From Fulvimarina sp. (lineage in GTDB: Bacteria > Pseudomonadota > Alphaproteobacteria > Rhizobiales > Rhizobiaceae), in contig PACL01000033.1 in assembly GCA_002700095.1 (NCBI GenBank), positions 40,121 through 104,120 of the forward strand: 64,000 nt of DNA. Reading direction: 5' to 3'. This document shows, piece after piece, positions 1 to 64,000 of the stretch. Under the pieces are notes generated by a model that was given only the letters and a program-made list of their open reading frames with translations, did not search any database and was not told where the DNA came from. The translations under genes and the position numbers were made by a program. Positions within the stretch are counted from its first letter, which is position 1. Each line of letters opens with the position of its first letter.

Positions 1-124
1 CCTTCACCGTTTCATCGGGAACCGGCGGCGTGCCGGACGGACGGGTCTTGTCGCGCAACAGCCCCTCGACGCCTTCGCCCATAAAACGCTCCTGCCAGCG
101 CCAGACCGTCGTCTTCGACTTGCC
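1..124 (-). pseudogene. IS630-family transposase fragment
   Basis: Read on the minus strand, this stretch encodes residues typical of the N-terminal helix-turn-helix part of IS630-family transposases (KTTVWRWQERFM, then EGLLRDKTRP and a proline-rich linker). It runs off the left edge. Towards position 125 the similarity stops abruptly in a sequence containing parS-like palindromes, and no start codon or upstream HTH half is visible. The visible part is therefore a truncated 5' end. It lies downstream of repB, where a repABC plasmid would normally carry repC, so the insertion or deletion here may explain the missing repC. The family assignment comes from recalled sequence pattern. Confidence 0.6.
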
Positions 125-125
125 G

Positions 126-165
126 GGTGGCAGCTGCCACCAGCTAAAAAGTGGCAGCTGCCACC
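126..165. repeat. Pair of parS-like palindromes near repB
   Basis: The perfect 14-bp palindrome GTGGCAGCTGCCAC occurs twice, at 127-140 and 151-164, 24 bp apart. Extended to 16 bp, the first copy fits the repABC parS consensus (GTTNNCNGCNGNNAAC) except for one symmetric substitution at positions 2 and 15. Location just downstream of repB is where repABC plasmids often carry parS. The role as a RepB-binding centromere is inferred. Confidence 0.55.
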
Positions 166-247
166 TTTTCACGAACTAGCGGCCGACGTGTCCAAAGAGC
201 GCCATGCTTCCGAACGGACCCACAAAGAACGCTAACTCTTTTCTCGC

Positions 248-1255
248 TCAGCTCCCTCTCTTCTCTCGGATTTGCCGAAGATAGGCCTCGATGAGGCTAG
301 GAAGTGTATCGCGCAGATGATCCACGAGGCCGGTCGTGTCGCTATCGCTGATCTGAAACGTCGCGGAAGAAGCCGAGCCGCTTTGTAGGACAGTGATTCC
401 CTGCCCCTTGAAAACGCACGCCCCGGGAACGCGAGGCGTCGCCGCATAATTCTTGAAGAAGCGCGCAAAGCGGCTATTGCTGTCAAGATTGGCCCAGTCC
501 GGTGCTTCGATCAGAGCGGTCATGCTTGCAAAGGCCGATGGCGCTCCAGACTGCTCGATCACCCGCGCCAAAACTTCCCAGCGCGGCCGTCCGACCTTTG
601 GCGCCGGGCCGATCGCCTCGATGATTTCACGCGGGACGGCCTCGGCCAGTGTGGTGAGTTTCGAAACATTGGTGGGAGGAAGCGAGAGCGCCGCCGCGAT
701 CGTCTCGCGCTTGTAGCTACGCCGCTTGAGTTCCTGAGCGAACAGGGCCTGTTCGATGAAGGAGAGATCCTTGCGCTCGGTATTTTCCTTGCCGAGCGCG
801 ACCACCATCTGCTCATCGCTCAGCTCGGTGACGATGGCCCGGACCGGGCGGCCGAGATGGGCACAAGCCGTCCAGCGCCGATGCCCATAGGCAATCTGGT
901 AACGCCCGCCCTTTTTCGGGTGAGCCCTGACAAGGATCGGCACCTGCTGGCCGTGATCGCGAATGCTCTCCATCAGTTCGCGGAACCCGGTGTCCGACTC
1001 GATCGCCACAAGACGATCCTGCACGAAGGAAGCCTCGATCATTTGCGGATCGAGGTCGATCACATGCTGCTCGTCGACGATCCGCTTGCGCAGCGCCTCA
1101 TTTTCCTCTTCGATACGCGACAGAGAGGACTCAAGCGAGCGTACGGCGCCCGCCGGAGCACTGCGGGCCGGTGGTTGCGCCGCTTCCGTGGAGTTCGAAG
1201 GCGCTTCGCTGAACATCGCCTTCATTCGTTGGGCACGTTCGCTCGCCTTGCTCAT
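248..1255 (-). CDS. repB: RepB, ParB-family plasmid partition protein
   Basis: 335-residue ParB/RepB-type centromere-binding protein that would bind parS sites and act with RepA to segregate the plasmid. An N-terminal segment with MSKASERAQRMKAMF resembles the RepA-interacting start of RepB proteins. The ParB nuclease-like domain follows, with GYRRW-like YGHRRW and KENTERKDLS around residues 120-160, then an HTH region (AALSLPPTNVSKLTTLAE). The ATG at 1255 is chosen because it overlaps the repA stop as ATGA, indicating translational coupling; a longer start four codons upstream is possible. Two parS-like palindromes lie about 80-120 bp beyond its stop. No repC follows in the window. Confidence 0.9.
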   Translation of the reverse strand: MSKASERAQRMKAMFSEAPSNSTEAAQPPARSAPAGAVRSLESSLSRIEEENEALRKRIVDEQHVIDLDPQMIEASFVQDRLVAIESDTGFRELMESIRDHGQQVPILVRAHPKKGGRYQIAYGHRRWTACAHLGRPVRAIVTELSDEQMVVALGKENTERKDLSFIEQALFAQELKRRSYKRETIAAALSLPPTNVSKLTTLAEAVPREIIEAIGPAPKVGRPRWEVLARVIEQSGAPSAFASMTALIEAPDWANLDSNSRFARFFKNYAATPRVPGACVFKGQGITVLQSGSASSATFQISDSDTTGLVDHLRDTLPSLIEAYLRQIREKRGS

Positions 1256-2463
1256 GATCGCCCCCATGCCTGTTTGATGAGACCGAAAATCTCGCCATTC
1301 GCCGCGTCGACCGCATCCAGTGCGCGTCGCAGGGTATCGCGATTCATCGTGCCGCGTTCGATCTCGTAAAGCGATTTCTTTTCGAGCCCGGCATTGGCGA
1401 TCGCGGTGGTTTCCAGAACCGGTGTCACACAGACATGCTCGCTAAACAAGGTTCTCAGCAGCGTGGCCACATTGACCTGCGGCAGATCATGCGGATTGTG
1501 CCGTGTGAGGAGATAGCGGAAGAAATCTTGCCGGATTGTGCCGCCCGCGCCCTCGATGACCGCGAGGAGATCGCTGGTCATGGCCAGGAACTGGTTCATG
1601 GAGGCCACGTCCAGCATGGCGGGATGAATGGTCACAATGATGCTGGTCGAGGCGTAGAGCGCTGAGAGCGTTAGATAGCCGAGCTGGGGCGGGGCGTCGA
1701 TCAGCACCATGTCATAGCGATCGTCGACCGATCGCAACGCCGCCTTCAGCCGGCGGAAGAACATCTGGTCGCCGCGTGAGCGTCCCTCGACGATGGCGCG
1801 GGGCGTGTCGTGCTCAAACTCCATCAGTTCCAGATTGCCGGGCACGAGATCGAGGCCGGGAAAATAGGTCTCGGTGATCACCTCGCGCAGATCTACCGTG
1901 TCCTCATAGCGGATCACCGGATAGAGCGTCTTGTCAGCCGGGACGTCGAATTCTGGTTGAATGCCGAACATGGACGTCAGCGAGGCCTGGGGATCGAGAT
2001 CGACGACAAGGACGCGAAGCCCTTGGAAGGCGAGATAATGGGCGAGATGGATCGAGGTCGTGGTTTTTGCCGATCCGCCCTTGAAATTCGCGACCGCCAA
2101 AACCTGAAGATGGTCACCCTTGCGTCGGCCCGGCAGGAATTTGTGGGCCTGGTTCGGCCGCTTGTCGGCAAGGTGGCGTCGCAACTCGTTTATCTGCTGC
2201 AGGGTGTATAGCTTGCGCCCATTGTCGAGCTGGGTCGGCGTCACCGCTTCACCATCAATCGCCAATTGCCGAACCGTCGATTCCCCGATGTTCAGAAGAT
2301 CGGCGACTTCCCGGCTGGTGAAATTGCGCAATGATTTACGCGCTTCAGGCGGAAACAGGCTCTGGCGCATGGCATGGAGCTGCCGCGACAGAATGTCGGA
2401 ATGGCGGGCGATGACGCTTGCGGCGTCTTGGGCTTCCGCAGAATTTTCGGCACTTGCGGTCAA
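1252..2463 (-). CDS. repA: RepA, ParA-family plasmid partition ATPase
   Basis: 403-residue Walker-type partition ATPase of the repABC family. An N-terminal winged-helix region (FTSREVADLLNIGESTVRQL, about residues 48-67) is followed by the deviant Walker A motif FKGGSAKTTT and Walker A' with DLDPQASLTSMFG, both hallmarks of plasmid RepA/ParA. The start is a TTG at 2463, preceded at proper distance by AGGAG. First gene of a repAB operon, coupled to repB. In this family RepA represses its own operon with RepB; two identical short palindromes lie over and just upstream of the ribosome-binding site and are candidate operators. Length and domain order are normal. Confidence 0.92.
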   Translation of the reverse strand: MTASAENSAEAQDAASVIARHSDILSRQLHAMRQSLFPPEARKSLRNFTSREVADLLNIGESTVRQLAIDGEAVTPTQLDNGRKLYTLQQINELRRHLADKRPNQAHKFLPGRRKGDHLQVLAVANFKGGSAKTTTSIHLAHYLAFQGLRVLVVDLDPQASLTSMFGIQPEFDVPADKTLYPVIRYEDTVDLREVITETYFPGLDLVPGNLELMEFEHDTPRAIVEGRSRGDQMFFRRLKAALRSVDDRYDMVLIDAPPQLGYLTLSALYASTSIIVTIHPAMLDVASMNQFLAMTSDLLAVIEGAGGTIRQDFFRYLLTRHNPHDLPQVNVATLLRTLFSEHVCVTPVLETTAIANAGLEKKSLYEIERGTMNRDTLRRALDAVDAANGEIFGLIKQAWGRS

Positions 2464-2500
2464 GACGTCTCCTGACGGAAAAACTTCGTTAAAGACGTCT
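2462..2500. promoter_or_regulatory. Candidate RepA operator: two AAGACGTCT copies
   Basis: The 9-mer AAGACGTCT, which contains the palindrome AGACGTCT, occurs at 2462-2470 and 2492-2500. The spacing is 30 bp, about three helical turns. The proximal copy overlaps the Shine-Dalgarno and start of repA. Position and spacing suit an autoregulatory operator for the repAB operon. Binding is inferred. Confidence 0.45.
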
Positions 2501-2788
2501 ATAGCGTCAGCTTCGCGATACCGCTAGGTTTTAGCACGGACTGAGGCGAGTCGTGTCCAGCTTCGGGCAGGATCGGCTTCAATGGGCGTGACTATGCCTA
2601 GGCGAGCTGAAACGAAATCTTCGGCCTTCGGGCCGGTGAGGGTTTGAGCAAGCCGAGGCGGCGGGACTTCGCTTTCAGGCGGATCGCTTGGCAGCGAGCA
2701 GGGTGGGACGATTGACCCCTTGCGCATGAACAGGAAAGCCTCCGGTGTCCATCGCCGTTGGATCACGAAGTCACCTCGCTGAGACGAA

Positions 2789-2966
2789 CGAAGGAGACGT
2801 GCACGGCAAAAGAAATGGCCCCAAGCGGGAGCCGCAGAGACCTTGTTCTGAGAAGGTGTTGCTACCCTCAGAATTAGCTTCCTTTGCTGACACCGTCACA
2901 AAAAACGCGGTTTGCCGCCAAGGAATTTTTTTGTCTCGCGCAAGGAACGCACCATGCCCACCCTAA
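2789..2966 (+). repeat. Duplicated leader element, copy 1
   Basis: An imperfect copy of the element at 3501-3675. Shared pieces appear in the same order: GGAGACGT, GGCAAAAGAAA, a GGCCCC..GCGGGAGCCGC hairpin-like block, a TTTGCTGACACCGTCA / TTTCACCGACATCGTCA-like block, GCGGTTTGCCGCCA, a T-rich run, CGCAAGGAA and CACCATG. Each copy ends at the start codon of a plasmid gene. It probably carries a promoter or untranslated leader that co-regulates the two genes. Confidence 0.55.
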
Positions 2967-3481
2967 AAGTTCAAGCGACCTGCGAATACACCTCGGAGCG
3001 TCGGGAGCTGACCGCCTTCGAGCGGTTCCGGGCATCTGTATCGACATCGCGTGCAACCGGTATCGCGCTGGCTGACGATGTGCCGTGTTCCGAGGCCGGA
3101 TGGGGGAGGGCTGTCGAAAATGGCCGCATGAGCATCATGTCGATTCGGACGCAAGTCCGACACTTGGTTCAAATTTCAAAATCGGCATGGTGCGAATCGG
3201 ACAAGTCGCGTAGTATTGCCCCTAGTTGCAACCATTCCGTGATTCTTGCCGTGTCGAACAATATCTCCCGTCTTGCAAAAACCCGCGCTCGTCGCAGAGC
3301 CCTCGGCATCCGGTCGACGGAGACAATCTTGCATGAGCGAGAAATCGCAGCCCTCGACGAGATCAAGGAACGCTTCGGACTTGCCAGCCGGTCGGACGTC
3401 ATCAGCATCCTGATCGCTCGAACGGATCCGAACACCATCACCCCGGCTGACGCTGCCGCGATTAGAGATCGCGCCAACTGA
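2954..3481 (+). CDS. Hypothetical plasmid protein, possible ribbon-helix-helix end
   Basis: Predicted 175-residue protein of unknown function. The ATG at 2954 is chosen because its context (CAAGGAACGCACCATG) matches that of the next gene at 3663 within the duplicated leader. The C-terminal 70 residues (RSTETILHEREIAALDEIKERFGLASRSDVISILIAR) resemble small DNA-binding ribbon-helix-helix or CopG-like proteins. The middle is low in recognisable structure, so the true gene may be shorter, or an upstream fragment may be fused in frame. Followed by a terminator-like hairpin before the next gene. Moderate confidence that it is expressed, low confidence on role. Confidence 0.45.
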   Translation: MPTLKVQATCEYTSERRELTAFERFRASVSTSRATGIALADDVPCSEAGWGRAVENGRMSIMSIRTQVRHLVQISKSAWCESDKSRSIAPSCNHSVILAVSNNISRLAKTRARRRALGIRSTETILHEREIAALDEIKERFGLASRSDVISILIARTDPNTITPADAAAIRDRAN

Positions 3482-3500
3482 TGCCGATCATTCCCCTCGA

Positions 3501-3675
3501 AACGGAGACGTCATAGGCAAAAGAAAAGGCCCCGAGGCGGGAGCCGCGGAGCCTTATTCAGCAAACTTTGGTCAGTTTCTGAACTAGGCTTTTTCACCGA
3601 CATCGTCAACTGAAAAGCGGTTTGCCGCCACGGGATTTTTTTGCCTTGCGCAAGGAAGCACCATGGCCACCGAAT
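3501..3675 (+). repeat. Duplicated leader element, copy 2
   Basis: Second copy of the element at 2789-2966. It has the same block order but a better hairpin (3528-3553), and it ends at the ATG of the winged-helix gene at 3663. The spacing between copies is about 710 bp, so the first gene sits between two near-identical control regions. Confidence 0.55.
3528..3553. terminator. Hairpin with flanking A and T runs
   Basis: Arms GGCCCCGAGGC and GCCGCGGAGCC pair at 9 of 11 positions around a GGGA loop. An A-rich run precedes it and TTATT follows, so it could terminate in either direction. It separates the genes at 2954 and 3663. Confidence 0.5.
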
Positions 3676-4592
3676 ACTCCCGTGCGGGCCTTGCCCGGCG
3701 AACGAACCTGGCTGCCCGGATGGCACGTCCGGGACCGCAGACCCGTGATCTTTTCGACCGTCCGGAAGCGGCCGTCATCGACGATGGATCTTCCGACAGC
3801 ATCAGAGGGGAGGCAGGGCAGGGCAACCTGACGCCGCATCCAAGCTTTGCCGCCAAGGCGGAGATCTGGCGGGACTTTCGCGAGGGCCGGATCTCAATGG
3901 CCGAGGCGCAGCGTCGTTCGGCGAAGATCGGCGTCGCGACGGACCCCCGCGAGACCGAGGCCCGGCGCATGTACAGCGCGCCCGGCAAACCGCGGCCGCC
4001 GGTGGCCCGTCCCCGCCAGGATCGCCCGGAGCCCAATGACAGCCGGCAATATGCCAATCCGATGGCGACGACCGCCGCGCGAGACGACCGGCTGACGCCG
4101 CAGGCAAAAGCGCTCTTGCAGGTGATCCGTGCAAGGGCAGGGAAGGGGCGCCAGACGGCGGTGACCAAGGGCACACTGGCGGCGATCCTCAGCCGCTCGA
4201 CCCGCTCGATCACTCGCTATCTCCGCGACCTCGAGCGCTGCGGCTATATCGTGACGAAGATCCGGGCGAGCGGCCGCGGCCTGCATCTCGGCCTCGTCCT
4301 GACGCTGAGCGAAAAGGTGCTGCCGTTCTTCACGGAAACGAAGAGACTCGCGCGTTGGCTCGGCGAGACTGCGGGGCTGAAGGCTCTCGTTCCGTTCATG
4401 CCATTTTCAACGAAAACGGCGGGCGGGAAGATGGCATCGAGGCCTGGTTTGGATGCGCCCGACGATCAATCGTCTGGAAAACAAGGGATGACACTTCTGT
4501 CACTCAAAAACCAAACCCGAAAAGATTCCTCTTATCGAAATTCAAATAGCTCTCGAAAAAACAAGCGGGCGGCATCGAGCCAAAGCGATTAG
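3663..4592 (+). CDS. Winged-helix plasmid protein, possibly replication-associated
   Basis: 309-residue basic protein. A disordered N-terminal half rich in Arg and Pro precedes a helix-turn-helix/winged-helix domain (about residues 143-225: TPQAKALLQVIRARAG, then KGTLAAILSRSTRSITRYLRDLERCGYIVTKI). That form is used by plasmid replication and regulatory proteins of alphaproteobacteria. A lysine- and serine-rich tail follows. It lies close to repAB in a plasmid without a visible repC, so a replication role is possible but unproven. The ATG at 3663 has GCAAGGAAGC upstream and sits at the end of the duplicated leader. Alternative: a transcription factor. Confidence 0.6.
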   Translation: MATEYSRAGLARRTNLAARMARPGPQTRDLFDRPEAAVIDDGSSDSIRGEAGQGNLTPHPSFAAKAEIWRDFREGRISMAEAQRRSAKIGVATDPRETEARRMYSAPGKPRPPVARPRQDRPEPNDSRQYANPMATTAARDDRLTPQAKALLQVIRARAGKGRQTAVTKGTLAAILSRSTRSITRYLRDLERCGYIVTKIRASGRGLHLGLVLTLSEKVLPFFTETKRLARWLGETAGLKALVPFMPFSTKTAGGKMASRPGLDAPDDQSSGKQGMTLLSLKNQTRKDSSYRNSNSSRKNKRAASSQSD

Positions 4593-4748
4593 CCGCCTTC
4601 GATTGGCTCTTGGCAGCTCTCACACACTTACGGACAGCCGGAACCCTCCCTGCTGGCGATTTTCCCGTGTTCATAGGACGGGGCGGCGTTCAACGCGTCT
4701 CTTCGTGCGTGCAGCTATCCTGCTACGATCACCGCGTGCTGCTGCTGC

Positions 4749-5303
4749 CTATCGTTTCCAGCGCGGCAAATGGCGTTTCCAGCGTTCGCCGATATGTCCT
4801 GTTGTCCCTCGGCGGGATCGGCGCTGCTGCGTTTGCATGGTCGGAACATCGTCACTGACGTCAATCGAACGATCGACCTCAGTGACCGATCGGATCACAG
4901 CCTCGCTCTCGCGAACCTCGGCAATCGCCGCGGCGACAGGAGGCGTCGCCTCCTTTGCTGGTGCAGCCCGCGCTGGCTGCTCGTCGTCCGCCAGCTGCTC
5001 CGGACGCAGTTTCGGCGGACGACCGCGCTTTGGCCTAACGATCTCGGCCGCCTGCGGCGCCCAGCCTGGCGTCTTGTCCTGCAGGATGCGGGGGGCGATG
5101 TCCGGTGACGAAGCCACGCTCATCGTCGATCCAGCCATGTCGAGCCCGTCGCGACGGTGTCGCACGTGCGACTTGGATGGCGCAGCCGCCGCTTCCTCCT
5201 GCATGGCACCGACCGACGGAGTCTCGCTCCAGATCGAGGCCGGCTTGCCGGACCGCTTGGCGCGTTTGACTTCCACGGTGAAGGGTCTGGTCTGCCGTTT
5301 CAT
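4749..5303 (-). CDS. Small basic plasmid protein with AT-hook-like motif
   Basis: 184-residue hypothetical protein. It begins KRQTRPFTVEVKRAKRS, a pattern I associate with small conserved proteins on Rhizobiales plasmids. A central AT-hook-like block PKRGRPPKLRPE (about residues 91-102) suggests minor-groove DNA binding. It ends in a basic WKRHLPRWKR tail. Low-complexity Ala/Pro/Glu sequence connects the parts. No enzymatic motif is visible. It stands alone on the minus strand. The opposite-strand open frame is a shadow: it lacks coherent protein features, while this frame has a conserved-looking start and tail. Function unknown; a nucleoid or regulatory role is a guess. Confidence 0.55.
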   Translation of the reverse strand: MKRQTRPFTVEVKRAKRSGKPASIWSETPSVGAMQEEAAAAPSKSHVRHRRDGLDMAGSTMSVASSPDIAPRILQDKTPGWAPQAAEIVRPKRGRPPKLRPEQLADDEQPARAAPAKEATPPVAAAIAEVRESEAVIRSVTEVDRSIDVSDDVPTMQTQQRRSRRGTTGHIGERWKRHLPRWKR

Positions 5304-6066
5304 GAAATCTCGTCGCTATAAAATGGAGAAGGCCGCAAGCGAACATAGCCGGATATACCTTAGCTTTTCATGCAGTCCGTCAGAATGACTATGGGGTTGC
5401 GGCGTTGCCCGATCCAGAGGTGCCTTGGCATTACCCACCAGAAAAGCTGCTCAATTCCGGCCCCGGCCCCGGCCCCGGCCCCGCAGCCGTGGCGGTCGGG
5501 TTGCCGGCGCCCGGCTGTGTCCCCGGTGGTGGTATAGGAGGCCGCGTGCGGAGCCTTCGGCGTAGCGCAGCGCGCGGCCGACGGTGACGCTGGCGATTAT
5601 CGCTGATCTTCGAGAAGGTTCGGATTGCGACACCTCTGCCATTCGCCGACGATGATGTCCCCCCTCGTGATCGCCGCCCGAAGGGCTGAAACGTCGCGGT
5701 GCTGCGCGGGTGTTGGGCTCACCGATGTTACCTCGCCGCCGGTTGCTGTGCATAACAGAGAGTCCAGCACGGGGTGCCGCCATCGCGCATTTGGCCGGTC
5801 AAGATCGCCGCGATCCAAGCAGCTGATGCCGAGCCACTCGGAGATCTCTTGCCTGAGACGCTTGCCAAAGTGGATGATGCGCTTCGGCGGGAGCGCAGTG
5901 AGCTGCAGCCTCTTCGCGAAGAGAAAAAGCAGCCGCGGCTGGGCGCCCAAGGCGACCATTGTGCACAAAATCACAACTTCGTCATATTTAAGAATTGATT
6001 GAAAATTCAATATCGCGATAGGATACGAGATGGAGCCTCGGGACCCCGGCCAAGCAAGAGTGCCTG
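5304..6066. other. Intergenic stretch with (GGCCCC)4 repeat
   Basis: No convincing gene. It contains a short perfect tandem repeat of GGCCCC (four copies, 5459-5482). Several open frames on both strands lack a ribosome-binding site or recognisable motif. A short frame at 5774-5998 reads like the end of a small protein (PLGDLLPETLAKVDDALR) and may be a gene remnant. The last 60 bp are AT-rich and should hold the promoter for the gene at 6067. Confidence 0.4.
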
Positions 6067-6636
6067 ATGAAGCAGAACCCCGTCCTATCCACCGTCGCAG
6101 TCGCTGCGCTGGTCTTCGGTGCGGCCAGCTCACGGGTTCCGTTGGCCAGGGCCGCGGAACCCTATGACATCGACTGCAAGCTCATCCTGTGTCTCGCGGG
6201 GGGCTTTCCGGTCGGTTGCACCGATGCCTTCAATCATATGATCGACCGCATCACGTCCACCCCGCCAAAGTCGCCGATCGGGACGTGCCTCATGAACGAC
6301 GGCACGCCATACGACGACTACGATGCGGAATATGGTTGGTTGCCCGTGACCTCGCGCGAAGCCTTCTCCTGCCCGGAGGGCAAGACGCTCTACCATGAGG
6401 TTGGCATCGACGATCGGCAGACCGGGGTGCGCGCGTTCTGTTATAAAAGTTCGACCACCTACGGCTTTGGCGACGGCAGAACGACCGTCTATGTCGGCAA
6501 GTCTGCGCCCGAATACTATGATCTGCGCACCCACATCACGGTCGAGCCCGGAACTGACGCCGCCTATTCGCCCGGCTGGCAGCGGTGGAGAACCGGTGGC
6601 ACCTATGGCGGATTTGTCCGTGTCATCACCGACTGA
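6067..6636 (+). CDS. Secreted hypothetical protein of conjugative plasmids
   Basis: 189 residues with a clear Sec signal peptide (positively charged MKQ, hydrophobic run, cleavage after about residue 30 at ARA-AEP). The mature part has conserved-looking cysteines: CKLILCLAGGFPVGC near the N-terminus, GTCLMNDG, FSCPEGKTL and FCYKSS. The CKLILCLAGGFP..GC pattern recurs in small periplasmic proteins found on conjugative elements of Proteobacteria, but no function is known to me. It overlaps the next gene by one base (TGATG), so the two form an operon of exported proteins. Probably disulfide-bonded in the periplasm. Confidence 0.65.
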   Translation: MKQNPVLSTVAVAALVFGAASSRVPLARAAEPYDIDCKLILCLAGGFPVGCTDAFNHMIDRITSTPPKSPIGTCLMNDGTPYDDYDAEYGWLPVTSREAFSCPEGKTLYHEVGIDDRQTGVRAFCYKSSTTYGFGDGRTTVYVGKSAPEYYDLRTHITVEPGTDAAYSPGWQRWRTGGTYGGFVRVITD

Positions 6637-6941
6637 TGAAGGCGGCCGTCAGCCATCTCTTCTTCACAACAGTGGCGAGCATGGCCATAGTGGGTATGGC
6701 CCATGGCCAAGCCTGCGTTCCGCCCGTTGAGCCTTACCCCTACGCTCCGCCTGATAACGACCCGGAGCTGCGAGAATACATCAATCAAGAATATGCCGAC
6801 TACATGGAGAGCATCGAGGATTATATGCGATGCCTACAAAACGAGTCGCGTCGAGCCTTTTCCCAGGCGGATACCGTCTTCAAGCGCTGGATCCAATACT
6901 TCGGAAAAGACGCCGTGATCCGTTACGACAGCGCCGAATAG
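6636..6941 (+). CDS. Small secreted hypothetical protein
   Basis: 101-residue protein with an N-terminal signal peptide (cleavage near MAHG-QAC). The mature region is acidic and aromatic (CVPPVEPYPYAPP, EYINQEYADYMESIEDYMRCLQNE) and predicted helical, with two cysteines that could pair. The ATG overlaps the stop of the upstream secreted gene, indicating translational coupling and a shared function. A longer reading frame starting at 6585 would overlap the upstream gene and lacks a signal peptide at its start, so the ATG at 6636 is preferred. Function unknown. Confidence 0.6.
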   Translation: MKAAVSHLFFTTVASMAIVGMAHGQACVPPVEPYPYAPPDNDPELREYINQEYADYMESIEDYMRCLQNESRRAFSQADTVFKRWIQYFGKDAVIRYDSAE

Positions 6942-7087
6942 GTCGGCCAACCAGCGGCCACTTCGCGCAATCCCTGTCGCCGATCAGGTTGGTGGAAACG
7001 CCATAAGCTGGTTCACGTCTGTTGTCGTGAAGGATCGATATCGACCCGATTGGGTGGGGGTAAGGTTGCGCCGAGACCGACTTCTTT

Positions 7088-7132
7088 CTGATAACTATAG
7101 TTGACACTGAGGCCAACTGATAACTATAATTG
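7088..7132. promoter_or_regulatory. Direct repeats upstream of higBA, likely operator
   Basis: CTGATAACTATAGTTG (7088-7103) and CTGATAACTATAATTG (7117-7132) differ at one base and lie 29 bp apart. The first includes the palindrome AACTATAGTT. They end five bases before the higB start, the expected place for an autoregulatory HigA operator. Confidence 0.5.
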
Positions 7133-7136
7133 CCAT

Positions 7137-7439
7137 ATGGCCGAGCTGTTCCGCACCCCCGTCTTTGATGACTGGCTGTCCTGCCTGAAAGATCGCCGCG
7201 CCGTTGCCCGGATCGCCGTTCGGTTGGATCGGATGGCAGCCGGCAATCCCGGCGACGTGAAGCCCGTTGGCGAAGGTGTTTCAGAGCTCCGCATCGCCTA
7301 CGGACCCGGCTACCGCGTCTAATTCATGCAGCGCGGGGCGGTTATGATCCTGTTGCTCTGCGGCGGGGACAAAAGCAGCCAGACGACGGACATTCAAACC
7401 GCGAAGGCTTTGGCCGAAAAATGGAAAGATCAGATATGA
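7137..7439 (+). pseudogene. higB: HigB/RelE-type toxin with in-frame TAA
   Basis: The full frame of 100 codons from ATG 7137 to TGA 7437 encodes a RelE/HigB-family (addiction-module killer) toxin. The N-terminal part is FRTPVFDDWLSCLKDRRAVARIAVRLDRM and the C-terminal part FMQRGAVMILLLCGGDKSSQTTDI. A TAA at 7320-7322 interrupts it after GPGYRV, exactly where the family has an aromatic residue (GYRVYF), so a single-base change from TAC or TAT would explain it. The truncated product lacks the last strand and the GGDKS segment and should be inactive. The reading frame beyond the stop is otherwise intact, which suggests a recent mutation. It overlaps the antitoxin gene by ATGA. Confidence 0.75.
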
Positions 7440-7771
7440 CCGTCGAGAAGCTGACCCGCTACGACTCCGCCGACTATCTGACGGACGATGCGAGCATCGC
7501 GGAATACCTGGAAGCGGCGATTGAAGAAGCTGGCGATGATCCTCCGTCTATCGCTCACGCTCTTGGTGTCGTCGCCCGCGCCAGAAATATGAGCCAGCTT
7601 GCCCGAGATACCGGGATCAGCCGTGAAGGTCTCAACAAAGCGCTATCCGGGGAAGGCAACCCAACGCTCGAAACCATCATGAAAGTGTCCAAGGCGCTTG
7701 GTCTGCGACTGGCTTTTCATCCCGTCAATCCGGTCCCGCTTCGAGACGAACGCGACTTGACCACTTCATAA
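7436..7771 (+). CDS. higA: HigA-type XRE antitoxin
   Basis: 111-residue antitoxin of the HigA/'addiction module antidote' family. It has an N-terminal toxin-contact segment (TRYDSADYLTDDASIAEYLEAAIEEAGDDP) and an XRE helix-turn-helix (MSQLARDTGISREGLNKALSGEGNPTL, about residues 52-78). It would neutralise HigB and repress the operon through the repeats upstream. The ATG at 7436 overlaps the original stop of the toxin frame. Since the toxin is interrupted, this antitoxin may now serve only as an orphan regulator or anti-addiction factor. Confidence 0.85.
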   Translation: MTVEKLTRYDSADYLTDDASIAEYLEAAIEEAGDDPPSIAHALGVVARARNMSQLARDTGISREGLNKALSGEGNPTLETIMKVSKALGLRLAFHPVNPVPLRDERDLTTS

Positions 7772-7877
7772 AGAAAAAACCCGTATGTCCGACTCGGCCA
7801 TGCGGGCCATGCGTGCGGAGCCGTGTTCGCGGCAGATCTACCGGACCCGGAGCATGTGGCACCCAGCCCGCCCGGCA

Positions 7878-8213
7878 TCAGTCGGTGTCGGGCTGGACCG
7901 ACCTCATGCCGCTCTGCGCTGGCACTGCGATGATCGAGGATAAATCGTTCTCATAGAGAAAGCTGAACAGGCCTGGCAGGGTTCGAAAGAAACGAGGCTG
8001 CATTTTCCGCGCGCCGTCATCGGACTTTCTCGCAGTGACGAGCACGGTTTCCTTGCCGCTCTTTTCATTCACCGCGCGAACGAACCAACGTCCGTACCAA
8101 TTGGCATGCTGTTTGCGAGCCGACTTCGCACAAATTACTTCAACGCGATAACCATATTTGACAAGTTGGATGAATTCATCTTCGCGCGCCGTGTTCTTAT
8201 AAGTGAGTATCAT
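7878..8213 (-). CDS. Small hypothetical plasmid protein
   Basis: 111-residue protein without recognisable catalytic motif. It begins MILTYKNTAREDEFIQLVKYGYRVEV and has a central WYGRWFVRAVNEKSGKETVLVTAR segment that looks like a small alpha/beta fold. A GTG five codons upstream is possible but the ATG at 8213 is preferred. It resembles in style another small protein at 38480-38806 (both carry a segment for a modified basic core and a C-terminal FSFLY/ILSYHR element), without clear homology. The gene stands alone, convergent with higA. Function unknown. Confidence 0.5.
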   Translation of the reverse strand: MILTYKNTAREDEFIQLVKYGYRVEVICAKSARKQHANWYGRWFVRAVNEKSGKETVLVTARKSDDGARKMQPRFFRTLPGLFSFLYENDLSSIIAVPAQSGMRSVQPDTD

Positions 8214-9000
8214 CGGACTCGATTTCACTATTTACATGATAAATCCCATCAGGAGGCGTACGTATCGATAATATCAAAAATATGTCCGAATTATAATTTT
8301 AGAGTAATTCCAGATATCAACATCAATATGCCCATTTCGATGCCGGTTTACGCAATCATCATACGAAGTCATTGTTTTATAGCGAGAATTTCTCGTAACT
8401 GTATTGAATTCAAGAGTGAGAGACGGGGCTGCTTCATATCCCTTGCACTGTGCCGGCATCCGACCAGGCCTGTAAGCGGGCTTCTCAGCCTTCGCGCCCC
8501 GCACGTCCTGCCACCTGACGCGCCGGGTACGGTCTGACGAGCTCCGGTCTGATGCGGGCGCAACGCCCAGGCTATGGATTTCGTCCCTTCGCGTGATGTG
8601 TGCTTGGCAAGAGAGTTTGGAGATCACCGCGCATGCGCGGCGATCGCTCTGAAACAAAGACGGTGCGCTGGATCGACGCGGGCAAGCCCGCGCTCACCCC
8701 CGCCCCGACACCTTTCTCTTCGAGGTCCGCCCAACAGTCCCGCCTCGCCCTGTCAATGGACAAGCGCCGCTGCGCGTCGTCTCCGCCGGGGGGCCGTGTC
8801 CTCGCGTTGCTGCGGTCCGCACCACCCCCCCGGCTCCGATCCCATGACAGACCGAGCCAGGACCGTGGGTCGGGCTACGCCCTCCTCCACTCTGTTCCGC
8901 CGAAAACATGCGTTTTCGGGCGGATCAGACCGGCGAAGGCGCAGCCCATCGCGGAACGGGGCAGCCAGATCCCACCGCCTCACCACACAGGAGGCCACAG
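8214..9000. other. Long leader region upstream of ardC, AT-rich then GC-rich
   Basis: No supported gene in nearly 800 bp. The first 200 bp (about 8220-8420) are markedly AT-rich for this replicon and contain TTTACATGATAAA and ATAATATCAAAAATAT stretches, suggesting a promoter or foreign DNA. The remainder is GC-rich with no coherent protein frame. A good Shine-Dalgarno (AGGAGG) sits just before 9001. Confidence 0.4.
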
Positions 9001-9906
9001 ATGGCCAAGGCGAAATTCGACGTTTACGACCACGTTACCAACGAAATCATCGCGCAGATCGAGGCGGGCACTCCGCCGTGGCGCAAGCCGTGGACCGGCG
9101 GCGCTGCCGGCGCTTGTCTTCCTCGCCGCTTCAATGGCGACGAGTACCGCGGGATCAACGTTTTGATGTTGTGGGCGACGGCGGCGACGCAGGGCTATTC
9201 GTCGGCGCGATGGATGACTTATCGCCAGGCTGGCGAGCTTGGCGGGCAGGTGCGCAAAGGTGAAAAATCCGCCTGCGTCGTCAAGTTTGGCACCGTCGAG
9301 CGCGAGGACGACAACGGCGAGGAAAGGCGCGTTCCCTATTGCCGTGCCTACCGCGTGTTCAATGCCGATCAAATCGACGGTTTGCCGGAGGAGTTTTACA
9401 CTCGCCCCGACCCGGCGCGCGACCTTGGTACCGAAGCCGATCCCACGCTTGATGCTTTCTTTGCCCGCACGGGCGCGATGATTGAGAGCACCCGCGAACC
9501 ACGCGCCTTCTACGACCGGCGCCGCGACGTGATCCATATGCCTCCGATTGCGACCTTTCACGCTGCGCAAGGCTACTATGGGACGCTCGCCCACGAGCTG
9601 ACCCACTGGACGGGCGGAGACAAACGCCTTGAGCGGTTCAAGCGGTTCAATGACCGCAAAGCCTATGCCTTCGAGGAACTGGTGGCCGAAATCGGCGCGT
9701 GCATGTTGAGCGTTCGCCTTGGCGTACAGCCGACATTCGACCAGTCGGCCGCCTATGTCGAGGGGTGGCTGAAGGCGTTGAAGGAGGACAAGCGCGCGAT
9801 CTTCCGAGCGGCAAGCGAAGCCCAGAAGGCCGCTGACTTCATCATGCAAAGCGTCGATCGCGACGATGCAACGAAGGCCAAGGAGACCGGTGCAATCGCC
9901 GCCTGA
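9001..9906 (+). CDS. ardC: ArdC-like antirestriction protein
   Basis: 301-residue ArdC family protein. The N-terminal single-stranded DNA-binding domain (DVYDHVTNEIIAQIEAGTPPWRKPW, then YRGINVLMLW and GYSSARWMTYRQA) is followed by a zincin metallopeptidase domain with HELTHWTG around residues 199-206 and a downstream glutamate in FEELVAEIGA. ArdC proteins protect incoming plasmid DNA from host restriction during conjugation. The ATG at 9001 follows AGGAGGCCACAG. A long leader precedes it. Full length with all expected motifs. Alternative start codons upstream give no family similarity. Confidence 0.9.
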   Translation: MAKAKFDVYDHVTNEIIAQIEAGTPPWRKPWTGGAAGACLPRRFNGDEYRGINVLMLWATAATQGYSSARWMTYRQAGELGGQVRKGEKSACVVKFGTVEREDDNGEERRVPYCRAYRVFNADQIDGLPEEFYTRPDPARDLGTEADPTLDAFFARTGAMIESTREPRAFYDRRRDVIHMPPIATFHAAQGYYGTLAHELTHWTGGDKRLERFKRFNDRKAYAFEELVAEIGACMLSVRLGVQPTFDQSAAYVEGWLKALKEDKRAIFRAASEAQKAADFIMQSVDRDDATKAKETGAIAA

Positions 9907-10481
9907 GCTGCCACTGGTGGTCGGGGAGAAGCCGCCGCGCCGTCATGGTGCGGCGGAATTTCCGGGGTGCCGTCAGCGGCAGCCGCATCCCCTGGCAGCG
10001 ATCGAGGAGGAACCCAGAAAATGCCCGGGCCGGGGGCGAGCTGAGCCCACCCCCCGGCCCGCCCCGGCGCTTCGCGCCGAAGGCCGCTGCGCGGCCTGGA
10101 GATTGCGGACGCCATAGAGGTCAAGTCGATCGATCCTCCGTCCCGCAAGGACGTCGATGGAGCTGACGATGCGAGCTTCGTATCCCTCACCTTGGGCGCG
10201 AGCGGCGATCTCCGCCCGTATGCTTTTACCCACCGTCCTCTCAAAAAGCGGTGAAATCGCTCGACCGGCGTGACGCCTCGGCAGCGGTCTCGAATTGCTT
10301 GGCTTTCTCGGGAACCCAGCGACCTTTCGCATTCGGCTTTCAGCCAAAAATACGATATATTTTTCTGGATTAGGATTCAGCATTTATCATTATCCTATAT
10401 CAAATTTCTTGACGTCGGCTAGGCCGTTGGTTAGATATAATATCCTGATCGCAGCTTTGAATTTGATTAGGAATCTGTATC
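9907..10481. other. Intergenic stretch between ardC and hipB
   Basis: No supported gene. It contains GC-rich inverted sequence near 10060-10100 (CGCTTCGCGCCGAAGGCCGC..GCGGCCT), which could terminate ardC transcription. The last 150 bp are AT-rich with TTGATT and TATAAT-like elements just before the hipB start (ATATAATATCCTG), a likely promoter. Minus-strand open frames here have no recognisable motif. Confidence 0.4.
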
Positions 10482-11066
10482 ATGGCCTATCAGAGCGAAA
10501 GCCTGATTGCGCATGCCCGTGAGGTGCGCGAGGCATCGGGTACGAGTCAGCGCGCGCTCAGCGAACGGGCCGGGCTGACGCAGAGCCATATTTCCCAAAT
10601 TGAGAGCGGAAAGATGGAGCCCGGGCTGTCGAGCTTCATCGATATGACACGCGCGCTCGATCTCGAGCTCATGCTCGTGCCGAAGAAACTCGTGCCCGCG
10701 GTGCGAGGCCTGATCAAGGCGCAGGCAACACCGGACATGCATATCCGTACCGGTCAGCCCGACAACAAGCGCTTTGCCCGTGCCGAGCGGCTGGTCAAGA
10801 AAATGAAGCAGCTTGACGGCAGCTCCGCCGATCTCGATCGCATCGAAGAAACGCTTCGGTTTCTGCGAGGGGTGAATATCAGCGATCAGGAAATGCAGCT
10901 GGTGCGTGAGCTGATCGCCCGCCTCGAGCGCTATCAGGCGAGTGCGCAGGCGGCCCCTGTCGTGCGTGACATTGCGCAAAGCCTGCAGCGACTGCGCAAC
11001 TCCATCGCCCATGCCGGTCCGTCGGAGCCGCGCCCCGCCTATTCGCTGGACGATGGAGATGCCTGA
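10482..11066 (+). CDS. hipB: HipB-like XRE antitoxin/regulator
   Basis: 194-residue protein with an N-terminal XRE helix-turn-helix (VREASGTSQRALSERAGLTQSHISQIESGKMEPGLSS, about residues 12-50) as in HipB. A longer helical C-terminal region (ERLVKKMKQLDGSSADLDRIEETLRFLR) is unlike the short classical HipB. It lies directly before and overlaps hipA. In HipBA modules the HTH protein binds the promoter and the toxin kinase, keeping it silent. An AT-rich promoter precedes the ATG. The extended C-terminal half may carry the toxin-binding role. Confidence 0.8.
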   Translation: MAYQSESLIAHAREVREASGTSQRALSERAGLTQSHISQIESGKMEPGLSSFIDMTRALDLELMLVPKKLVPAVRGLIKAQATPDMHIRTGQPDNKRFARAERLVKKMKQLDGSSADLDRIEETLRFLRGVNISDQEMQLVRELIARLERYQASAQAAPVVRDIAQSLQRLRNSIAHAGPSEPRPAYSLDDGDA

Positions 11067-12288
11067 CGTCTTGGTTCTCGACGTGCGGCTCTACGACGAG
11101 CCTATCGGCACGCTGGCCCATTTGCAGGGTGATCGGACGATCTTTGCCTTCAACGAAGACTATGTCGGGAACCCGGATCGACCGACCCTCAGCCTATCGT
11201 TCAAGGATGATCTGGGCGGCCTCATCACCAGGATCCGCCCGACACAGCGGGTTGTACCGCCATTCTTCTCGAACCTTTTGCCGGAGGGTGGCCTACGCCG
11301 CTATCTCGCCGAGCGGGCCGGGGTCAATCAGCAGCGAGAATTCTTCCTGCTCTGGGTGCTGGGGCTCGACCTGCCCGGAGCACTCTCGATCCATCCGGCG
11401 GCCGGTAACACCCTTCCACCTGGTGCCGACGAGGATTTGCCGGAGAACGCCAAACCCAATGCGCTGCGCTTTTCGCTCGCGGGTGTGCAGCTGAAATTCT
11501 CCGCGTTCGAGAACACAGGGAAGGGCGGAGGCCTGACCATTCCCGCCGAAGGCGTTGGTGGTTCCTGGATCGTGAAGCTTCCGTCCCAGCAATTCACCGG
11601 GGTTCCGGAGAACGAGTTCTCAATGATGACGATCGCTGGGATGATCGGCATGGAGGTGCCTGTCATCAACCTGGTGGCTCTCGATGCGATCGCCGGTATT
11701 CCAGAAGGCGTCGGCCAGCTGAAGGGACGAGCGCTTGCTGTCAGCCGCTTCGACCGAACCGGCGACGGTCCGGTCCACACCGAGGATTTCGCGCAGGTTT
11801 TCGGGGTCTTTCCGGACGACAAATACAAGCGTGCCAGCTACGCCAACATCGCGCGCGTTATCGGGACTGAGGCAGGAGACGCCGGCGCTGCCGAGTTCAT
11901 TCGCCGCCTCGTATTCAGTGCGCTGATAGGCAATGGCGACATGCATCTCAAAAACTGGTCGCTGATCTATCCGGATAAGCGATCGGCCATGCTCTCGCCA
12001 GCCTACGATCTCGTTTCGACCATCGCCTACATCGAGGGCGAGGACACGGCCGCCCTGAATTTCTCCCGGACGAAGAAGATGGCCGACTTCGATGCAGATG
12101 AGCTTCGGCATCTGGCGGCCAAAGCCCTTCTGCCGGAAAAGCTTGTCGTCGACACTGCCGCCGAAACCGTCCAACGGTTCCGGCAGGTGTGGGAGACCGA
12201 GAAGGGGCATCTTCCTCTCGCCGCTAACGTCGTAGCGGCAATCGACGCCCATGCCCCGACCGTGCCGCTCTACAGCGAACTGGCATGA
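11053..12288 (+). CDS. hipA: HipA-family serine/threonine kinase toxin
   Basis: About 411-residue HipA kinase. It has a HipA N-terminal subdomain (VLVLDVRLYDEPIGTLAHL, FFSNLLPEGGLRRYLAERAG), the nucleotide-binding region (SWIVKLPSQQFTGVPENEF) and the catalytic motifs GNGDMHLKNWSLIY and LSPAYDLVST. HipA toxins phosphorylate aminoacyl-tRNA synthetases (GltX in E. coli) and induce growth arrest. The start overlaps the hipB end by 14 bp; ATG 11059 is an alternative two codons in. An open frame extends further upstream within hipB but that part is out of character. All key residues appear intact, so the toxin is probably active. Confidence 0.9.
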   Translation: MEMPDVLVLDVRLYDEPIGTLAHLQGDRTIFAFNEDYVGNPDRPTLSLSFKDDLGGLITRIRPTQRVVPPFFSNLLPEGGLRRYLAERAGVNQQREFFLLWVLGLDLPGALSIHPAAGNTLPPGADEDLPENAKPNALRFSLAGVQLKFSAFENTGKGGGLTIPAEGVGGSWIVKLPSQQFTGVPENEFSMMTIAGMIGMEVPVINLVALDAIAGIPEGVGQLKGRALAVSRFDRTGDGPVHTEDFAQVFGVFPDDKYKRASYANIARVIGTEAGDAGAAEFIRRLVFSALIGNGDMHLKNWSLIYPDKRSAMLSPAYDLVSTIAYIEGEDTAALNFSRTKKMADFDADELRHLAAKALLPEKLVVDTAAETVQRFRQVWETEKGHLPLAANVVAAIDAHAPTVPLYSELA

Positions 12289-12536
12289 CAAGAACCCGGT
12301 CACGAATTCGCGGCACTGACTGTCTTCTGATCGATCGAGAAGCAGAGCATGTCGCCCCTCGACGATCCGGCCCGAGCCATTCAGACAATTCTGAATCCTG
12401 ACGTCGGAAATATCCGCGGGGGAGCGCGCAATGTGAACGACGGAGCGGACGCAGACAACTTCCGGACCATCCCGGATCGTCATGCGAACCGAGCGGCGCC
12501 GGCAGATGCCGGCAAGGTCATCGACCGCCTCGCAGT
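12289..12536. other. Gap between hipA and the catabolic cassette
   Basis: About 250 bp between convergent genes with no supported coding region. It may hold the left boundary of the catabolic cassette, but no terminal repeat was found by eye. Confidence 0.3.
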
Positions 12537-13511
12537 TCAGCCATGCGGATAAACGCGATTGACAGGAAGCTCGCCTCGCGAGATCCGCCGGACATTGTCC
12601 ACGATCACCTCCTGGCGCCGTGCGATCGTCCCGGTGGTCCAGGCCGACATGTGCGGCGTCATCAATAGGTTCGGCAATTCGTGGAACGGCAGCTCCGAGG
12701 GATGCGGTTCGGGATTTTCGACCGAGGGATAGCGGTACCAAGTGTCGATGATGCCCGAGATACGGCCCGACGCGAACGCGTCGTAAAGGGCGTGTTCCTC
12801 GATCACCGCTCCGCGCCCGACATTCATTATGACGGCGCCATTGGGAAGGGCGGACAGAACGTCGGCACCGATCAGTCCGCGCGTCTCTTCCGTCAGCGGC
12901 AGCGTCGCAAGGAGCACGTCGACCATCGGTGCCATCTCGCCGAGCCTCTCAAGACCAAAGCTCTCGTCAACGACGTCCGTCGGCTCGACCACCGAGCGAT
13001 TGGCGACGAGGACGCGCATGCCGAAAGCTTTCGCGGCTTTCGCAATCGCCTTGCCGATATGGCCGAAGCCGACGATGCCGAGCGTCTGGCTGCGAAGCTC
13101 GCTGCGCAGGCCGGTCGGCCGCCCGGCCCAATGTTCCCAGTTGCCTTGCCTGAGCTGGGCGTCGACGCGAACGAGCGGCACGTGGCGCGCGAGCAGCGCT
13201 GCCATCACATATTCGGCGATCGCAGTCTCGTGGCCAAAGGCGTTGCAGAGGGTGGAGCCCTCCGGCAGGCAGCCGACGTCGATCTGGTCGACGCCCGCTG
13301 CAGGCGACTGGTAAAGCTTCAAAGCGCGCGGGGTCGGATGGTGCTCCTTGAGCGCGATGCCGACGATGATTTCGGCCTTTTCGAAGGCCTCGCGCTCGCC
13401 GTCGCCATCGAGGGCATCGGACACGCGGACCACCTCGTGACCGGCCCCGAGCCGGTCCTCAATGCCGATGGAGAAGGTTTCGGCATTTGCGCCGTGGAAG
13501 ACGATCAGCAT
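12537..13511 (-). CDS. D-2-hydroxyacid dehydrogenase, NAD(P)-dependent
   Basis: 324-residue member of the D-isomer specific 2-hydroxyacid dehydrogenase family. The Rossmann motif GIVGFGHIGKAIAKAAKAFG (about residues 145-164) binds NAD(P). Substrate-site residues follow in LPLTEETRGLIG, NVGRGAVIEEHAL and the C-terminal TPHMSAWT histidine. It would interconvert a 2-keto and a 2-hydroxy acid, here probably an intermediate of acid-sugar breakdown. Last gene of the minus-strand cassette 12537-16611 with a 4-bp gap from the upstream dehydrogenase. The exact substrate cannot be read from sequence. Confidence 0.85.
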   Translation of the reverse strand: MLIVFHGANAETFSIGIEDRLGAGHEVVRVSDALDGDGEREAFEKAEIIVGIALKEHHPTPRALKLYQSPAAGVDQIDVGCLPEGSTLCNAFGHETAIAEYVMAALLARHVPLVRVDAQLRQGNWEHWAGRPTGLRSELRSQTLGIVGFGHIGKAIAKAAKAFGMRVLVANRSVVEPTDVVDESFGLERLGEMAPMVDVLLATLPLTEETRGLIGADVLSALPNGAVIMNVGRGAVIEEHALYDAFASGRISGIIDTWYRYPSVENPEPHPSELPFHELPNLLMTPHMSAWTTGTIARRQEVIVDNVRRISRGELPVNRVYPHG

Positions 13512-13515
13512 GGCG

Positions 13516-14565
13516 TCAACCGTCCCAGTCCTGCAGATCGAGATGGATCTTCATGGCCTGCGAGCGGTCCGAAGCAAGATCGAAGGCCTCGATCGCTCGC
13601 GCCGCCGGCATTCGGTGGGTGACGAGGGGGCTGAGATCCGCCCGGCCCGATGCGATGAGGTTCACGGCGACGGCAAACTCCTCGTCGAAGCGGAAACTGC
13701 CGACCGCCTCGATCTCCTTCGTCACGACGAGCGACATCGGCACTTCAATGGCGCCGCCGAGCCCGACGGTCACGAGGCGTCCGCGGGGTCTCAAGATCTC
13801 GAGCGCGGCGGCGAGAGCGCCCGGATGTCCGGAGCATTCGAAGACGCAGTCCGTCCGGCCCTTTCCAGCCTTCAGATCATCGAGGTCGCCGGGGTTCGCC
13901 GCGGTGTTGACGAGCCGGTCGGCGCCAAGCGCCTCGGCGATCTTCAAGGGCGCGTCGTGGACGTCGCAGGCGACGATCTTCGCCGCGCCCGCGAGCTTCG
14001 CTGCCGCGACGGCGAGGCACCCGATCGGTCCGCAGCCGAAGACGACGACCGTCCGCCCGAATAGATCGCCCGCACGGCGCGCCGCATGAAGGCAGACGGC
14101 AAAGGGCTCGGCGAGCGCCAGGAGCGAGGCGTCCGCGACGCCCTCCGCCTTGATGAGCTGGGCCTCCGGTACGGTGAGCGTCTCGCGGAAAAGGCCCTGG
14201 ACATGCGGGAAGCGCATCGCCGAGCCGTTGAAAACCATGTCGAGGCACTGGTTCGGCAGCCCCCGGCGGCATTCCTCGCAGTGACCGCAGGCACGCGAGG
14301 GGTTGAGCGCGCCGATATCGCCGATGGCGAGCTTCGAAACGCCCTTGCCCAGGGCCTCGACCGTTCCGGAAACCTCGTGTCCGAGGATCATCGGCTCTCT
14401 CAACCGCACCGTGCCGAAGCCGCCATTGTGATAATAATGGAGATCCGAACCACAGATGCCTCCGACGGCGAGACGCAGGCGCACCTCGCCCGGACCTGGA
14501 TCTCCCGCCGCCTCGCGCTCGTCCAAACGCAGATCATGGGGGGCGTGGGCGACGATTGCGCGCAT
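13516..14565 (-). CDS. Zinc-dependent alcohol dehydrogenase, L-idonate 5-dehydrogenase-like
   Basis: 349-residue medium-chain dehydrogenase. Catalytic zinc ligands are in GGICGSDLHYY (Cys) and the GHEVSG histidine-glutamate pair. The structural-zinc cysteines are in CGHCEECRRGLPNQC, and the NAD-binding motif is VFGCGPIGCLAV. The GSDLHYYHNGGFGTVRLREPMILGHE stretch is typical of L-idonate 5-dehydrogenases. It would oxidise a sugar acid or polyol. Its neighbours are a gluconate 5-dehydrogenase-like SDR and an enolase-superfamily dehydratase, which agrees with sugar-acid catabolism. Full length; substrate inferred only. Confidence 0.85.
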   Translation of the reverse strand: MRAIVAHAPHDLRLDEREAAGDPGPGEVRLRLAVGGICGSDLHYYHNGGFGTVRLREPMILGHEVSGTVEALGKGVSKLAIGDIGALNPSRACGHCEECRRGLPNQCLDMVFNGSAMRFPHVQGLFRETLTVPEAQLIKAEGVADASLLALAEPFAVCLHAARRAGDLFGRTVVVFGCGPIGCLAVAAAKLAGAAKIVACDVHDAPLKIAEALGADRLVNTAANPGDLDDLKAGKGRTDCVFECSGHPGALAAALEILRPRGRLVTVGLGGAIEVPMSLVVTKEIEAVGSFRFDEEFAVAVNLIASGRADLSPLVTHRMPAARAIEAFDLASDRSQAMKIHLDLQDWDG

Positions 14566-14626
14566 CGGATGGTTTCCTTCCTTGATGGATGGTTCGTGGC
14601 AGCTCGGGCTTGGCCCGCCGTCGCCG

Positions 14627-15406
14627 TCAGAGCACCGAGATCATGCCGCCGTCGACGAAGATGAGCTGGCCGTTGACGTAAGTGGAGGCGGGCGACGCGA
14701 GGAAGACGGCCGCGCCGACGAGTTCGTCCGGCTGCCCCCACCGCTTGGCGGGCGTACGCCCCTTGACCCAGGCATCGAACTCCGGGTCCGACAGCAGCGC
14801 CTCGTTCATCTCGGTCACCATGTAGCCGGGGCCGATCGCATTCGCCTGGATGCCGTGCTCGGCCCATTCTGCGGCCATGCCCTTGGTCAGCATCTTGATG
14901 CCGCCTTTGGCGACCGTATAGGGCGTCACCGTGCGGCGCGCGAGGTCGGAGGTCAGCGAGCCGATATTGATGACCTTGCCGCTCCCCCGCGGGATCATGC
15001 GTTTGGCCGCCTCGCGTCCGAGAAGAAAGGCCGCCGTCAGATTGGTGTCGATGACGCGCTGCCAGTCGGCGAGCTTCAGCTCGACCATGAGCTGGCGATG
15101 CTGGATGCCGGCATTGTTGACGAGGATGTCGATCTCGATGCCTTCGGCATCGAACCGGGCGAAGGCCCCTTCGACCTCTTCCTCGACCGCGACGTCGAAC
15201 ACGGCTTCGAGGACCTCGTAGCCCTTGGCGCGCATCTCGTCCGCGGCCCGCTTCACGGTTTCCGCCTTGCGCCCGTTGATGACGAGCCGCGCCCCTGCAT
15301 CCCCGAGCCCTTCCGCGATCGCCCGGCCGAGCCCGCGCGAGGAGCCGGTGACGAGGGCGGTCTTGCCGGAAATATCGAACAGTGGATTGGGTTTGGCGTC
15401 AGGCAT
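14627..15406 (-). CDS. SDR oxidoreductase, gluconate 5-dehydrogenase-like
   Basis: 259-residue classical short-chain dehydrogenase. The cofactor motif TGSSRGLGRAIAEGL is followed by NNAGIQHR, a catalytic serine in NIGSLTS, and YTVAKGG (Tyr-x3-Lys). The C-terminal half ends FVDGGMISVL. Sequence flavour is that of IdnO/gluconate 5-dehydrogenases, which reduce 5-keto-gluconate. The ATG at 15406 overlaps the stop of the upstream enolase-family gene by one base, so the two are translationally coupled. The longer open frame upstream is the wrong frame of that gene. Pairing with an IdnD-like dehydrogenase resembles the L-idonate pathway. Confidence 0.87.
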   Translation of the reverse strand: MPDAKPNPLFDISGKTALVTGSSRGLGRAIAEGLGDAGARLVINGRKAETVKRAADEMRAKGYEVLEAVFDVAVEEEVEGAFARFDAEGIEIDILVNNAGIQHRQLMVELKLADWQRVIDTNLTAAFLLGREAAKRMIPRGSGKVINIGSLTSDLARRTVTPYTVAKGGIKMLTKGMAAEWAEHGIQANAIGPGYMVTEMNEALLSDPEFDAWVKGRTPAKRWGQPDELVGAAVFLASPASTYVNGQLIFVDGGMISVL

Positions 15407-16611
15407 CAGGAAAGCTCCGATTTGCGGGTGGTAAGGTCGGACCGTTCGAAGACCGACGGCAGAAGTTCGGTACCGAGGCCCGGCCCCTGCATGGGCAGGA
15501 CATGGCCGTTCTCGATCTTCGGCAGTTCGGTGACGAGTTCCTTGTACCAGCCGGTATAGAAGGCCCGCACCGATTCCTGGATCAGCGTGTTGGGCTGCGA
15601 AAGCGAGGAATGGACGGCCGCCACATAGGCAACCGGCCCGGTGCAGTCGTGCGGGGCGTAAGGCCGATGGTAGGTGTCGGCCAACGCCGCGATCTTGCGC
15701 CCCTCGGTGAGGCCGCCCGTCCAGACGAGGTCGGTCATGACGACGCCGATGGCGCCGGCCTCCAGCATGTCCTTGTAGGGAAAGCGGCTTCCCAGCGTCT
15801 CGGAGGCGCAGATCGGCACACTTGTGGAGCCCGCGAGTTCCTTCAGCGCCGAGACAGAATTCATGCGGATGGGGTCTTCGTACCAGGTCGGATCGAAAGC
15901 TTCGAGTTCGCTGGCGATGCGCTTGATCGTCGGCAGATTCCACAAGCAGTGGAACTCCACCATGATCTGCATCTTATCGCCGACGCGCTTGCGGATCTTC
16001 TCGAAGGGCTCAAGGGCCTTTCGCATCTCTGCGGTGGAGATGAAGCGTCCGTCGTTCGCGATGGCGGGAGGATCGAACGGCCAGATCTTCATGCCGGTGA
16101 TGCCCTGCTCAAGCAGGCTTTCGGCGATCGCGCCGGCATCGGTCATGAAGCCCTGGAGATCTTCGTAAGGACCATCCTGCGATGCCCCGAAATTCCAGGT
16201 GTCGACCGGCTTGATCTTGTGAGAGCGGACGTAGCCGTAGCCGGCGCAGGTGTTGTAGACAGGCACCTTGTCGTGACACAGGCCGCCGAGCATCTGGTGC
16301 ACAGGCTGGTCGCAGACTTTGCCGAAAATGTCCCAGAGGGCCAGGTCGATGGCGGAGGCCGCACGGTATTCCGCCCCAGTCGACGACTGAGCCATCGGCA
16401 AGTTCACGAGTTCACGCGAAAGGGCCTCGATGCGCAGCGGATCCTTGCCCAGGAGCCGATCGGCGAGAGTGTCGTGGAGATGAGCCTCGACGGCGCCCGC
16501 GCCGTAGAAGGTCTCGCCCAGCCCGATCGTCCCCTCATCGGTGTGAACACGCACCCAAAGGACGTTTGAAAACTCCTGCGTGCGCAGTGTCTCGATCGCG
16601 GTGATCTTCAA
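15406..16611 (-). CDS. Enolase-superfamily dehydratase (mandelate racemase-like)
   Basis: 401-residue mandelate racemase/muconate-lactonizing enzyme superfamily protein, probably an acid-sugar dehydratase. Capping-domain segments GLGETFYGAGAVEAHLHDTLA lead into a TIM barrel. Candidate metal ligands lie in IMVEFHCLWN, TWYEDPI and CASETLG, with a general-base Lys region GMKIWPFDP and a catalytic His region YAPHDCTGP. The exact substrate (mannonate, galactonate, gluconate or other) cannot be assigned. First gene of the minus-strand catabolic operon, divergent from the GntR regulator gene and followed without gap by the SDR. Confidence 0.85.
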   Translation of the reverse strand: MKITAIETLRTQEFSNVLWVRVHTDEGTIGLGETFYGAGAVEAHLHDTLADRLLGKDPLRIEALSRELVNLPMAQSSTGAEYRAASAIDLALWDIFGKVCDQPVHQMLGGLCHDKVPVYNTCAGYGYVRSHKIKPVDTWNFGASQDGPYEDLQGFMTDAGAIAESLLEQGITGMKIWPFDPPAIANDGRFISTAEMRKALEPFEKIRKRVGDKMQIMVEFHCLWNLPTIKRIASELEAFDPTWYEDPIRMNSVSALKELAGSTSVPICASETLGSRFPYKDMLEAGAIGVVMTDLVWTGGLTEGRKIAALADTYHRPYAPHDCTGPVAYVAAVHSSLSQPNTLIQESVRAFYTGWYKELVTELPKIENGHVLPMQGPGLGTELLPSVFERSDLTTRKSELS

Positions 16612-16677
16612 CGCTCATTCTCCATCGTCTTGAGGGTTCGCGCTTTCGCTGAAGCCTTCGCGCCTCATAAGAGTCTG

Positions 16678-16709
16678 TTGACATTCCACAAAATACCGTG
16701 AAATATCAC
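16678..16709 (+). promoter_or_regulatory. Putative promoter and GntR operator
   Basis: TTGACA (16678-16683) and AAATAT (16701-16706) are separated by 17 bp and point to the GntR gene. The near-palindrome GTGAAATATCAC (16698-16709) overlaps the -10 and is a candidate GntR-family operator. It lies in the divergent spacer between the dehydratase operon and the regulator, so it could control both directions. Confidence 0.45.
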
Positions 16710-16757
16710 TGGCGAACGCATACGGGTTTGAGGCCGCATTTGCAAGTTTCCTCTCCA

Positions 16758-17570
16758 ATGGAAGACTGGAATATTCCGACTGACAGGCGGGACAAGGCTG
16801 GCGGGCCGAGCTCGGGCGATCTGGTCGCCGGGCGTACGGGAGACCTGACGGCCACGGCCTACGAGCGCATCGAGGAGCTCTTCGTTTCGATGCAGCTTGC
16901 GCCCGGAGCCTTCATCCGGACGCAGGATATTCAGGCAAGGGTCGGCCTTGGGAGGACGCCCGTGCACCAGGCCGTCCGGCGGCTGGCTGCCGAAACCCTG
17001 CTGGAAATCTCGCCACGCAACGGACTGAGGATCGCCCCGATCGATCTTGCGCGTGAGCGCCGCCTCGCAGTGCTGCGACGTGACCTGATCAGGTTCGTGA
17101 CCGAGGCGGCGATGCGGAACATGACGCTGAACGACCGCGCGCGGGTGCACTATCTCCGGCGCCAACTTGCAAGCGAGGCGGGACCGATGACGGTCGACCG
17201 TTTCAACGCGATCGACAAGAGCTTCGACGTCCTGCTCATCCAAGCTTCCGGCGAGCGCTTTCTGGAACGGGCGCTGCGGCCGCTGCATGCGATCGCGCGT
17301 CGAACCGGTTATCTCAACCTGACCCGGATCAGCGGCGAGGTTGGGCTCGCCAAAACGGTCGAGAGTCATATCGCGATCATGGACGCGGTCCTTGCTGGCG
17401 ACGAGAAAACGGCGCGGGAGGCGTGCGATGCGCTCGTCGCCTATGGCACGGCCCTGATCGACGAGCTGGAGGGCGTCGTCGATCCGCAATGGCTCGATGC
17501 GAGCTTTGCGCCGATGATCGAGGAGGCAGGCTTCGCTTCCAAGAGACCGGCCGCTGAAGACGGCGGCTGA
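16758..17570 (+). CDS. GntR/FadR-family transcriptional regulator
   Basis: 270-residue regulator. The N-terminal winged helix has YERIEELFVSMQLAPGAFIRTQDIQARVGLGRTPVHQAVRRLAAETLL, the signature of GntR proteins. The C-terminal all-helical ligand-binding domain is FCD/FadR-like, with HYLRRQLASEAG, RFNAIDKSFDVLLIQASGERF and SHIAIMDAVLAGDEKTAREAC. It probably senses an acid-sugar intermediate and controls the divergent catabolic operon and the TRAP genes behind it. ATG 16758 is preferred over an upstream in-frame ATG at 16698, which lies in the presumed operator. Confidence 0.87.
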   Translation: MEDWNIPTDRRDKAGGPSSGDLVAGRTGDLTATAYERIEELFVSMQLAPGAFIRTQDIQARVGLGRTPVHQAVRRLAAETLLEISPRNGLRIAPIDLARERRLAVLRRDLIRFVTEAAMRNMTLNDRARVHYLRRQLASEAGPMTVDRFNAIDKSFDVLLIQASGERFLERALRPLHAIARRTGYLNLTRISGEVGLAKTVESHIAIMDAVLAGDEKTAREACDALVAYGTALIDELEGVVDPQWLDASFAPMIEEAGFASKRPAAEDGG

Positions 17571-17641
17571 ACAACCCGGGTGGCGACCCTTACGGGCCGC
17601 GCTCGATCTTCAAGACGACTGCAATCCAGGGAGGATCCTTT

Positions 17642-18664
17642 TTGAAACGATCAATCTTCACGACGACGCTGAGCGCCGCTGCACTTCTCGCGATGGCCGG
17701 CTTCGCCAACGCGCAAGAATATTCATTCCGCTTCCAGTCATCGGACCCTGCGGGCAACCCGAATTTCGAATACCAGAAGGGCTGGACGGATCTCGTCAAG
17801 GAGCGCTCGGACGGCAAGGTTCAGATCGAGCTGCTGCCGGTCGGCTCCGTGGTCGAGTACAATGAAACGCTCGACGCGGTCGCCGCAGGCATTCTCGACG
17901 GCCAGATCTGCGACAGCTCCTACTGGGCCGGCAAGGACCCTGCCTTTGGCCTCATCGCCAATCCGGTTGGTGCGTGGTCGGATCCCGCGCAGATGATCGA
18001 CTTCGTCGAGAACGGCGGCGGCAAGGAGATCATGCAGGAACTTCTCGGTTCCTACGGCCTGCACTTCATCGGCGTGTCGACGCCGGGGCTCGAAGCCTTC
18101 GTCTCGCGCGTTCCGCTCGACGGGGTCGACGACCTCAAGGGCTTGAAGATGCGCTCGCCGGAGGGCCCGATCGCCAACGTCTTCGCGGCCGCAGGCGCTT
18201 CGCCGGTGAATCTGCCTTCGGCGGAAGTCTTTACCTCGCTCGACAAGGGCGTTGTCGACGCGGCCGACTATTCGGTCTTCTCCGTCAATCAGCAGCAGGG
18301 CCTCAACGACATCGCCCCCAATCCCGTCTATCCAGGGTTTCACTCGCTTCCGCTGGTTGAGGTGTCGATGAACCAGGGCAAGTGGGACGCGCTGCCCGAC
18401 GACATCAAGACGATGTTGGAAGAGACGGTGAAGGAGTTCCAGAAGACCCAGGTCGAAGGCAACAAGGCCGCCGATCTGAAGGCCGTCGAGGAGGCCAAGG
18501 CGGGTGGCAAGATCACCATTCACGACTGGTCCGAGGAAGAGCGCGCCAAGTTCCGCCAGCTCGGCCAGGCGGAGTGGGAGACGATCGCCAAGCAGTCGCC
18601 GCAGGCTCAGAAGGTCTACGACACGCTGACCGCCTATCTGAAGGAAAAGAACCTCCTCCAGTAA
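17642..18664 (+). CDS. dctP: TRAP transporter substrate-binding protein DctP
   Basis: 340-residue periplasmic solute receptor. A signal peptide (KRSIFTTTLSAAALLAMAGFANA) is followed by a DctP-family body with PVGSVVEYNETLDAVAAGILDG, LKGLKMRSPEGPIANVF and LDKGVVDAADYSVFSVN; the conserved Arg of LKMRSPEG is the carboxylate-binding residue of the family. It captures a carboxylate substrate, here presumably the acid sugar degraded by the adjacent enzymes, and delivers it to DctQM. The start is TTG at 17642 with GGGAGGATCC upstream. A strong hairpin with a T run follows, which would make this gene more highly expressed than the membrane subunits. Confidence 0.9.
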   Translation: MKRSIFTTTLSAAALLAMAGFANAQEYSFRFQSSDPAGNPNFEYQKGWTDLVKERSDGKVQIELLPVGSVVEYNETLDAVAAGILDGQICDSSYWAGKDPAFGLIANPVGAWSDPAQMIDFVENGGGKEIMQELLGSYGLHFIGVSTPGLEAFVSRVPLDGVDDLKGLKMRSPEGPIANVFAAAGASPVNLPSAEVFTSLDKGVVDAADYSVFSVNQQQGLNDIAPNPVYPGFHSLPLVEVSMNQGKWDALPDDIKTMLEETVKEFQKTQVEGNKAADLKAVEEAKAGGKITIHDWSEEERAKFRQLGQAEWETIAKQSPQAQKVYDTLTAYLKEKNLLQ

Positions 18665-18674
18665 AGAGGTTCAA

Positions 18675-18706
18675 CGGCCGCGCCTATGAGAAGCGCGGCC
18701 GTTTTT
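18675..18706 (+). terminator. Intra-operon terminator/attenuator after dctP
   Basis: Perfect 9-bp stem CGGCCGCGC / GCGCGGCCG around a 9-base loop, followed by TTTTT. A classical intrinsic terminator between dctP and dctQ, expected to lower expression of the membrane genes relative to the binding protein. Confidence 0.8.
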
Positions 18707-18743
18707 GTTCGTCGTTATTCTCACCCATTTGGGCACGATCACC

Positions 18744-19328
18744 ATGAGCGATCCATCCCGCACCGAAGACGAGATCGATCTGGCCGCGTCCAGCGAAGGC
18801 AGCGGCCGCACCGCGCCGGAAGCCGGGCTGATGGGCCAGCTCGTGGATCGCAGTGGCTATCTCTTTGCCGCAGGTATCGTGCTCGCGGCCGCCATCCTGC
18901 TCTACGAAGTCTTCATGCGCTATTTCTTCAACAGCCCGACGATTTGGGTGCATGAGACGAGCGTCTTCCTGTGCGGCCTCGCCTTCGTCTTCGGCGGTCT
19001 CTACTGCACCTCCAGGAACAGCCATATCCGGGTTGTCCTGCTCTACGATATTTTCCCGCCCTGGCTGCGGCGCATCGCCGATATCGGCGTTTCGATCGTC
19101 TCGGCGATCGCCTCCGGCTTCTTTGCCTATGCCGCCTGGCACATGGTCATGCGCGCCGTTGTGACGCCCGCCGGCACAATCCGGCTGGAGACCACCGGTA
19201 GTGCCTGGAGCCCGCCGACCCCGGCCCTGATCAAGATCTTCGTCTTCATCGTCATGGTGCTCCTGGTGATTCAGTTTCTCATTCTCGCGGTCAATTACGC
19301 CCGCGGCTCCCACCGGTCCGCCAAATGA
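18744..19328 (+). CDS. dctQ: TRAP transporter small membrane subunit DctQ
   Basis: 194 residues with four hydrophobic segments (around residues 37-57, 75-92, 112-136 and 164-186), the usual topology of DctQ. The family-typical region EVFMRYFFNSPTIWVHETSVFLCGLAFVFGG is present. It forms the membrane complex with DctM and is driven by the sodium or proton gradient. ATG 18744 is chosen as it begins a plausible cytosolic N-terminus; a frame extending upstream into the terminator is unlikely. It overlaps dctM by ATGA. Confidence 0.88.
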   Translation: MSDPSRTEDEIDLAASSEGSGRTAPEAGLMGQLVDRSGYLFAAGIVLAAAILLYEVFMRYFFNSPTIWVHETSVFLCGLAFVFGGLYCTSRNSHIRVVLLYDIFPPWLRRIADIGVSIVSAIASGFFAYAAWHMVMRAVVTPAGTIRLETTGSAWSPPTPALIKIFVFIVMVLLVIQFLILAVNYARGSHRSAK

Positions 19329-20653
19329 GCCATATCCTCGATCTGTCGTTCAATCTTCAGTCGCTTGGCATCGGCTGGGGAACACTGGTGATGTTCCTCA
19401 TGCTGGTGACGCTGCTGCTCACCGGCATGCCGCTCGCCTTCGTGACGCTGCTCGTGGCGCTGATCTTCGCGCTCGGCTGGTTCGGACCCATGTCGATCCC
19501 GCTGATCACCAGCCGCGTCTATTCCTTCGTGATGAACTTCGTGTTCGTCTCGGTGCCGATGTTCGTCCTGATGGCGGCAATTCTCGACAGGTCCGGCATC
19601 GCCCGTGACCTGTTCGATGCCATGAAGCTCTTCGCCGGGCGCATCCGCGGCGGTGTCGCCATTCAAACCGTCTTCGTTTCGGTGATCCTGGCGGCGATGA
19701 GCGGTATCATCGGCGGCGAGATCGTTCTTCTCGGCATGATCGCTCTGCCCCAGATGCTGCGGCTCGGCTACGACCGCAATCTTTCGATCGGCATCGTCTG
19801 CGCGGGCGGCTCGCTCGGCACGATGATCCCGCCATCGATCGTTCTCATCATCTACGGCCTGACGGCGAACGTCTCGATCGGCGAACTCTTCACCGCCGCC
19901 TTCCTGCCCGGCTTCATGCTGGCGATGTTCTACGTCGCCTATATTCTCTTTCGTGCCTACGTCTCGACCGGCTATGTGCCGGCGCCCGAGACCGAGCCGA
20001 TCCCGACCGCCGAAAAGATTCGGCTCCTCAAGGGACTCGCCCTGCCGATCCTCGTGGTCGTGATCGTCCTCGGCTCGATCTATGGCGGCATCGCCTCGGT
20101 CACCGAAGCCTCGGCCATCGGCGTCGGCGGCGTCGTCCTGTCGACCATCCTGCGCGGCGAATTCTCCTACACCCTGATGCGCGACGCGGCGATGCAGACG
20201 CTCGCCACCGTCGGCATGATCGTCTGGATCGGCATCGGCGCGACAGCCATCGTCGGGGTCTACAACCTGATGGGCGGCGTGAACTTCGTCTCGAGCCTGA
20301 TCACCGGCGTCTCGGACAATCCGACCGTGATCATCCTGTTGATGATGGTCATTCTGTTCGTTCTCGGGGCATTTCTCGATTGGGTCGGGATCGCGCTTCT
20401 CACCATGCCGATCTTCGTGCCGATCGTGCGCGACCTCGGCATGGACCCGGTCTGGTTCGGCGTCCTGTTCTGCATGAACATGCAGATCTCGTTCCTGTCG
20501 CCTCCCTTCGGCCCCGCTGCCTTCTATCTGAAATCCGTCACGCCGCCGGAAATCTCGCTTGGCGACATCTTCAAGTCGCTGTTGCCGTTCATCTGTTTGC
20601 AGATCATCGCGGTCGGATTGCTCGTGGCATTTCCAGGTATCACCGGCCGATGA
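19325..20653 (+). CDS. dctM: TRAP transporter large permease DctM
   Basis: 442-residue, highly hydrophobic permease with about 12 membrane segments. Family motifs include ILDRSGIARDLFDAMKLFAGRIRGGVA, GIVCAGGSLGTMIPPSIVLIIYGL and a C-terminal SPPFGPAAFYLKSVTPPEISLGDIFKSLLPFI. It provides the transport pathway of the DctPQM system. It overlaps the end of dctQ by 4 bp. Typical length and complete. Confidence 0.92.
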   Translation: MSHILDLSFNLQSLGIGWGTLVMFLMLVTLLLTGMPLAFVTLLVALIFALGWFGPMSIPLITSRVYSFVMNFVFVSVPMFVLMAAILDRSGIARDLFDAMKLFAGRIRGGVAIQTVFVSVILAAMSGIIGGEIVLLGMIALPQMLRLGYDRNLSIGIVCAGGSLGTMIPPSIVLIIYGLTANVSIGELFTAAFLPGFMLAMFYVAYILFRAYVSTGYVPAPETEPIPTAEKIRLLKGLALPILVVVIVLGSIYGGIASVTEASAIGVGGVVLSTILRGEFSYTLMRDAAMQTLATVGMIVWIGIGATAIVGVYNLMGGVNFVSSLITGVSDNPTVIILLMMVILFVLGAFLDWVGIALLTMPIFVPIVRDLGMDPVWFGVLFCMNMQISFLSPPFGPAAFYLKSVTPPEISLGDIFKSLLPFICLQIIAVGLLVAFPGITGR

Positions 20654-21110
20654 TACCGATTTGGGCCGAGCCCCCGCCGAAATGCCCGTGCGGGTCTTGA
20701 GGGAAAGCCTGATCTTGAGGCATTCGCCAAATCTCCTGTGAAAGCTTTACTCGCCATACTCGGCGTCCGTGACCTTCTCCATCCAGGTGACGTTCTCGCC
20801 GTTGGCAAAATTGGTGATGGCGATGTGCGACATTCCCGTATCGGCCCATGCGCCATGCCAGTTGCTTTACGCGGGGAGGGGCCAGACGATGTCGCCGGGC
20901 TTGAGGTCATGTTTTGCGCCACCTTCCTCCTGCACCCACCCGGTGCCCGCGCAAAGCGCGCCAGGGGCGGATCAGCCGGCACCATGGTTGCGGTTTTCCA
21001 GTCCGCGTTGAAGCGACCTTGGGAGCGCAGAGGGGGACCGAAGCGGCCGCCGAGCGAGACGTCAAGGATCGAGCGAGGCGTGCTGTGGGAAACCGTATCG
21101 CCTTGGCGCT
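20654..21110. other. Junction region after the TRAP operon
   Basis: Apart from the cupin remnant (20747-20956), this stretch shows no supported gene. The segment 20960-21110 is GC-rich; a minus-strand frame reads DVSLGGRFGPPLRSQGRF without a recognised family. It probably marks the boundary between the catabolic cassette and the conjugation backbone. Confidence 0.4.
20747..20956 (-). pseudogene. Truncated, frameshifted cupin-domain protein
   Basis: Minus-strand reading gives [25 protein letters not shown], then after a one-base shift NWHGAWADTGMSHIAITNFANGENVTWMEKVTDAEYGE and a TAA stop at 20747-20749. This is the C-terminal two thirds of a small single-domain cupin (COG1917-like), whose family continues PPG(V)KHWHGA..MTHIAI..WMEKVTD. 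The N-terminal third is missing and the frame breaks near 20865. It points towards the TRAP operon and may have belonged to the same sugar-acid cluster. Confidence 0.6.
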
Positions 21111-21719
21111 TCACTTGCCGCGCGCGCCCATCTTGTAGCTGAGCGCCTGACGGAAGATCTCACTGGCGAGGCTGCCCGGCGACATGAGGCCCATGGGATC
21201 GAGGATCGCCTTGATCTGTTCGACCATCGACACCTCGAGGGTTCGCGCGACTTTCAAGCCACCCTTGGCACGCGGATAGTCCGCAAGTGTCGTTCCGATC
21301 GTGCCCGACTGAACCGCCGCAACATAGGCTTTTACCGCCGGCGGTAGCAGGAGCTGAAGCGCCCGCCTTTCGCCGTAGGCCGCTACGGCTTGATCGTAAT
21401 GTGCGTCGTGGCCCGTTGCCGGATAGGCGGCCGTTCCCTTGAGCTGGATGGTGTTGCCCGGTGAAACCTGTGAGCCGGACGCCTTGGAGGCGGGCTCTTG
21501 CTGGCCAGGCTTTTTCGCCGGCGCCGGCTTTGCCGCCGCAGGAGGGGCGATGGGGGCAGCTGGCGGCGAATTGTCCGCTGGCGTTTGTGCACGCTGGGGT
21601 TTTTTCGGTGGGGCGCTTTCAGTCTCGACAGGATTGTTCGCGAATTTGCCCAGGGGCGAAATCCGGCTGCGAACTTCGGCGTAATCCGGCATGTCGGGAG
21701 ATGGTCGTTTGAAACCCAT
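21111..21719 (-). CDS. virC2: VirC2-like protein
   Basis: 202-residue protein, matching the length of Agrobacterium VirC2. The N-terminal half is Pro/Ala/Lys-rich and disordered. The C-terminal half carries LPRAKGG-like DYPRAKGGLKVARTLEVSMVEQIKAILDPMGLMSPGSLASEIFRQALSY, a ribbon-helix-helix fold as known for VirC2, which binds DNA near the T-DNA border (overdrive). It lies 5 bp behind the VirC1-like gene. Together they would load the relaxosome and bring it to the coupling protein. No catalytic motif. Assigned from length, partner and C-terminal pattern. Confidence 0.7.
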   Translation of the reverse strand: MGFKRPSPDMPDYAEVRSRISPLGKFANNPVETESAPPKKPQRAQTPADNSPPAAPIAPPAAAKPAPAKKPGQQEPASKASGSQVSPGNTIQLKGTAAYPATGHDAHYDQAVAAYGERRALQLLLPPAVKAYVAAVQSGTIGTTLADYPRAKGGLKVARTLEVSMVEQIKAILDPMGLMSPGSLASEIFRQALSYKMGARGK

Positions 21720-21724
21720 GGCCG

Positions 21725-22423
21725 TTACTCCGCCTGAAATCCGGCGAGGATTTCGTCCGTCAACGATCGCGACTCGGCCAACGCCACCTCGGAATGACTG
21801 GCCGCGATCCGCTTCGATGGCGTGTTCTGCAGGCGAGCGTGGTAGAGGTGAAGAAGGCCGAGGCCCTTGATGTCGGAATAAATCCGACGAGACGGCATCT
21901 TCATATCGAGGACGGGCACGACTTGCAGGGCCTCGAGATTTGCCTCTTCTCCCTTCGAGAGACGTCCCGTCGGGATGCGGTTGATCGACATGGCGACCGG
22001 CACGCTGCGGTTCGCGGTCTTCATGAATTCGACGACATAGCGCAGCGTTTGCAGTGCCTCGTCAATCTCGATGACGCTAAGACCGGTGGGGATGATGACC
22101 AGTGAGGCGTTCATCAAAACCGCCTGGTTGAGGTTCGAGCCGCCGCCACGCGTGTCCATCAAGCCGATGTCGCAGCCATCGGACTCGGCCTCGCCGTAAC
22201 TGTCCTCAAATTCGTCGAGGTCGCGCGCGCCGTAGACGATGCAGTTGTCGTCCCAGGTTTGGAGTTCCCGGCCGTAATCTCGCCAGGCAGCGAGGGGCTC
22301 ATTATCGTCCGCTTCGAAGCAGGCCACCTTGTGGCCCCGTTCCACGAGGACGGAGGCGACGGACATAAGTGTCGTGGACTTGCCGCTGCCGCCTTTGAAG
22401 GACGTGAACGCGATCAGCTTCAT
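21725..22423 (-). CDS. virC1: VirC1-like ParA-family ATPase
   Basis: 232-residue ParA/MinD-type ATPase; Agrobacterium VirC1 has nearly the same length. The deviant Walker A motif FKGGSGKSTT is at residues 9-18. ADDNEPLAAW replaces the DxDPQ of plasmid ParA, and Walker B-like DIGLMDTRGGGSNL follows. VirC1 binds overdrive near the border, stimulates border processing and spatially recruits the VirD2-DNA complex to VirD4. ATG 22423 is chosen because homology begins at MKLIAFTSFKGG; the longer frame runs into the oriT region. Not a second partition protein, because its neighbours are virC2 and virD genes. Confidence 0.82.
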   Translation of the reverse strand: MKLIAFTSFKGGSGKSTTLMSVASVLVERGHKVACFEADDNEPLAAWRDYGRELQTWDDNCIVYGARDLDEFEDSYGEAESDGCDIGLMDTRGGGSNLNQAVLMNASLVIIPTGLSVIEIDEALQTLRYVVEFMKTANRSVPVAMSINRIPTGRLSKGEEANLEALQVVPVLDMKMPSRRIYSDIKGLGLLHLYHARLQNTPSKRIAASHSEVALAESRSLTDEILAGFQAE

Positions 22424-22620
22424 GTCTCGCCTTTCGATTCTCAGTGCCCAGCAAGGCGGCATCCAACGCCTGTCAGCCGACATATCGGCGCAATGGTAAG
22501 GAAACAAGACGATTCAGTGATGCACCGAGATGGCGAAAGGCCGGTCTGCCGACCCGACGACAAGCCGACGAGATAACACGCCGATATCCCGGTGCAGTGA
22601 TGCAGCGATCTGGAGAGATG

Positions 22621-22652
22621 CCGACACGCCGACACGCCGACACGCCGACGCA
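22621..22652. repeat. CCGACACG tandem array
   Basis: Three exact head-to-tail copies of the 8-mer CCGACACG (22621-22644) followed by a diverged copy (CCGACGCA). It lies about 95 bp from the predicted nick site, on the virC1 side. It could be the binding array for the VirC proteins, analogous to overdrive. Confidence 0.6.
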
Positions 22653-22745
22653 CCGATGTTTTTCTAGGTGACCATGGCCCTTGCCTGGCCGTGTTGACCG
22701 ACTGCGGCAGTGGAGGCTCGAAGCGAAGGGGTTGAGGTAGGGCGA

Positions 22746-22770
22746 GGCAGGATATATGGAAAAGTGTAAC
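22746..22770. other. nic: T-DNA-border-like nick site
   Basis: GGCAGGATATAT (22746-22757) followed after seven bases by TGTAAC (22765-22770) matches the two conserved blocks of Agrobacterium T-DNA borders (GRCAGGATATAT and TGTAAAC). The complementary strand reads CCATATATCCTGCC, containing the ATCCTG^C core of IncP-type nick sites. By analogy with VirD2 the cut would be on the minus strand between complement positions 22748 and 22747. It sits 44 bp upstream of virD1. Confidence 0.75.
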
Positions 22771-22813
22771 TTTGCCATATTATAAGCCAACCCAGATCTC
22801 TTCGAGCCAGCCG

Positions 22814-23290
22814 ATGTCCGAGGACGCCAAGCCCCAGCCGGCATGGACAAAGCGCCGAATGTCAGGCGGCGATTGGACCGACGAGGCTTCGAGCAGAACT
22901 CCCGAACCCGCCGACCGGACGATTCCGGTGAAGATGACGGCAAGCGAGTTGGCGGAATTTGATGCCACCATCGCCCCGCTCGGGCTCAAACGGAACCGCG
23001 CCTTGCGGATCGCGGCGCGCCGGATCGGTGGGTTTCTGGAAGCCGACCCAGAGACGCTTGCGGCCATCCGAGACATTCAGGCCCAGATCACCGGCATCGC
23101 GAGGAACGTGAACCAGATCGCGAAAGCGGCGAACCGGACCCACGACCCGGACTATCGCGCCTTCATGGAGGAGCGCCGCGAACTCGGTAAGGCGCTCGCG
23201 CGCCTTGAGCGGCATCTTCTCAAGATCACGATTACCGCCGCACGGCGGGACGATGGAAAGGCGCGCTTGTGCCGGGCGGCGTCCGAATGA
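22814..23290 (+). CDS. virD1: VirD1/MobC-like relaxosome accessory protein
   Basis: 158-residue DNA-binding accessory protein. The central ribbon-helix-helix-like segment (RTIPVKMTASELAEFDATIAPLGLKRNRALRIAARRIGG, about residues 38-76) is followed by a MobC-family helical region (ITGIARNVNQIAKAANRTHDPD). Such proteins bind oriT and melt the strand for the relaxase. Length is close to VirD1 of Agrobacterium (about 147 residues). ATG 22814 is chosen since the upstream frame extends through the predicted nick region. It overlaps the relaxase start by ATGA. Good context: virC, oriT, virD2 and virD4 adjacent. Confidence 0.82.
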   Translation: MSEDAKPQPAWTKRRMSGGDWTDEASSRTPEPADRTIPVKMTASELAEFDATIAPLGLKRNRALRIAARRIGGFLEADPETLAAIRDIQAQITGIARNVNQIAKAANRTHDPDYRAFMEERRELGKALARLERHLLKITITAARRDDGKARLCRAASE

Positions 23291-25029
23291 GTGCTCGCGT
23301 CGTCGATCTGCTGGCGAACGGACGCGCGGCGCCGGCCTACGTGTCGGCGGTCGATGCCGTCATGGGCGAGGATTGGGGCGAGGTCGACTTCAAGGGCAAG
23401 GCGCGCGCGCAGATGCGCCAGTCCATCGCGGCGGCGCACGAGGTGGACATTGCGCCCGGCGGCGCGCCGATGTTGCCGACCGTTCCCGGCAGCAACGCCC
23501 AGGCCGTGGTGAAGATGGTTCGATCCGGCGGCGCCCGGAACGCGGCCGGATTGAAGGCGCAGATGGCCTATCTCGCGCGTCAGGGCGACGTCGAACTGCA
23601 ACGCTCCGAGCGGTACATGGGGATCGAGCTCGATGCCGAGGAGGCAGAGACCATGGTCGATGCCTGGAACATGCCGGCGAACGGAGAGGGAAAGGCCGAC
23701 CGCACGTCGCACTTCATCGTCAGCTTTCCGCAGGACACCAACCATGGCGCGGCCGACCGCGCGGGGCGCGCATGGGCCGAGGAGATGTTCGGCTCCGGCC
23801 AGTATGGCGGCGACAGCTTCGACTACTACACGGCGTTTCACACCGACCGCGACCATCCGCATACGCATGTCGTCGTGCATCGGCGCGGTCTGGAGAACGG
23901 AACGTGGCTCAAGGTCTCCAAGCGCAGCGAGTTCAATTATCACGCGATGCGCGATCTTGCCGTGAAGGTCGGGCAGGCCGAGGGGATCGATCTCGAGGCG
24001 ACGCCACGCTTGGCGCGCGGCGTCCATGACCGCACCGTTCCCGATGCCGAGTACCGTCGTGCCGCCAAGGAGCGGCGTGCAGCGGTCGCGCCCAATCATA
24101 CGGAGGTTTCCGCCATTCGCGCAGCGGCGGGGATCATTCACTACGCCCGACGCTTCGCGGCCGAGGCGCAGATGCTGGAACGAGAGGCGCCGGAGATGGC
24201 GCAGGCGCTGCGACATGCCGCAGCCATCATCGAGCATGGCAACGCCCTGTCCGAACGGCAGGGCGAACGGACGAAAATCGCGCGAAAGGAGATCGCCACC
24301 ATGAGCCAGCAACTGGACCGGGCCCGTGCGGAGACACGATCGCGTTTCGATGAGATCGACAAGGGGATCGCCGATCTCCCTGATGCGGCCGAGCGCGTGC
24401 GTCTGATGCGGCAAGCGGCGGCCCTGAAAGCAGAGGCCGCGCCTTATATGCGTGACGCCAATTTGCGTGACTTCCAGCGTTCGGCAGAGCCCAACCGCTA
24501 TCAGAGCTTCGAGGGCACCGACGCAAAGAGTTCGGCGATCAAGGCGGCGGCCGACAAGGAGGTGCGCAAGATTGCCGAGGCATACGGCCTCAACGGCGAG
24601 GCGGCTGTCGAACGGTATTCCGGCAGCCCGCCGTCGAAGGCGTTGGCCGACCAGTACGGCGCGGCCGAGGCGAAGGAGCGCGAGCTTCATCGCAGTCAGC
24701 GGGGCGATCGCGAAGAAACCGTCGAGCAGCGGGATCAGGCGTTGCACCGGATGCACACTGAGATCGCCGCAGTCTATCGTGACGCCCGCGATGAGGCCCG
24801 GGCTGGTGAAACACTCGAGGCCGAGGATCAGCCCGCCCCCGGCGAGCGCCAGGCCGTGGCCCGGCGCGTGGCGCGGAACGTCGTGGCCGAAGGCGACAAA
24901 GAGCCGATCGCTGCGGCGGCCGAGAAAGGTGGACAGAACACCGATCGTCAGGATGAGGAGCACGCCGACCAGCTGCGCAAGAACGCCGATCGCAAGGCGC
25001 GTGAGCGAGACGGTGGACGCGGGCTATAA
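23287..25029 (+). CDS. virD2: VirD2-like relaxase (MOBP family)
   Basis: 580-residue relaxase closely resembling VirD2 in its N-terminal half. The tyrosine region MAYLARQGDVELQRSERYMG (likely nucleophile Tyr95) matches the VirD2 EYLSRKGKLELQRSARH pattern. HFIVSFPQDTN, AEEMFGSGQYGG and the metal-binding triad motif FHTDRDHPHTHVVV follow. It carries about 65 extra residues before the relaxase core and a long charged C-terminal helical region, probably the secretion-signal part. It would cut oriT, stay covalently on the 5' end and pilot the strand through the type IV channel. The ATG at 23287 overlaps the virD1 stop. No NLS-like end was recognised. Confidence 0.93.
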   Translation: MSARVVDLLANGRAAPAYVSAVDAVMGEDWGEVDFKGKARAQMRQSIAAAHEVDIAPGGAPMLPTVPGSNAQAVVKMVRSGGARNAAGLKAQMAYLARQGDVELQRSERYMGIELDAEEAETMVDAWNMPANGEGKADRTSHFIVSFPQDTNHGAADRAGRAWAEEMFGSGQYGGDSFDYYTAFHTDRDHPHTHVVVHRRGLENGTWLKVSKRSEFNYHAMRDLAVKVGQAEGIDLEATPRLARGVHDRTVPDAEYRRAAKERRAAVAPNHTEVSAIRAAAGIIHYARRFAAEAQMLEREAPEMAQALRHAAAIIEHGNALSERQGERTKIARKEIATMSQQLDRARAETRSRFDEIDKGIADLPDAAERVRLMRQAAALKAEAAPYMRDANLRDFQRSAEPNRYQSFEGTDAKSSAIKAAADKEVRKIAEAYGLNGEAAVERYSGSPPSKALADQYGAAEAKERELHRSQRGDREETVEQRDQALHRMHTEIAAVYRDARDEARAGETLEAEDQPAPGERQAVARRVARNVVAEGDKEPIAAAAEKGGQNTDRQDEEHADQLRKNADRKARERDGGRGL

Positions 25030-25040
25030 GAGGGGCGAGC

Positions 25041-27233
<2,193 letters not shown>

Positions 27234-27249
27234 ACCGCTTGACATCAGC

Positions 27250-27285
27250 AAAATAGTAGATACATTTTTCACTTGTACCTATTTT
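27250..27285. promoter_or_regulatory. Inverted repeat before the Phd/VapC operon
   Basis: AAAATAGTAGATACA and TGTACCTATTTT form an imperfect AT-rich inverted repeat just before the antitoxin ATG. This is the expected place for promoter and antitoxin operator. Confidence 0.4.
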
Positions 27286-27294
27286 GGAATCTCT

Positions 27295-27576
27295 ATGTCC
27301 ATCATCAATCCGACGATCTCCTCTCGTGACTTCAATCGAGACGTCGGCCCGGCGAAGCGGGCTGCGATAAACGCGCCGGTGATCATCACCGAACACAAGC
27401 GTCCGGCATTCGTGTTGATGTCTTATGAGATTTACACGGAGATGGTGGGGCAACGCGCCGCTGCTCCTCGACTGAGTGCGGTCGATGCCCTGTCCTTTCC
27501 GCCGGCTGCGGCCATCGAGTTCGAGCCCGATAGCGACCGTCGCGCCATCAAGCCGCGTGCGCTCGATCTCGACTGA
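27295..27576 (+). CDS. Phd/YefM-type antitoxin
   Basis: 93-residue Phd/YefM-family antitoxin. The N-terminal DNA-binding fold has SSRDFNRDVGPAKRAAINAPVIITEHKRPAFVLMSYEIYTEM, the family pattern. The C-terminal part, which would wrap the toxin, is disordered and acidic (FEPDSDRRAIKPRALDLD). ATG 27295 is selected because homology starts at MSIINPTISSRDF, although the open frame begins inside virD4. It overlaps the PIN toxin start by one base (TGATG). The pair probably stabilises the conjugative plasmid. Confidence 0.87.
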   Translation: MSIINPTISSRDFNRDVGPAKRAAINAPVIITEHKRPAFVLMSYEIYTEMVGQRAAAPRLSAVDALSFPPAAAIEFEPDSDRRAIKPRALDLD

Positions 27577-28007
27577 TGGCTTACCTGCTCGATACCAACG
27601 TCGTTTCCGAGATCCGAAAAGGTCTCGGCTCTGACGCCACCGTTCTCGCCTACATGAGAGGCATCGATCACGATGAGACCCGCATCTCGGTGATCACCAT
27701 CATGGAGATTGCACGCGGGATCGAGCTGATCGAAAGGCGCGGCGACATCCAACAGGCGGCGGTTCTCAGCGAGTGGTTCCAGCAACGCGTGCTTGGAAAT
27801 TATGACAATGGCCAGATCCTACAGGTCACCACGCCGATCGCGGTGATTGCAGGCAAGTTTCAGGCGGCGAACGGTGTGAAAGACTACGACAGCTTGATCG
27901 CCGCCACTGCGAAGCACTACGGACTCATTCTGCTCACCCGGAATGTGAAGGACTTTGTGGAGTTCGACATCGAGCTGGAATGCCCGTGGCAGCCCATAAA
28001 CCCCTGA
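27576..28007 (+). CDS. vapC: VapC-type PIN-domain toxin
   Basis: 143-residue PIN ribonuclease. Acidic metal-binding residues are visible in LLDTNVVSEIRKG (Asp), TIMEIARGIELIERR (Glu), NGVKDYDSLIAATAKHYG (Asp) and LLTRNVKDFVEFDIE (Asp). VapC toxins of this type cleave tRNA or rRNA. Translationally coupled to the Phd antitoxin. It lies between virD4 and the convergent virB11. Confidence 0.9.
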   Translation: MAYLLDTNVVSEIRKGLGSDATVLAYMRGIDHDETRISVITIMEIARGIELIERRGDIQQAAVLSEWFQQRVLGNYDNGQILQVTTPIAVIAGKFQAANGVKDYDSLIAATAKHYGLILLTRNVKDFVEFDIELECPWQPINP

Positions 28008-28083
28008 TGCTCCGAAGGGTCCGGTCGATAACGGACCTTGCCCTTCGTAAATGTCATGACCAGCTTTGAAAGCACGACGCGAA

Positions 28084-29136
28084 CTATCGCGCGCTCAGCA
28101 AGCTCGTCGCTGCTTGGGTATGACTCGGTTTTGTAATCTTGATTGGATCGAGTGCCTGCGCTGCGGGCCGGTATACTTCAAGCACGCCGCGCTTGCCGCC
28201 TCGGCGGCCGACCTGAATGATGAGATCGACGGTGTGACGCGCATAGTCCAAGATATCCTGGCGCGTTTGATTCATTCCCGCCCGCATCACCATCATCGCC
28301 AGCCGTTCGAGCGCCAGGGCGGGACTGTCGGCGTGAATGGTGCTGATCGATCCCGGATGGCCAGTGTTGATCGCTTCAAGGAAGTTGAACGCCTCCTCGC
28401 CGCGGATTTCGCCCAGGATCAAACGATCCGGACGCATCCGCAGAGAGCTTTCGAGAAGGCGGGCGGGCGAGCGTTCCGAGCCGGGACGCCGATCGGCGAT
28501 CAGCGGCACCGCGTTCGGGTGCGGCAAGTGCAGCTCCGGCGCGTCCTCGATCGTCACCATCCGTTCGGCCTGGTCGCTTAAGGCGAGCATGGCGCGGGCA
28601 AGCGTCGTCTTTCCCGACGACGTGCCGCCCGATACGAGAATGTTGAGACGGTCGTCTATCGCCTTTTGCAGCAGCTCTTGCAGCCTGCCCCTCTCGGCAA
28701 GCTGCGCCAGTGCGGTCAGCTTGGCCTGCCGCTCACCTTCCACATCGACCTGATGGCCGACGAGGAAGTCGACTTCCGTCACGGCCAGAACCCGGGAGAT
28801 GTATTTGCGGATGGAGACCGACACGCCGTCTTCGATGGCTGGCGGCACGATCACCTGCACACGCATCGACTGGCCGAACACCTGCACGCGGCCCGACACG
28901 ATCGGGTGGTTCGGGCCGAGCTGGTTTCTCGACTCGCCGGCGAGATGCGAGCCGAGCGTCTTGAGCCGTGCGGCGGGAATTTCCCCGTCCCAAAGCCGCA
29001 TGTGCGGCTCAGAGGCGTACTCCACCCAAATGCGCCTGTCAGGGTTCACCACCACCTCGTTGACCTCTTCTGAGATCAACAGGGAGCGAAGGGGGAGGAG
29101 CCCTTGTTCGGCGTGGCTGCTCGGAGCACCGCCCAT
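28084..29136 (-). CDS. virB11: VirB11 traffic ATPase
   Basis: 350-residue type IV secretion ATPase, a hexameric cytoplasmic motor. The N-terminal domain (LISEEVNEVVVNPDRRIWVEY) precedes Walker A SGGTSSGKTTLARAM, an Asp box in MVTIEDAPELHLPHP, Walker B-like MRPDRLILGEIRGEEAFNFL and the His box TGHPGSISTIHADSP. Last gene of the minus-strand virB operon; its start touches the virB10 stop by one base. All catalytic parts are present. Confidence 0.95.
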   Translation of the reverse strand: MGGAPSSHAEQGLLPLRSLLISEEVNEVVVNPDRRIWVEYASEPHMRLWDGEIPAARLKTLGSHLAGESRNQLGPNHPIVSGRVQVFGQSMRVQVIVPPAIEDGVSVSIRKYISRVLAVTEVDFLVGHQVDVEGERQAKLTALAQLAERGRLQELLQKAIDDRLNILVSGGTSSGKTTLARAMLALSDQAERMVTIEDAPELHLPHPNAVPLIADRRPGSERSPARLLESSLRMRPDRLILGEIRGEEAFNFLEAINTGHPGSISTIHADSPALALERLAMMVMRAGMNQTRQDILDYARHTVDLIIQVGRRGGKRGVLEVYRPAAQALDPIKITKPSHTQAATSLLSAR

Positions 29137-30458
29137 CAGAAGACGAGATCGCGGTTGACCATGACCGAAATCGCCGTGCCCTGGTCGATGTAGATCACCG
29201 GACCGAGCGACAGATAGTCCGCCATGACGCTCTGCGTGGCTTTTTCCAGATCGCCGGTGAGATCGTCGGCCGCATCGCTCACCGTCCCGCTGGATCCTTC
29301 GCTGGACCCGTCTTTGACGATGAATTGCGGGCCGAGGGTGATGAGGGAGATCAACGCGGCCGCGCCGAAGCGTTCACGAAAGCGCGTATCGACGTGGCCG
29401 GACTGACCCGACATGCCCAGCCGGTCGGCGCCATAGCCGCCAAGCTCGACACTGACACCCTTCGGCGTCACTGCCCGATTCCATGCGATTTGCGCCCGGT
29501 TCTGCGCAATCGACACGTCGGAATTGTAGGTGCCGATCAGACGGGAGCCGCGTGGCAAAAGGACGTTGTCGCCGTCATAGGAATAGACGTCGTGCGAGAC
29601 GACGGCGCGGATGATGCCGGGCAACTCCGTCGAAACCGCCGTTTCTAGGACGGCAGCAAGCGACGTGCCCTGCACGATCGTCCGCGCCGGATTGGCGATT
29701 GTCGTGGCGCGCACCGTGTCGTAGCTCTGCGTCGAGGCGGATCGCATGAACTCTTCATTGCTCGAAAGCTCGCGATCGCCTCCTTTCACCGAGGAAGAGC
29801 CAGCGGTCTTCGCGCCGCCGTCCAGCACGAGCGCATCCGACTGGACCTGCTCATGCGCGATCGCTTCGCGCCGCGCGCGTTCTTCCTCGAGCCGCGCCCG
29901 AGCGGCCGCCTGCTCCTCGCTCAGCTTGTCGGCGGCCGCCGCTTCGCGCGCGGCCCGCAAGCGGCGCTCATACTCGGCTTCTTGCGCTTTTCGCTCCCGT
30001 TCGAACTGGTCACGGAGAGCTCGTGCCTGTTCATCCAGCAGGGAGCGGATCTTGTCGACCTGATTGCCGCTTTGCGAGCGCATCTCTTCGAGCTGCCGTT
30101 CCAGGGCGGCAATCTTCGACCGATACTCGCTGTCATCGGCTGCCGGACGCGCCGGCTCCGGGCGCATCGGTGGATCGACATCAACCGGCGTATCCACGTC
30201 ATCGGGCACCGTGATCTCCGTCGAGATACCGCTGTCCGTGCGCGACGTTTCCTGCATCGTCTCGCTGGTCGAGGTGCGTCCGCCCAAGAGCGAGCGCACC
30301 TGATCCGGAGCCAGGACGAGGGCGGCGATGGCGAGGAAGGCGACGCCCATGATCGCGCCGATGACGATCCGCGAGCCTTTCCCCTTCGGCTTGGTTTCAA
30401 ACGCCCGGCGGCGCTCAGCGGCGAGGCGTTCGCGATCGACGGTGTTGTCATCGGCCAT
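29136..30458 (-). CDS. virB10: VirB10 channel scaffold protein
   Basis: 440-residue inner-membrane-to-outer-membrane scaffold. A short cytosolic basic N-terminus precedes one membrane segment (IVIGAIMGVAFLAIAALVLA, about residues 28-47). A Pro/Asp-rich periplasmic stretch, a coiled coil (about 95-180, EEMRSQSGNQ to EERARREA) and the TrbI/VirB10 beta-barrel domain follow, with RTIVQGTSLAAVLETAVSTELPG, VLLPRGSRLIGTYNSDV and GLGP-like region ending ISVMVNRDLVF. ATG 30458 overlaps the virB9 stop; the longer frame upstream is inside virB9. Confidence 0.94.
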   Translation of the reverse strand: MADDNTVDRERLAAERRRAFETKPKGKGSRIVIGAIMGVAFLAIAALVLAPDQVRSLLGGRTSTSETMQETSRTDSGISTEITVPDDVDTPVDVDPPMRPEPARPAADDSEYRSKIAALERQLEEMRSQSGNQVDKIRSLLDEQARALRDQFERERKAQEAEYERRLRAAREAAAADKLSEEQAAARARLEEERARREAIAHEQVQSDALVLDGGAKTAGSSSVKGGDRELSSNEEFMRSASTQSYDTVRATTIANPARTIVQGTSLAAVLETAVSTELPGIIRAVVSHDVYSYDGDNVLLPRGSRLIGTYNSDVSIAQNRAQIAWNRAVTPKGVSVELGGYGADRLGMSGQSGHVDTRFRERFGAAALISLITLGPQFIVKDGSSEGSSGTVSDAADDLTGDLEKATQSVMADYLSLGPVIYIDQGTAISVMVNRDLVF

Positions 30459-31225
30459 CAGCGGTCTTTCCCGCGCAAGAAGCCGGACCGCGACGCGCCG
30501 CCACTGTGGCGGGCAACAGAGCCGTGGGCGATGGGAATAATCTTGTCGCCGAGGCGCAGCGTCCAACGCTTCGAGGTGCGCGAGACGACGAACCCGTCAC
30601 GGGTTTGAGTGACGTTGACGATGGCTTCCTGGCCGCCGGCATTGGCCGCAAACACCGCCGGACGCGGGCTGTCCGGCGCGAAGCGGAAATAGGTGCTGCG
30701 GCCGTCGTCGTAGACCTGCACCGGCACGATGCTGCGGGCCGTGCCCGAGTAATAGTAGTCGAAGTCCTTTGGCCGCGCCGCGCGCTCTTGTTGCGACCGC
30801 CGCCGCGCGGCCTCCTCGTCGGGATAGGTGAAGTCGATCCGATAGCTGAGGTTCGGATCTCCGACCCGGCCGCGCTTGGCGCGCAGCTCGAACGTGTAGA
30901 CACGCCGATCCGTGTAGACCGTCATGTTGGTATAGGCGTTCTCAATGAGCGGCTTCACCGACAAGACGTCGCCGCGCGAGAGCCGCACGATCTGCCAGGA
31001 CGCGCTATCGCCGACCTGCACCGATTCCACGTTCTCGCCGGCGCCAAATTGCAGCGAGGTGATGAATTTCATGTACACGTCGAGCCGGTACACCTGATGT
31101 TCGTTGTAGGTGTAATGGCGAATGCGCGGATCGGCCGCGTAGGGCCGGGGTTTGACTTCCGCTTGCGCCGCCGCCACCGAAGCGCCGAGCGCCAGCGCAC
31201 CGAGAGTCATCTGACGAAGTTTCAT
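30458..31225 (-). CDS. virB9: VirB9 outer-membrane core component
   Basis: 255-residue periplasmic/outer-membrane core protein. The signal peptide (KLRQMTLGALALGASVAAAQA) is followed by the CagX/VirB9 body: DPRIRHYTYNEHQVYRLD, FGAGENVESVQVGDSASWQIV and a C-terminal RFAPDSPRPAVFAAN with TSKRWTLRLGDKIIPI. It forms the outer ring with VirB10 and the lipoprotein VirB7. It sits 2 bp behind virB8 and overlaps virB10. Confidence 0.93.
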   Translation of the reverse strand: MKLRQMTLGALALGASVAAAQAEVKPRPYAADPRIRHYTYNEHQVYRLDVYMKFITSLQFGAGENVESVQVGDSASWQIVRLSRGDVLSVKPLIENAYTNMTVYTDRRVYTFELRAKRGRVGDPNLSYRIDFTYPDEEAARRRSQQERAARPKDFDYYYSGTARSIVPVQVYDDGRSTYFRFAPDSPRPAVFAANAGGQEAIVNVTQTRDGFVVSRTSKRWTLRLGDKIIPIAHGSVARHSGGASRSGFLRGKDR

Positions 31226-31227
31226 GG

Positions 31228-31908
31228 TCAGTTCTCCCGAGCGCGAAGGGTTTCGGCATCGACCCGGTAGTTCGTCACCGTGAAGCCGAGCGGATTGCGC
31301 CAGACCTGTTCGAGATTGCGTTCGACGCGCGGGCGAAATTCAAAGCCCACCGTGGCGACGAAATTGCGCTCAATCGGGTTGTCGCCGGGGCGTTCCAGAC
31401 GGCGCGTGAAGCGCACCTGTGCGGTCTTGTCGCCCAGCATCGAGATCGAGCTGACCTTGACGGTAATCAGCGTGTCCGTGCCGTAGATATCGGGCGGGTA
31501 GTTGTCGGCCGAGGAGTTCCAGAGCGCGCGGATCGACGCGCTGGCTTGCCCGACCGACGTGTTGGCGACCATGGGAATGCGCTCGGCGTTGTCCGCCACA
31601 TCGTAGGTCTCGCGATCGGTCACATAGCGGACGATTTCGGCTTCTTGGACGGCCTCTTGATCCGACAGCGAGCCCGGCCGCGTCGAGACGATCTGTTCGC
31701 TTTCGCCGGTGGACCTGTCCACCATCACCACATAGGGCCGGATTTCCTTCATCGGCAGGGCGAGGCAGAGGGCCACCACCGAGGTCATTGCTACAGTGAT
31801 GCTACCCGCTGCGACGAAGCCGAGGACGTTCCGCTGACGGCGAAGGCCGAAAAACACTTCGTCCGCAAACCCAGCCGCGATTTCGTTGCTGGTTCTATTT
31901 TTTGCCAT
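31228..31908 (-). CDS. virB8: VirB8 inner-membrane assembly factor
   Basis: 226-residue bitopic protein. A membrane segment (VLGFVAAGSITVAMTSVVALCLALPM, about residues 28-53) is followed by the periplasmic VirB8 domain: RPYVVMVDRSTGESEQI, EAEIVRYVTDRETYD, RFTRRLERPGDNPIERNFVATVGFEF and the C-terminal NPLGFTVTNYRVDAET. It nucleates the inner-membrane complex. AGGAGAAGG precedes the start. The 96-bp gap to virB6, where virB7 lies in the Agrobacterium operon, shows no lipoprotein gene. Confidence 0.94.
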   Translation of the reverse strand: MAKNRTSNEIAAGFADEVFFGLRRQRNVLGFVAAGSITVAMTSVVALCLALPMKEIRPYVVMVDRSTGESEQIVSTRPGSLSDQEAVQEAEIVRYVTDRETYDVADNAERIPMVANTSVGQASASIRALWNSSADNYPPDIYGTDTLITVKVSSISMLGDKTAQVRFTRRLERPGDNPIERNFVATVGFEFRPRVERNLEQVWRNPLGFTVTNYRVDAETLRAREN

Positions 31909-32004
31909 CAGACAAATTCCTTCTCCTGCGCCGAGCGGGGCGCAATCAAACTCCTGCTGTTCAGGGGATTGGTTCTCTACCCGGACGGCAGGAGACGGCG
32001 GCGA

Positions 32005-33195
32005 TTAGCCGGTGCCTCCCGTCTTGTGCTCCTGCGCCGAGCGCATGGCATTGTGGATCGCCGCTCTTTGATTGCCGTTGGCGCCAGCGCGAGTTGTCCG
32101 GTTCTCGCGGGCCTGCTGGAGCATCGCTGCACGCCCCGCTTCGGCGCGCTCCCCCATCGAGGTGCGCTGGCCTCGTTCCATATTCCGCACGCCGATGCGT
32201 TCGCGGTTCTCGCGCATCGACGCGGAGGTTTGCTTTGCGTCCTGCAGCGCGGCGCTGACGCGCGATCCTGCCCCGCCTCCGCTGCTGCGGGCCGCACCGA
32301 TGGCCGAGGCCGCCTGCATGACGCGCGGTGTTGCCATCTGCGTGGCGCTTTTCACGCCGCCGCCGGCGACCCCCGTCCCTTGGCGGGCAATCCCCACGCC
32401 GTTCGCCGTCGCCACGAACGTGCCGGCGAGGCCGTTCACCAGCGTCGGCACCTGGATCATCAGGAAAATTGCTGCGGCGCCGACGATCAGGAATCCAGCT
32501 GCCTCTGACAGTTCCACCGCGTCGGCGGCCTCGGCGATCATCCCTTGCCCGATCCCGACGATGGCACCCATGACCCCTGCCATGACGAGCGGGATCAACG
32601 CGAAGCCGAGAGTGAAGCGAACCCAGCTCTCGAAGAGATTGCCGCTTGCCTTGAACATCAGAGTCGGGATGAAGATTGGCGCCAACGAGACGGCCATCGC
32701 AAGGCCGACCTTGGCGATGCTGCTCACGATGATCGCAACGCATGCCATCAGCGCGCCGACGACCCATACCAAAACAGCGGTCAGGCTGATCGAGAAGTAG
32801 CCGCTTTCGTCGTTTGCCCTTTCTGAAAAATCGAACAAGCCAGTAATCATCTCATCGAGAGCCGTATTCAGATCCGATGGCCCGGACGCGTCCAATAGCG
32901 CCGCTCCAAGATCGCCTGGCGTGTTGGTGATGATGTCGTAGATCGGCTGAAACTGCGCCCAGCTAGTCGCTATCATTGTTATGACGATGTACCGAACCAT
33001 CCATCGGCTGTAATCCGTCACACGGACCGGCACCCATTGGACGAGCGTATTCAGCGCAATGAATGCAAGGCCGACGACACCCATCATCTGAAGAAGGGTC
33101 GAAACTGAACTGCTGAAATTTCCAAAGACAGTTTCGGCATAACCGGCAATAGCAGCGTCAACCTCATTCAAGGTATCAGAGATGAATGTTGCCAT
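32005..33195 (-). CDS. virB6: VirB6 polytopic membrane protein
   Basis: 396-residue inner-membrane channel protein with several hydrophobic segments (for example LLQMMGVVGLAFIALNTLV, YIVITMIATSW, LTAVLVWVVGALMACVAIIVSSI, PLVMAGVMGAIVGIG and FLIVGAAAIFLMIQVPTLVNGLAG). The TrbL/VirB6 pattern KVGLAMAVSLAPIFIPTLMF is present. A hydrophilic Ala/Arg/Gln-rich C-terminal tail (about 290-396) is longer than in many VirB6 proteins. The start ATG at 33195 has no strong Shine-Dalgarno in view, but the reading frame is clear. Confidence 0.92.
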   Translation of the reverse strand: MATFISDTLNEVDAAIAGYAETVFGNFSSSVSTLLQMMGVVGLAFIALNTLVQWVPVRVTDYSRWMVRYIVITMIATSWAQFQPIYDIITNTPGDLGAALLDASGPSDLNTALDEMITGLFDFSERANDESGYFSISLTAVLVWVVGALMACVAIIVSSIAKVGLAMAVSLAPIFIPTLMFKASGNLFESWVRFTLGFALIPLVMAGVMGAIVGIGQGMIAEAADAVELSEAAGFLIVGAAAIFLMIQVPTLVNGLAGTFVATANGVGIARQGTGVAGGGVKSATQMATPRVMQAASAIGAARSSGGGAGSRVSAALQDAKQTSASMRENRERIGVRNMERGQRTSMGERAEAGRAAMLQQARENRTTRAGANGNQRAAIHNAMRSAQEHKTGGTG

Positions 33196-33226
33196 CGGCC
33201 CTATACTCTATTGCGTAGTGGCCGTG

Positions 33227-33673
33227 TTAACGTGACCAGCTTTTCTCGACCGCGCCAACGTCCCGACAATAATCGATCGCCGCCTTGTACCCGTCATCCT
33301 CCTCTTTGAGTTTATTAAGGAATGGCTTTGCTTCTGCCCTCGACATGTCCCACATCTTGTCCGGGACCATCGCAGCAATGGCGTCCCAATCACGACGACC
33401 GCGACGGCAACCGATCTCGTAGGCCTTGCCTTCGGCGAACGCCTTGCATTGGGCGCGTGCGTCCGCCGCATCCCACCGAAGCCTGTATTCTTCGAGGATT
33501 CCTCGCAGGGTGTAGTTGGGCGCGCGGGCATTCAATTCGCTTTTATCGACGCTGGACTCATAGCGGCATCCAAAGCCGCGCTTTTCATCCGCCGAGGCGG
33601 AACCGGCGAGGACAGTCGTCGATGCAGCCACGGTGAGAATGAGGGCTAGGATCTTCAATGGCTTACTCCTCAC
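33227..33673 (-). CDS. Small secreted protein between virB5 and virB6
   Basis: 148-residue protein with a signal peptide (KPLKILALILTVAASTTVLAGSASA). The mature part has four cysteines (GCRYESS, AQCKAF, IGCRRGRRD, DYCRDVG) and is mostly helical. Its start overlaps the virB5 stop by 11 bp. In several VirB-type conjugation operons the slot between virB5 and virB6 holds an entry-exclusion (Eex) protein, and position alone suggests that role here. I cannot confirm it from sequence. No enzymatic motif was seen. Confidence 0.6.
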   Translation of the reverse strand: MRSKPLKILALILTVAASTTVLAGSASADEKRGFGCRYESSVDKSELNARAPNYTLRGILEEYRLRWDAADARAQCKAFAEGKAYEIGCRRGRRDWDAIAAMVPDKMWDMSRAEAKPFLNKLKEEDDGYKAAIDYCRDVGAVEKSWSR

Positions 33674-34385
33674 TGCTTCCAGCTCCTGTCATGAATTTGC
33701 GCTGCGCGGCGCGGTCACGAGCTGACGAAATCGCGTCGGTGCCGACCGTGTTTGCTATCGCGGCCTGAACGCGCAGGTTTTCGTTGAGGAGAACCGCGAC
33801 TTCGGCCAGCATCCGCGTGTTGTAGTCGACCGAGGCTTTGAGATCGGCGTTGCTGTCGATGTCCTCGATCATGCCGTTCACCCGATCCATCGACGCATTG
33901 GCGCGCTGGTAGGTATCTTCGGCCGTTGCCACGGCCGCCATGCCGGACCCGGCCTGCGTCGCCAACGCCCGGTCCTGCGTGCGTTCGGAGCCGAGAAATT
34001 GCGTCAGATCGGCGAGGCCGAACGTGTCTTTCAGTTCCGAGATCCGGTCGCTGATGACAGAGGTGTTGCCGGAGAGGCCGCCGCCCGAAATGGCACTGTC
34101 GATGATCGAGCTCAGGCTATCGGCCGCCTCTCGTGCGCTCTGATCGGTCGCCGAGTTGAGGATGCCGCCGATCCCCTTGTCGCCAGTCATGCTTTCGAGC
34201 TGATCCTGCAGGTTCGTCAGTTGCTCGAGCTGGTTCTCGTAATCCTTCTGCATCTGTTCGAGCTGCTTGATGAACTGCGCGATGGCCGCACCGTCGATAA
34301 CGGGCACGCCCTCGGCATGGGCCGGGATGCTTCCCAGCGAGACGACGACGATCGAGGCCGCCAGGGTTCGGATCATCCGTTTCAT
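33663..34385 (-). CDS. virB5: VirB5 minor pilus component
   Basis: 240-residue secreted VirB5-like protein. The signal peptide (KRMIRTLAASIVVVSLGSIPAHA) is followed by a helical body with a coiled-coil segment (IAQFIKQLEQMQKDYENQLEQLTNLQDQLESMTG) and a C-terminal NLRVQAAIANTVGTDAISSARDRAAQRKF. VirB5 caps the pilus and contributes to recipient contact. The start ATG overlaps the end of the lipoprotein gene (ATGA). The virB5 frame stays open upstream through the lipoprotein gene into virB4, owing to an apparent frameshift at the virB4 end. Confidence 0.85.
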   Translation of the reverse strand: MKRMIRTLAASIVVVSLGSIPAHAEGVPVIDGAAIAQFIKQLEQMQKDYENQLEQLTNLQDQLESMTGDKGIGGILNSATDQSAREAADSLSSIIDSAISGGGLSGNTSVISDRISELKDTFGLADLTQFLGSERTQDRALATQAGSGMAAVATAEDTYQRANASMDRVNGMIEDIDSNADLKASVDYNTRMLAEVAVLLNENLRVQAAIANTVGTDAISSARDRAAQRKFMTGAGSSEE

Positions 34386-34522
34386 TGGACTACGACACTC
34401 CCTTGGTTGATCGGAGCCCATTCGCAGGTCTTCGCCTGGCAGGGCCACTTTTCGGCGGTGTAGCTTGCGCACCCGGCCGTCGAGGCGGCCAGCAAAAGGA
34501 CGGGGAGGATCTTGATGTTCAT
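34382..34522 (-). CDS. Small VirB7-like lipoprotein
   Basis: 46-residue protein. The N-terminus NIKILPVLLLAASTAGCAS is a textbook lipoprotein signal with lipobox (cleavage before Cys18). The mature part has two more cysteines (WPCQAKTCEW). It could be the VirB7 lipoprotein that anchors VirB9, although VirB7 is normally encoded between virB6 and virB8. Here it lies between virB4 and virB5, 2 bp behind the presumed virB4 stop and overlapping virB5 by ATGA. An entry-exclusion lipoprotein is the alternative. Confidence 0.7.
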   Translation of the reverse strand: MNIKILPVLLLAASTAGCASYTAEKWPCQAKTCEWAPINQGSVVVQ

Positions 34523-34524
34523 GG

Positions 34525-36887
34525 TCAAAGCTCCTTCCAGAAGCCGGGATTTTCTCGCCAGTCGGGGGCGAGTTTTCGCCGCCGGGACCGGACACTAGAG
34601 CTGTCAGAAGCGGGCCGAGCGCTCCAAGGTCCATGTCGACGAAGACACTTCTGTCACCGGAGCGGATCGAGGCGTATCGGTTGCCTGACCCTGACGACAT
34701 GAGAAACTCCGTCTCGCCATCGCTCAGGCCGAGCGGCGCAAGCTCGGTCTGCGTGTTGCGCGAGTTCGGAAACAGGATCGTCGTGGCGATGCTTTCGAGG
34801 ATCGAGTTGCCGGCACGACTGTCCGCGATGTGCGAGACGCGCTGCGTCAGCATGACGACCGCGACGTTCTTCTTTCGCATCGTCAGCATCCAGTCTTTCA
34901 ACCGGCTCTGGAAATACGGGTCATCGAGGAGCTTCCACGCCTCGTCGAGCACCACCAGCGTCGGCCGTCCGTCCTCGATCGTACGTTCGATCCGGCGGAA
35001 CACGTAGCTCAGCCAGGCCGTGCGCACGGCCGGGACGTCGAGCAATTCCGTCAGATCGAAGCCGGTCACGTCATTGGCGAAGTGCAACGGATCTTCGGCG
35101 GTCCCGCCGAACAGCCAATCGTATCGACCGCCCTCATCCCATTGCGCCAGGCGCGTATAGAGGTCGCCGTCATCATCGACGCCGCGAAGCTGCGATCGGA
35201 AGTGGCTGATCGTCTGCAACACAGGATCGGCATCGGCGTTGCTCGCCGTCATTTGCGCCAAGGCTTCCCCCTGCATCGGGGAAAGCTTGTCGCCGTCCTG
35301 CGAAAGCAGCGCGCCAAGCCAGTCCGTCAGCCATGCCGTTCCGCGGGCGTCACCTTCCGCCCGGAACGGGTTGAAGCCGGTTTGCTCGCCCATGCGCACC
35401 GCCGAGTAGCTGCCGCCGAGCGCGCGAAGCGCCATTTCAAGGCCGCGATCCTTGTCGAAGGCGATGATGCGGGGGCGCGGTTCGATGCGTTGCGCTTGCG
35501 CCATCAGGAATGCGATCGCCGCGGTCTTGCCCGAGCCCGTGCGGCCGACGATCAGCGAATGGCCGACGGTGCGCTCACCTGGCTTGCCCGCCAGATGGAA
35601 GCTGAACCGATAAGGCTCATGGCCGAGCGTGCGGAACGTCGTGATCGGCGCGCCCCAGGGCACAAGGCCCGGCTCGAGCCCTTCGCCGTTCGCGTGGAGC
35701 GCAGCGAAGTCCGCGAAGTTGGCCGAGGAGATCATTGCCGCGCGGGCGCGGTAGCTGTGATTGCCCGGATGCTGCGCGAAGTACGCGCTACGCGCGCCGA
35801 TGTCCTCACGCACCATGACGCCGCCGGTGCGTTGTCCGGCGCTGCGAACGCGCGACGCGACCTCATCAAGCTCAGCCTCCGAACGGGCGAAGACAGTGAT
35901 GGAGGCTTGGTGCAGGCCGAAGCTGATCCGGCCAGAGGCCAGATCATCGGCCGCATCGACAAGCTGGATTTCCAGCGAGCGTGCCGCGTCGTCGGCGGCC
36001 CGCATCTGCCGTGCCGTCCGCTGGACGCGCGCCAGCGCCTCGAATTGCTCGATCGGAGTGAAGGAGTGCGTGACGACCGTATCGTGCGGCAGGTCGAGAC
36101 CGTCGAAGACGCCCGCCTGCGTTTCGGTCGGATATTTCTTGTAGGTGAAGATCGCGCCGAAGCGCGTCTCCTCCGCGTCGTTGCCGAAGACGATGAATGT
36201 GTCGTCTCTAAAATCAACTCGCGATGAGGCCATCAGATCGGCCAGCGGCCGAAATTCCGCCCCCGGCGAAAGCGGCCGATAAATACCCGACACGCATGCC
36301 TGCAGCATCCCGAGCCATTCACCGTTCGAGACAGAAAGGCGGTAAGGCGAGGCCGCAGAGAGCGCGCCCATCATATGCCCGACCACCTCGTTGAGCCGGG
36401 CGATGCGCCGCTCGCGCATTGCCATGAGATCGCGCTTGCCGCCGCCGGTGATCCGGGCCCACAGACTGGTCAGCGTCATGGGGCGCACGATCACCGTGAC
36501 CATGATCCGGCGCGTGCGCAGACCCATCACGCGAATGTCGGCTTGCCACGCCCGATCCCCCGCCGCGGCGAAGCCTTGGCCTTCGACCGGCGGCATGGCG
36601 ACGCTTGCCGGGTTGGAGACCCGATGTACGTAGAAGGCGACATCGGATCCGGACTGGGCGACGCCGCCGCCCATCGCGTCGGCCAGGTCGCCGACCGCCG
36701 CCTGTTCGGCGGTGAGCGCCTCGATGCCTTCGACCATGAAAGAGGCCATCACGTCACCGTCGCGCAGCATCAGCACGTCGTCGCCGACCGGGACGAGGTA
36801 GGGGAGATGCTTCGCGAGCATGTGTTCGCCCGCAAAGCCCCGCGGCTCGACGGCCTTGCGCCCATGACCTCTTTCGACGTCAAGCAC
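34525..36887 (-). CDS. virB4: VirB4 secretion ATPase, apparent C-terminal frameshift
   Basis: VirB4 family ATPase of about 790 residues. The N-terminal domain has EHMLAKHLPYLVPVGDDVLML and SNGEWLGMLQACVSGIYRPL. The motor domain has Walker A GRTGSGKTAAIAFL, EGEALAQMTAS, Walker B LVVLDEAWKLLDDP and MTLRKKN-like MRKKNVAVVMLTQRVSHIADS. After LLTALVSG the frame runs without a stop through the lipoprotein gene into virB5. A plausible native end (LAPDWRENPGFWKEL then TGA at 34525) lies one base out of frame. A one-base indel around 34570-34620 would restore a normal stop 2 bp before the lipoprotein gene. The ATPase core is intact. Confidence 0.85.
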
Positions 36888-37155
36888 GGTAGATGATCCC
36901 CTTTCCCCTGAACCAGCTCTGGGGAAGCGGTGTGCGGATCATCGTGATGAACACCACGTCCGCGATCCGCGGATCGTAGTTCGCCAGGAGGCGGAGGCCG
37001 ACGTAGCTCATGACGCCGGCCACTGCGAAGTAGATGAACGAGAGCGTGGCGATGAAGCCGCCGAACGTGATGCCGAAGAGGATGACGACGTAGCTCATTG
37101 GCAGGCCCGCGATGCTCACGGGCCTGGTCAATGCCTGGAAGCAGGGCCGGCTCAC
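36880..37155 (-). CDS. virB3: VirB3 inner-membrane protein
   Basis: 91-residue membrane protein with the VirB3 pattern FQALTRPVSIAGLPMSYVVILFGITFGGFIAT, a second hydrophobic stretch (TLSFIYFAVAGVMSYVGLRLL) and an ending DPRIADVVFITMIRTPLP. VirB3 assists pilus assembly with VirB4, to which it is sometimes fused. Here the two genes overlap by 8 bp. The start overlaps virB2 by ATGA. Confidence 0.92.
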   Translation of the reverse strand: MSRPCFQALTRPVSIAGLPMSYVVILFGITFGGFIATLSFIYFAVAGVMSYVGLRLLANYDPRIADVVFITMIRTPLPQSWFRGKGIIYRA

Positions 37156-37442
37156 GAGTACCCGGAGAGCAGCGTGGCCGCGCCGAAAAGGATCGAGAGG
37201 CCGATAAGCACCGATCCGGCGAACATCCAGTTCATCCGGCCGGTCGCGAAGGCGAGGCCGACGCCAGCCAAGGCGACGAGGCCAATGGCGCGTCCGAGCG
37301 TCCCCGTCAGGGCATCACCGATCGTCGTGAAGAAGTTCGTGACCGGCGAGAGGTCCTGCGCCATCGCAGCCCCGGTGCTCACCACGGTCAGCGTCGCCGC
37401 CGTGGCCGCAATGCGGCCAACTGTGTTCAGTTGAAGTCCCAT
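37152..37442 (-). CDS. virB2: VirB2 major pilin
   Basis: 96-residue prepilin. A long signal peptide with cleavage near AAMA-QDL is followed by two hydrophobic helices ([17 protein letters not shown] and [22 protein letters not shown]) separated by a short basic loop (RMNW), the VirB2/TrbC pattern. It forms the conjugative pilus. It overlaps virB1 and virB3. Confidence 0.92.
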
Positions 37443-38113
37443 ACGCCGTTCCTTTGCATTTCGGGATTGGTGGAGACCCCACGCGCCGCGCTCGCCGCTT
37501 CGGGGGCAGGGCGTGTGAGTGCTGCACCCGCCGGCGCTCGGTCGACGGCGGCAGTGATGGTGGCGACGTAGGCGAGCGTTTCGCGGAACGGTGGCACGCC
37601 ACCATATTCTTCCACGCGATGCGGGCCGGCGTTGTAGGCAGCCAGAGCCAGCCGCACGTCGCCGAAGCGGGCGAGCTGCGCGGTGAAGTACCGCGCGGCC
37701 CCATCCAGATTCTCAGAAGGGTTGAAGGGGTCGGAAACCCCGAGCAGGCGAGCTGTGTCCGGCATCAGTTGCCCGAGCCCTTGAGCGCCCTTCGACGAAA
37801 CGGCGCGGGGGTCGAACCGGCTTTCCTGATCGATCAGCGCTACGAAAAGATCGGCGAACTCAGTCGCAGCGAGACCGGCGGCGCGTGGCCCAGGTCCGCC
37901 TGCATGTCGCAGACCGACCGCGTACGCCGTGTCGCGGTACTGCTTGGAAGCCGTGCTGGCTGACAGGCGGTGAGCGGGGGCAGACCGTGCTGCCTCCCGC
38001 GTGGAGTCCTCGGAGACTGAAACGGAGCCGTCGTGTTCGAATTCTACAACCAAAGCAACACTAGGTTGTAGTCTCGCGCAAAGAAGGAGAGGCAAGAGCA
38101 GCAGAGGTCGCAT
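37427..38113 (-). CDS. virB1: VirB1 lytic transglycosylase
   Basis: 228-residue periplasmic SLT-domain enzyme that opens peptidoglycan for the secretion channel. A hydrophobic N-terminal signal ([19 protein letters not shown]) is present. The catalytic region begins [33 protein letters not shown], with the catalytic Glu in DQESRFD, and continues [18 protein letters not shown]. First gene of the virB operon; overlaps virB2 by 16 bp. A C-terminal Ala/Pro-rich tail follows the enzymatic domain. Confidence 0.93.
38044..38071. repeat. Inverted repeat at the virB1 5' end
   Basis: CTACAACC (38044-38051) and GGTTGTAG (38064-38071) form a perfect 8-bp inverted repeat with a 12-base spacer. It lies inside the signal-peptide coding part of virB1, about 45-70 bp after the start. 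It may be a repressor site or mRNA hairpin controlling the virB operon. Function inferred from position only. Confidence 0.35.
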
Positions 38114-38479
38114 GGTCAGCTATGAAATGGATTTTGCAGACACACCGGACGACGAGCACCAGTGTGACGACGGGGCGTATGGCCACGCAAAAATATCGAA
38201 TCAGGCGGCGGCAAAGGCTGCAGCGATGACTGTGAAGGCGAAGATTGGACCAGCCGCCGAGCTATACCCATCGCGACTGTACCCAGACAGCCCAATGCGA
38301 ATGAATGGCAACGGTGCACGCCCCTGCGAAGGCTATCAGGGGCGGCGGCGGCAGGTGAATTTGTGGAGGTGATGACTCCAGACGCGGCTTTGGCGGTCGT
38401 AACGACGGAGCGGCGTCTTATTGGAGCCCTGTAGGCTTTGATCGAAATCACGTTGTTTGAGCCCGGTTGCTCCCCGGAC
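38114..38479. other. Spacer upstream of the virB operon
   Basis: About 365 bp between virB1 and the small gene at 38480. It should hold the virB promoter. No vir-box-like pair or clear -35/-10 was convincing, and no coding frame with recognisable protein features was found. Confidence 0.3.
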
Positions 38480-38806
38480 TCACGAGGTGTCTTCGACGTC
38501 CTCCTCATCGTCTTCAGAGCTCTCTTCGTCCCCACGAAGCCAGGGAACGAAGACGCCCTCATCTTGCGGAAACATGCTCCGGTGATACGAGAGGATGGCA
38601 TTTGCAGATCGGAAGCGTTTGGGCTCGCCGTTGCGGGCGATGTAGACCTGTGATTCGCTTCCGTCAGATCGAACGCCGAAAACAAACCAGTTGGTTTTAC
38701 CATTCCGATCTTTATAGGGGCGGTACTTGAGCTTGCCCCCAGCATCCAAGAACGCTCGAACAACATTGCCGAGTAGCACCCTTCCCCCAGGCTCCAGCTT
38801 CGCCAC
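38480..38806 (-). CDS. Small hypothetical plasmid protein
   Basis: 108-residue protein with GTG start at 38806 preceded by GGAGG-like sequence. It reads VRAFLDAGGKLKYRPYKDRNGKTNWFVFGVRSDGSESQVYIARNGEPKRFRSANAILSYHRSMFP, a compact alpha/beta-looking unit, and ends in an acidic tail (EESSEDDEEDVEDTS). No known family recognised. The acidic tail could mimic DNA or interact with basic proteins, but that is a guess. Upstream of it lies an AT-rich spacer. Confidence 0.5.
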   Translation of the reverse strand: MAKLEPGGRVLLGNVVRAFLDAGGKLKYRPYKDRNGKTNWFVFGVRSDGSESQVYIARNGEPKRFRSANAILSYHRSMFPQDEGVFVPWLRGDEESSEDDEEDVEDTS

Positions 38807-39192
38807 ACAAACCTCCCACTTCGTTCACAGGAGGTCAGCATAAAGATTTGCGCAGCGTCATGCCATCCCGGCATGGCGAATTCTGTTCTAATTTGTCTAC
38901 ATTAACAGTATGAAATATTACGTCGTAATGAGTCAATAATGCAATTTGAACGGAATTAGCATTTTGTCGGAAGCGAGCGCGAAAAACGACGCGATTTCGG
39001 TAAGTTGCGCAATTTTAAAAAATGAACGATAGGCCGGATGTCAATCGCGGGGAAATTTTGCACGCCGAAACATAGCCCTCGGCTCGGCCGAAGCGGATGG
39101 CGGCGGAGAGTTCGCGCCAGGTGATCGAGTAGAAATGGGGGTGTTCAGTGTTCAGACCAGATCGACATCAGCCTCCTCCACTGTCCGGGCTC
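38807..39192. other. AT-rich spacer with a gene fragment
   Basis: About 385 bp. The segment 38880-39050 is AT-rich for this replicon (ATTAACAGTATGAAATATTACGT and similar), perhaps a promoter or foreign DNA. The segment 39066-39150 is a fragment of the HNH-like gene. Nothing else is supported. Confidence 0.4.
39066..39150 (-). pseudogene. Duplicated 5' fragment of the HNH-like gene
   Basis: Minus-strand translation gives [21 protein letters not shown], nearly the same as the N-terminal [21 protein letters not shown] of the protein encoded at 39930-40373. The similarity stops before the first zinc-binding cysteine pair. It is a decayed partial copy lying on the other side of hicAB, which suggests recombination or insertion between two related genes. 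Confidence 0.65.
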
Positions 39193-39528
39193 TCAGGAGT
39201 GGATGGCCTTGCTTAAGGCTTCCTCGGCCCACTGATTGAGGCTCTTGCCTGCCAGTTCCGCCGCGATCGCGGCCTTGCGATGGATCTCTGGGCTGACCCG
39301 GAACATCATCTTGCCCGAATAAGGCTTCTGCGGCTCCTTACCGATCGTGGCACAGGTCGCGAGATAGTCGTCCACGGCCTCGTGGAAGGCTGTCCGCAGT
39401 TCCTCAACGCTCTCGGCATGAAAACCGACGCCATCGCGAATGCCGGCGATCTGGCCGAACAGGATGCCGTCTTCGTCGTCGTATTCGACGCGGGCCGCAT
39501 AGCCCTTATAGGTGATTATGTTGGTCAT
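39193..39528 (-). CDS. hicB: HicB-type antitoxin
   Basis: 111-residue antitoxin. The N-terminal HicB fold (YKGYAARVEYDDEDGILFGQIAGIRDGVGFHAESVEELRTAFHEAVDDYLATC) is followed by a C-terminal ribbon-helix-helix/HicB_lk domain (MMFRVSPEIHRKAAIAAELAGKSLNQWAEEALSKAI). It neutralises HicA and represses the operon. ATG 39528 overlaps the hicA stop by ATGA; the longer frame runs through hicA and is not used. Order hicA-hicB on the minus strand. Confidence 0.9.
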   Translation of the reverse strand: MTNIITYKGYAARVEYDDEDGILFGQIAGIRDGVGFHAESVEELRTAFHEAVDDYLATCATIGKEPQKPYSGKMMFRVSPEIHRKAAIAAELAGKSLNQWAEEALSKAIHS

Positions 39529-39779
39529 GGCTCGATCCCAAGTCGGATCAGGAACGCCCGGGCGGCGCGAACCTGATAGCGCTCTGCTTCCTTGGCTGGA
39601 TGCGGACGATGAAAGCTCTCCAGCTCCCCGTCCTTCTCGAACCGGACGCGAGAGCCGCTGCCCTCGATGATCCGGCATCCGGCGGCAACAAGCAGACCCT
39701 CGATGGCCGCCCATTCGAGAGTACCTGGCACAGGCTCCCTGAAGACAGCTGCCAAGGTCTTCTTCTGCTTGCTGTTCAT
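39525..39779 (-). CDS. hicA: HicA-type mRNA interferase toxin
   Basis: 84-residue HicA toxin with a double-stranded RNA-binding-like fold. It reads KKTLAAVFREPVPGTLEWAAIEGLLVAAGCRIIEGSGSRVRFEKDGELESFHRPHPAKEAERYQVRAARAFL. The catalytic histidine expected in HicA is in FHRPHP. Expressed first, coupled to hicB. The upstream sequence has an AT-rich palindromic stretch (GATATCATATAC), a likely promoter/operator. Confidence 0.88.
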   Translation of the reverse strand: MNSKQKKTLAAVFREPVPGTLEWAAIEGLLVAAGCRIIEGSGSRVRFEKDGELESFHRPHPAKEAERYQVRAARAFLIRLGIEP

Positions 39780-39929
39780 GCAAGCAAGTTAGGGGGTGAT
39801 ATCATATACTGCAAGCGTGAAATTCGCTGCCACATGCGCTCAGCAATGGAGCACTGTTCCTCGCTGAGGACGTTGGCGTTCCGAGCCTTTAAGAAGCAGG
39901 GCGCCTACGGATCTGATCTCGCCGTTTCC

Positions 39930-40373
39930 CTACCGCCGATATGGCCCTGTGAAGAGGTCGCCCAGCGCGCGGCGGAGTAGCACGGTCAGACGGCGTTTTT
40001 CGATGTTCCAAGGGCGGTCGTGATCGAGGTGGCAGCGCTGGCAGAAGGCGGCGAGATTGTTGTCGGCGTTGTTGGCCGTGTTCTGGTCGAGATGGGCGCA
40101 GGCGAGGCGGACGAATGTCTGCGCAATTCCACCTTCGTCGCCTGACACCCTTGGATCGGGTGGTGTCTTTGTTCGAACCAGTCGTCCGCGGTTGTCGCGC
40201 CAGCGACCGGCAGTGTTGTCGAACCAGCGCCCGTCGCTCAGGTGATAGACAAGCTGGCCATGGGGTCGGCCGCATCGCTCGCAGCGTCCCTTGGCTCGAT
40301 TGAACCTGATCGCGGCCGAAAGTTCACGCCAGTCGATCGGATAGAAGTGCCGGTCTTCACGCCGGATCGGCAT
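39930..40373 (-). CDS. HNH-like zinc-ribbon protein
   Basis: 147-residue protein with a zinc-ribbon/HNH-type architecture. [10 protein letters not shown] near residues 31-40 is paired with [13 protein letters not shown] near 109-121. A histidine-containing core ([27 protein letters not shown]) matches small HNH endonuclease-like proteins found on alphaproteobacterial elements. It may cut or bind DNA; activity is unproven. ATG 40373 gives [15 protein letters not shown], the same start region as the fragment at 39066-39150. Its start overlaps the end of the recombinase gene by 17 bp, so the two are likely co-transcribed. Confidence 0.65.
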
Positions 40374-41016
40374 CGCTCCCCTCCCCGGCGGTCGCGTCCT
40401 CATTCTCTGGCGGTTTCATTATATCGAGCGCGCCCTGCTCTTTGTATTTGTCGCGCGCCCGGCTAATGGTCAGCCGGCTGACGCCATAGTCGCGGGCAAG
40501 CCGTGCGACTGACGCACCATCTTGAAGCTTAGTGATAACGGCCCGCTTCTGATCCTCGGTCAGACGTGGCGGACGGCCGAGCCGCTTGCCCTCGGATTTG
40601 GCTCGGATCAAGCCAGCCTGGGTGCGTTCGATCAGGAGGTCGCGCTCAAACTCGGCGACGGCATTGATGACACCCATGGTCATGCGGCCTGCCGGGCTGG
40701 TCAGGTCGACGCCGCCGAGCGCCAGGCAGTGAACCTTGATGCCGAGCTCGTCGAGTTGGTCGACGGTCTTGCGAACATCCATGGCGTTGCGGCCGAGACG
40801 GTCGAGTTTGGTGACGACAAGAATGTCGCCGTCTTCCAGTCGATCAACAAGCCTGCCAAAGCCCGGTCGTTCCGACGCCGCGGTCGCTCCAGAGATGGTC
40901 TCGGTGATGACCCGGCGCGGCTGAACCTGAAATCCTGCCGCGCGGATCTCGCCGAGCTGGTTCTCGGTGTGCTGCTCGATGGTCGAGACCCGGGCATAGG
41001 CGAAAATGCGCGACAT
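40357..41016 (-). CDS. Serine recombinase, resolvase/invertase family
   Basis: 219-residue small serine recombinase. It has YARVST at the N-terminus with the catalytic serine, [22 protein letters not shown] with the active-site arginines, and [46 protein letters not shown]-terminal helix-turn-helix ([28 protein letters not shown]) follows. It may resolve plasmid multimers or be a relic of a Tn3-type transposon, but no partner transposase or res site was found by eye. Confidence 0.92.
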
Positions 41017-41391
41017 GGATGGCGTCGAACCCGGAAAATAGCATCAAAAACGTGGATGAAGTTATTGCGCATGCGCATAACCCGAGCAAGCTATTTTTCG
41101 GTCATATCGACAGCGATATGCCCACAAACGGTCGATTGTGAGCGGAGCCTGTGACCGTCAATTATTCCCGAAAACCGGATCATGACAATCAGATGGTAAT
41201 GTGACGCATGCGAATAGGTATGCAAGATAACATCCCTGTGTCTATTTCTTCTAAGCTGATCTATGATGCGATATACGGTTGGGGCACCGATTCCGCCCTT
41301 GCTGGCGCTTCAGGACGTTTTGTTGACGCGAGACAATATTCTCTGGATTTGCTATGTCTTGCAAATCAGCGATTAGAAGGGAGGACAGGGG
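41017..41391. other. Spacer between recombinase and AbrB/PIN pair
   Basis: About 375 bp between divergent genes. AT-rich patches near 41030-41100 could include the recombinase promoter and crossover (res-like) site. No clear inverted repeat pair was seen. A weak open frame here has no recognisable protein features. Confidence 0.35.
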
Positions 41392-41679
41392 ATGAAGCTC
41401 TACGAACTACCCATGCAGGAGAATGGTCGCGTCATCCTTCCCGCTGAACTTCGAAAGGCTCTGGGGCTCGCCAAGGGTGACAAGGTCATGCTCGAAGCAG
41501 AGGGCGACCAGGTGACCCTGACCACCGCGCGGCTCCGACGCAAACGGGCCCAGGAAATAGCCAAGCGCTATGCGCGACCCGGCGTCAGCGTCGTCGACGA
41601 GTTCCTGGCCGAAAAGCGCGCGGAGGCTGAACGCGAGATTGACCGCATCGAGCCCGGCAAAGAGGTCGCCGGGTCGTGA
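41392..41679 (+). CDS. AbrB/MazE-type antitoxin, copy 1
   Basis: 95-residue swapped-hairpin AbrB antitoxin. The N-terminal fold is LPMQENGRVILPAELRKALGLAKGDKVMLEAEGDQVTLTT. The C-terminal helix (RRKRAQEIAKRYARPGVSVVDEFLAEKRAEAEREID) would cover the PIN toxin. It overlaps the toxin start by ATG/GTG-A. Clearly paralogous to the antitoxin at 56402-56704 (shared NGR..LP..LR..L, then RRAQ-like, VDE.(L/I)A.(K/R)RAEA). Confidence 0.87.
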   Translation: MKLYELPMQENGRVILPAELRKALGLAKGDKVMLEAEGDQVTLTTARLRRKRAQEIAKRYARPGVSVVDEFLAEKRAEAEREIDRIEPGKEVAGS

Positions 41680-42068
41680 GCACCTGCGTCGTCGACACCT
41701 CGGCGATCCTCGCCTACGCCTTTGCGGAAAAAGGAGCGGCCAAGGTCGAGCGCTGCATAGATGCGGGAGCATCAGCGTCCGCGCTGACCGTTCAGGAGGC
41801 TATCTCGAAACTCTGCCAGACGGGAATGACGCAGGACGAGGCCGAAGAGCTCGTTCGCTCCCTCGGCCTTGATGTTCGCCCGCTGGATATTGCTTTAGCC
41901 TTCAAGGCTGGCGGTATGTTCGCGCTGACCAAACCCTTTGGCCTCAGCCATGGCGACCGCGCGTGTCTTGCCCTGGGTCAAGCGCTCGCCCTGCCGGTCG
42001 TCACCGCCGACAAGGCTTGGTCGAAGGTTGCCAAGAATCTCGGTATCCGCATTGAGCAGTTTCGATGA
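41676..42068 (+). CDS. VapC-type PIN toxin, copy 1
   Basis: 130-residue PIN ribonuclease with GTG start overlapping the antitoxin stop. Metal-binding acidic residues are in VVDTSAILAY, VQEAISKL, LSHGDRACLALGQAL and VVTADKAW. The family is the COG4374-like VapC group. Paralogous to the toxin at 56701-57096. Probably an RNase that acts on free toxin release. Confidence 0.88.
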   Translation: MSTCVVDTSAILAYAFAEKGAAKVERCIDAGASASALTVQEAISKLCQTGMTQDEAEELVRSLGLDVRPLDIALAFKAGGMFALTKPFGLSHGDRACLALGQALALPVVTADKAWSKVAKNLGIRIEQFR

Positions 42069-42150
42069 ACGGGTGCTTCTGGCGGTATCTCGTTGCGCGT
42101 CATAGATCGATGGATCACATGCAGCGTCAGGACGAACCGAAGGCAATCGG

Positions 42151-42348
42151 ATGATGCAGGGCGAACGCGCACGCCAGTTTGATCTCTTCGGCCAGCCGAC
42201 CGCAAAGGACGGCGAGGAACGATCTCAGAGGGGCATCCGTCGCCACCGGCAGACAACCGCGCCTCTGCTCGCCTCGGTGGGCAATCCAGAAGCGATGGCA
42301 CGGCATCTCGAATCCACCGGCGCCTATCGCATTCTGCGGCGGCTCTAG
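42151..42348 (+). pseudogene. 5' part of the exonuclease gene, cut off by TAG
   Basis: A 65-codon frame ending HLESTGAYRILRRL then TAG (42346-42348). It is in the same frame as the DnaQ-like gene that starts at 42379, and the sequence between reads through without another stop (PRPVLGGWSP). In related exonucleases the A.YR(V/I)LRRL segment is the N-terminal part of the same protein. The amber codon therefore probably splits one gene. It could alternatively be a separate small protein. Confidence 0.6.
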
Positions 42349-42378
42349 CCACGGCCGGTTCTCGGCGGCTGGTCACCA

Positions 42379-43161
42379 ATGTCGCTGCAGCCGGGCGAGA
42401 AGATCGGGATCATTCTCGACACGGAAACGACAGGTCTCGATTATCGCCGTCACGAGATCATCGAGCTCGGCATGGTGATGTTCACCTATGGTGCCGAGGG
42501 CATTCGGGACGTGGTCGGCGTGTTCGACGAATTGCGGGAGCCGGGCGAGCCGATCGCTCCCGACATCACTCGCATCACTGGCATCACGGACGACATGGTC
42601 GCAGGACAGTCGATCGATCCGGCAGCCGTTGCCGATTTCGTCGCTCCCGCCGATCTCGTTATCGCCCACAATGCCCGGTTTGACCGTCCGTTCTGCGAGA
42701 CATTTGCATCTGGCTTCGATCTGAAAGCCTGGGCGTGTTCAAACCAGGAGGTGGACTGGCGCGCCTTCGGCTTCGAAGGGTCGAAGCTCGGCTACCTCGT
42801 CGGTCAGTGCGGACTCTTCCACAACGGCCATCGGGCTATTGACGACTGCCATGCCCTGCTCGAGGTGTTGGCGTTCCAACACGAAGCAAACGGATGTGCA
42901 TTCCCTCACCTCGTCGCATCGGCCGCCAAACGACGCTGCCGGATCTGGGCGCAACACAGCCCGTTCGACCTGAAGGACGCGCTCAAAGCCCGCGGCTACC
43001 GCTGGAACGACGGCAGCGACGGGCGGCCGAAGAGCTGGTGGACCGAGATTGACGAAGAGGGCTTCGACAACGAGTGTCACTTCTTACGCGAAGAGATCTA
43101 CCGTCAAGATATCGATCCGCACCTAGAATGGCTAACGGGGGTCGAGCGATACAGAGCCTGA
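42379..43161 (+). CDS. DnaQ-like 3'-5' exonuclease
   Basis: 260-residue DEDDh exonuclease. Exo I ILDTETTGLDYRRHEIIELGMV, Exo II HNARFDRPF and Exo III HRAIDDCHALLEVL hold the catalytic Asp/Glu and His residues. A C-terminal extension (DLKDALKARGYRWNDGSDGRPKSWWTEIDEE) is found in a subgroup of bacterial epsilon-like proteins annotated as 3'-5' exonucleases. It would degrade single-stranded DNA or RNA ends. The upstream N-terminal segment is cut off by an in-frame TAG. It lies 225 bp before the ubiquitin-like operon and on the same strand, so it might be co-functional. Confidence 0.85.
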   Translation: MSLQPGEKIGIILDTETTGLDYRRHEIIELGMVMFTYGAEGIRDVVGVFDELREPGEPIAPDITRITGITDDMVAGQSIDPAAVADFVAPADLVIAHNARFDRPFCETFASGFDLKAWACSNQEVDWRAFGFEGSKLGYLVGQCGLFHNGHRAIDDCHALLEVLAFQHEANGCAFPHLVASAAKRRCRIWAQHSPFDLKDALKARGYRWNDGSDGRPKSWWTEIDEEGFDNECHFLREEIYRQDIDPHLEWLTGVERYRA

Positions 43162-43386
43162 AGACGGAAAAGGTGGGCCGACAGCGGACATGCAACTTTC
43201 CGTCGGCTAAAGTTCAGAAGCAGACATTGATCCACGATCCCGATCGCCGAGGCGACATCGACCGGCTCACGCCAGTGTCTAGGCTTTTTTCGCCCAGACT
43301 AAAGATTTGTTCCCAAATCCACGGGGGCAATTTCGCTGGGGTTCTTGAGGGCGGCCGGTTCGCCGCCTGATCAGGAGCCAAGCCCC

Positions 43387-44839
<1,453 letters not shown>

Positions 44840-44843
<4 letters not shown>

Positions 44844-46219
44844 CCACCGATCCCGACCACCTGCACCGCACGGCGAAATACTTCATGGACAGCGGCCGCG
44901 CCGCGACCGCCGACGATGCGGTTGACATGCTCTCCCGCTTTGGCCTCGCGATCCGCGTGGACCCGGCGACCGTCACGACGGTGAACGGACAGGTCGGGCT
45001 GCTCACCCTAGTCAATGCGGCACGCCGCACGATGCTCGGCGGCATCGAGGTCGAGGGCGTCGGAGGTCAGGCGGTGGTCACCAAGCTGGCGACCGAGGCC
45101 ACCCTGCGCGAGGCGGTCGAGGCGCTCGGAGGTACCTGCGTCGAGAAGGTCCGCGCCGCCTGGCCGCGCGCGATCATTGGCGACGTGGGCGCGCCGACAG
45201 GTTCGACGCCCGCGTGGCGCCTGCAGTGGGCTGGCTGGCGCGGCGGCGTGATCCCGTCGACCTGGCCCACCGCAATGATGGACGACGCCATATCGCTGGC
45301 GCCGGCCCTAGCCGCAGCCGCATGCGTCGGCGAGGTCTTCGCCTGGCACGCCGGCGACCACGACATGGCGGGGCGGCGTGCTTCGGGGCTCTCAATCTGG
45401 GACCCGGGCAAGTCATGGATGGAGCCGAATTCGACCGAGCCGGCCCTGCGGCACCTTCCCACGCATCTTTGGTTCATCGGCTTGGGAAACCTCGGTCAGG
45501 CGTTTGCCTGGGCGCTGGCGTCGCTGCCCTATCCTGAGGGTGCGGATGCCCTGCTGATGCTCCAGGACTTCGACAGCATGGCGGTGTCGAACGACAGCAC
45601 ATCGCTGCTCGCGGTGCCCGAGCAGCCGACCGTCATGAAGACGCGATGGGTCGGCGATTGGCTGCAGCGCCGGGGCTTCGACGTGCGGCACGAAGAGCGG
45701 CGTTTCGGTGCCTGGACCCGGCGCCACCATCTCGAGCCCGGCGCGGAGCTGTGCGGCGTGGACAACGCGGCCGCCCGCGCTGCGCTGGAGGAAGCCGGGT
45801 TCGACCTGGTGGTCGAGGCCGGTCTGGGCGCGGGAACGCAGGGGTTCCGGAACTTCTCCCTCCACAGCTTTCCCGGGCCCAAGCGCGCGAGCGTGATCTG
45901 GGGCGGCGCTGCGGCGTCGGCCACGGCTCCCGACGTCTCGAGGATGCCCGCCTACGAAGCGATGAAGATGGAGGGCGTCGACGGCTGCGGCCTCGCCCAG
46001 ATCGCGTCACGCACGATCGGCGTGCCCTTCGTCGGGCTGACCGCCTCGGTCCTTGCGGTGGGCGAGCTGCTGCGGCGCTTGCACGGTGGCGGCGCTATGG
46101 AGCTGGTGTCGGGTTCGCTGATGGCGCTGGACGACACAGAGGCGTTCACCGGCGCCCCCGAACCCTACGCCCATGGACACCTCGACCTTGATCCCGTTGA
46201 CATCCCCAAGGCGGCCTAA
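44840..46219 (+). CDS. bilD: E1-like ubiquitin-activating enzyme
   Basis: 459-residue ThiF/E1-family protein. The N-terminal ~200 residues form an extension with a weak adenylation-like pattern. The active adenylation fold begins at LWFIGLGNLGQ (211-220, ATP loop), with LQDFDSMAVSN (acidic binding residues) and the candidate catalytic Cys383 in MEGVDGCGLAQIASRTIGVPFVG. It would activate BilA and pass it to the E2. The ATG overlaps the deubiquitinase stop (ATGA). The long upstream open frame is a wrong frame. Complete, with no frameshift. Confidence 0.85.
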
Positions 46220-46225
46220 GCTGTT

Positions 46226-46252
46226 CCGGCGGCGAGGATTTCCTGCCGCCGG
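46226..46252. terminator. Strong hairpin after the Bil operon
   Basis: CCGGCGGC and GCCGCCGG form an 8-bp perfect stem, extended by AGG/CCT inside the loop. No T run follows, so it is not a classical intrinsic terminator. It sits 6 bp after the bilD stop and could stop or attenuate transcription towards the convergent operon. Confidence 0.5.
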
Positions 46253-46273
46253 CGCGTCGGCTATTGTCGACGT

Positions 46274-46490
46274 ATGATTGTGATCGACGACGTCCGCGCC
46301 CTGATCGACCGCCTTGCTCCGGCGCAGTTGCGACGACTGCGTCGCCGATCGGCTCGGCCTGTCCGTGCGGCAGCACGCCAACCATAAGACTCGCGAACTG
46401 GCCGGCCCCAATGGCGTCGAGCGCCGCAAGGACATTTGCTGGATGTGCTACGGCGAGAAGCTGGTGATCCGGCGGCTGAGGTGCCGGTAA
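46274..46490 (+). pseudogene. Small zinc-finger-like ORF with a frameshift
   Basis: The frame starting ATG 46274 (IVIDDVRALIDRLAPA) breaks after Ala. One base further on, the next frame reads SCDDCVADRLGLSVRQHANHKTREL..VERRKDICWMCYGEKLVIRRLRCR and stops at 46488-46490. A CxxC...CxxC pattern with an HTH-like centre suggests a small zinc-binding DNA-binding protein. A single extra C near 46325 would explain the break; programmed frameshifting is possible but unsupported. Confidence 0.5.
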
Positions 46491-46506
46491 GGCGAGGCAG
46501 TGCGGC

Positions 46507-49500
46507 TCACACGCCGCAAATGAAATAGCACGGGCAATTCGGACAGTAGCGCGGATCGCTTGGCTTGGCGGGAAAATTCCCCGCCTCGATCCCGGCGATC
46601 GCATCCCCGAACGCCTTGACCGCCTTGTCCTCCTTACTAGCGGGGAAGTCGCGCGTCACGCCGTCCCCCGGGTAATAGGCCTCGACCGAGATCGCCCGAC
46701 CCGGAAACCTGCGCCGCGCCGCCAGCAGCATCGCGCCGTAGATCGGATTGTCGCCTTCGCTCTTGGTCTGTCGCCCCGTCCTGATCCGTTGCACGCGGAC
46801 CACGCCGCCGGTGTCGACCAGACGGTCGGGCTCGATCGTCAAGGTGCGACCGCCGACCGGCAGTTCGAGCGGCCCGTCCGGATAGGCTCCCTGCTCGGCT
46901 CCGACGTATGCGGCGTCGTTCAAGACCATGCGGTTTGCGGCCTGGCGGTAGTAGTTCTCGAAGCCGTGACCAACTGGGCCGCGCTCGGCCCATACCACAT
47001 CTAGCTGCGCCAAAGCCTGCGGCGCGCTCGTCGCAACGCCCTCGCCACGTCGCTGCTCGATCCACGCCAAGGTCCTCCGAACACACCGGTGGAAGTCGAG
47101 GAAGGCGGCCCCGTCGGTGCCCGCGCGCAGGCCCATCATTTGCTCGTAGCGGTACCTCGCCGGGCAGCGGATGTAGGTGTCGAGCTCGGTGGCCGAGTAG
47201 TTCGTCCGCTTCTCGACCGCGACCGGCGGCCTCGCCGGGGGCTGTGGCACGCTCGATGGCGCCAAACGGGTCCGCGTCAGTATCGCTGAGACCGAGTCTA
47301 GGAACTTGGACGCGGAGGCGTTCTGGGACGTGTATTTCTGGGCTCGGGTCAGCGACAGGTGGTCGCGAGCGCGCGAGAGCCCCACGAAGAACAGGCATTC
47401 CTCCTCGGCATCATGGTCCTCCTTGCCCATGTTGAGCTGAGGGTACTTGCCGAGCGTGGGCATCCTCGAACCCTTGCGGCTGGCGGGCATGTATTTCGTC
47501 GCCAGGGCGGGGAGATGCACCGCGGGGAACTCAAGGCCCTTGCTGCCGTGGATCGTCAGCACCCGGACGGCGTCGATGTCGGTCGCCTCAGCCGAGATCG
47601 CGCGGTAGGCGCTGTCCTGGTTGAGCAGCTCGATGCGCCGAATACGCGCCAGCAGGCGGCGGCGGCTCCTGTCGCCCGCCGCATCATGCTCGCCGCACAC
47701 TTTGAGTAGCTGATAGATCGCGATCAGCTTCTGCCGGTCGGCGGGGTCCGAGCTCCGTACGAGCGGGTCGAGGTAGCCGCCGGTCTCGAACAGCCACCCC
47801 GTCAGCATCGTCCAGGGCGTCGTCGTGGCGCCAACGAACGCTAGCTCGCCGCCGAGCCGGGCGAGGCCGAAGCGTCCGCCGTCCGACAGACCTTCAATCT
47901 CGGCGACGCTCGACAGCGCGGTTATCACCGGCCGCTTCTGCTCGCGGGCCCAACTTATCACCTTCAAAGTGTCCTGCTCCGTCGCGCCATACGCCGGCAA
48001 CTGGCCCACCCGGACCAGACCAAGCCCGCCGAACTCGGCGTCGAGGGCGACCAACGACAGCAGGTCCCGGATCTCGCCGCGCTCGAACAGGTCGCCCAGA
48101 TACAGAAGTGGCACGTTCAGCCGCTCGAGCAGGGACGTCAGGCGGCCAAGCGTAAGGTGGCTGCGAGCGAGTATGGCCTGATCGCGATACGGGACGCCGG
48201 CGGCTCTCAGCCCCTCGATCCGGTCGCGTATCGCGCAGGCCTCGTCCTCCAACGTCCCACACACCTCCAGCGTGACCTCGCCGACGGCGCCGCGGTTGGC
48301 CTGCCACTGCGATTGCCGGCCGCCGGTCATTCCGCCGGTGAAGGCAGCGAAGGCTCTGACGACTGGCGTTCCAGACCGGTAGTTGATCCCGAGGGTGTGG
48401 CGCTTTCCGCCGAACTCGGAAGGAAACCGCTCGACGTTGGATGGCTCCGCACCTCGGAACCGATAGATCGACTGGCGATGGTCGGCCACGACCCAAATGT
48501 CGCGGCATTCGCTGGCGAACGCGCGCAGCAGCATCGAGCTCGCGTAATTCACGTCCTGATACTCGTCGACGAGCAGGTGCCGGTAGGACCCAATGACGTC
48601 GGCCCGCACCTCATCGTCCGCCAACAGCGCGACGGCATGGCCGATGAGGTCGCCGAAGTCGACAGCGTCCGCCTCGGTGAGCAGCCTCTCGTAGATGACA
48701 TAGACCTTGCCGACCTCGACCGCCTTCTCGGCTGCCTCCCGGCCCGCATCGTCGACCGCCGCAGCCAGATCCGCGTCGGCCGCGGCCAGATATTCGACCG
48801 GACCGATAAGTTCGTCCTTCGCCCGCGAGATCGCGCTCACCACGAAAGCAAGTTCAAGGGCCGGCTCGAACAGGTTCTGGTAGTGCCGGAGTGGAAGCTG
48901 CTCGAGGTTGGCCTCCAGCAGCGCCAGGCTTGCAGTCGGGTCGAGAATCTTGACCTTATCGGTCCGGCCGATGCGCCCAGCGAAGCGGGTGACCAGCTCC
49001 AGGCCGAAGGCGTGGAACGTCCCGACCCACATCTCGATGGCCGCATCGGCGTCGACCGCCGACAAGCGCTCGCGCATCTCCTCCGCGGCCTTGTTGGAGA
49101 AGGTGAGCGCGAGGATCGACGACGCCGCGTCCCCCTTGAGGATGCGCGTGATGCGTTCAACCAAAGTGCGCGTCTTGCCCGTGCCCGGACCGGCGTGGAC
49201 TAGCAGTGGCCCGTCGTCCCAATCGACGGCGGCCTGCTGATCATCGTCCAGACCATAGACGACCTTCTCGCGCTCCTCGACATCGTGACGGATGAGAGGC
49301 GGCAGCAGAAGAGCCCTGATCGCCTGCTGGAGCACGAGGTTGCGCGGCAACCCAACTTCGGTCGCGATCCCGGAAGGCCTGGCACCGGCCAGAAGCCTGT
49401 CTCTCAGCCAGTCGGAGGGACAAAGGAACTCGCCCGCGAAGACGTCCGCCTGCACCTCCTTGCGCTCGCGCGAGGAGTATCCGTCGACGCGCGCCCCGCC

Positions 49501-49839
49501 GCTCTCCACCGGTTCGCCGGAGAGCCGCATCGACACGTCGGTCACGTCGCTCTCGGGATCGGTGTGGAGTCGGAAGTGTCCGAACTCGTGGGCGATGACG
49601 ACCACCTCGTCCTCCTCGGCCTGGCCGCGCGCGACGTGGACGATGCCGGGACCGCGCTCGAAGAACCCGAGTACATCCTCGCCCGCGCGCGTGCCTGGAT
49701 CGAACTTGACGATCTGCAGGTCGTGCAGCTCGATCATGGCGTCGATCAGGTTGCGCGCGGTCGGCGCGGCGTTCGTCTTCGCCAACGCGGCGGCGCGGCA
49801 GTCTCGCGCGGCGAGCCGGATGTCGCTCCAGGCGTCCAT
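46507..49839 (-). CDS. ImmA/IrrE protease - UvrD helicase - PD-(D/E)XK fusion
   Basis: 1110-residue multidomain protein. The N-terminal ImmA/IrrE metallopeptidase has HEFGH at 84-88 and a downstream Glu in ERKEVQADVFAGEF. The UvrD/Rep superfamily 1 helicase core follows, with Walker A HAGPGTGKTRTLVERI near 216-230, DEYQD, the Q-box region GLDDDQQAAVDW and INYRSGTPVVRAF. The C-terminal region has YIRCPARYRYEQMM and ends with CPNCPCYFIC, the C-x2-C-x5-C cysteines of Cas4/AddB-type 4Fe-4S nucleases. The nuclease DYKTG motif is altered (VRVQRIRTG), so catalysis is doubtful. It ends a five-gene operon; the start overlaps the XRE gene stop. The combination suggests a DNA-end-sensing helicase with a built-in regulatory protease. 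Confidence 0.85.
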   Translation of the reverse strand: MDAWSDIRLAARDCRAAALAKTNAAPTARNLIDAMIELHDLQIVKFDPGTRAGEDVLGFFERGPGIVHVARGQAEEDEVVVIAHEFGHFRLHTDPESDVTDVSMRLSGEPVESGGARVDGYSSRERKEVQADVFAGEFLCPSDWLRDRLLAGARPSGIATEVGLPRNLVLQQAIRALLLPPLIRHDVEEREKVVYGLDDDQQAAVDWDDGPLLVHAGPGTGKTRTLVERITRILKGDAASSILALTFSNKAAEEMRERLSAVDADAAIEMWVGTFHAFGLELVTRFAGRIGRTDKVKILDPTASLALLEANLEQLPLRHYQNLFEPALELAFVVSAISRAKDELIGPVEYLAAADADLAAAVDDAGREAAEKAVEVGKVYVIYERLLTEADAVDFGDLIGHAVALLADDEVRADVIGSYRHLLVDEYQDVNYASSMLLRAFASECRDIWVVADHRQSIYRFRGAEPSNVERFPSEFGGKRHTLGINYRSGTPVVRAFAAFTGGMTGGRQSQWQANRGAVGEVTLEVCGTLEDEACAIRDRIEGLRAAGVPYRDQAILARSHLTLGRLTSLLERLNVPLLYLGDLFERGEIRDLLSLVALDAEFGGLGLVRVGQLPAYGATEQDTLKVISWAREQKRPVITALSSVAEIEGLSDGGRFGLARLGGELAFVGATTTPWTMLTGWLFETGGYLDPLVRSSDPADRQKLIAIYQLLKVCGEHDAAGDRSRRRLLARIRRIELLNQDSAYRAISAEATDIDAVRVLTIHGSKGLEFPAVHLPALATKYMPASRKGSRMPTLGKYPQLNMGKEDHDAEEECLFFVGLSRARDHLSLTRAQKYTSQNASASKFLDSVSAILTRTRLAPSSVPQPPARPPVAVEKRTNYSATELDTYIRCPARYRYEQMMGLRAGTDGAAFLDFHRCVRRTLAWIEQRRGEGVATSAPQALAQLDVVWAERGPVGHGFENYYRQAANRMVLNDAAYVGAEQGAYPDGPLELPVGGRTLTIEPDRLVDTGGVVRVQRIRTGRQTKSEGDNPIYGAMLLAARRRFPGRAISVEAYYPGDGVTRDFPASKEDKAVKAFGDAIAGIEAGNFPAKPSDPRYCPNCPCYFICGV

Positions 49840-50453
49840 CAGAGATCAGCCAGCCAGTAGTCGATCTCCTCCTGGCTCATGCCGGACGACCTTACGATCT
49901 CCTCGAAGGTGCGCTGGTTCGCGACCGGCTGGCCGACGGCCTTAGCGCGCCCCCCGAGCGAGGGAGCCATTGCGACGCGCGCATGCGCCACGTTGAACGC
50001 CTCGAGGGATACGCCGAGCTCGCGCGATATCGCGATGGAGAAGCGAGGCCGCGTATCGGACATTCGCCCGGCGAACAGATCCGCCACAACCACGCGCTCT
50101 ATAGGCAACCTCCGCGCCAGCTGCGGCTGGGACAGTCCGGACCGCTTGAGCATCTCGTTGAGCGTCGGCACCGGAGCGGCAACCGCCTCCGCGGCGCGAT
50201 CGTCCGCCTCCGCCGCGAACATGGCGGCCTGCACGCGGCTCCCGGCCCGGGCAATCATGTCGTTATCCAGCTCGGCGGCCGCCTCAATGGTGTCGGCCAG
50301 CATGGCCAGACGGACGGCTGCATGCTCGCGGATGTCATGCGCTAACTTCGGATGAAGATCCGCCCAGCGCTCCACGTCGGCGCGGGTTGGAATGTCGCAT
50401 CCCTCGTGGAATGCGATCAGCACTTCATCCCTTTCCTGCTGATTGTCTTCCAT
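49839..50453 (-). CDS. XRE-family-like regulatory protein
   Basis: 204-residue protein. An N-terminal helical region (HPKLAHDIREHAAVRLAMLADTIEAAAEL) precedes a Cro/C1-type HTH (LNEMLKRSGLSQPQLARRLPIERVVVADLFAGRMSDTR, about residues 115-150). A C-terminal segment (RTFEEIVRSSGMSQEEIDYWLADL) follows. ImmA-type proteases cut XRE repressors in mobile-element switches, and this gene lies directly before an ImmA fusion, making it the natural substrate. ATG 50453 is chosen as it overlaps the sigma-like stop by one base; the longer upstream frame is a shadow of that gene. The stop overlaps the helicase start by one base. Confidence 0.75.
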   Translation of the reverse strand: MEDNQQERDEVLIAFHEGCDIPTRADVERWADLHPKLAHDIREHAAVRLAMLADTIEAAAELDNDMIARAGSRVQAAMFAAEADDRAAEAVAAPVPTLNEMLKRSGLSQPQLARRLPIERVVVADLFAGRMSDTRPRFSIAISRELGVSLEAFNVAHARVAMAPSLGGRAKAVGQPVANQRTFEEIVRSSGMSQEEIDYWLADL

Positions 50454-51133
50454 CACGAATTTCCGATCTTCTTGGCTAGTTGCTTCTGGACGGCCGCGAC
50501 CCTGGAAGCGGCGGTGTCTGGGCTGATTCCGAGGATGCTGGCGATCGAGGGACCGTTCTTGCTGCTGCAGGGGAACCCCTGCATGTGGAGCACGAAGGCC
50601 GCGCGCTTGTCCTTGTCCCGGATGCTGTCCAGGATGCGCTGCACGTAGACCTCCTGCTCCGCATAAGAGAACAGCTCGGTCTTCGGATCCACCATGCCGC
50701 CGGGGTCGTCGACCATGTCCGGACTGCGCTTCATCGCGATGATAGCTTTGCGCGCGTGGTCGATCGAACGCTTGCGGAGCGTGGACTTGAACCACTTCCG
50801 CAGACCCTCGCCATCGGCGGCGGTCGGCGACAGTAGCGCATCCACCATAGCGGCGTGCACGTCCTCGACGATGTCGCGGCCCTGGTTGGGGAACGCCGTC
50901 GAAGAGATCTCGCCGCGGATCACCTCCAGCATGCGACGGGAGATGAAGCGGATCATCTCGCGCACGAAGTGCTGGTCGACGCCCGCGCGGCGGTAATTAG
51001 CCCTGATCGCCCCGACGATCACCCCTTCCGGGAAGCCGGACAGCTGGCCATGCTCGACGACCAGGCGCCAGCTTTGGTGGTCACCCGGCAGCGGAGGCTC
51101 ATCGTCCGCGTCACCCATCAGTATCTCCTCCAT
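50453..51133 (-). CDS. Sigma-70-like protein
   Basis: 226-residue protein resembling ECF-type sigma factors. A region-2-like part (DIVEDVHAAMVDALLSPTAADGEGLRKWFKSTLRKRSIDHARK) is followed by a region-4-like HTH (IRDKDKRAAFVLHMQGFPCSSKNGPSIASILGISPDTAASRVAAVQKQLAKKIG). It may direct RNA polymerase to its own operon or act as a DNA-binding adaptor. It starts 66 bp after the ATPase gene and is coupled to the XRE gene (TGATG). Divergent from housekeeping ECF sigmas, so the sigma role is inferred. I know of no named system containing this trio. Confidence 0.7.
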   Translation of the reverse strand: MEEILMGDADDEPPLPGDHQSWRLVVEHGQLSGFPEGVIVGAIRANYRRAGVDQHFVREMIRFISRRMLEVIRGEISSTAFPNQGRDIVEDVHAAMVDALLSPTAADGEGLRKWFKSTLRKRSIDHARKAIIAMKRSPDMVDDPGGMVDPKTELFSYAEQEVYVQRILDSIRDKDKRAAFVLHMQGFPCSSKNGPSIASILGISPDTAASRVAAVQKQLAKKIGNS

Positions 51134-51199
51134 ATCTGGATCTCGGAGACAAGGGCGAAGGCTGACGCGGAAAATTGGGAAAAAAGTTCACCCGTCCGA

Positions 51200-54100
51200 T
51201 CACGACAGCGTGCATTCGGAATGGAGCTCGGCGCCGACCACAGATTTTGCGATCACGACGAGGTGCGGGTGATGGGTGAAGAACAGCACCTGGGTGCTCC
51301 GGGCCACCTCGACCAAGACCCGAAAGCCCGCCTCCGCCCGGCGGTCGTCGAAGTTCACAAATAGGTCGTCGGCGAGGAACGGCAGGGCGACCCCGGCCGC
51401 GACCGACTGCTCGAGCGCGGCGAGGCGCAGCGCGAGGAACAACTGGTCGGTGGTGCCCTCGCTCATCGCGTCGACGTCGACCATCGTCCGCATGTCGTCG
51501 CGCACGCCCCGGAGCCGGGGGCTGGAGCCGTCGGTGTCCACCTTGAGCGTCGCGTAGCGTCCCGTGGTCAGGGTAGAGAAAAGTTCGCCCGCGCGCAGCA
51601 GCAACGGGTCCTGATGCCGCTCGCGATACCTCTCGATAGCCCACTTTAGCGTAACCGCCTGCGTCCGCTTCAGGATGTAGTCCTCGGCGAGGACCTCCAG
51701 CTCCGAACGGGCCTGCTCGGCATCGGCCGCTGCGTCGACGGCGGCGGTGCCGCCTGTGTCGAGCGCCGCGAAGGTGGCACGGGCGTCGCCGTGCGCAGTT
51801 GCCGCCGCGTCCACCGCCGCGTTTAAGTCATCGAGACGGGCTCCCAGCGTCGCCAGCTGCGACGCGACCTGATCTGGGTCTGTCGCCTGAACCGCGGCGA
51901 CCAGTGCGTCGAGTCCGAGACCGTCGCCGGCCTCGGTGATCGCACCCTCGGTCGCGGCCACCCCATCGAACAACGCGCGCCTGGCTCTTGAGCGTTCGAT
52001 CGCCGCGGAGAGCGCAGTCCTATCCGCCGCGCCGGTTTCCGCCAGGAATGGCGCGAGGGCCTCGTCGGTCGCCGTCAGCTTGGCCTGCGCCTCCTGCAGC
52101 TCGCCCTGGCGGCGACGGTCCTCCTCGTCCAGCGAACCGTGAAGCGTCTCCGCGATCCGCGCCGCTGCGAGCCGGTCCCGCATCGAGCGGAGACGCTCGG
52201 GCACCCCGCCCGCGGCGATGCCGAGCGTGTCGGCGAGCCGTCCCACCGCCGCCGCGTGATCCCGGGTGTCGCGCGCGATGCCATCAATGCGGCGACGAAG
52301 GAGCGCTTCGGACGAAGACGCCTCGCGAAGCTCGTCGAGAAGATCGAGCACGGCTCCGCAGGCGGTCACGTCGACGTCCAGACGCGCCTCGGCCAATGCC
52401 GCGGCCCACCCTGCGGCAGTCGTCGCCGCCGCGCCTTCCGCCGCGCGGGCCCTTCGGTCGAGCGCAGTGGTCTCGGCGCCGACTTGATCCAGCTCCGCCT
52501 GCGCCAGCAGGCGCTTGCGCGAGACTTCCTCGGACGCGGCGCGGCGCGCCTCCGCCCTGACGAGCACGGGCCCGAGCGGACCGGCGGCATCCGTAGTCCC
52601 GAGCGCGGCGGCGAGCGCCGATCGCGCCGCATCACGCTTGGCTTCAGACCGCTCGGCCTCCGAGACCAAGCCGCGCAGCTCGGTCTGCGCCGCCTCGCAC
52701 GCGTCGCGGTCCGCCTGCCAGGAGTTGAACCTGCCAGGCTCCAGTTCAGGCAAGCCGACATCGCCCAGCCGGCGCCGCCAGGTGGCAAGGACCTGGTCGT
52801 GACGGTCGCGCGCCGACCGCGCGCGGGCCGTAGCCTGCTCGCCCCCGAGGTCGTGCGACGCCCGCGTTCGCTCCAGTAGGGACAACCGGCTCGATGCGTC
52901 GGCGGCCGCGTAGCGTGCGTCCGCCCGCCCGTCCGCCGCCGCGACGCCAGTCTCGAAAGCCGCGACCGCGTCTGCCGGAGACGCGAGGGACGCGCCATCC
53001 ACGAGGGGGTCGCGGAGCGGCCGCCACAGACGGTCACGCTCGGCTCGCACCTCCAGGATGTTTTCGGCCGACACGGCAGTCCCGGTCGCCAGCTGCGAGA
53101 TCTCGAGCGCCGCTGCCGAAGACTGGTCCGACGCGCGCTGGGCGGCCTCCTCCTCGCGGCGGATGTCCGCGACCAAGGCCGCCAGGGCTTCGCGCGCCTC
53201 CTGGATCTCGGTGGCGTCCACCCTGGGCAGGCGGGCGAGCAAATCTGCATCACCCGTCCACGGCGCGAGCCGGGCAAGCGCGTCGGCGGCCCCGCGCCTG
53301 GCGACGTCCAACTTGCCGCGCGCGGCGTCGCAGCGGGAGTCGGCGTCGGCGCCCAGCGCCCGCGCCTCGTCGACGGCTGACTGCAACGCTTCGTCGGCGT
53401 CGCCGATTATGTTGGCGGCAAGGGCCGCCTCTGCACGACCCCGCCGCTCATCGATGCGTTGCCGCTCTTCCTGGAGCTGGCGCGCCGCCAGGCGCTGCTC
53501 GCCGTCGATACGGGAGAGCTCCCGCAAGCGCGCCGCGAGTTCACGCGGCGGCGCCGCATCGGCGTTCGGGCCAGCCTCGGCGCGGAGTCGGCGGACCGCC
53601 GCCGCCGCCTCGGCGTGCTCCGCCTCGAGGCCGACCAGGTCGCGCTTCGCCTTGATCTCGGCGCCCGCCTCAGCGACAAGGCGATCGACCTCTTCCGCCT
53701 CCCCGAGCACTTGCGCGTCGGTCGATACGGCGGCACGCCGGTCGGCGACGTCCGCGCGCAGGCTCTCGGCCGCTACCATCGCGCGCACCGCCTCATCCGC
53801 CTCACGGATCAGCTCCTCGGCGGCGGTCTCGCGCTGACGCCCGAAGTCTACGACCCCGTCGTAGTCGGCGAGCGCCGCCTTCTGCTCCTCGCGGCGCCGA
53901 GCGAGCGGTGCGATACGCCTGACGCGTTCGGCGGACCTGGACTCAGTTTGGACCGCGTCACGGTCGCGGCGCGCCGCTTCCAGTGCCTCGCGCGTCCGCT
54001 CCGTGGCGATCCTGGCGTCCGACCAGGCCTTTGGCTTCAACGCGTCATCGCGCACGATCCTCGCGGCCTCCGCAAGCTGGCGCTGGGCCTGCGTGAACGT

Positions 54101-54640
54101 GCGGCTACCACGGGTGGTCGGGCCCCAGATCGCGTCGGCCTCCGCCTCCAGGCGGCGTAGCTCGTCGGATACCCCGGTCAGGCCAGACCCCGCAGCGAAT
54201 AGCGTGCGACCGACATCGTTCTTCGCCTCGACTACGGCTTGTCCGCCCAGACGGAGCGCGGCCTGATCCAGACTGAAGGAGAGGCCAAACGTGTCGCGGG
54301 TCTGGCCGCGCAACATCGCGGCGAGCGGCCCCTCATCGATAGCGGCGTCGTCGGCACCAAGCAAGGTGACGCCCGTCCCCTTCTTCCGGCGGCAGGCAAG
54401 CGTCATGCCGCCGTCCTCCAGCACCGCGCCGACGCGGAGCAGCGAGTAGTCGAACAGAAAGTTGTATGGCGATCGCTGGGGAAAGCCGAAGAGTAGGTCC
54501 GAAACCGCGGCCAGCGACGTCGTCTTGCCGGCCTCGTTCTCGCCGTAGATGACGTGGAGGTCGGGACTGCCGATACGGAAGTCCAGCTCGCAGTCCTCGA
54601 AACGCCCGTAACGTTCGAGCGAGAGGCGGGAAAACCGCAT
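51200..54640 (-). CDS. YhaN-like SMC/Rad50-family ATPase
   Basis: 1146-residue SMC-like ATPase of the YhaN (AAA_27) type. The N-terminal head has RFSRLSLERYGRFEDCELDF and Walker A GENEAGKTTSLAAV. Two long Ala/Glu/Arg-rich coiled coils span about residues 180-1000. The C-terminal head has signature SEGTTDQLFLALRLAALEQ and Walker B PFLADDLFVNFDD, then a His-switch region FFTHHPHL. It should pair with the metallophosphoesterase to form an Mre11-Rad50/SbcCD-like nuclease that senses DNA ends. It starts 2 bp after that gene. No zinc-hook CxxC was seen in the middle, unlike SbcC. It is nearer to YhaN. Confidence 0.88.
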   Translation of the reverse strand: MRFSRLSLERYGRFEDCELDFRIGSPDLHVIYGENEAGKTTSLAAVSDLLFGFPQRSPYNFLFDYSLLRVGAVLEDGGMTLACRRKKGTGVTLLGADDAAIDEGPLAAMLRGQTRDTFGLSFSLDQAALRLGGQAVVEAKNDVGRTLFAAGSGLTGVSDELRRLEAEADAIWGPTTRGSRTFTQAQRQLAEAARIVRDDALKPKAWSDARIATERTREALEAARRDRDAVQTESRSAERVRRIAPLARRREEQKAALADYDGVVDFGRQRETAAEELIREADEAVRAMVAAESLRADVADRRAAVSTDAQVLGEAEEVDRLVAEAGAEIKAKRDLVGLEAEHAEAAAAVRRLRAEAGPNADAAPPRELAARLRELSRIDGEQRLAARQLQEERQRIDERRGRAEAALAANIIGDADEALQSAVDEARALGADADSRCDAARGKLDVARRGAADALARLAPWTGDADLLARLPRVDATEIQEAREALAALVADIRREEEAAQRASDQSSAAALEISQLATGTAVSAENILEVRAERDRLWRPLRDPLVDGASLASPADAVAAFETGVAAADGRADARYAAADASSRLSLLERTRASHDLGGEQATARARSARDRHDQVLATWRRRLGDVGLPELEPGRFNSWQADRDACEAAQTELRGLVSEAERSEAKRDAARSALAAALGTTDAAGPLGPVLVRAEARRAASEEVSRKRLLAQAELDQVGAETTALDRRARAAEGAAATTAAGWAAALAEARLDVDVTACGAVLDLLDELREASSSEALLRRRIDGIARDTRDHAAAVGRLADTLGIAAGGVPERLRSMRDRLAAARIAETLHGSLDEEDRRRQGELQEAQAKLTATDEALAPFLAETGAADRTALSAAIERSRARRALFDGVAATEGAITEAGDGLGLDALVAAVQATDPDQVASQLATLGARLDDLNAAVDAAATAHGDARATFAALDTGGTAAVDAAADAEQARSELEVLAEDYILKRTQAVTLKWAIERYRERHQDPLLLRAGELFSTLTTGRYATLKVDTDGSSPRLRGVRDDMRTMVDVDAMSEGTTDQLFLALRLAALEQSVAAGVALPFLADDLFVNFDDRRAEAGFRVLVEVARSTQVLFFTHHPHLVVIAKSVVGAELHSECTLS

Positions 54641-54642
54641 GC

Positions 54643-55893
54643 TCAGCCCTCCCTCGTGAGGCGCGACCGTAGCGCGGTCGACGCGGCGGCAAGGACGCCC
54701 GCCCAGTCACCCCGCGTAGCCCCCAGCCGCAGTTCGCCATCATTGCGCTCGCCGAGCGAAGTGCTCGCCGCCAGCATGAAGCGCTCGAGGTCGCGACCGA
54801 TCGCGGCCACGAGGTCGGGATTGGTCGCCGCCCCGTCGATCATGGCGCCAAGGTCATCGCCGACCGCGACCGTCGTCCGCGCCGGTTCGGTCACATCGAC
54901 CCGGACCTTCTCGACGAACAGGTCCGGGGAGATAGAGGTGGCGATCGCGCGCACGTCGTCGCGCAGCGTCGCGGCACGGTCGCGAAACGCGCCGGCCTCC
55001 GCCGTCTCCCCTACGAGCGTCACGCGCACGATCAGCGGCCGACCCGAGGCGTTCGTGCCGTGGAGGCCGACGAGCGCGGACCGCAGCACGTCCTCCGCGT
55101 CGTCCATGCCCGCCCCGGCGCAGTTCACGTCGAGACGGGCCCAGCGGATCACGTCAAGCTCGACCCGCTCCACCAACGCGACCTCGCCGTCGGCCACATC
55201 GACCAGGACCGCACCCTTGGCACCGGTCTCTCTGATGGTTCGGCCCTGCACGCTGCCGGGGAAGACGACGTAGGGCTCGTCGCTGACGACCTCGAACTCG
55301 TGAACATGACCGAGCGCCCAGTAGTTGTAGCCGCGCGACCGCAGGTCCTCGACGCTACAGGGCGCGTAGTCCGCATGGCCCTGCCGCCCGGCCAGGGCCG
55401 TGTGGAGCATGCCGATGTTGAAGACGTGCGGCTCGGCCGGCGGATAGGCGAGGACAAGGTTCTCGGTGACGGCCGGCGTCGAGAAGCTCTGGCCATGGAC
55501 CGCGACGGAGAGGTGAGCGAGGCGGTGCGTCTCGGGCCGCCTCGAACCAAACAGATAGACGTTGGGCGGCCAGGGGACGGTGCGCGAGACCACCGAGGCC
55601 GCGTCGTGGTTGCCGGCCAGCAGGAATGCCGGGATGCCCGCCTGGTCGAGCCGCCCCATCGCCTTCGCGAAGTAGAGGCCGGTGCCCATGTCGCGCCAGT
55701 CGCCGTCGAAGAGGTCGCCCGCGATCACGACGAAGTCGACCGCCTCGTCGATCGCGAACTGCACGAGGTTATCGAAGGCTGCGCGCGTCGCCGAGCGGAT
55801 CTCGTCGACGGGCAAGCCCTCGTATCTCGACAGGCCGTGCAGCGGGCTGTCGAGGTGGATGTCGGCTGCGTGCAGGAACCTGAAGCTCGTCAA
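54643..55893 (-). CDS. SbcD/YhaO-like metallophosphoesterase
   Basis: 416-residue calcineurin-type exonuclease subunit. The metal-ligand motifs are FLHAADIHLDSPLHG (DxH), VVIAGDLFDGDWRD (GDxxD), LLAGNHDAAS (GNHD), IGMLHTALAG and WALGHVHEFEV (GHxH). It is the nuclease partner of the YhaN-like ATPase that follows. The start is TTG at 55893, giving MTSFRFLHAADIHLD, with GGGGGATGAG in front; the longer upstream frame lacks similarity. First gene of the five-gene operon. All catalytic residues are present. Confidence 0.9.
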   Translation of the reverse strand: MTSFRFLHAADIHLDSPLHGLSRYEGLPVDEIRSATRAAFDNLVQFAIDEAVDFVVIAGDLFDGDWRDMGTGLYFAKAMGRLDQAGIPAFLLAGNHDAASVVSRTVPWPPNVYLFGSRRPETHRLAHLSVAVHGQSFSTPAVTENLVLAYPPAEPHVFNIGMLHTALAGRQGHADYAPCSVEDLRSRGYNYWALGHVHEFEVVSDEPYVVFPGSVQGRTIRETGAKGAVLVDVADGEVALVERVELDVIRWARLDVNCAGAGMDDAEDVLRSALVGLHGTNASGRPLIVRVTLVGETAEAGAFRDRAATLRDDVRAIATSISPDLFVEKVRVDVTEPARTTVAVGDDLGAMIDGAATNPDLVAAIGRDLERFMLAASTSLGERNDGELRLGATRGDWAGVLAAASTALRSRLTREG

Positions 55894-56398
55894 CTCATCC
55901 CCCCTGCGCCGGACCGGCCTCGCGTTCGGATGCCGCCAAGCTGACGGAATGTGAGAGCAATTCACCGCCACTTACAAGGCCTGATACTGGTTCGCACCGG
56001 ATCAGACTCATCCACGGACCGTCGCACGATGGATCAGACGGCCCTCTTCGCCTGGTGGCTCTAGCCGACCGCTACGAATTGCGTGCAGTGAAGGTCTGCG
56101 TTCATCAACCCTTTGCGCGCCCTCTATTTGACTACGAATTTCTTGAATCCGTCAGCTCATTGAACGGTGACTAGCGTCCGCTTTCGGGATCACGCCGGCC
56201 CCCGTTGAATGACCGTTGTGGGCGCAGAGTTGCCGCAAGCCGTGCGCTATCGACTTCTGAACATGCGCAAACCTGGTCGTTCAAGGGCATAAGGAAACGG
56301 GACAGAATAGGCTCATTCCCAAACTGCTTCCAAAATCACCCGCGAGTATCTATCTTGGACTGGGGCGTTAACGCTCACTGCCTCCTCAAAAGGAATGA
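55894..56398. other. Spacer between the nuclease operon and TA pair 2
   Basis: About 500 bp between divergent units. It should carry the promoter of the five-gene operon on the minus strand and of the AbrB/PIN pair on the plus strand. No clear inverted repeat or gene was found, and short frames here have no family features. Confidence 0.35.
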
Positions 56399-56401
56399 AT
56401 G

Positions 56402-56704
56402 ATGCTTGATCGGCATGTTGTACCTGTCGCGAGAAACGGGCGCATGAATCTTCCTTCAGCTCTTCGTGCGAAACTCGACTTGGAAAGCGGCGGCAAGGTC
56501 GTCTTTGTCGAAAAAGACGACGGAGAGGTGGAGGTGACAACCCTGCGTCGCTCCCTAAAGCGCGCACAGGATCTGGTGAGGCAATACATACCTGCGGACG
56601 TCAATCTTGTGGACGAGGTGATCGCCGATCGTCGCGCGGAAGCCCAACATGAACTGGAAGATGAGGCCTCTTGCAACGATCAGAGCGACCAGATCCAAAA
56701 ATGA
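56402..56704 (+). CDS. AbrB/MazE-type antitoxin, copy 2
   Basis: 100-residue AbrB-fold antitoxin (HVVPVARNGRMNLPSALRAKLDLESGGKVVFVEKDDGEVEVTT) with a C-terminal toxin-binding helix (RRSLKRAQDLVRQYIPADVNLVDEVIADRRAEAQHELED). ATG 56399 directly precedes and may be used instead; AAAAGG is upstream. The stop overlaps the PIN gene by ATGA. Paralogue of the antitoxin at 41392. Confidence 0.87.
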   Translation: MLDRHVVPVARNGRMNLPSALRAKLDLESGGKVVFVEKDDGEVEVTTLRRSLKRAQDLVRQYIPADVNLVDEVIADRRAEAQHELEDEASCNDQSDQIQK

Positions 56705-57096
56705 GCGGCTCTGTTCTGGACACCTCGGCAATCATGGCATTCTTGCGCAGCGAAATTGTAGGCGAAGAAGTCGGCCGAATGCTTGAAAATCGGGCGATCG
56801 TGTCGACCGTCAACGTGCAGGAGCTTCTGGCGAAACTGATCTCCAAAGGGATGAGCGTGGGCGATGCGCGTCTGACGGTTCGATCCTTGAACCTTGAAGG
56901 GCATGATCTCTCTTGGACGCTGGCGGAAAGCGCCGCTGAGATGATCGAGCATACCCAGGCTCACGGGTTGAGTTTGGGCGATCGAAGCTGCCTCGCTCTC
57001 GCCCGGGCTTTGAACATGCCAGCGGTCACGGCCGATCGCGCCTGGGCGAACGTAGCGGATGATCTGGGTGTAGACGTCGTCTTGATACGAGGATGA
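56701..57096 (+). CDS. VapC-type PIN toxin, copy 2
   Basis: 131-residue PIN-domain RNase. Acidic residues are in VLDTSAIMAFLRSE, VNVQELLAKLISKG, LSLGDRSCLALARAL and AVTADRAW. Same architecture as the toxin at 41676, including QE..KL.(S/T)KGM and LS.GDR.CLAL. It overlaps the antitoxin. With the other copy it brackets the defence-like island. Confidence 0.88.
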   Translation: MSGSVLDTSAIMAFLRSEIVGEEVGRMLENRAIVSTVNVQELLAKLISKGMSVGDARLTVRSLNLEGHDLSWTLAESAAEMIEHTQAHGLSLGDRSCLALARALNMPAVTADRAWANVADDLGVDVVLIRG

Positions 57097-57182
57097 AGAC
57101 GTGAGCCGAGAGCTTTCGACTCTTGCCCGAAGTTTCGCGAGGCTTATCCAGCTTTCGATGGATCGCATTCTGCACTATTCAT

Positions 57183-57243
57183 CGGTAGTGATGGGGATGG
57201 AGTTCCCCCGATAACCGCCATGTTGGCTGATGACTCCTACCGA
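57183..57243 (+). promoter_or_regulatory. Fluoride riboswitch (crcB motif)
   Basis: The sequence reads GATGGGGATGGAGTTCCCCC, then GATAACCGCC, then GGCTGATGACTCCTACCG. It fits the crcB RNA motif. P1 is formed by CGGTAG (57183-57188) with CTACCG (57237-57242), and the GGGGATGGAGTTCCCCC hairpin and the ATAACCGCC element follow the family. It lies 62 bp before crcB and should switch the operon on when fluoride is bound. Confidence 0.9.
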
Positions 57244-57304
57244 ACGTCGTTTCCGGCGCGGTAGGGTCTTGTCCAGATCCCGGTCGCCCGGCCCGGGGAT
57301 CATC

Positions 57305-57739
57305 ATGCAAAGCAGCCTTACCTATCTCGTCGTCTTCATCGGAGCCGGATTCGGCGGCGCACTGCGCCACGGCGTCAACGTCGCCTCCTTGCGCGTCTTC
57401 GGATCCGGCTTTCCCTTCGGGACGCTCACCGTCAATGTCGTGGGCTCGCTTTCGATGGGCCTGTTGGCGGGGTATTTCGCACTCAGGTCGGAAGCCGGCC
57501 AGACGTGGCGGCTGTTGCTTACTACCGGCGTCCTCGGCGGCTTCACGACCTTCTCCACCTTCTCGTTCGACACGGCGCTGCTTTATGAGCGCGGGGAGAT
57601 CAGCATCGCCGTTCTCTACGTCGCGCTTTCAGTCGGGGCGGCGCTCGTCGGCCTGTTCGCCGGCCTCTTATCATTCGACACTTCGCTTGAAATAGGAGGC
57701 CTTCATGCCCTCTCACCTGTCCCGACCTCAATTTCTTGA
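57305..57739 (+). CDS. crcB: CrcB/Fluc fluoride ion channel
   Basis: 144-residue fluoride exporter of the Fluc family, a dimeric membrane channel. Motifs include GAGFGGALRHGV, FGTLTVNVVGSLSMGLLAGYF (conserved Asn) and TTGVLGGFTTFSTFSFD (conserved Gly-Phe-Thr-Thr-Phe-Ser and Phe residues). The C-terminus is about 15-20 residues longer than usual and overlaps the next gene by 35 bp. ATG 57305 follows the riboswitch. A fluoride-controlled operon with three more membrane genes follows. Confidence 0.93.
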   Translation: MQSSLTYLVVFIGAGFGGALRHGVNVASLRVFGSGFPFGTLTVNVVGSLSMGLLAGYFALRSEAGQTWRLLLTTGVLGGFTTFSTFSFDTALLYERGEISIAVLYVALSVGAALVGLFAGLLSFDTSLEIGGLHALSPVPTSIS

Positions 57740-58460
57740 CCTCGCCCGACGAGAGATCGGACCTCTTGCGGCGCTGTTGGTGGCAGCTGCGCTCGTCCTT
57801 TCGTTCGGCTATCTCGCGACGGAGGTGCTGGAGGGGGACACCGCAGGCTTCGACCAGGCCGTGGTCCTCGCCATGCGCACCAGCGGCAATCTGGCCGATC
57901 CCATCGGCCCCGCCTGGCTCGAAGAAATGGGGCGGGATGTGACGGCGCTCGGCAGCTACGCGTTCCTCGGCTTCGTGTTCTTTTCGGTACTGGGCTATCT
58001 CGTCCTGATCCGCAAGCGCTCCGCCGCCCTCCTCATGACGGCCGCGGGACTTGGCGGCGCTGTCCTCAGCACGATCCTCAAACTCGGCATCGATCGCGCC
58101 CGTCCCGACCTCGTTCCCCATGCCGCCCGCGTCTTCACCGCCAGCTTTCCGAGCGGCCACGCGACGCTTTCCGCCGTCACCTTCCTGACGCTTGGAGCGC
58201 TCCTGACCCGCATGCATGCCGAGCGCCGGATCAAGGTTTACTTTATGGCGCTGGCCGTGATCCTCACCGTCGCCGTCGGCCTCAGCCGGCTTTACCTCGG
58301 CGTCCACTATCCGACCGACGTGATCGCCGGATGGGCGGTGGGAGCCGCCTGGGCGATCCTGTGCTGGGTGGCGGCCGTCTGGCTCCAACAGCGGGGCGAG
58401 GTGGAAAGGCCCACCGCATCCCACCCCGATCTACGCGAAGCACCTGAGGAAGCCTCATGA
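57705..58460 (+). CDS. PAP2-family membrane phosphatase
   Basis: 251-residue phosphatidic acid phosphatase type 2 protein. Phosphatase motifs are KLGIDRARPDL, SFPSGHATLSAV and RLYLGVHYPTDVIAGW, flanked by membrane segments. It would hydrolyse lipid or undecaprenyl phosphates in the membrane. AATAGGAGG precedes the ATG, within the end of crcB. Placed in the fluoride operon, possibly because fluoride inhibits phosphatases or the enzyme repairs envelope damage; that link is inferred. It overlaps the next gene by ATGA. Confidence 0.9.
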   Translation: MPSHLSRPQFLDLARREIGPLAALLVAAALVLSFGYLATEVLEGDTAGFDQAVVLAMRTSGNLADPIGPAWLEEMGRDVTALGSYAFLGFVFFSVLGYLVLIRKRSAALLMTAAGLGGAVLSTILKLGIDRARPDLVPHAARVFTASFPSGHATLSAVTFLTLGALLTRMHAERRIKVYFMALAVILTVAVGLSRLYLGVHYPTDVIAGWAVGAAWAILCWVAAVWLQQRGEVERPTASHPDLREAPEEAS

Positions 58461-58894
58461 AGACGGTTCTCGCATCCTGGCAGTTCTGGGCCCTGCTCTC
58501 GGCGGCGTTCGCGGCCTTCACCGCGATTTTCGCCAAGGTCGGGGTCGAGAACGTCAACTCCGACTTCGCCACCTTCATCCGGACCATCGTCATCCTGGCG
58601 GTTCTCAGCGCCATTCTGGCGGCGACAAGGCAGTTCCAGTCCTTCGGCACGATCTCCAGCCGGAGCTATCTCTTTCTCGTGCTCTCAGGGATGGCGACGG
58701 GCGGCTCCTGGATCTGCTACTTCCGGGCGCTGAAGCTCGGCGACGCCGCGCGGGTCGCACCGATCGACAAATTGAGCGTCGTGCTGGTCACAGTGTTCGG
58801 CGTGATCTTTCTCGGGGAGCATCTGTCCTTGCCGAATTGGCTCGGCGTCGCCCTGATCGCGGGGGGCGCGATCCTCGTCGCCTACAAAGGATAG
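58457..58894 (+). CDS. EamA/DMT-family transporter
   Basis: 145-residue protein with four to five hydrophobic helices. The DMT-type pattern LLSAAFAAFTAIFAKVGVENVNSDFATFIRTIVIL is followed by YFRALKLGDAARVAPIDKLSVVLVTVFGVIFLGE and LGVALIAGGAILVAYKG. It is a half-size EamA protein, which usually works as a dimer. The substrate is unknown. Typical partner of crcB in fluoride-resistance clusters by position. Ends 3 bp before the next start. Confidence 0.88.
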   Translation: MKTVLASWQFWALLSAAFAAFTAIFAKVGVENVNSDFATFIRTIVILAVLSAILAATRQFQSFGTISSRSYLFLVLSGMATGGSWICYFRALKLGDAARVAPIDKLSVVLVTVFGVIFLGEHLSLPNWLGVALIAGGAILVAYKG

Positions 58895-58897
58895 GAC

Positions 58898-59497
58898 ATG
58901 GAAGCCCCGCCGCCGGATTCAGAGCTGCGCAGGATCGTTCGCCGCGTGGCGGTCCTCAACCTCTCCTATTTCGGCATCGAGTTCGCGGTCGCCCTTGCCA
59001 TCGGCTCGGTGTCGCTCTTCGCCGACAGCGTGGATTTCCTCGAGGACGCTTCCGTCAACTTCCTGATCCTCATCGCACTCGGATGGTGCGTGGTGCGGCG
59101 CGCTCGTGTTGGCATGGCGCTGGCGGGCCTCCTGCTCGTGCCCGGCCTCGCGACCCTCTGGATGGCATGGGAGAAGTTCAACATGCCCGCGCCGCCCGAA
59201 CCAGTACCGCTAACCCTGACGGGGGCCGGGGCCTGCGCGGTTAATCTCGCCTGCGCCTACATGCTCGCCCGCTATCGCACCCATGGCGGCAGCCTCACTC
59301 GCGCGGCCTTTCTCTCCGCTCGAAACGACGTTCTTGCCAACATCGCGATCATCGCGGCGGGACTGGTGACGGCCTTCCTGTGGGCGTCCGCCTGGCCCGA
59401 CCTGATCGTCGGCCTGGGAATCGCCGCGATGAACGCGGACGCTGCTCGAGAAGTCTGGGAAGCGGCCCGCGAGGAGCATCGATCGGCCGAGGCTTAG
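58898..59497 (+). CDS. Cation transporter-like membrane protein
   Basis: 199-residue protein like the membrane half of CDF transporters. It has FADSVDFLEDASVNFLILI (metal-binding Asp pair), several membrane segments and SARNDVLANIAIIAAGLVTAFLWASAWPDLIVGLGIAAMN. The C-terminal cytosolic domain of classical CDF proteins is missing. It may move a divalent cation coupled to fluoride tolerance. Last gene of the crcB operon. The exact ion is not inferable. Confidence 0.8.
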   Translation: MEAPPPDSELRRIVRRVAVLNLSYFGIEFAVALAIGSVSLFADSVDFLEDASVNFLILIALGWCVVRRARVGMALAGLLLVPGLATLWMAWEKFNMPAPPEPVPLTLTGAGACAVNLACAYMLARYRTHGGSLTRAAFLSARNDVLANIAIIAAGLVTAFLWASAWPDLIVGLGIAAMNADAAREVWEAAREEHRSAEA

Positions 59498-59540
59498 AAC
59501 AATTGGCTGTCGCTAAACTCCTGAAAATTTCGAGTAGCGC

Positions 59541-60092
59541 TTAAGTTGGCTTGATCTGCCGATGGATGCAGTATTGCGACCCGTACACGCGCTCCAGGGT
59601 GCGCTACTCGTCGCGGATCGTGCCGGGCAGCGAGGCCGCGAAAACGGCCCAAAGGCCGAGCGCGGCGGCGGAGCGGCCCGCGATCGCGGCGCCGAGCAAT
59701 ACCAGACCCCAGCCGACGAGCTGGGGATTGCGGCTCACCCGATAGGCTCCGCCGGTTGCGAGCTCGCCCATGCGCGTGCCGGACGTCTCGGGAGGGGCCA
59801 GGGTCATTTGCGCGGCGGCATAGAGGGAAGCGCCAGCGCTGGCGAGAATGAGGCCGGTAGCACCGGCTGCCCTCGCGCCGATCGGAAGCGGCCGCGGTTT
59901 CCGCCAAGCCGCCACCGCGAGCAGGGCGGCGTGAAGGCCATAGGCCAGGTAGGCCGACGCGGAGGTGGACGGCCGAAGGCGCCCCAACTCCCCATAGTCG
60001 TGGCGCGCCCGGCGGCGCGTCGTCGCCGCCAAAGCGAGGACAACGGCCGCACCGGATATGAGCGCGACGGCACGGGCCGGGTCAGCTCTCAT
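59541..60092 (-). pseudogene. Isoprenylcysteine methyltransferase-like, in-frame TAG
   Basis: Membrane methyltransferase of the ICMT/phospholipid methyltransferase family. It has multiple hydrophobic segments, then GGAYRVSRNPQLVGWGLVLLGAAIAGRS, the SAM-binding part. The reading frame meets a TAG at 59604-59606 directly after IRDE. The codons beyond continue with RTLERVYGSQYCIHRQ, the family pattern E(E)RTLERVYGS.Y, up to a TAA at 59541. A GAG-to-TAG change would explain it. The truncated protein lacks the last conserved helix and may be inactive. It overlaps the CDF-type gene by 11 bp. Confidence 0.7.
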
Positions 60093-60723
60093 CGGCTTGC
60101 TCCCGCGCTTCGCCGAGAGCGTCCCAGCCCTGCCAGACGATCACCGGGAGCATGAGCAGCGCCCCGGCTGAGTCCGCCCACCACCAGCCGAAGGCGGCGT
60201 TAAGCCCGACGCCGAGGAGCAGCGAGAATGACATCCAGGAGCACACCCAGGTCTCGGCGGCGTCGGCCTGGAGCGCCTTACTGTTCATTTCGCGCCCGGT
60301 GCGCTGCTTCGTCCAGGCGAGAGCCGGCATGACGAGGAGGGAGAGCACCGACAGCACGAGGCCGACCATTGACGTGTCGGGTGCCTCGCGAGCCAGCAGC
60401 GCCGGGATGCTCTCGAAGAGGATGTAGGCGGCCAGCGCGAAGAACGTGCCCGCCACCACATAGAGCGCGCGGCGTTCGGCCTTGCCGCGCTCGCCGATTT
60501 CCGCCTCGGGACCGGCGCTGTAGAGCCGCCAGAGCAAGCCGATCGCGGAGGCAACCTCGATGACGCTGTCCATGCCGAAGGCGATCAGGGCCGTGCTGCC
60601 GGAAATAATCCCGGCCCCGATCGCGACCAACGCCTCGACGACGTTCCAGGCGACGGTGAGCCACTCGAGGCGCAGCGCACGCCGGTGTAGCGCCTTGCCA
60701 TCCATCGTGTTCACGGCCGCCAT
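60082..60723 (-). CDS. CDF-type cation transporter-like protein
   Basis: 213-residue polytopic membrane protein. The pattern TVAWNVVEALVAIGAGIISGSTALIAFGMDSVIEVASAIGLLWRL, with a metal-binding aspartate, is that of cation diffusion facilitators. SKALQADAAETWVCSWMSFSLLLG is the second conserved block. No cytosolic C-terminal domain. It lies between the ICMT-like gene and the P-type ATPase and probably helps to export the same heavy metal. The start overlaps the ATPase stop by one base. Confidence 0.85.
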   Translation of the reverse strand: MAAVNTMDGKALHRRALRLEWLTVAWNVVEALVAIGAGIISGSTALIAFGMDSVIEVASAIGLLWRLYSAGPEAEIGERGKAERRALYVVAGTFFALAAYILFESIPALLAREAPDTSMVGLVLSVLSLLVMPALAWTKQRTGREMNSKALQADAAETWVCSWMSFSLLLGVGLNAAFGWWWADSAGALLMLPVIVWQGWDALGEAREQADES

Positions 60724-62894
60724 CAGCGCGCTTCCGGCGGCTCAGCCGGACGATCGGCATGGAAGCGCAGGAGGCGCAGCGCGTTGATCGTGACGAGCAC
60801 GGTGGCGCCGGTGTCGGCCAGGATCGCCATCCAGAGCGTCGTCGTGCCGGTCAGGGTCGTTATCAGGAAGATGGCCTTCAGCCCGAGCGCGAGTGCGATG
60901 TTCTGCCAGATGTTGCCGAGCGTCGCGCGCGACAGCTCGACCAGCTCGGCCACGCCCGTGACGCGGTTCTTGAGCAAAGCGGCATCCGCCGTTTCCAGCG
61001 CAACGTCGGTGCCGCCGCCCATGGCAATGCCGACCGAGGCAGCGGCCAGCGCCGGCGCATCGTTGATGCCATCGCCCACCATTGCGATGCCGCCCTGCGC
61101 CTTCAGCACGCCGATCTCGGCGAGCTTGGCATCCGGCAGCAGTTCGGCTTTTGCCTCCAGGCCAAGGCTATCGGCGATCGCGGCGGCGGTGCGCCGATTG
61201 TCGCCGGTCAGCATGACGGTGCGGACGCCAAGCGCATTGAGGCGGGCCACGCCTGCGGCCGCGTCCTCGCGGGGCTCGTCGCGCAGGGCGACGACGCCAA
61301 GGATTCGCTTGCCGCCGAGAACCACCACAGCCGTCTTGCCCTCGGCCTCCAAAGAAACAAGCCGGGCACGGATCGCCTCGGGCACCTCGCCCTGCTCGGC
61401 GGCATAGCGCGGCGAGCCGACCGAGACGAAGCCTTCGCGCAGGCGCGCCGTCACGGTCTTACCGGGGATCGCCATCGCCCCGCCGAACACCTTCGGCAGT
61501 TCGAGGCCGCGCGCCTCGGCCGCCTCTACGATGGCGGCGCCAAGCGGGTGGCTGGACCCGCGCTCGACGGCCGCGGCCTTGGCCAGGATTTCGGCCTCGT
61601 CGCCCTCCACGGCGATCACGTCCGTGATCCGCGGACGTCCAATCGTCAGAGTGCCCGTCTTGTCGAATGCGACGGTGCGCACCTTGCCCAGGGTCTCCAG
61701 CGCCGCGCCGCCCTTGATCAGGAGCCCGCGCCGGGCCCCGGCGGCAAGGCCGGAGGCGATCGCCGCCGGGGTGGAGATTACAAGAGCGCAGGGGCAGGCG
61801 ATGAGCAGCGTCGCCAGCCCGCGATAGACCCAGGTCGACCACTCCGCTCCGAATAGGAGCGGCGGCACGACCATGATCAGGGCCGCTACCAGCATGGCCG
61901 CAGGCGTGTAAACGGCGCTGAACCGGTCGATGAAGCGGGCCGTTGGCGCCTTCGAGCCTTGCGCCTCCTCGACGAGGTGAATGATGCGGGCGATCGTGTT
62001 GTCGGCGGCCGTGCGGGTGATGCGCACGCGCAGCACGCCATTGGCGTTGATGCTGCCGGCATAAACGGTGCTACCCGCCTCCTTCAGCACCGGGACGGAC
62101 TCACCCGTGACCGGCGCCTCGTCCATCTCGGACATGCCATCGATCACCTCGCCGTCCGAGGGCACGCGATCACCGGGCCGCACCACGACGATATCGCCGA
62201 TGGCGAGCCGTTCGACCGGAACCTCCGAGACGGCGCCACCCTGCTCAAGGCGCGCGACGCGCGGCACGAGGTTCATCAGCGCCTCGATTCCGGCGCGTGC
62301 CCGGCCAGAGGCGACGTTCTCAAGCAGCTCGCCCACGGCGAAGAGGAAGACAACAACCGCCGCCTCCGCGCCCTCGCCGATCGCGATGGCGCCGATCGCG
62401 GCGACGGTCATCAGGGTTTCGATGCTGAAGGGCGTGCCGTGGCGTGCTCCGGCGACAGCACGCCGGGCAATCGGGACCAGGCCGAGCAGCGCCGCGGCCA
62501 CATAGGCCCATTCCGCTAGATCGGGCGCGACCGCCGCGACGATGAAGGCCAGGATGAGGACAGCGCCGGTGCCAAGAACAAGCTGCCCTTTGCGCGTCCG
62601 CCACCAAGCTCCATCGGCGACCGTCGATGGAGCTTCAAAAGCGGGACGGTCGGCCGACGTCTGAGCGTCGAGTGAATGCGGAGCGTAGCCGAGGGAACGG
62701 ATGCGCTCCTCGATTGCCTTGCGCGAGGTGCGGTCCTCATCGAAGACGAGGGAAAGCCGTTCCAGCCCGACATTGACATTGATGTCGCTGACGCCGGGCA
62801 GGCGCTTCAGTCCGTTTTCGACCTTCAGAGCGCAGGCTCCGCAATCCATGCCTTCGACACGGAACTTGAGTTGGGTGGCGGCCTCGGCTGCCAT
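60723..62894 (-). CDS. cadA: P1B-type heavy-metal ATPase, Zn/Cd/Pb type
   Basis: 723-residue metal-transporting ATPase. The N-terminal HMA domain has GMDCGACALKVENGLKRLPGV. The transmembrane CPC motif is ACPCALVIST; TGES is in PVTGESVPVL, phosphorylation DKTGTLTIG, and the P-domain VGDGINDAPALAAASVG. The pattern suits Zn/Cd/Pb exporters (ZntA/CadA). It pumps toxic divalent cations out of the cytoplasm. Transcribed from a MerR-type promoter shared with the divergent regulator. Intact length. The exact metal is not provable from sequence. Confidence 0.93.
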   Translation of the reverse strand: MAAEAATQLKFRVEGMDCGACALKVENGLKRLPGVSDINVNVGLERLSLVFDEDRTSRKAIEERIRSLGYAPHSLDAQTSADRPAFEAPSTVADGAWWRTRKGQLVLGTGAVLILAFIVAAVAPDLAEWAYVAAALLGLVPIARRAVAGARHGTPFSIETLMTVAAIGAIAIGEGAEAAVVVFLFAVGELLENVASGRARAGIEALMNLVPRVARLEQGGAVSEVPVERLAIGDIVVVRPGDRVPSDGEVIDGMSEMDEAPVTGESVPVLKEAGSTVYAGSINANGVLRVRITRTAADNTIARIIHLVEEAQGSKAPTARFIDRFSAVYTPAAMLVAALIMVVPPLLFGAEWSTWVYRGLATLLIACPCALVISTPAAIASGLAAGARRGLLIKGGAALETLGKVRTVAFDKTGTLTIGRPRITDVIAVEGDEAEILAKAAAVERGSSHPLGAAIVEAAEARGLELPKVFGGAMAIPGKTVTARLREGFVSVGSPRYAAEQGEVPEAIRARLVSLEAEGKTAVVVLGGKRILGVVALRDEPREDAAAGVARLNALGVRTVMLTGDNRRTAAAIADSLGLEAKAELLPDAKLAEIGVLKAQGGIAMVGDGINDAPALAAASVGIAMGGGTDVALETADAALLKNRVTGVAELVELSRATLGNIWQNIALALGLKAIFLITTLTGTTTLWMAILADTGATVLVTINALRLLRFHADRPAEPPEAR

Positions 62895-62926
62895 GGTGTC
62901 ACCTCGACTTCTTCGATGTCAGATCG

Positions 62927-62957
62927 TATATGCACCCTGTAGCAACTACAGGGTCAA
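62927..62957 (-). promoter_or_regulatory. MerR-type promoter and operator of the metal ATPase
   Basis: A perfect 9-bp inverted repeat with a 3-base centre (62934-62954, arms ACCCTGTAG and CTACAGGGT) sits between -35 TTGACC (62952-62957, minus strand) and -10 CATATA (62927-62932, minus strand). The spacer is 19 bp. Long-spacer promoters with such a dyad are the hallmark of MerR-family activation (ZntR/CadR/PbrR). Confidence 0.85.
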
Positions 62958-62961
62958 GGTC

Positions 62962-63399
62962 ATGGCGCGCAAAAACCTCGCTATCGGGGATCTCGCAAAG
63001 GCGACGTCCACGAAGGTGGAGACGATCCGCTATTACGAGCGGATCTCGCTCCTGCCGGCGCCGGAGCGCACGGCTGGCAACTACCGCAGCTACTCGGCCG
63101 TCCATTTGGGCCGCCTCAGTTTCATCCGCCGGGCGCGCGATCTCGGCTTCTCCATCGATCAGGTTCGTGACCTTCTCGGGCTGTCGGACCAGCGCGACCG
63201 TCCCTGCGAGGCGGTCGATGCGATCGCGCGCGAGCACCTGACCGAGGTGAAGCGCAAGATCCGGGATCTTCAGGCTCTACGCCGGGAGCTGGACAGCTTT
63301 CTCAGCCAATGCAGCCGCGGCACGGTCGCCGAGTGCCAGATCATCGAGGCGCTGTCGCCGAGCGCAACACTGAGGGGGCATCCGCACTCCAGAGACTGA
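62962..63399 (+). CDS. MerR-family metal-responsive regulator
   Basis: 145-residue MerR regulator. The N-terminal winged helix has IGDLAKATSTKVETIRYYERISLLPAPERTAGNYRSYS, then a dimerisation helix and a metal loop including CEAVDAIAREHL (Cys near residue 76) and QCSRGTVAEC (Cys pair near the C-terminus), as in ZntR/PbrR/CadR. It activates the ATPase promoter by DNA distortion on metal binding. ATG 62962 lies next to the operator; longer upstream frames run into the ATPase gene. Confidence 0.9.
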   Translation: MARKNLAIGDLAKATSTKVETIRYYERISLLPAPERTAGNYRSYSAVHLGRLSFIRRARDLGFSIDQVRDLLGLSDQRDRPCEAVDAIAREHLTEVKRKIRDLQALRRELDSFLSQCSRGTVAECQIIEALSPSATLRGHPHSRD

Positions 63400-63428
63400 G
63401 TAAAACGAGTGTGGCTCGCTCTCGCCCA

Positions 63429-64000
63429 TCAGCTTAGCGACGCAGCAGGTCCTCCTGTCAGATCCGGCCTCACGTTGCTGATGATAAAGCGGCTCCGCGG
63501 CAGAGCAGGGAGCCTCGAATAATCGATCCGCAGGTTCTGCTCCGGCACGTCGTATCGGATGCGCCTGGACAATGTCTTAGAGGCGAGTTTCATCAGCTCG
63601 ATCGTGATCCACTCGCCCGGGCATCGGTGGTGAACGTGGAATTCGCCGCCACCTTGAGGAATGAAGCTGAAGGGGCTCCGGTCCCAATCGCGAAACCGCT
63701 CGGGCTGAAACGCCTCGGGCGATTCCCATGACCGGGCATCACGGTCCGTCCCGTACAGGTCCAGGAGAACACGGCGTCCTTTCGGGAATGGATATCCGTT
63801 CCATTCGAACTCGCGGCGCACCCGTGCCGCGACAGCGGGGAAGAAAGGATAAAATCGCCGGACCTCCTGCACGAAGGATTCGGTGTAACTGGCATTATCA
63901 TCGGCTTGGAGCTTGCGCCGGCATTCGGGATGGCGATGCAGAGCGTGGGCGGCGAAGGTGATATAGACGCCGACGGCTACGATCGGTCTGATCACATTGA
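63429..64000 (-). CDS. CYP152-like cytochrome P450, C-terminal part
   Basis: Partial gene running off the right edge. The I-helix region near the edge reads RPIVAVGVYITFAAHALHRHPECR, typical of CYP152 fatty-acid peroxygenases. E-R-like EVRRFYPFFPAVAARV and PEAFQPERFRDWD follow, and the heme-binding loop is FSFIPQGGGEFHVHHRCPGEWITIELMK with the Cys ligand in HRCPGE. It probably hydroxylates fatty acids using hydrogen peroxide. The last exported-looking tail is a normal C-terminus. Unrelated in function to the metal cluster. Confidence 0.85.
   Translation of the reverse strand, partial: NVIRPIVAVGVYITFAAHALHRHPECRRKLQADDNASYTESFVQEVRRFYPFFPAVAARVRREFEWNGYPFPKGRRVLLDLYGTDRDARSWESPEAFQPERFRDWDRSPFSFIPQGGGEFHVHHRCPGEWITIELMKLASKTLSRRIRYDVPEQNLRIDYSRLPALPRSRFIISNVRPDLTGGPAASLS

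Follow-up and report, generated by a model that had tools for sequence, protein, structure and literature searches.

Bil (BilABCD) is a bacterial ISG15-like conjugation system known for phage defence, its published role being the tagging of phage proteins. The controller pair CapH+CapP governs CBASS and other immune operons; it consists of an HTH repressor, CapH, and, encoded next to it, an ImmA-type (M78) protease with an HExxH motif, CapP, which is activated by single-stranded DNA. In type III-E CRISPR, a protease frees an RpoE-like sigma factor as part of defence. A further M78 protease, PprI (IrrE), acts with DdrO, and we know of no helicase fusion or sigma partner for that pair. According to PMC10904395, the Deinococcus protease is activated by single-stranded DNA and cuts DdrO, an XRE repressor. 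CapK+CapS and CapW/BrxR are DNA-damage-responsive controllers found beside Bub and CBASS operons and, for CapK+CapS in five cases, beside Bil operons, as stated in PMC13373217.

The locus analysed here lies in a 64,000-nucleotide stretch of Fulvimarina sp. DNA (the window), and it too has a gene for an M78 protease with HExxH next to that of an HTH protein, close to an immune operon. It is set apart from CapH+CapP by a protease that carries a fused UvrD helicase and degenerate RecB-like domain, by an additional gene for an ECF-type sigma, and by an extra N-terminal domain on the XRE-like protein. In contrast to CapK+CapS and CapW/BrxR, the five proteins had no kinase, STAS or WYL domain among their Pfam matches, and a protease and sigma logic would operate instead. 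The likeness to PprI(IrrE)/DdrO, with its ssDNA-activated M78 protease and XRE repressor, is one of homology, and that pair, unlike the window locus, belongs to a chromosomal radiation response. With the type III-E circuit, the likeness would lie in a protease freeing a sigma factor, the class of protease being different.

Five minus-strand genes facing a Bil operon

Rereading of the window found five tightly packed genes, all on the minus strand. An SbcD/Mre11/YhaO-like phosphoesterase (54643..55893; 416 aa, TTG start) is followed after 2 bp by an SMC/SbcC-like ATPase of YhaN (AAA_27) type (51200..54640; 1146 aa), and after a further 66 bp by an ECF-sigma-like protein with region 2-like and region 4-like domains and a flexible linker (50453..51133; 226 aa). 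One-base overlaps join the latter to an XRE-like protein (49839..50453; 204 aa), which has an N-terminal helical domain, a Cro/CapH-type HTH and a tail motif, and this gene in turn to an ImmA-UvrD-PD-(D/E)XK fusion (46507..49839; 1110 aa). An earlier note on this DNA had given the genes these names and had read them as a closely packed operon that includes its own regulation and possibly serves defence. These points held up, and so did the names, the SbcD-like, SMC and ImmA-UvrD assignments by profile matches, the sigma-like and XRE-like ones by matches below cut-off.

That note knew of no named defence system with this set, and it overlooked the one next door. A PADLOC run on the window revealed a complete BilABCD operon (43345-46219, plus strand), convergent with the five genes and 287 bp beyond the end of the ImmA-UvrD gene. 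It encodes together BilA, a ubiquitin-like protein (43345..43872; PDLC03844, E 2.7e-50; likely start about 43387, judged by eye), the E2-like BilB (43874..44359; PDLC03845, E 5.2e-65; Pfam DUF7665), the JAB-type deconjugase BilC (44313..44843; PDLC03846, E 5.7e-66) and the E1-like BilD (44840..46219; PDLC03847, E 4.6e-154), the four PADLOC models being matched over nearly their full length. All four genes of described Bil are thus present, but the operon is inverted relative to the controller genes and the locus is bordered by the SbcD-SMC pair. An RNase T-like gene before BilA (42379-43161) was rejected as a conserved part, since among the loci scanned its matches were confined to the window's own records (L006 and L106) and a viral contig, L190.

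We further searched the upstream sequences. A 31-bp block on the minus strand upstream of the five-gene operon (55947..55977) is a candidate promoter/operator; it also stands upstream of SbcD in Sphingobium L020, the two copies agreeing at all but 3 of 31 positions. Neither the rest of the window nor the third relative, L052, has a further copy. A promoter shared between the operon and BilA was rejected: local alignment scored 10.5 against a mean of 9.0 and a maximum of 13 for shuffles, and there was no second block. A conserved stretch precedes sigma in Caulobacter-like loci and was not found by eye in the window. Another contig of this assembly carries the window's final 25,635 bp again, at 99.97%, so that the genome does not offer two clearly independent copies of the locus. 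The locus appears to be carried on a plasmid.

Domains of the fusion and its partners

The ImmA-UvrD fusion matched the Pfam families UvrD (E 2.9e-59), PDDEXK_1 (E 5.7e-13) and Peptidase_M78 (E 1.7e-9). In alignment, its helicase motor motifs are intact. By contrast, the D-x-K nuclease motif is kept in 0 of 173 aligned rows, a RIRTG-type motif standing where DLKTG is expected. The layout is thus like the UvrD plus RecB-like arrangement of AddAB/AdnAB with D-x-K lost, and because of this loss the nuclease domain probably serves to bind DNA. Around its fold stand four cysteines (C892, C1099, C1102 and C1108), present in 172 of 173 rows, in an arrangement of the AddAB/Cas4 Fe-S type, the cluster itself being putative. 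End processing by this nuclease, as the earlier note supposed, is therefore unlikely, and sensing fits better. In the PDB, the ImmA profile matched CapP best (E 9.6e-6), and from its domains we propose that the fusion is a DNA-activated protease and sensor.

The XRE profile matched CapH in the PDB. The window's XRE-like protein itself gave a sub-cut-off Pfam match to HTH_3 (E 6.5e-4) and no PADLOC family at E<=0.1, hence no capH model match. It ends in a conserved [KR][AST]xxxP motif, and its features suggest a protease substrate or sigma inhibitor. DdrO and IrrE were weak PDB matches of the XRE and ImmA profiles. The sigma-like protein had no Pfam match, and its NCBIfam match to sigma70-ECF (E 1.4e-5, 24.8 bits) lies below the curated cut-off of 42.9. 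Both ECF sigma folds, region 2 and region 4, are present; 38 of the 44 family members match sigma70-ECF at E<=0.01, and 2 of the 44 match CAS_III-E_sigma.

The two remaining proteins matched Metallophos (E 2.8e-12) and AAA_27 (E 2.2e-71) in Pfam, adjoining one another in a YhaN/YhaO (SbcCD-like) layout, an Mre11/Rad50-like pair; on visual inspection, the active-site motifs of SbcD and the Walker A of the SMC protein appear to be intact. PADLOC matches of the ImmA-UvrD protein were taken from the best 25 of 55 families, and the window helicase shares a GajB-type UvrD score with Gabija. Gabija was nevertheless rejected: the SMC matches GajA models only over about the first 50 residues, no full-length GajA-like TOPRIM partner was found among the window neighbours tested, and the window's helicase forms one protein with a protease.

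Co-occurrence with ubiquitin-like operons

With the ImmA-UvrD protein as query we collected 78 loci, 52 with the full-type fusion and 26 with a plain UvrD. Bil lies near 35 of the 52 full-type genes and a multiubiquitin operon near 3, and in most Bil loci BilA directly follows ImmA-UvrD. An XRE gene was found near 45 of the 52, and a sigma gene near 37 to 43, depending on the profile used. As the profiles had been built from genes chosen by position in the same loci, we checked for circularity by rebuilding them from loci found by the window's own protein; the XRE count stayed at 45 of 52, and that of sigma fell from 43 to 37. None of the 26 plain-UvrD loci had Bil, multiubiquitin, sigma or XRE, one giving a weak HTH match. 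AbiEii-type or restriction genes adjoin some loci.

The recurring unit is smaller than the five genes of the earlier note. Sigma, XRE and ImmA-UvrD accompany a ubiquitin-like operon in 38 of 52 loci, with an SbcD-like gene near in 10, before or after Bil, and an SMC-like gene detected by HMM in 9. The SbcD-SMC pair is a rarer, optional accessory. The order of all five genes in the window recurs in Sphingobium L020 and Sphingomonadales L052, and also in L010, L022 and L025. The earlier note had made novelty depend on whether homologues co-occur elsewhere and whether the five genes correspond to an already known system or to a housekeeping repair cluster. The three-gene set does co-occur with ubiquitin-like operons, in several phyla and on both chromosomes and plasmids; its partner, Bil, is a described system. 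A housekeeping repair cluster was rejected, full-type ImmA-UvrD occurring sporadically, in at least 5 of 385 genomes of the class among the matches listed, and AAA_27 in 23 of 385.

Bil operons without the fusion mostly carry an HTH protein and a plain ImmA peptidase. Among 17 Bil loci chosen by BilD, 8 have this pair and no ImmA-UvrD beside Bil, including that of Paraburkholderia caffeinilytica (L145), whose pair matches the CapH/CapP PADLOC models; compared with PDB chains as single sequences, its ImmA and HTH proteins matched neither CapP nor CapH. Of 183 viral relatives, 80 were kept, and one (L151) matched through the protease and nuclease parts at 29% identity. An XRE-like gene precedes this match and no ubiquitin-like operon was found there; a phage origin of the gene set was rejected.

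A candidate DNA-sensing switch and its rivals

We consider it somewhat probable that sigma, XRE and ImmA-UvrD, a conserved set beside ubiquitin-like operons, are a DNA-damage-sensing switch that turns the operon on. The observations behind this reading are the order and co-occurrence of the genes, the domains they encode, the catalytic motifs retained or lost, and the HTH and ImmA genes found next to Bil operons without the three-gene set. Single-stranded DNA or open ends would arise from phage attack, DNA entry or damage, and the helicase and nuclease-like part may bind and track them. On binding, the ImmA (M78) zinc protease would become active, much as the homologous CapP and PprI do with single-stranded DNA, and would cleave the XRE-like protein, possibly close to the tail motif. 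Cleavage would free the ECF-type sigma, lift repression or both, allowing RNA polymerase to transcribe the controller and the ubiquitin-like operon. Bil would then tag phage proteins. Where present, SbcD-SMC may trim or cut DNA ends, feeding the sensor or attacking the invader.

Might ImmA-UvrD instead belong to the Bil effector, as a DNA-tracking, E3-like recruiter that directs the conjugating enzymes to proteins sitting on phage DNA, with sigma and XRE setting expression? The position of BilA directly after it, the intact motor and its presence at both Bil and multiubiquitin operons agree with such a role. However, the 8 of 17 BilD-chosen loci with HTH and ImmA alone follow the pattern of a regulator, and the ImmA part has a regulatory protease as its top PDB match, making recruitment unlikely. 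Rather improbable is a stand-alone machine of all five genes for sensing and processing ends, regulated by sigma and XRE and next to Bil by chance. The apparently intact SbcD and SMC motifs and the single gene order shared by the window and five other loci speak for it, but SbcD is near in few loci and varies in place, Bil or multiubiquitin is near in most, and the fusion's nuclease motif is lost.

Least probable, in our judgement, is a plasmid-borne DNA-damage response for repair or tolerance, with ubiquitin-like tagging serving stress control and not phage defence. Bil's published anti-phage activity, the sporadic distribution and the AbiEii-type or restriction neighbours oppose it. UvrD, SbcD and AddAB-like partners are nonetheless repair-type enzymes, and plasmid carriage, inferred here, occurs elsewhere; in addition, according to PMC13373217, phage protection by Bub operons is yet to be demonstrated.

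Returning to the switch, we give an even chance to a broader proposal: a controller family for ubiquitin-like systems in which a helicase drives a DNA sensor, its dead nuclease serving as a DNA-reading head, and ImmA destroys an HTH anti-sigma factor or repressor to free a private ECF sigma. This family would replace CapH/CapP-type control at Bil, would serve multiubiquitin operons too, and would range across Proteobacteria, Chloroflexi, Acidobacteria, Planctomycetes and Cyanobacteria. A literature search of titles and abstract openings, outside which the main Bil papers lay, found no description of the set beside Bil or multiubiquitin. It may possibly be described elsewhere, for example in Ye et al. 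2026, cited in PMC13373217.

If the switch is real, the choice of what to clone in Bil and multiubiquitin studies changes, because a four-gene construct would be without its native switch. Ubiquitin-like immunity would then have its own DNA alarm, a testable answer to how Bil is switched on. A self-contained sensor, protease and sigma factor would stand by the operon in many lineages and on plasmids, and a single immune circuit would unite DNA sensing with regulated proteolysis and control by a sigma factor.

The Bil island and its surroundings

Both the five genes and the spacing claimed for the operon in the earlier note were confirmed. Pfam recognized Metallophos, AAA_27 and, below cut-off, HTH_3 among the five proteins, and the last gene encodes a fusion of Peptidase_M78, UvrD and PDDEXK_1 (ImmA-UvrD). 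The sole match of the sigma-like gene by itself was to sigma70-ECF, below cut-off. A complete ubiquitin-like conjugation operon, BilABCD, faces the five genes on the + strand (43345-46219; PADLOC E-values of 2.7e-50, 5.2e-65, 5.7e-66 and 4.6e-154 for BilA to BilD), with the stop ends of the two operons 287 bp apart. In a Jiella pacifica record (L006), the last gene is 100% identical to that of the window.

Because RepB/ParA-like partition genes (248-2463) and a T4SS/coupling set of VirB4-, VirB8-, TrbI-, VirB11- and TraG-like genes (25041-36887) lie left of Bil, the window seems to come from a conjugative plasmid. A serine resolvase gene (40357-41016; Pfam) is found close to the left edge of the island, which is flanked on its two sides by similar antitoxin-toxin pairs (41392-42068 and 56399-57096) with MazE/AbrB-type antitoxins by Pfam, the second just under cut-off, and toxins that appear PIN-like by eye. 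An RNase T-type exonuclease gene (42379-43161) is located immediately 5' of BilA; near the scanned loci, such a gene was seen only in the records of the window itself and in a single viral contig. Positions 38366-64000 recur at 99.97% on contig C90 of the same assembly, which is either a redundant contig or a true duplication.

Neighbours of ImmA-UvrD genes

A profile from 16 ImmA-UvrD proteins was scanned against one genome per species (84,980 species), and 80 of the 125 confirmed relatives were examined, giving 78 distinct loci. At 52 of these (L006-L057) the match extends past the helicase core or a contig end cuts the locus; the other 26 (L058-L083), matched in the helicase part only, were used as controls. 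Family HMMs placed Bil near 35 of the 52 loci listed (the window's BilD as lone query also recovers 35), multiubiquitin, a second ubiquitin-like operon type, near three (L044, L050 and L053), and no ubiquitin-like operon at 14. Four of the latter are truncated close to the gene (L042, L049, L052 and L057), leaving L033, L036, L037, L039, L041, L046, L047, L048, L051 and L056. Across the 437 kb of control loci, the sigma, Bil, multiubiquitin, SbcD and SMC models had no match, and the XRE profile had one weak match (L066, 17 bits).

Within the contigs shown, 33 of the 35 Bil loci carry sigma, XRE, ImmA-UvrD, BilA, BilB, BilC and BilD in this order on one strand; at L021, L038 and L045 the contig begins within the helicase gene and the order was seen from there. 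Two loci depart from this: the window's twin L006, with Bil inverted, and Sphingobium L020, with Bil upstream of SbcD. By title, the loci include Alphaproteobacteria, a Betaproteobacterium (Propionivibrio), a Gammaproteobacterium MAG, Planctomycetia, Chloroflexi and Acidobacteria, to which a Leptolyngbya plasmid adds Cyanobacteria.

What recurs is not the whole five-gene set proposed earlier. Of the 52 loci listed, 45 have XRE; sigma is counted at 43 when these same loci contribute to its profile and at 37 when the training set is confined to loci retrieved with the window's own protein. The window-type SbcD-SMC pair, by contrast, is near eight (L006, L010, L020, L022, L025, L026, L043 and L052), either preceding or following Bil. 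L053 and L055 have a different pair, Metallophos and SMC_N, and plasmid L147 has a 'DNA repair exonuclease' and a 'YhaN family protein' immediately 3' of Bil. Since AAA_27 is rare in the class (23 of 385 genomes), we infer that the closeness of SbcD-SMC to these loci is far above chance.

Other neighbours were also observed. L046, L047 and L051, two of them Armatimonadetes-type by title, have ImmA-UvrD with neither sigma nor XRE detected; a conserved gene, carrying a VpsR domain in L046, comes next. A PolB-type 3'-5' exonuclease lies 3' of ImmA-UvrD at two Acidobacteria-type loci without detected ubiquitin-like operon (L041 13488-14369, Pfam; L037 13828-14436, same cluster). Among neighbours of repair type, three rhizobial plasmids carry an AddAB-like PD-(D/E)XK nuclease and UvrD pair 3' of multiubiquitin or Bil (L096 14834-20883; L109 15297-19135; L149 10487-16434). 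Another of this type is an exonuclease, which Pfam finds ExoI-like in L149; its gene joins HTH and ImmA in a single run that diverges from Bil (L148 5006-6412; L149 5041-6456). Caulobacter-like loci (L007, L009, L028 and relatives) share a conserved stretch about 100 bp before the sigma start, a candidate promoter.

ImmA-UvrD was found at E<=1e-60 in 91 of 72,556 plasmid records, 45 of them Acinetobacter. Among eight inspected (Rhizobium phaseoli, Mesorhizobium, Cereibacter, R. sullae, Leptolyngbya, Pseudomonas koreensis, Roseovarius and Acinetobacter seifertii), one has Bil and seven have multiubiquitin; in P. koreensis p2 (L110 11447-18448), IS66-type genes separate the putative controller that includes ImmA-UvrD from the multiubiquitin gene. 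The multiubiquitin operon comprises Multi_ubiq, a DUF6791-ThiF protein (ThiF just below cut-off) and DUF6527 in Cereibacter L108, and Multi_ubiq, a Prok-E2_E protein and a ThiF protein (JAB match below cut-off) in Agrobacterium L044. In the class, the query has matches at E<=1e-50 in 179 of 385 genomes, nearly all of them confined to the helicase core. Among the matches listed, five (the window's own genome, G373, G340, G266 and G065) also span the protease and nuclease parts; in all five, a ubiquitin-like operon adjoins ImmA-UvrD (three Bil, two multiubiquitin).

Bil operons with other putative controllers

If the triplet of sigma, XRE and ImmA-UvrD serves as a controller, a different controller would be expected in its place at Bil operons without it. 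Seventeen Bil loci were chosen by BilD alone (from 7 of 385 genomes and 10 of 34 plasmid records). ImmA-UvrD is present at six (the window's own, G340, G373, L093, L113 and L147) and an HTH protein with an M78 peptidase at eight, so that an M78 peptidase adjoins Bil in 14 of 17. The eight comprise separate genes (L102, L145, L148 and L149) and single fused proteins (L095, L101, L105 and L150); M78 was called by Pfam in all, barely past cut-off in L145, and HTH by Pfam or annotation. At L147 a short sigma match precedes an IS256 gene, and an XRE match was looked for and not found. On a Cupriavidus plasmid (L146, 4632-6049), sigma and XRE adjoin Bil without ImmA-UvrD, which reads as a partial or decayed controller. 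Two loci have none of these genes: L094, with IS66 nearby, and L103, with a partial BilD.

The pair directly before BilA in Paraburkholderia caffeinilytica L145, from a strain reportedly among those whose Bil was tested by experiment, matches PADLOC capP (E 6.1e-9) and capH (E 1.3e-5), the HTH protein being fitted better by HTH_VI (8.9e-10) than by capH.

A putative DNA-activated switch

Cumulatively, the co-occurrence, replacement and neighbour data suggest that the triplet is a DNA-activated protease switch. Precedents exist. PMC13373217 reports that ssDNA activates CapP, whose cleavage target is CapH, that CapW and CapH+CapP adjoin 219 of 544 Bub operons, and that CapK+CapS adjoin Bub, CBASS and five Bil operons; PMC10904395 describes cleavage of DdrO by PprI, which senses ssDNA. 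Compared with CapP and PprI, the triplet adds a helicase, which could read longer or unwound DNA, and a sigma, which could give a switch-like response and act in trans, as would be needed because the window's Bil is inverted. The XRE-like protein could be a repressor, an anti-sigma or both.

Several observations stand against a controller. Ten loci have no ubiquitin-like operon despite visible flanks, and three of these are also without sigma and XRE; L146 carries sigma and XRE and no helicase. With the independent profile, distant sigma members reach no more than 20-42 bits. No common element was found between the window's BilA promoter and the 31-bp candidate promoter/operator upstream of the five-gene operon, and this block is absent from L052, the third five-gene relative.

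The words 'UvrD', 'helicase' and 'sigma factor' are absent from the searched portion of the 2006 operon catalogue (PMC1779556), and no description of the triplet beside Bil or multiubiquitin was found in a literature search at the level of titles and abstract openings; the main Bil papers may contain one. Immune-operon controllers that respond to DNA damage are already known, whereas the sensor architecture and the sigma output proposed here would be new.
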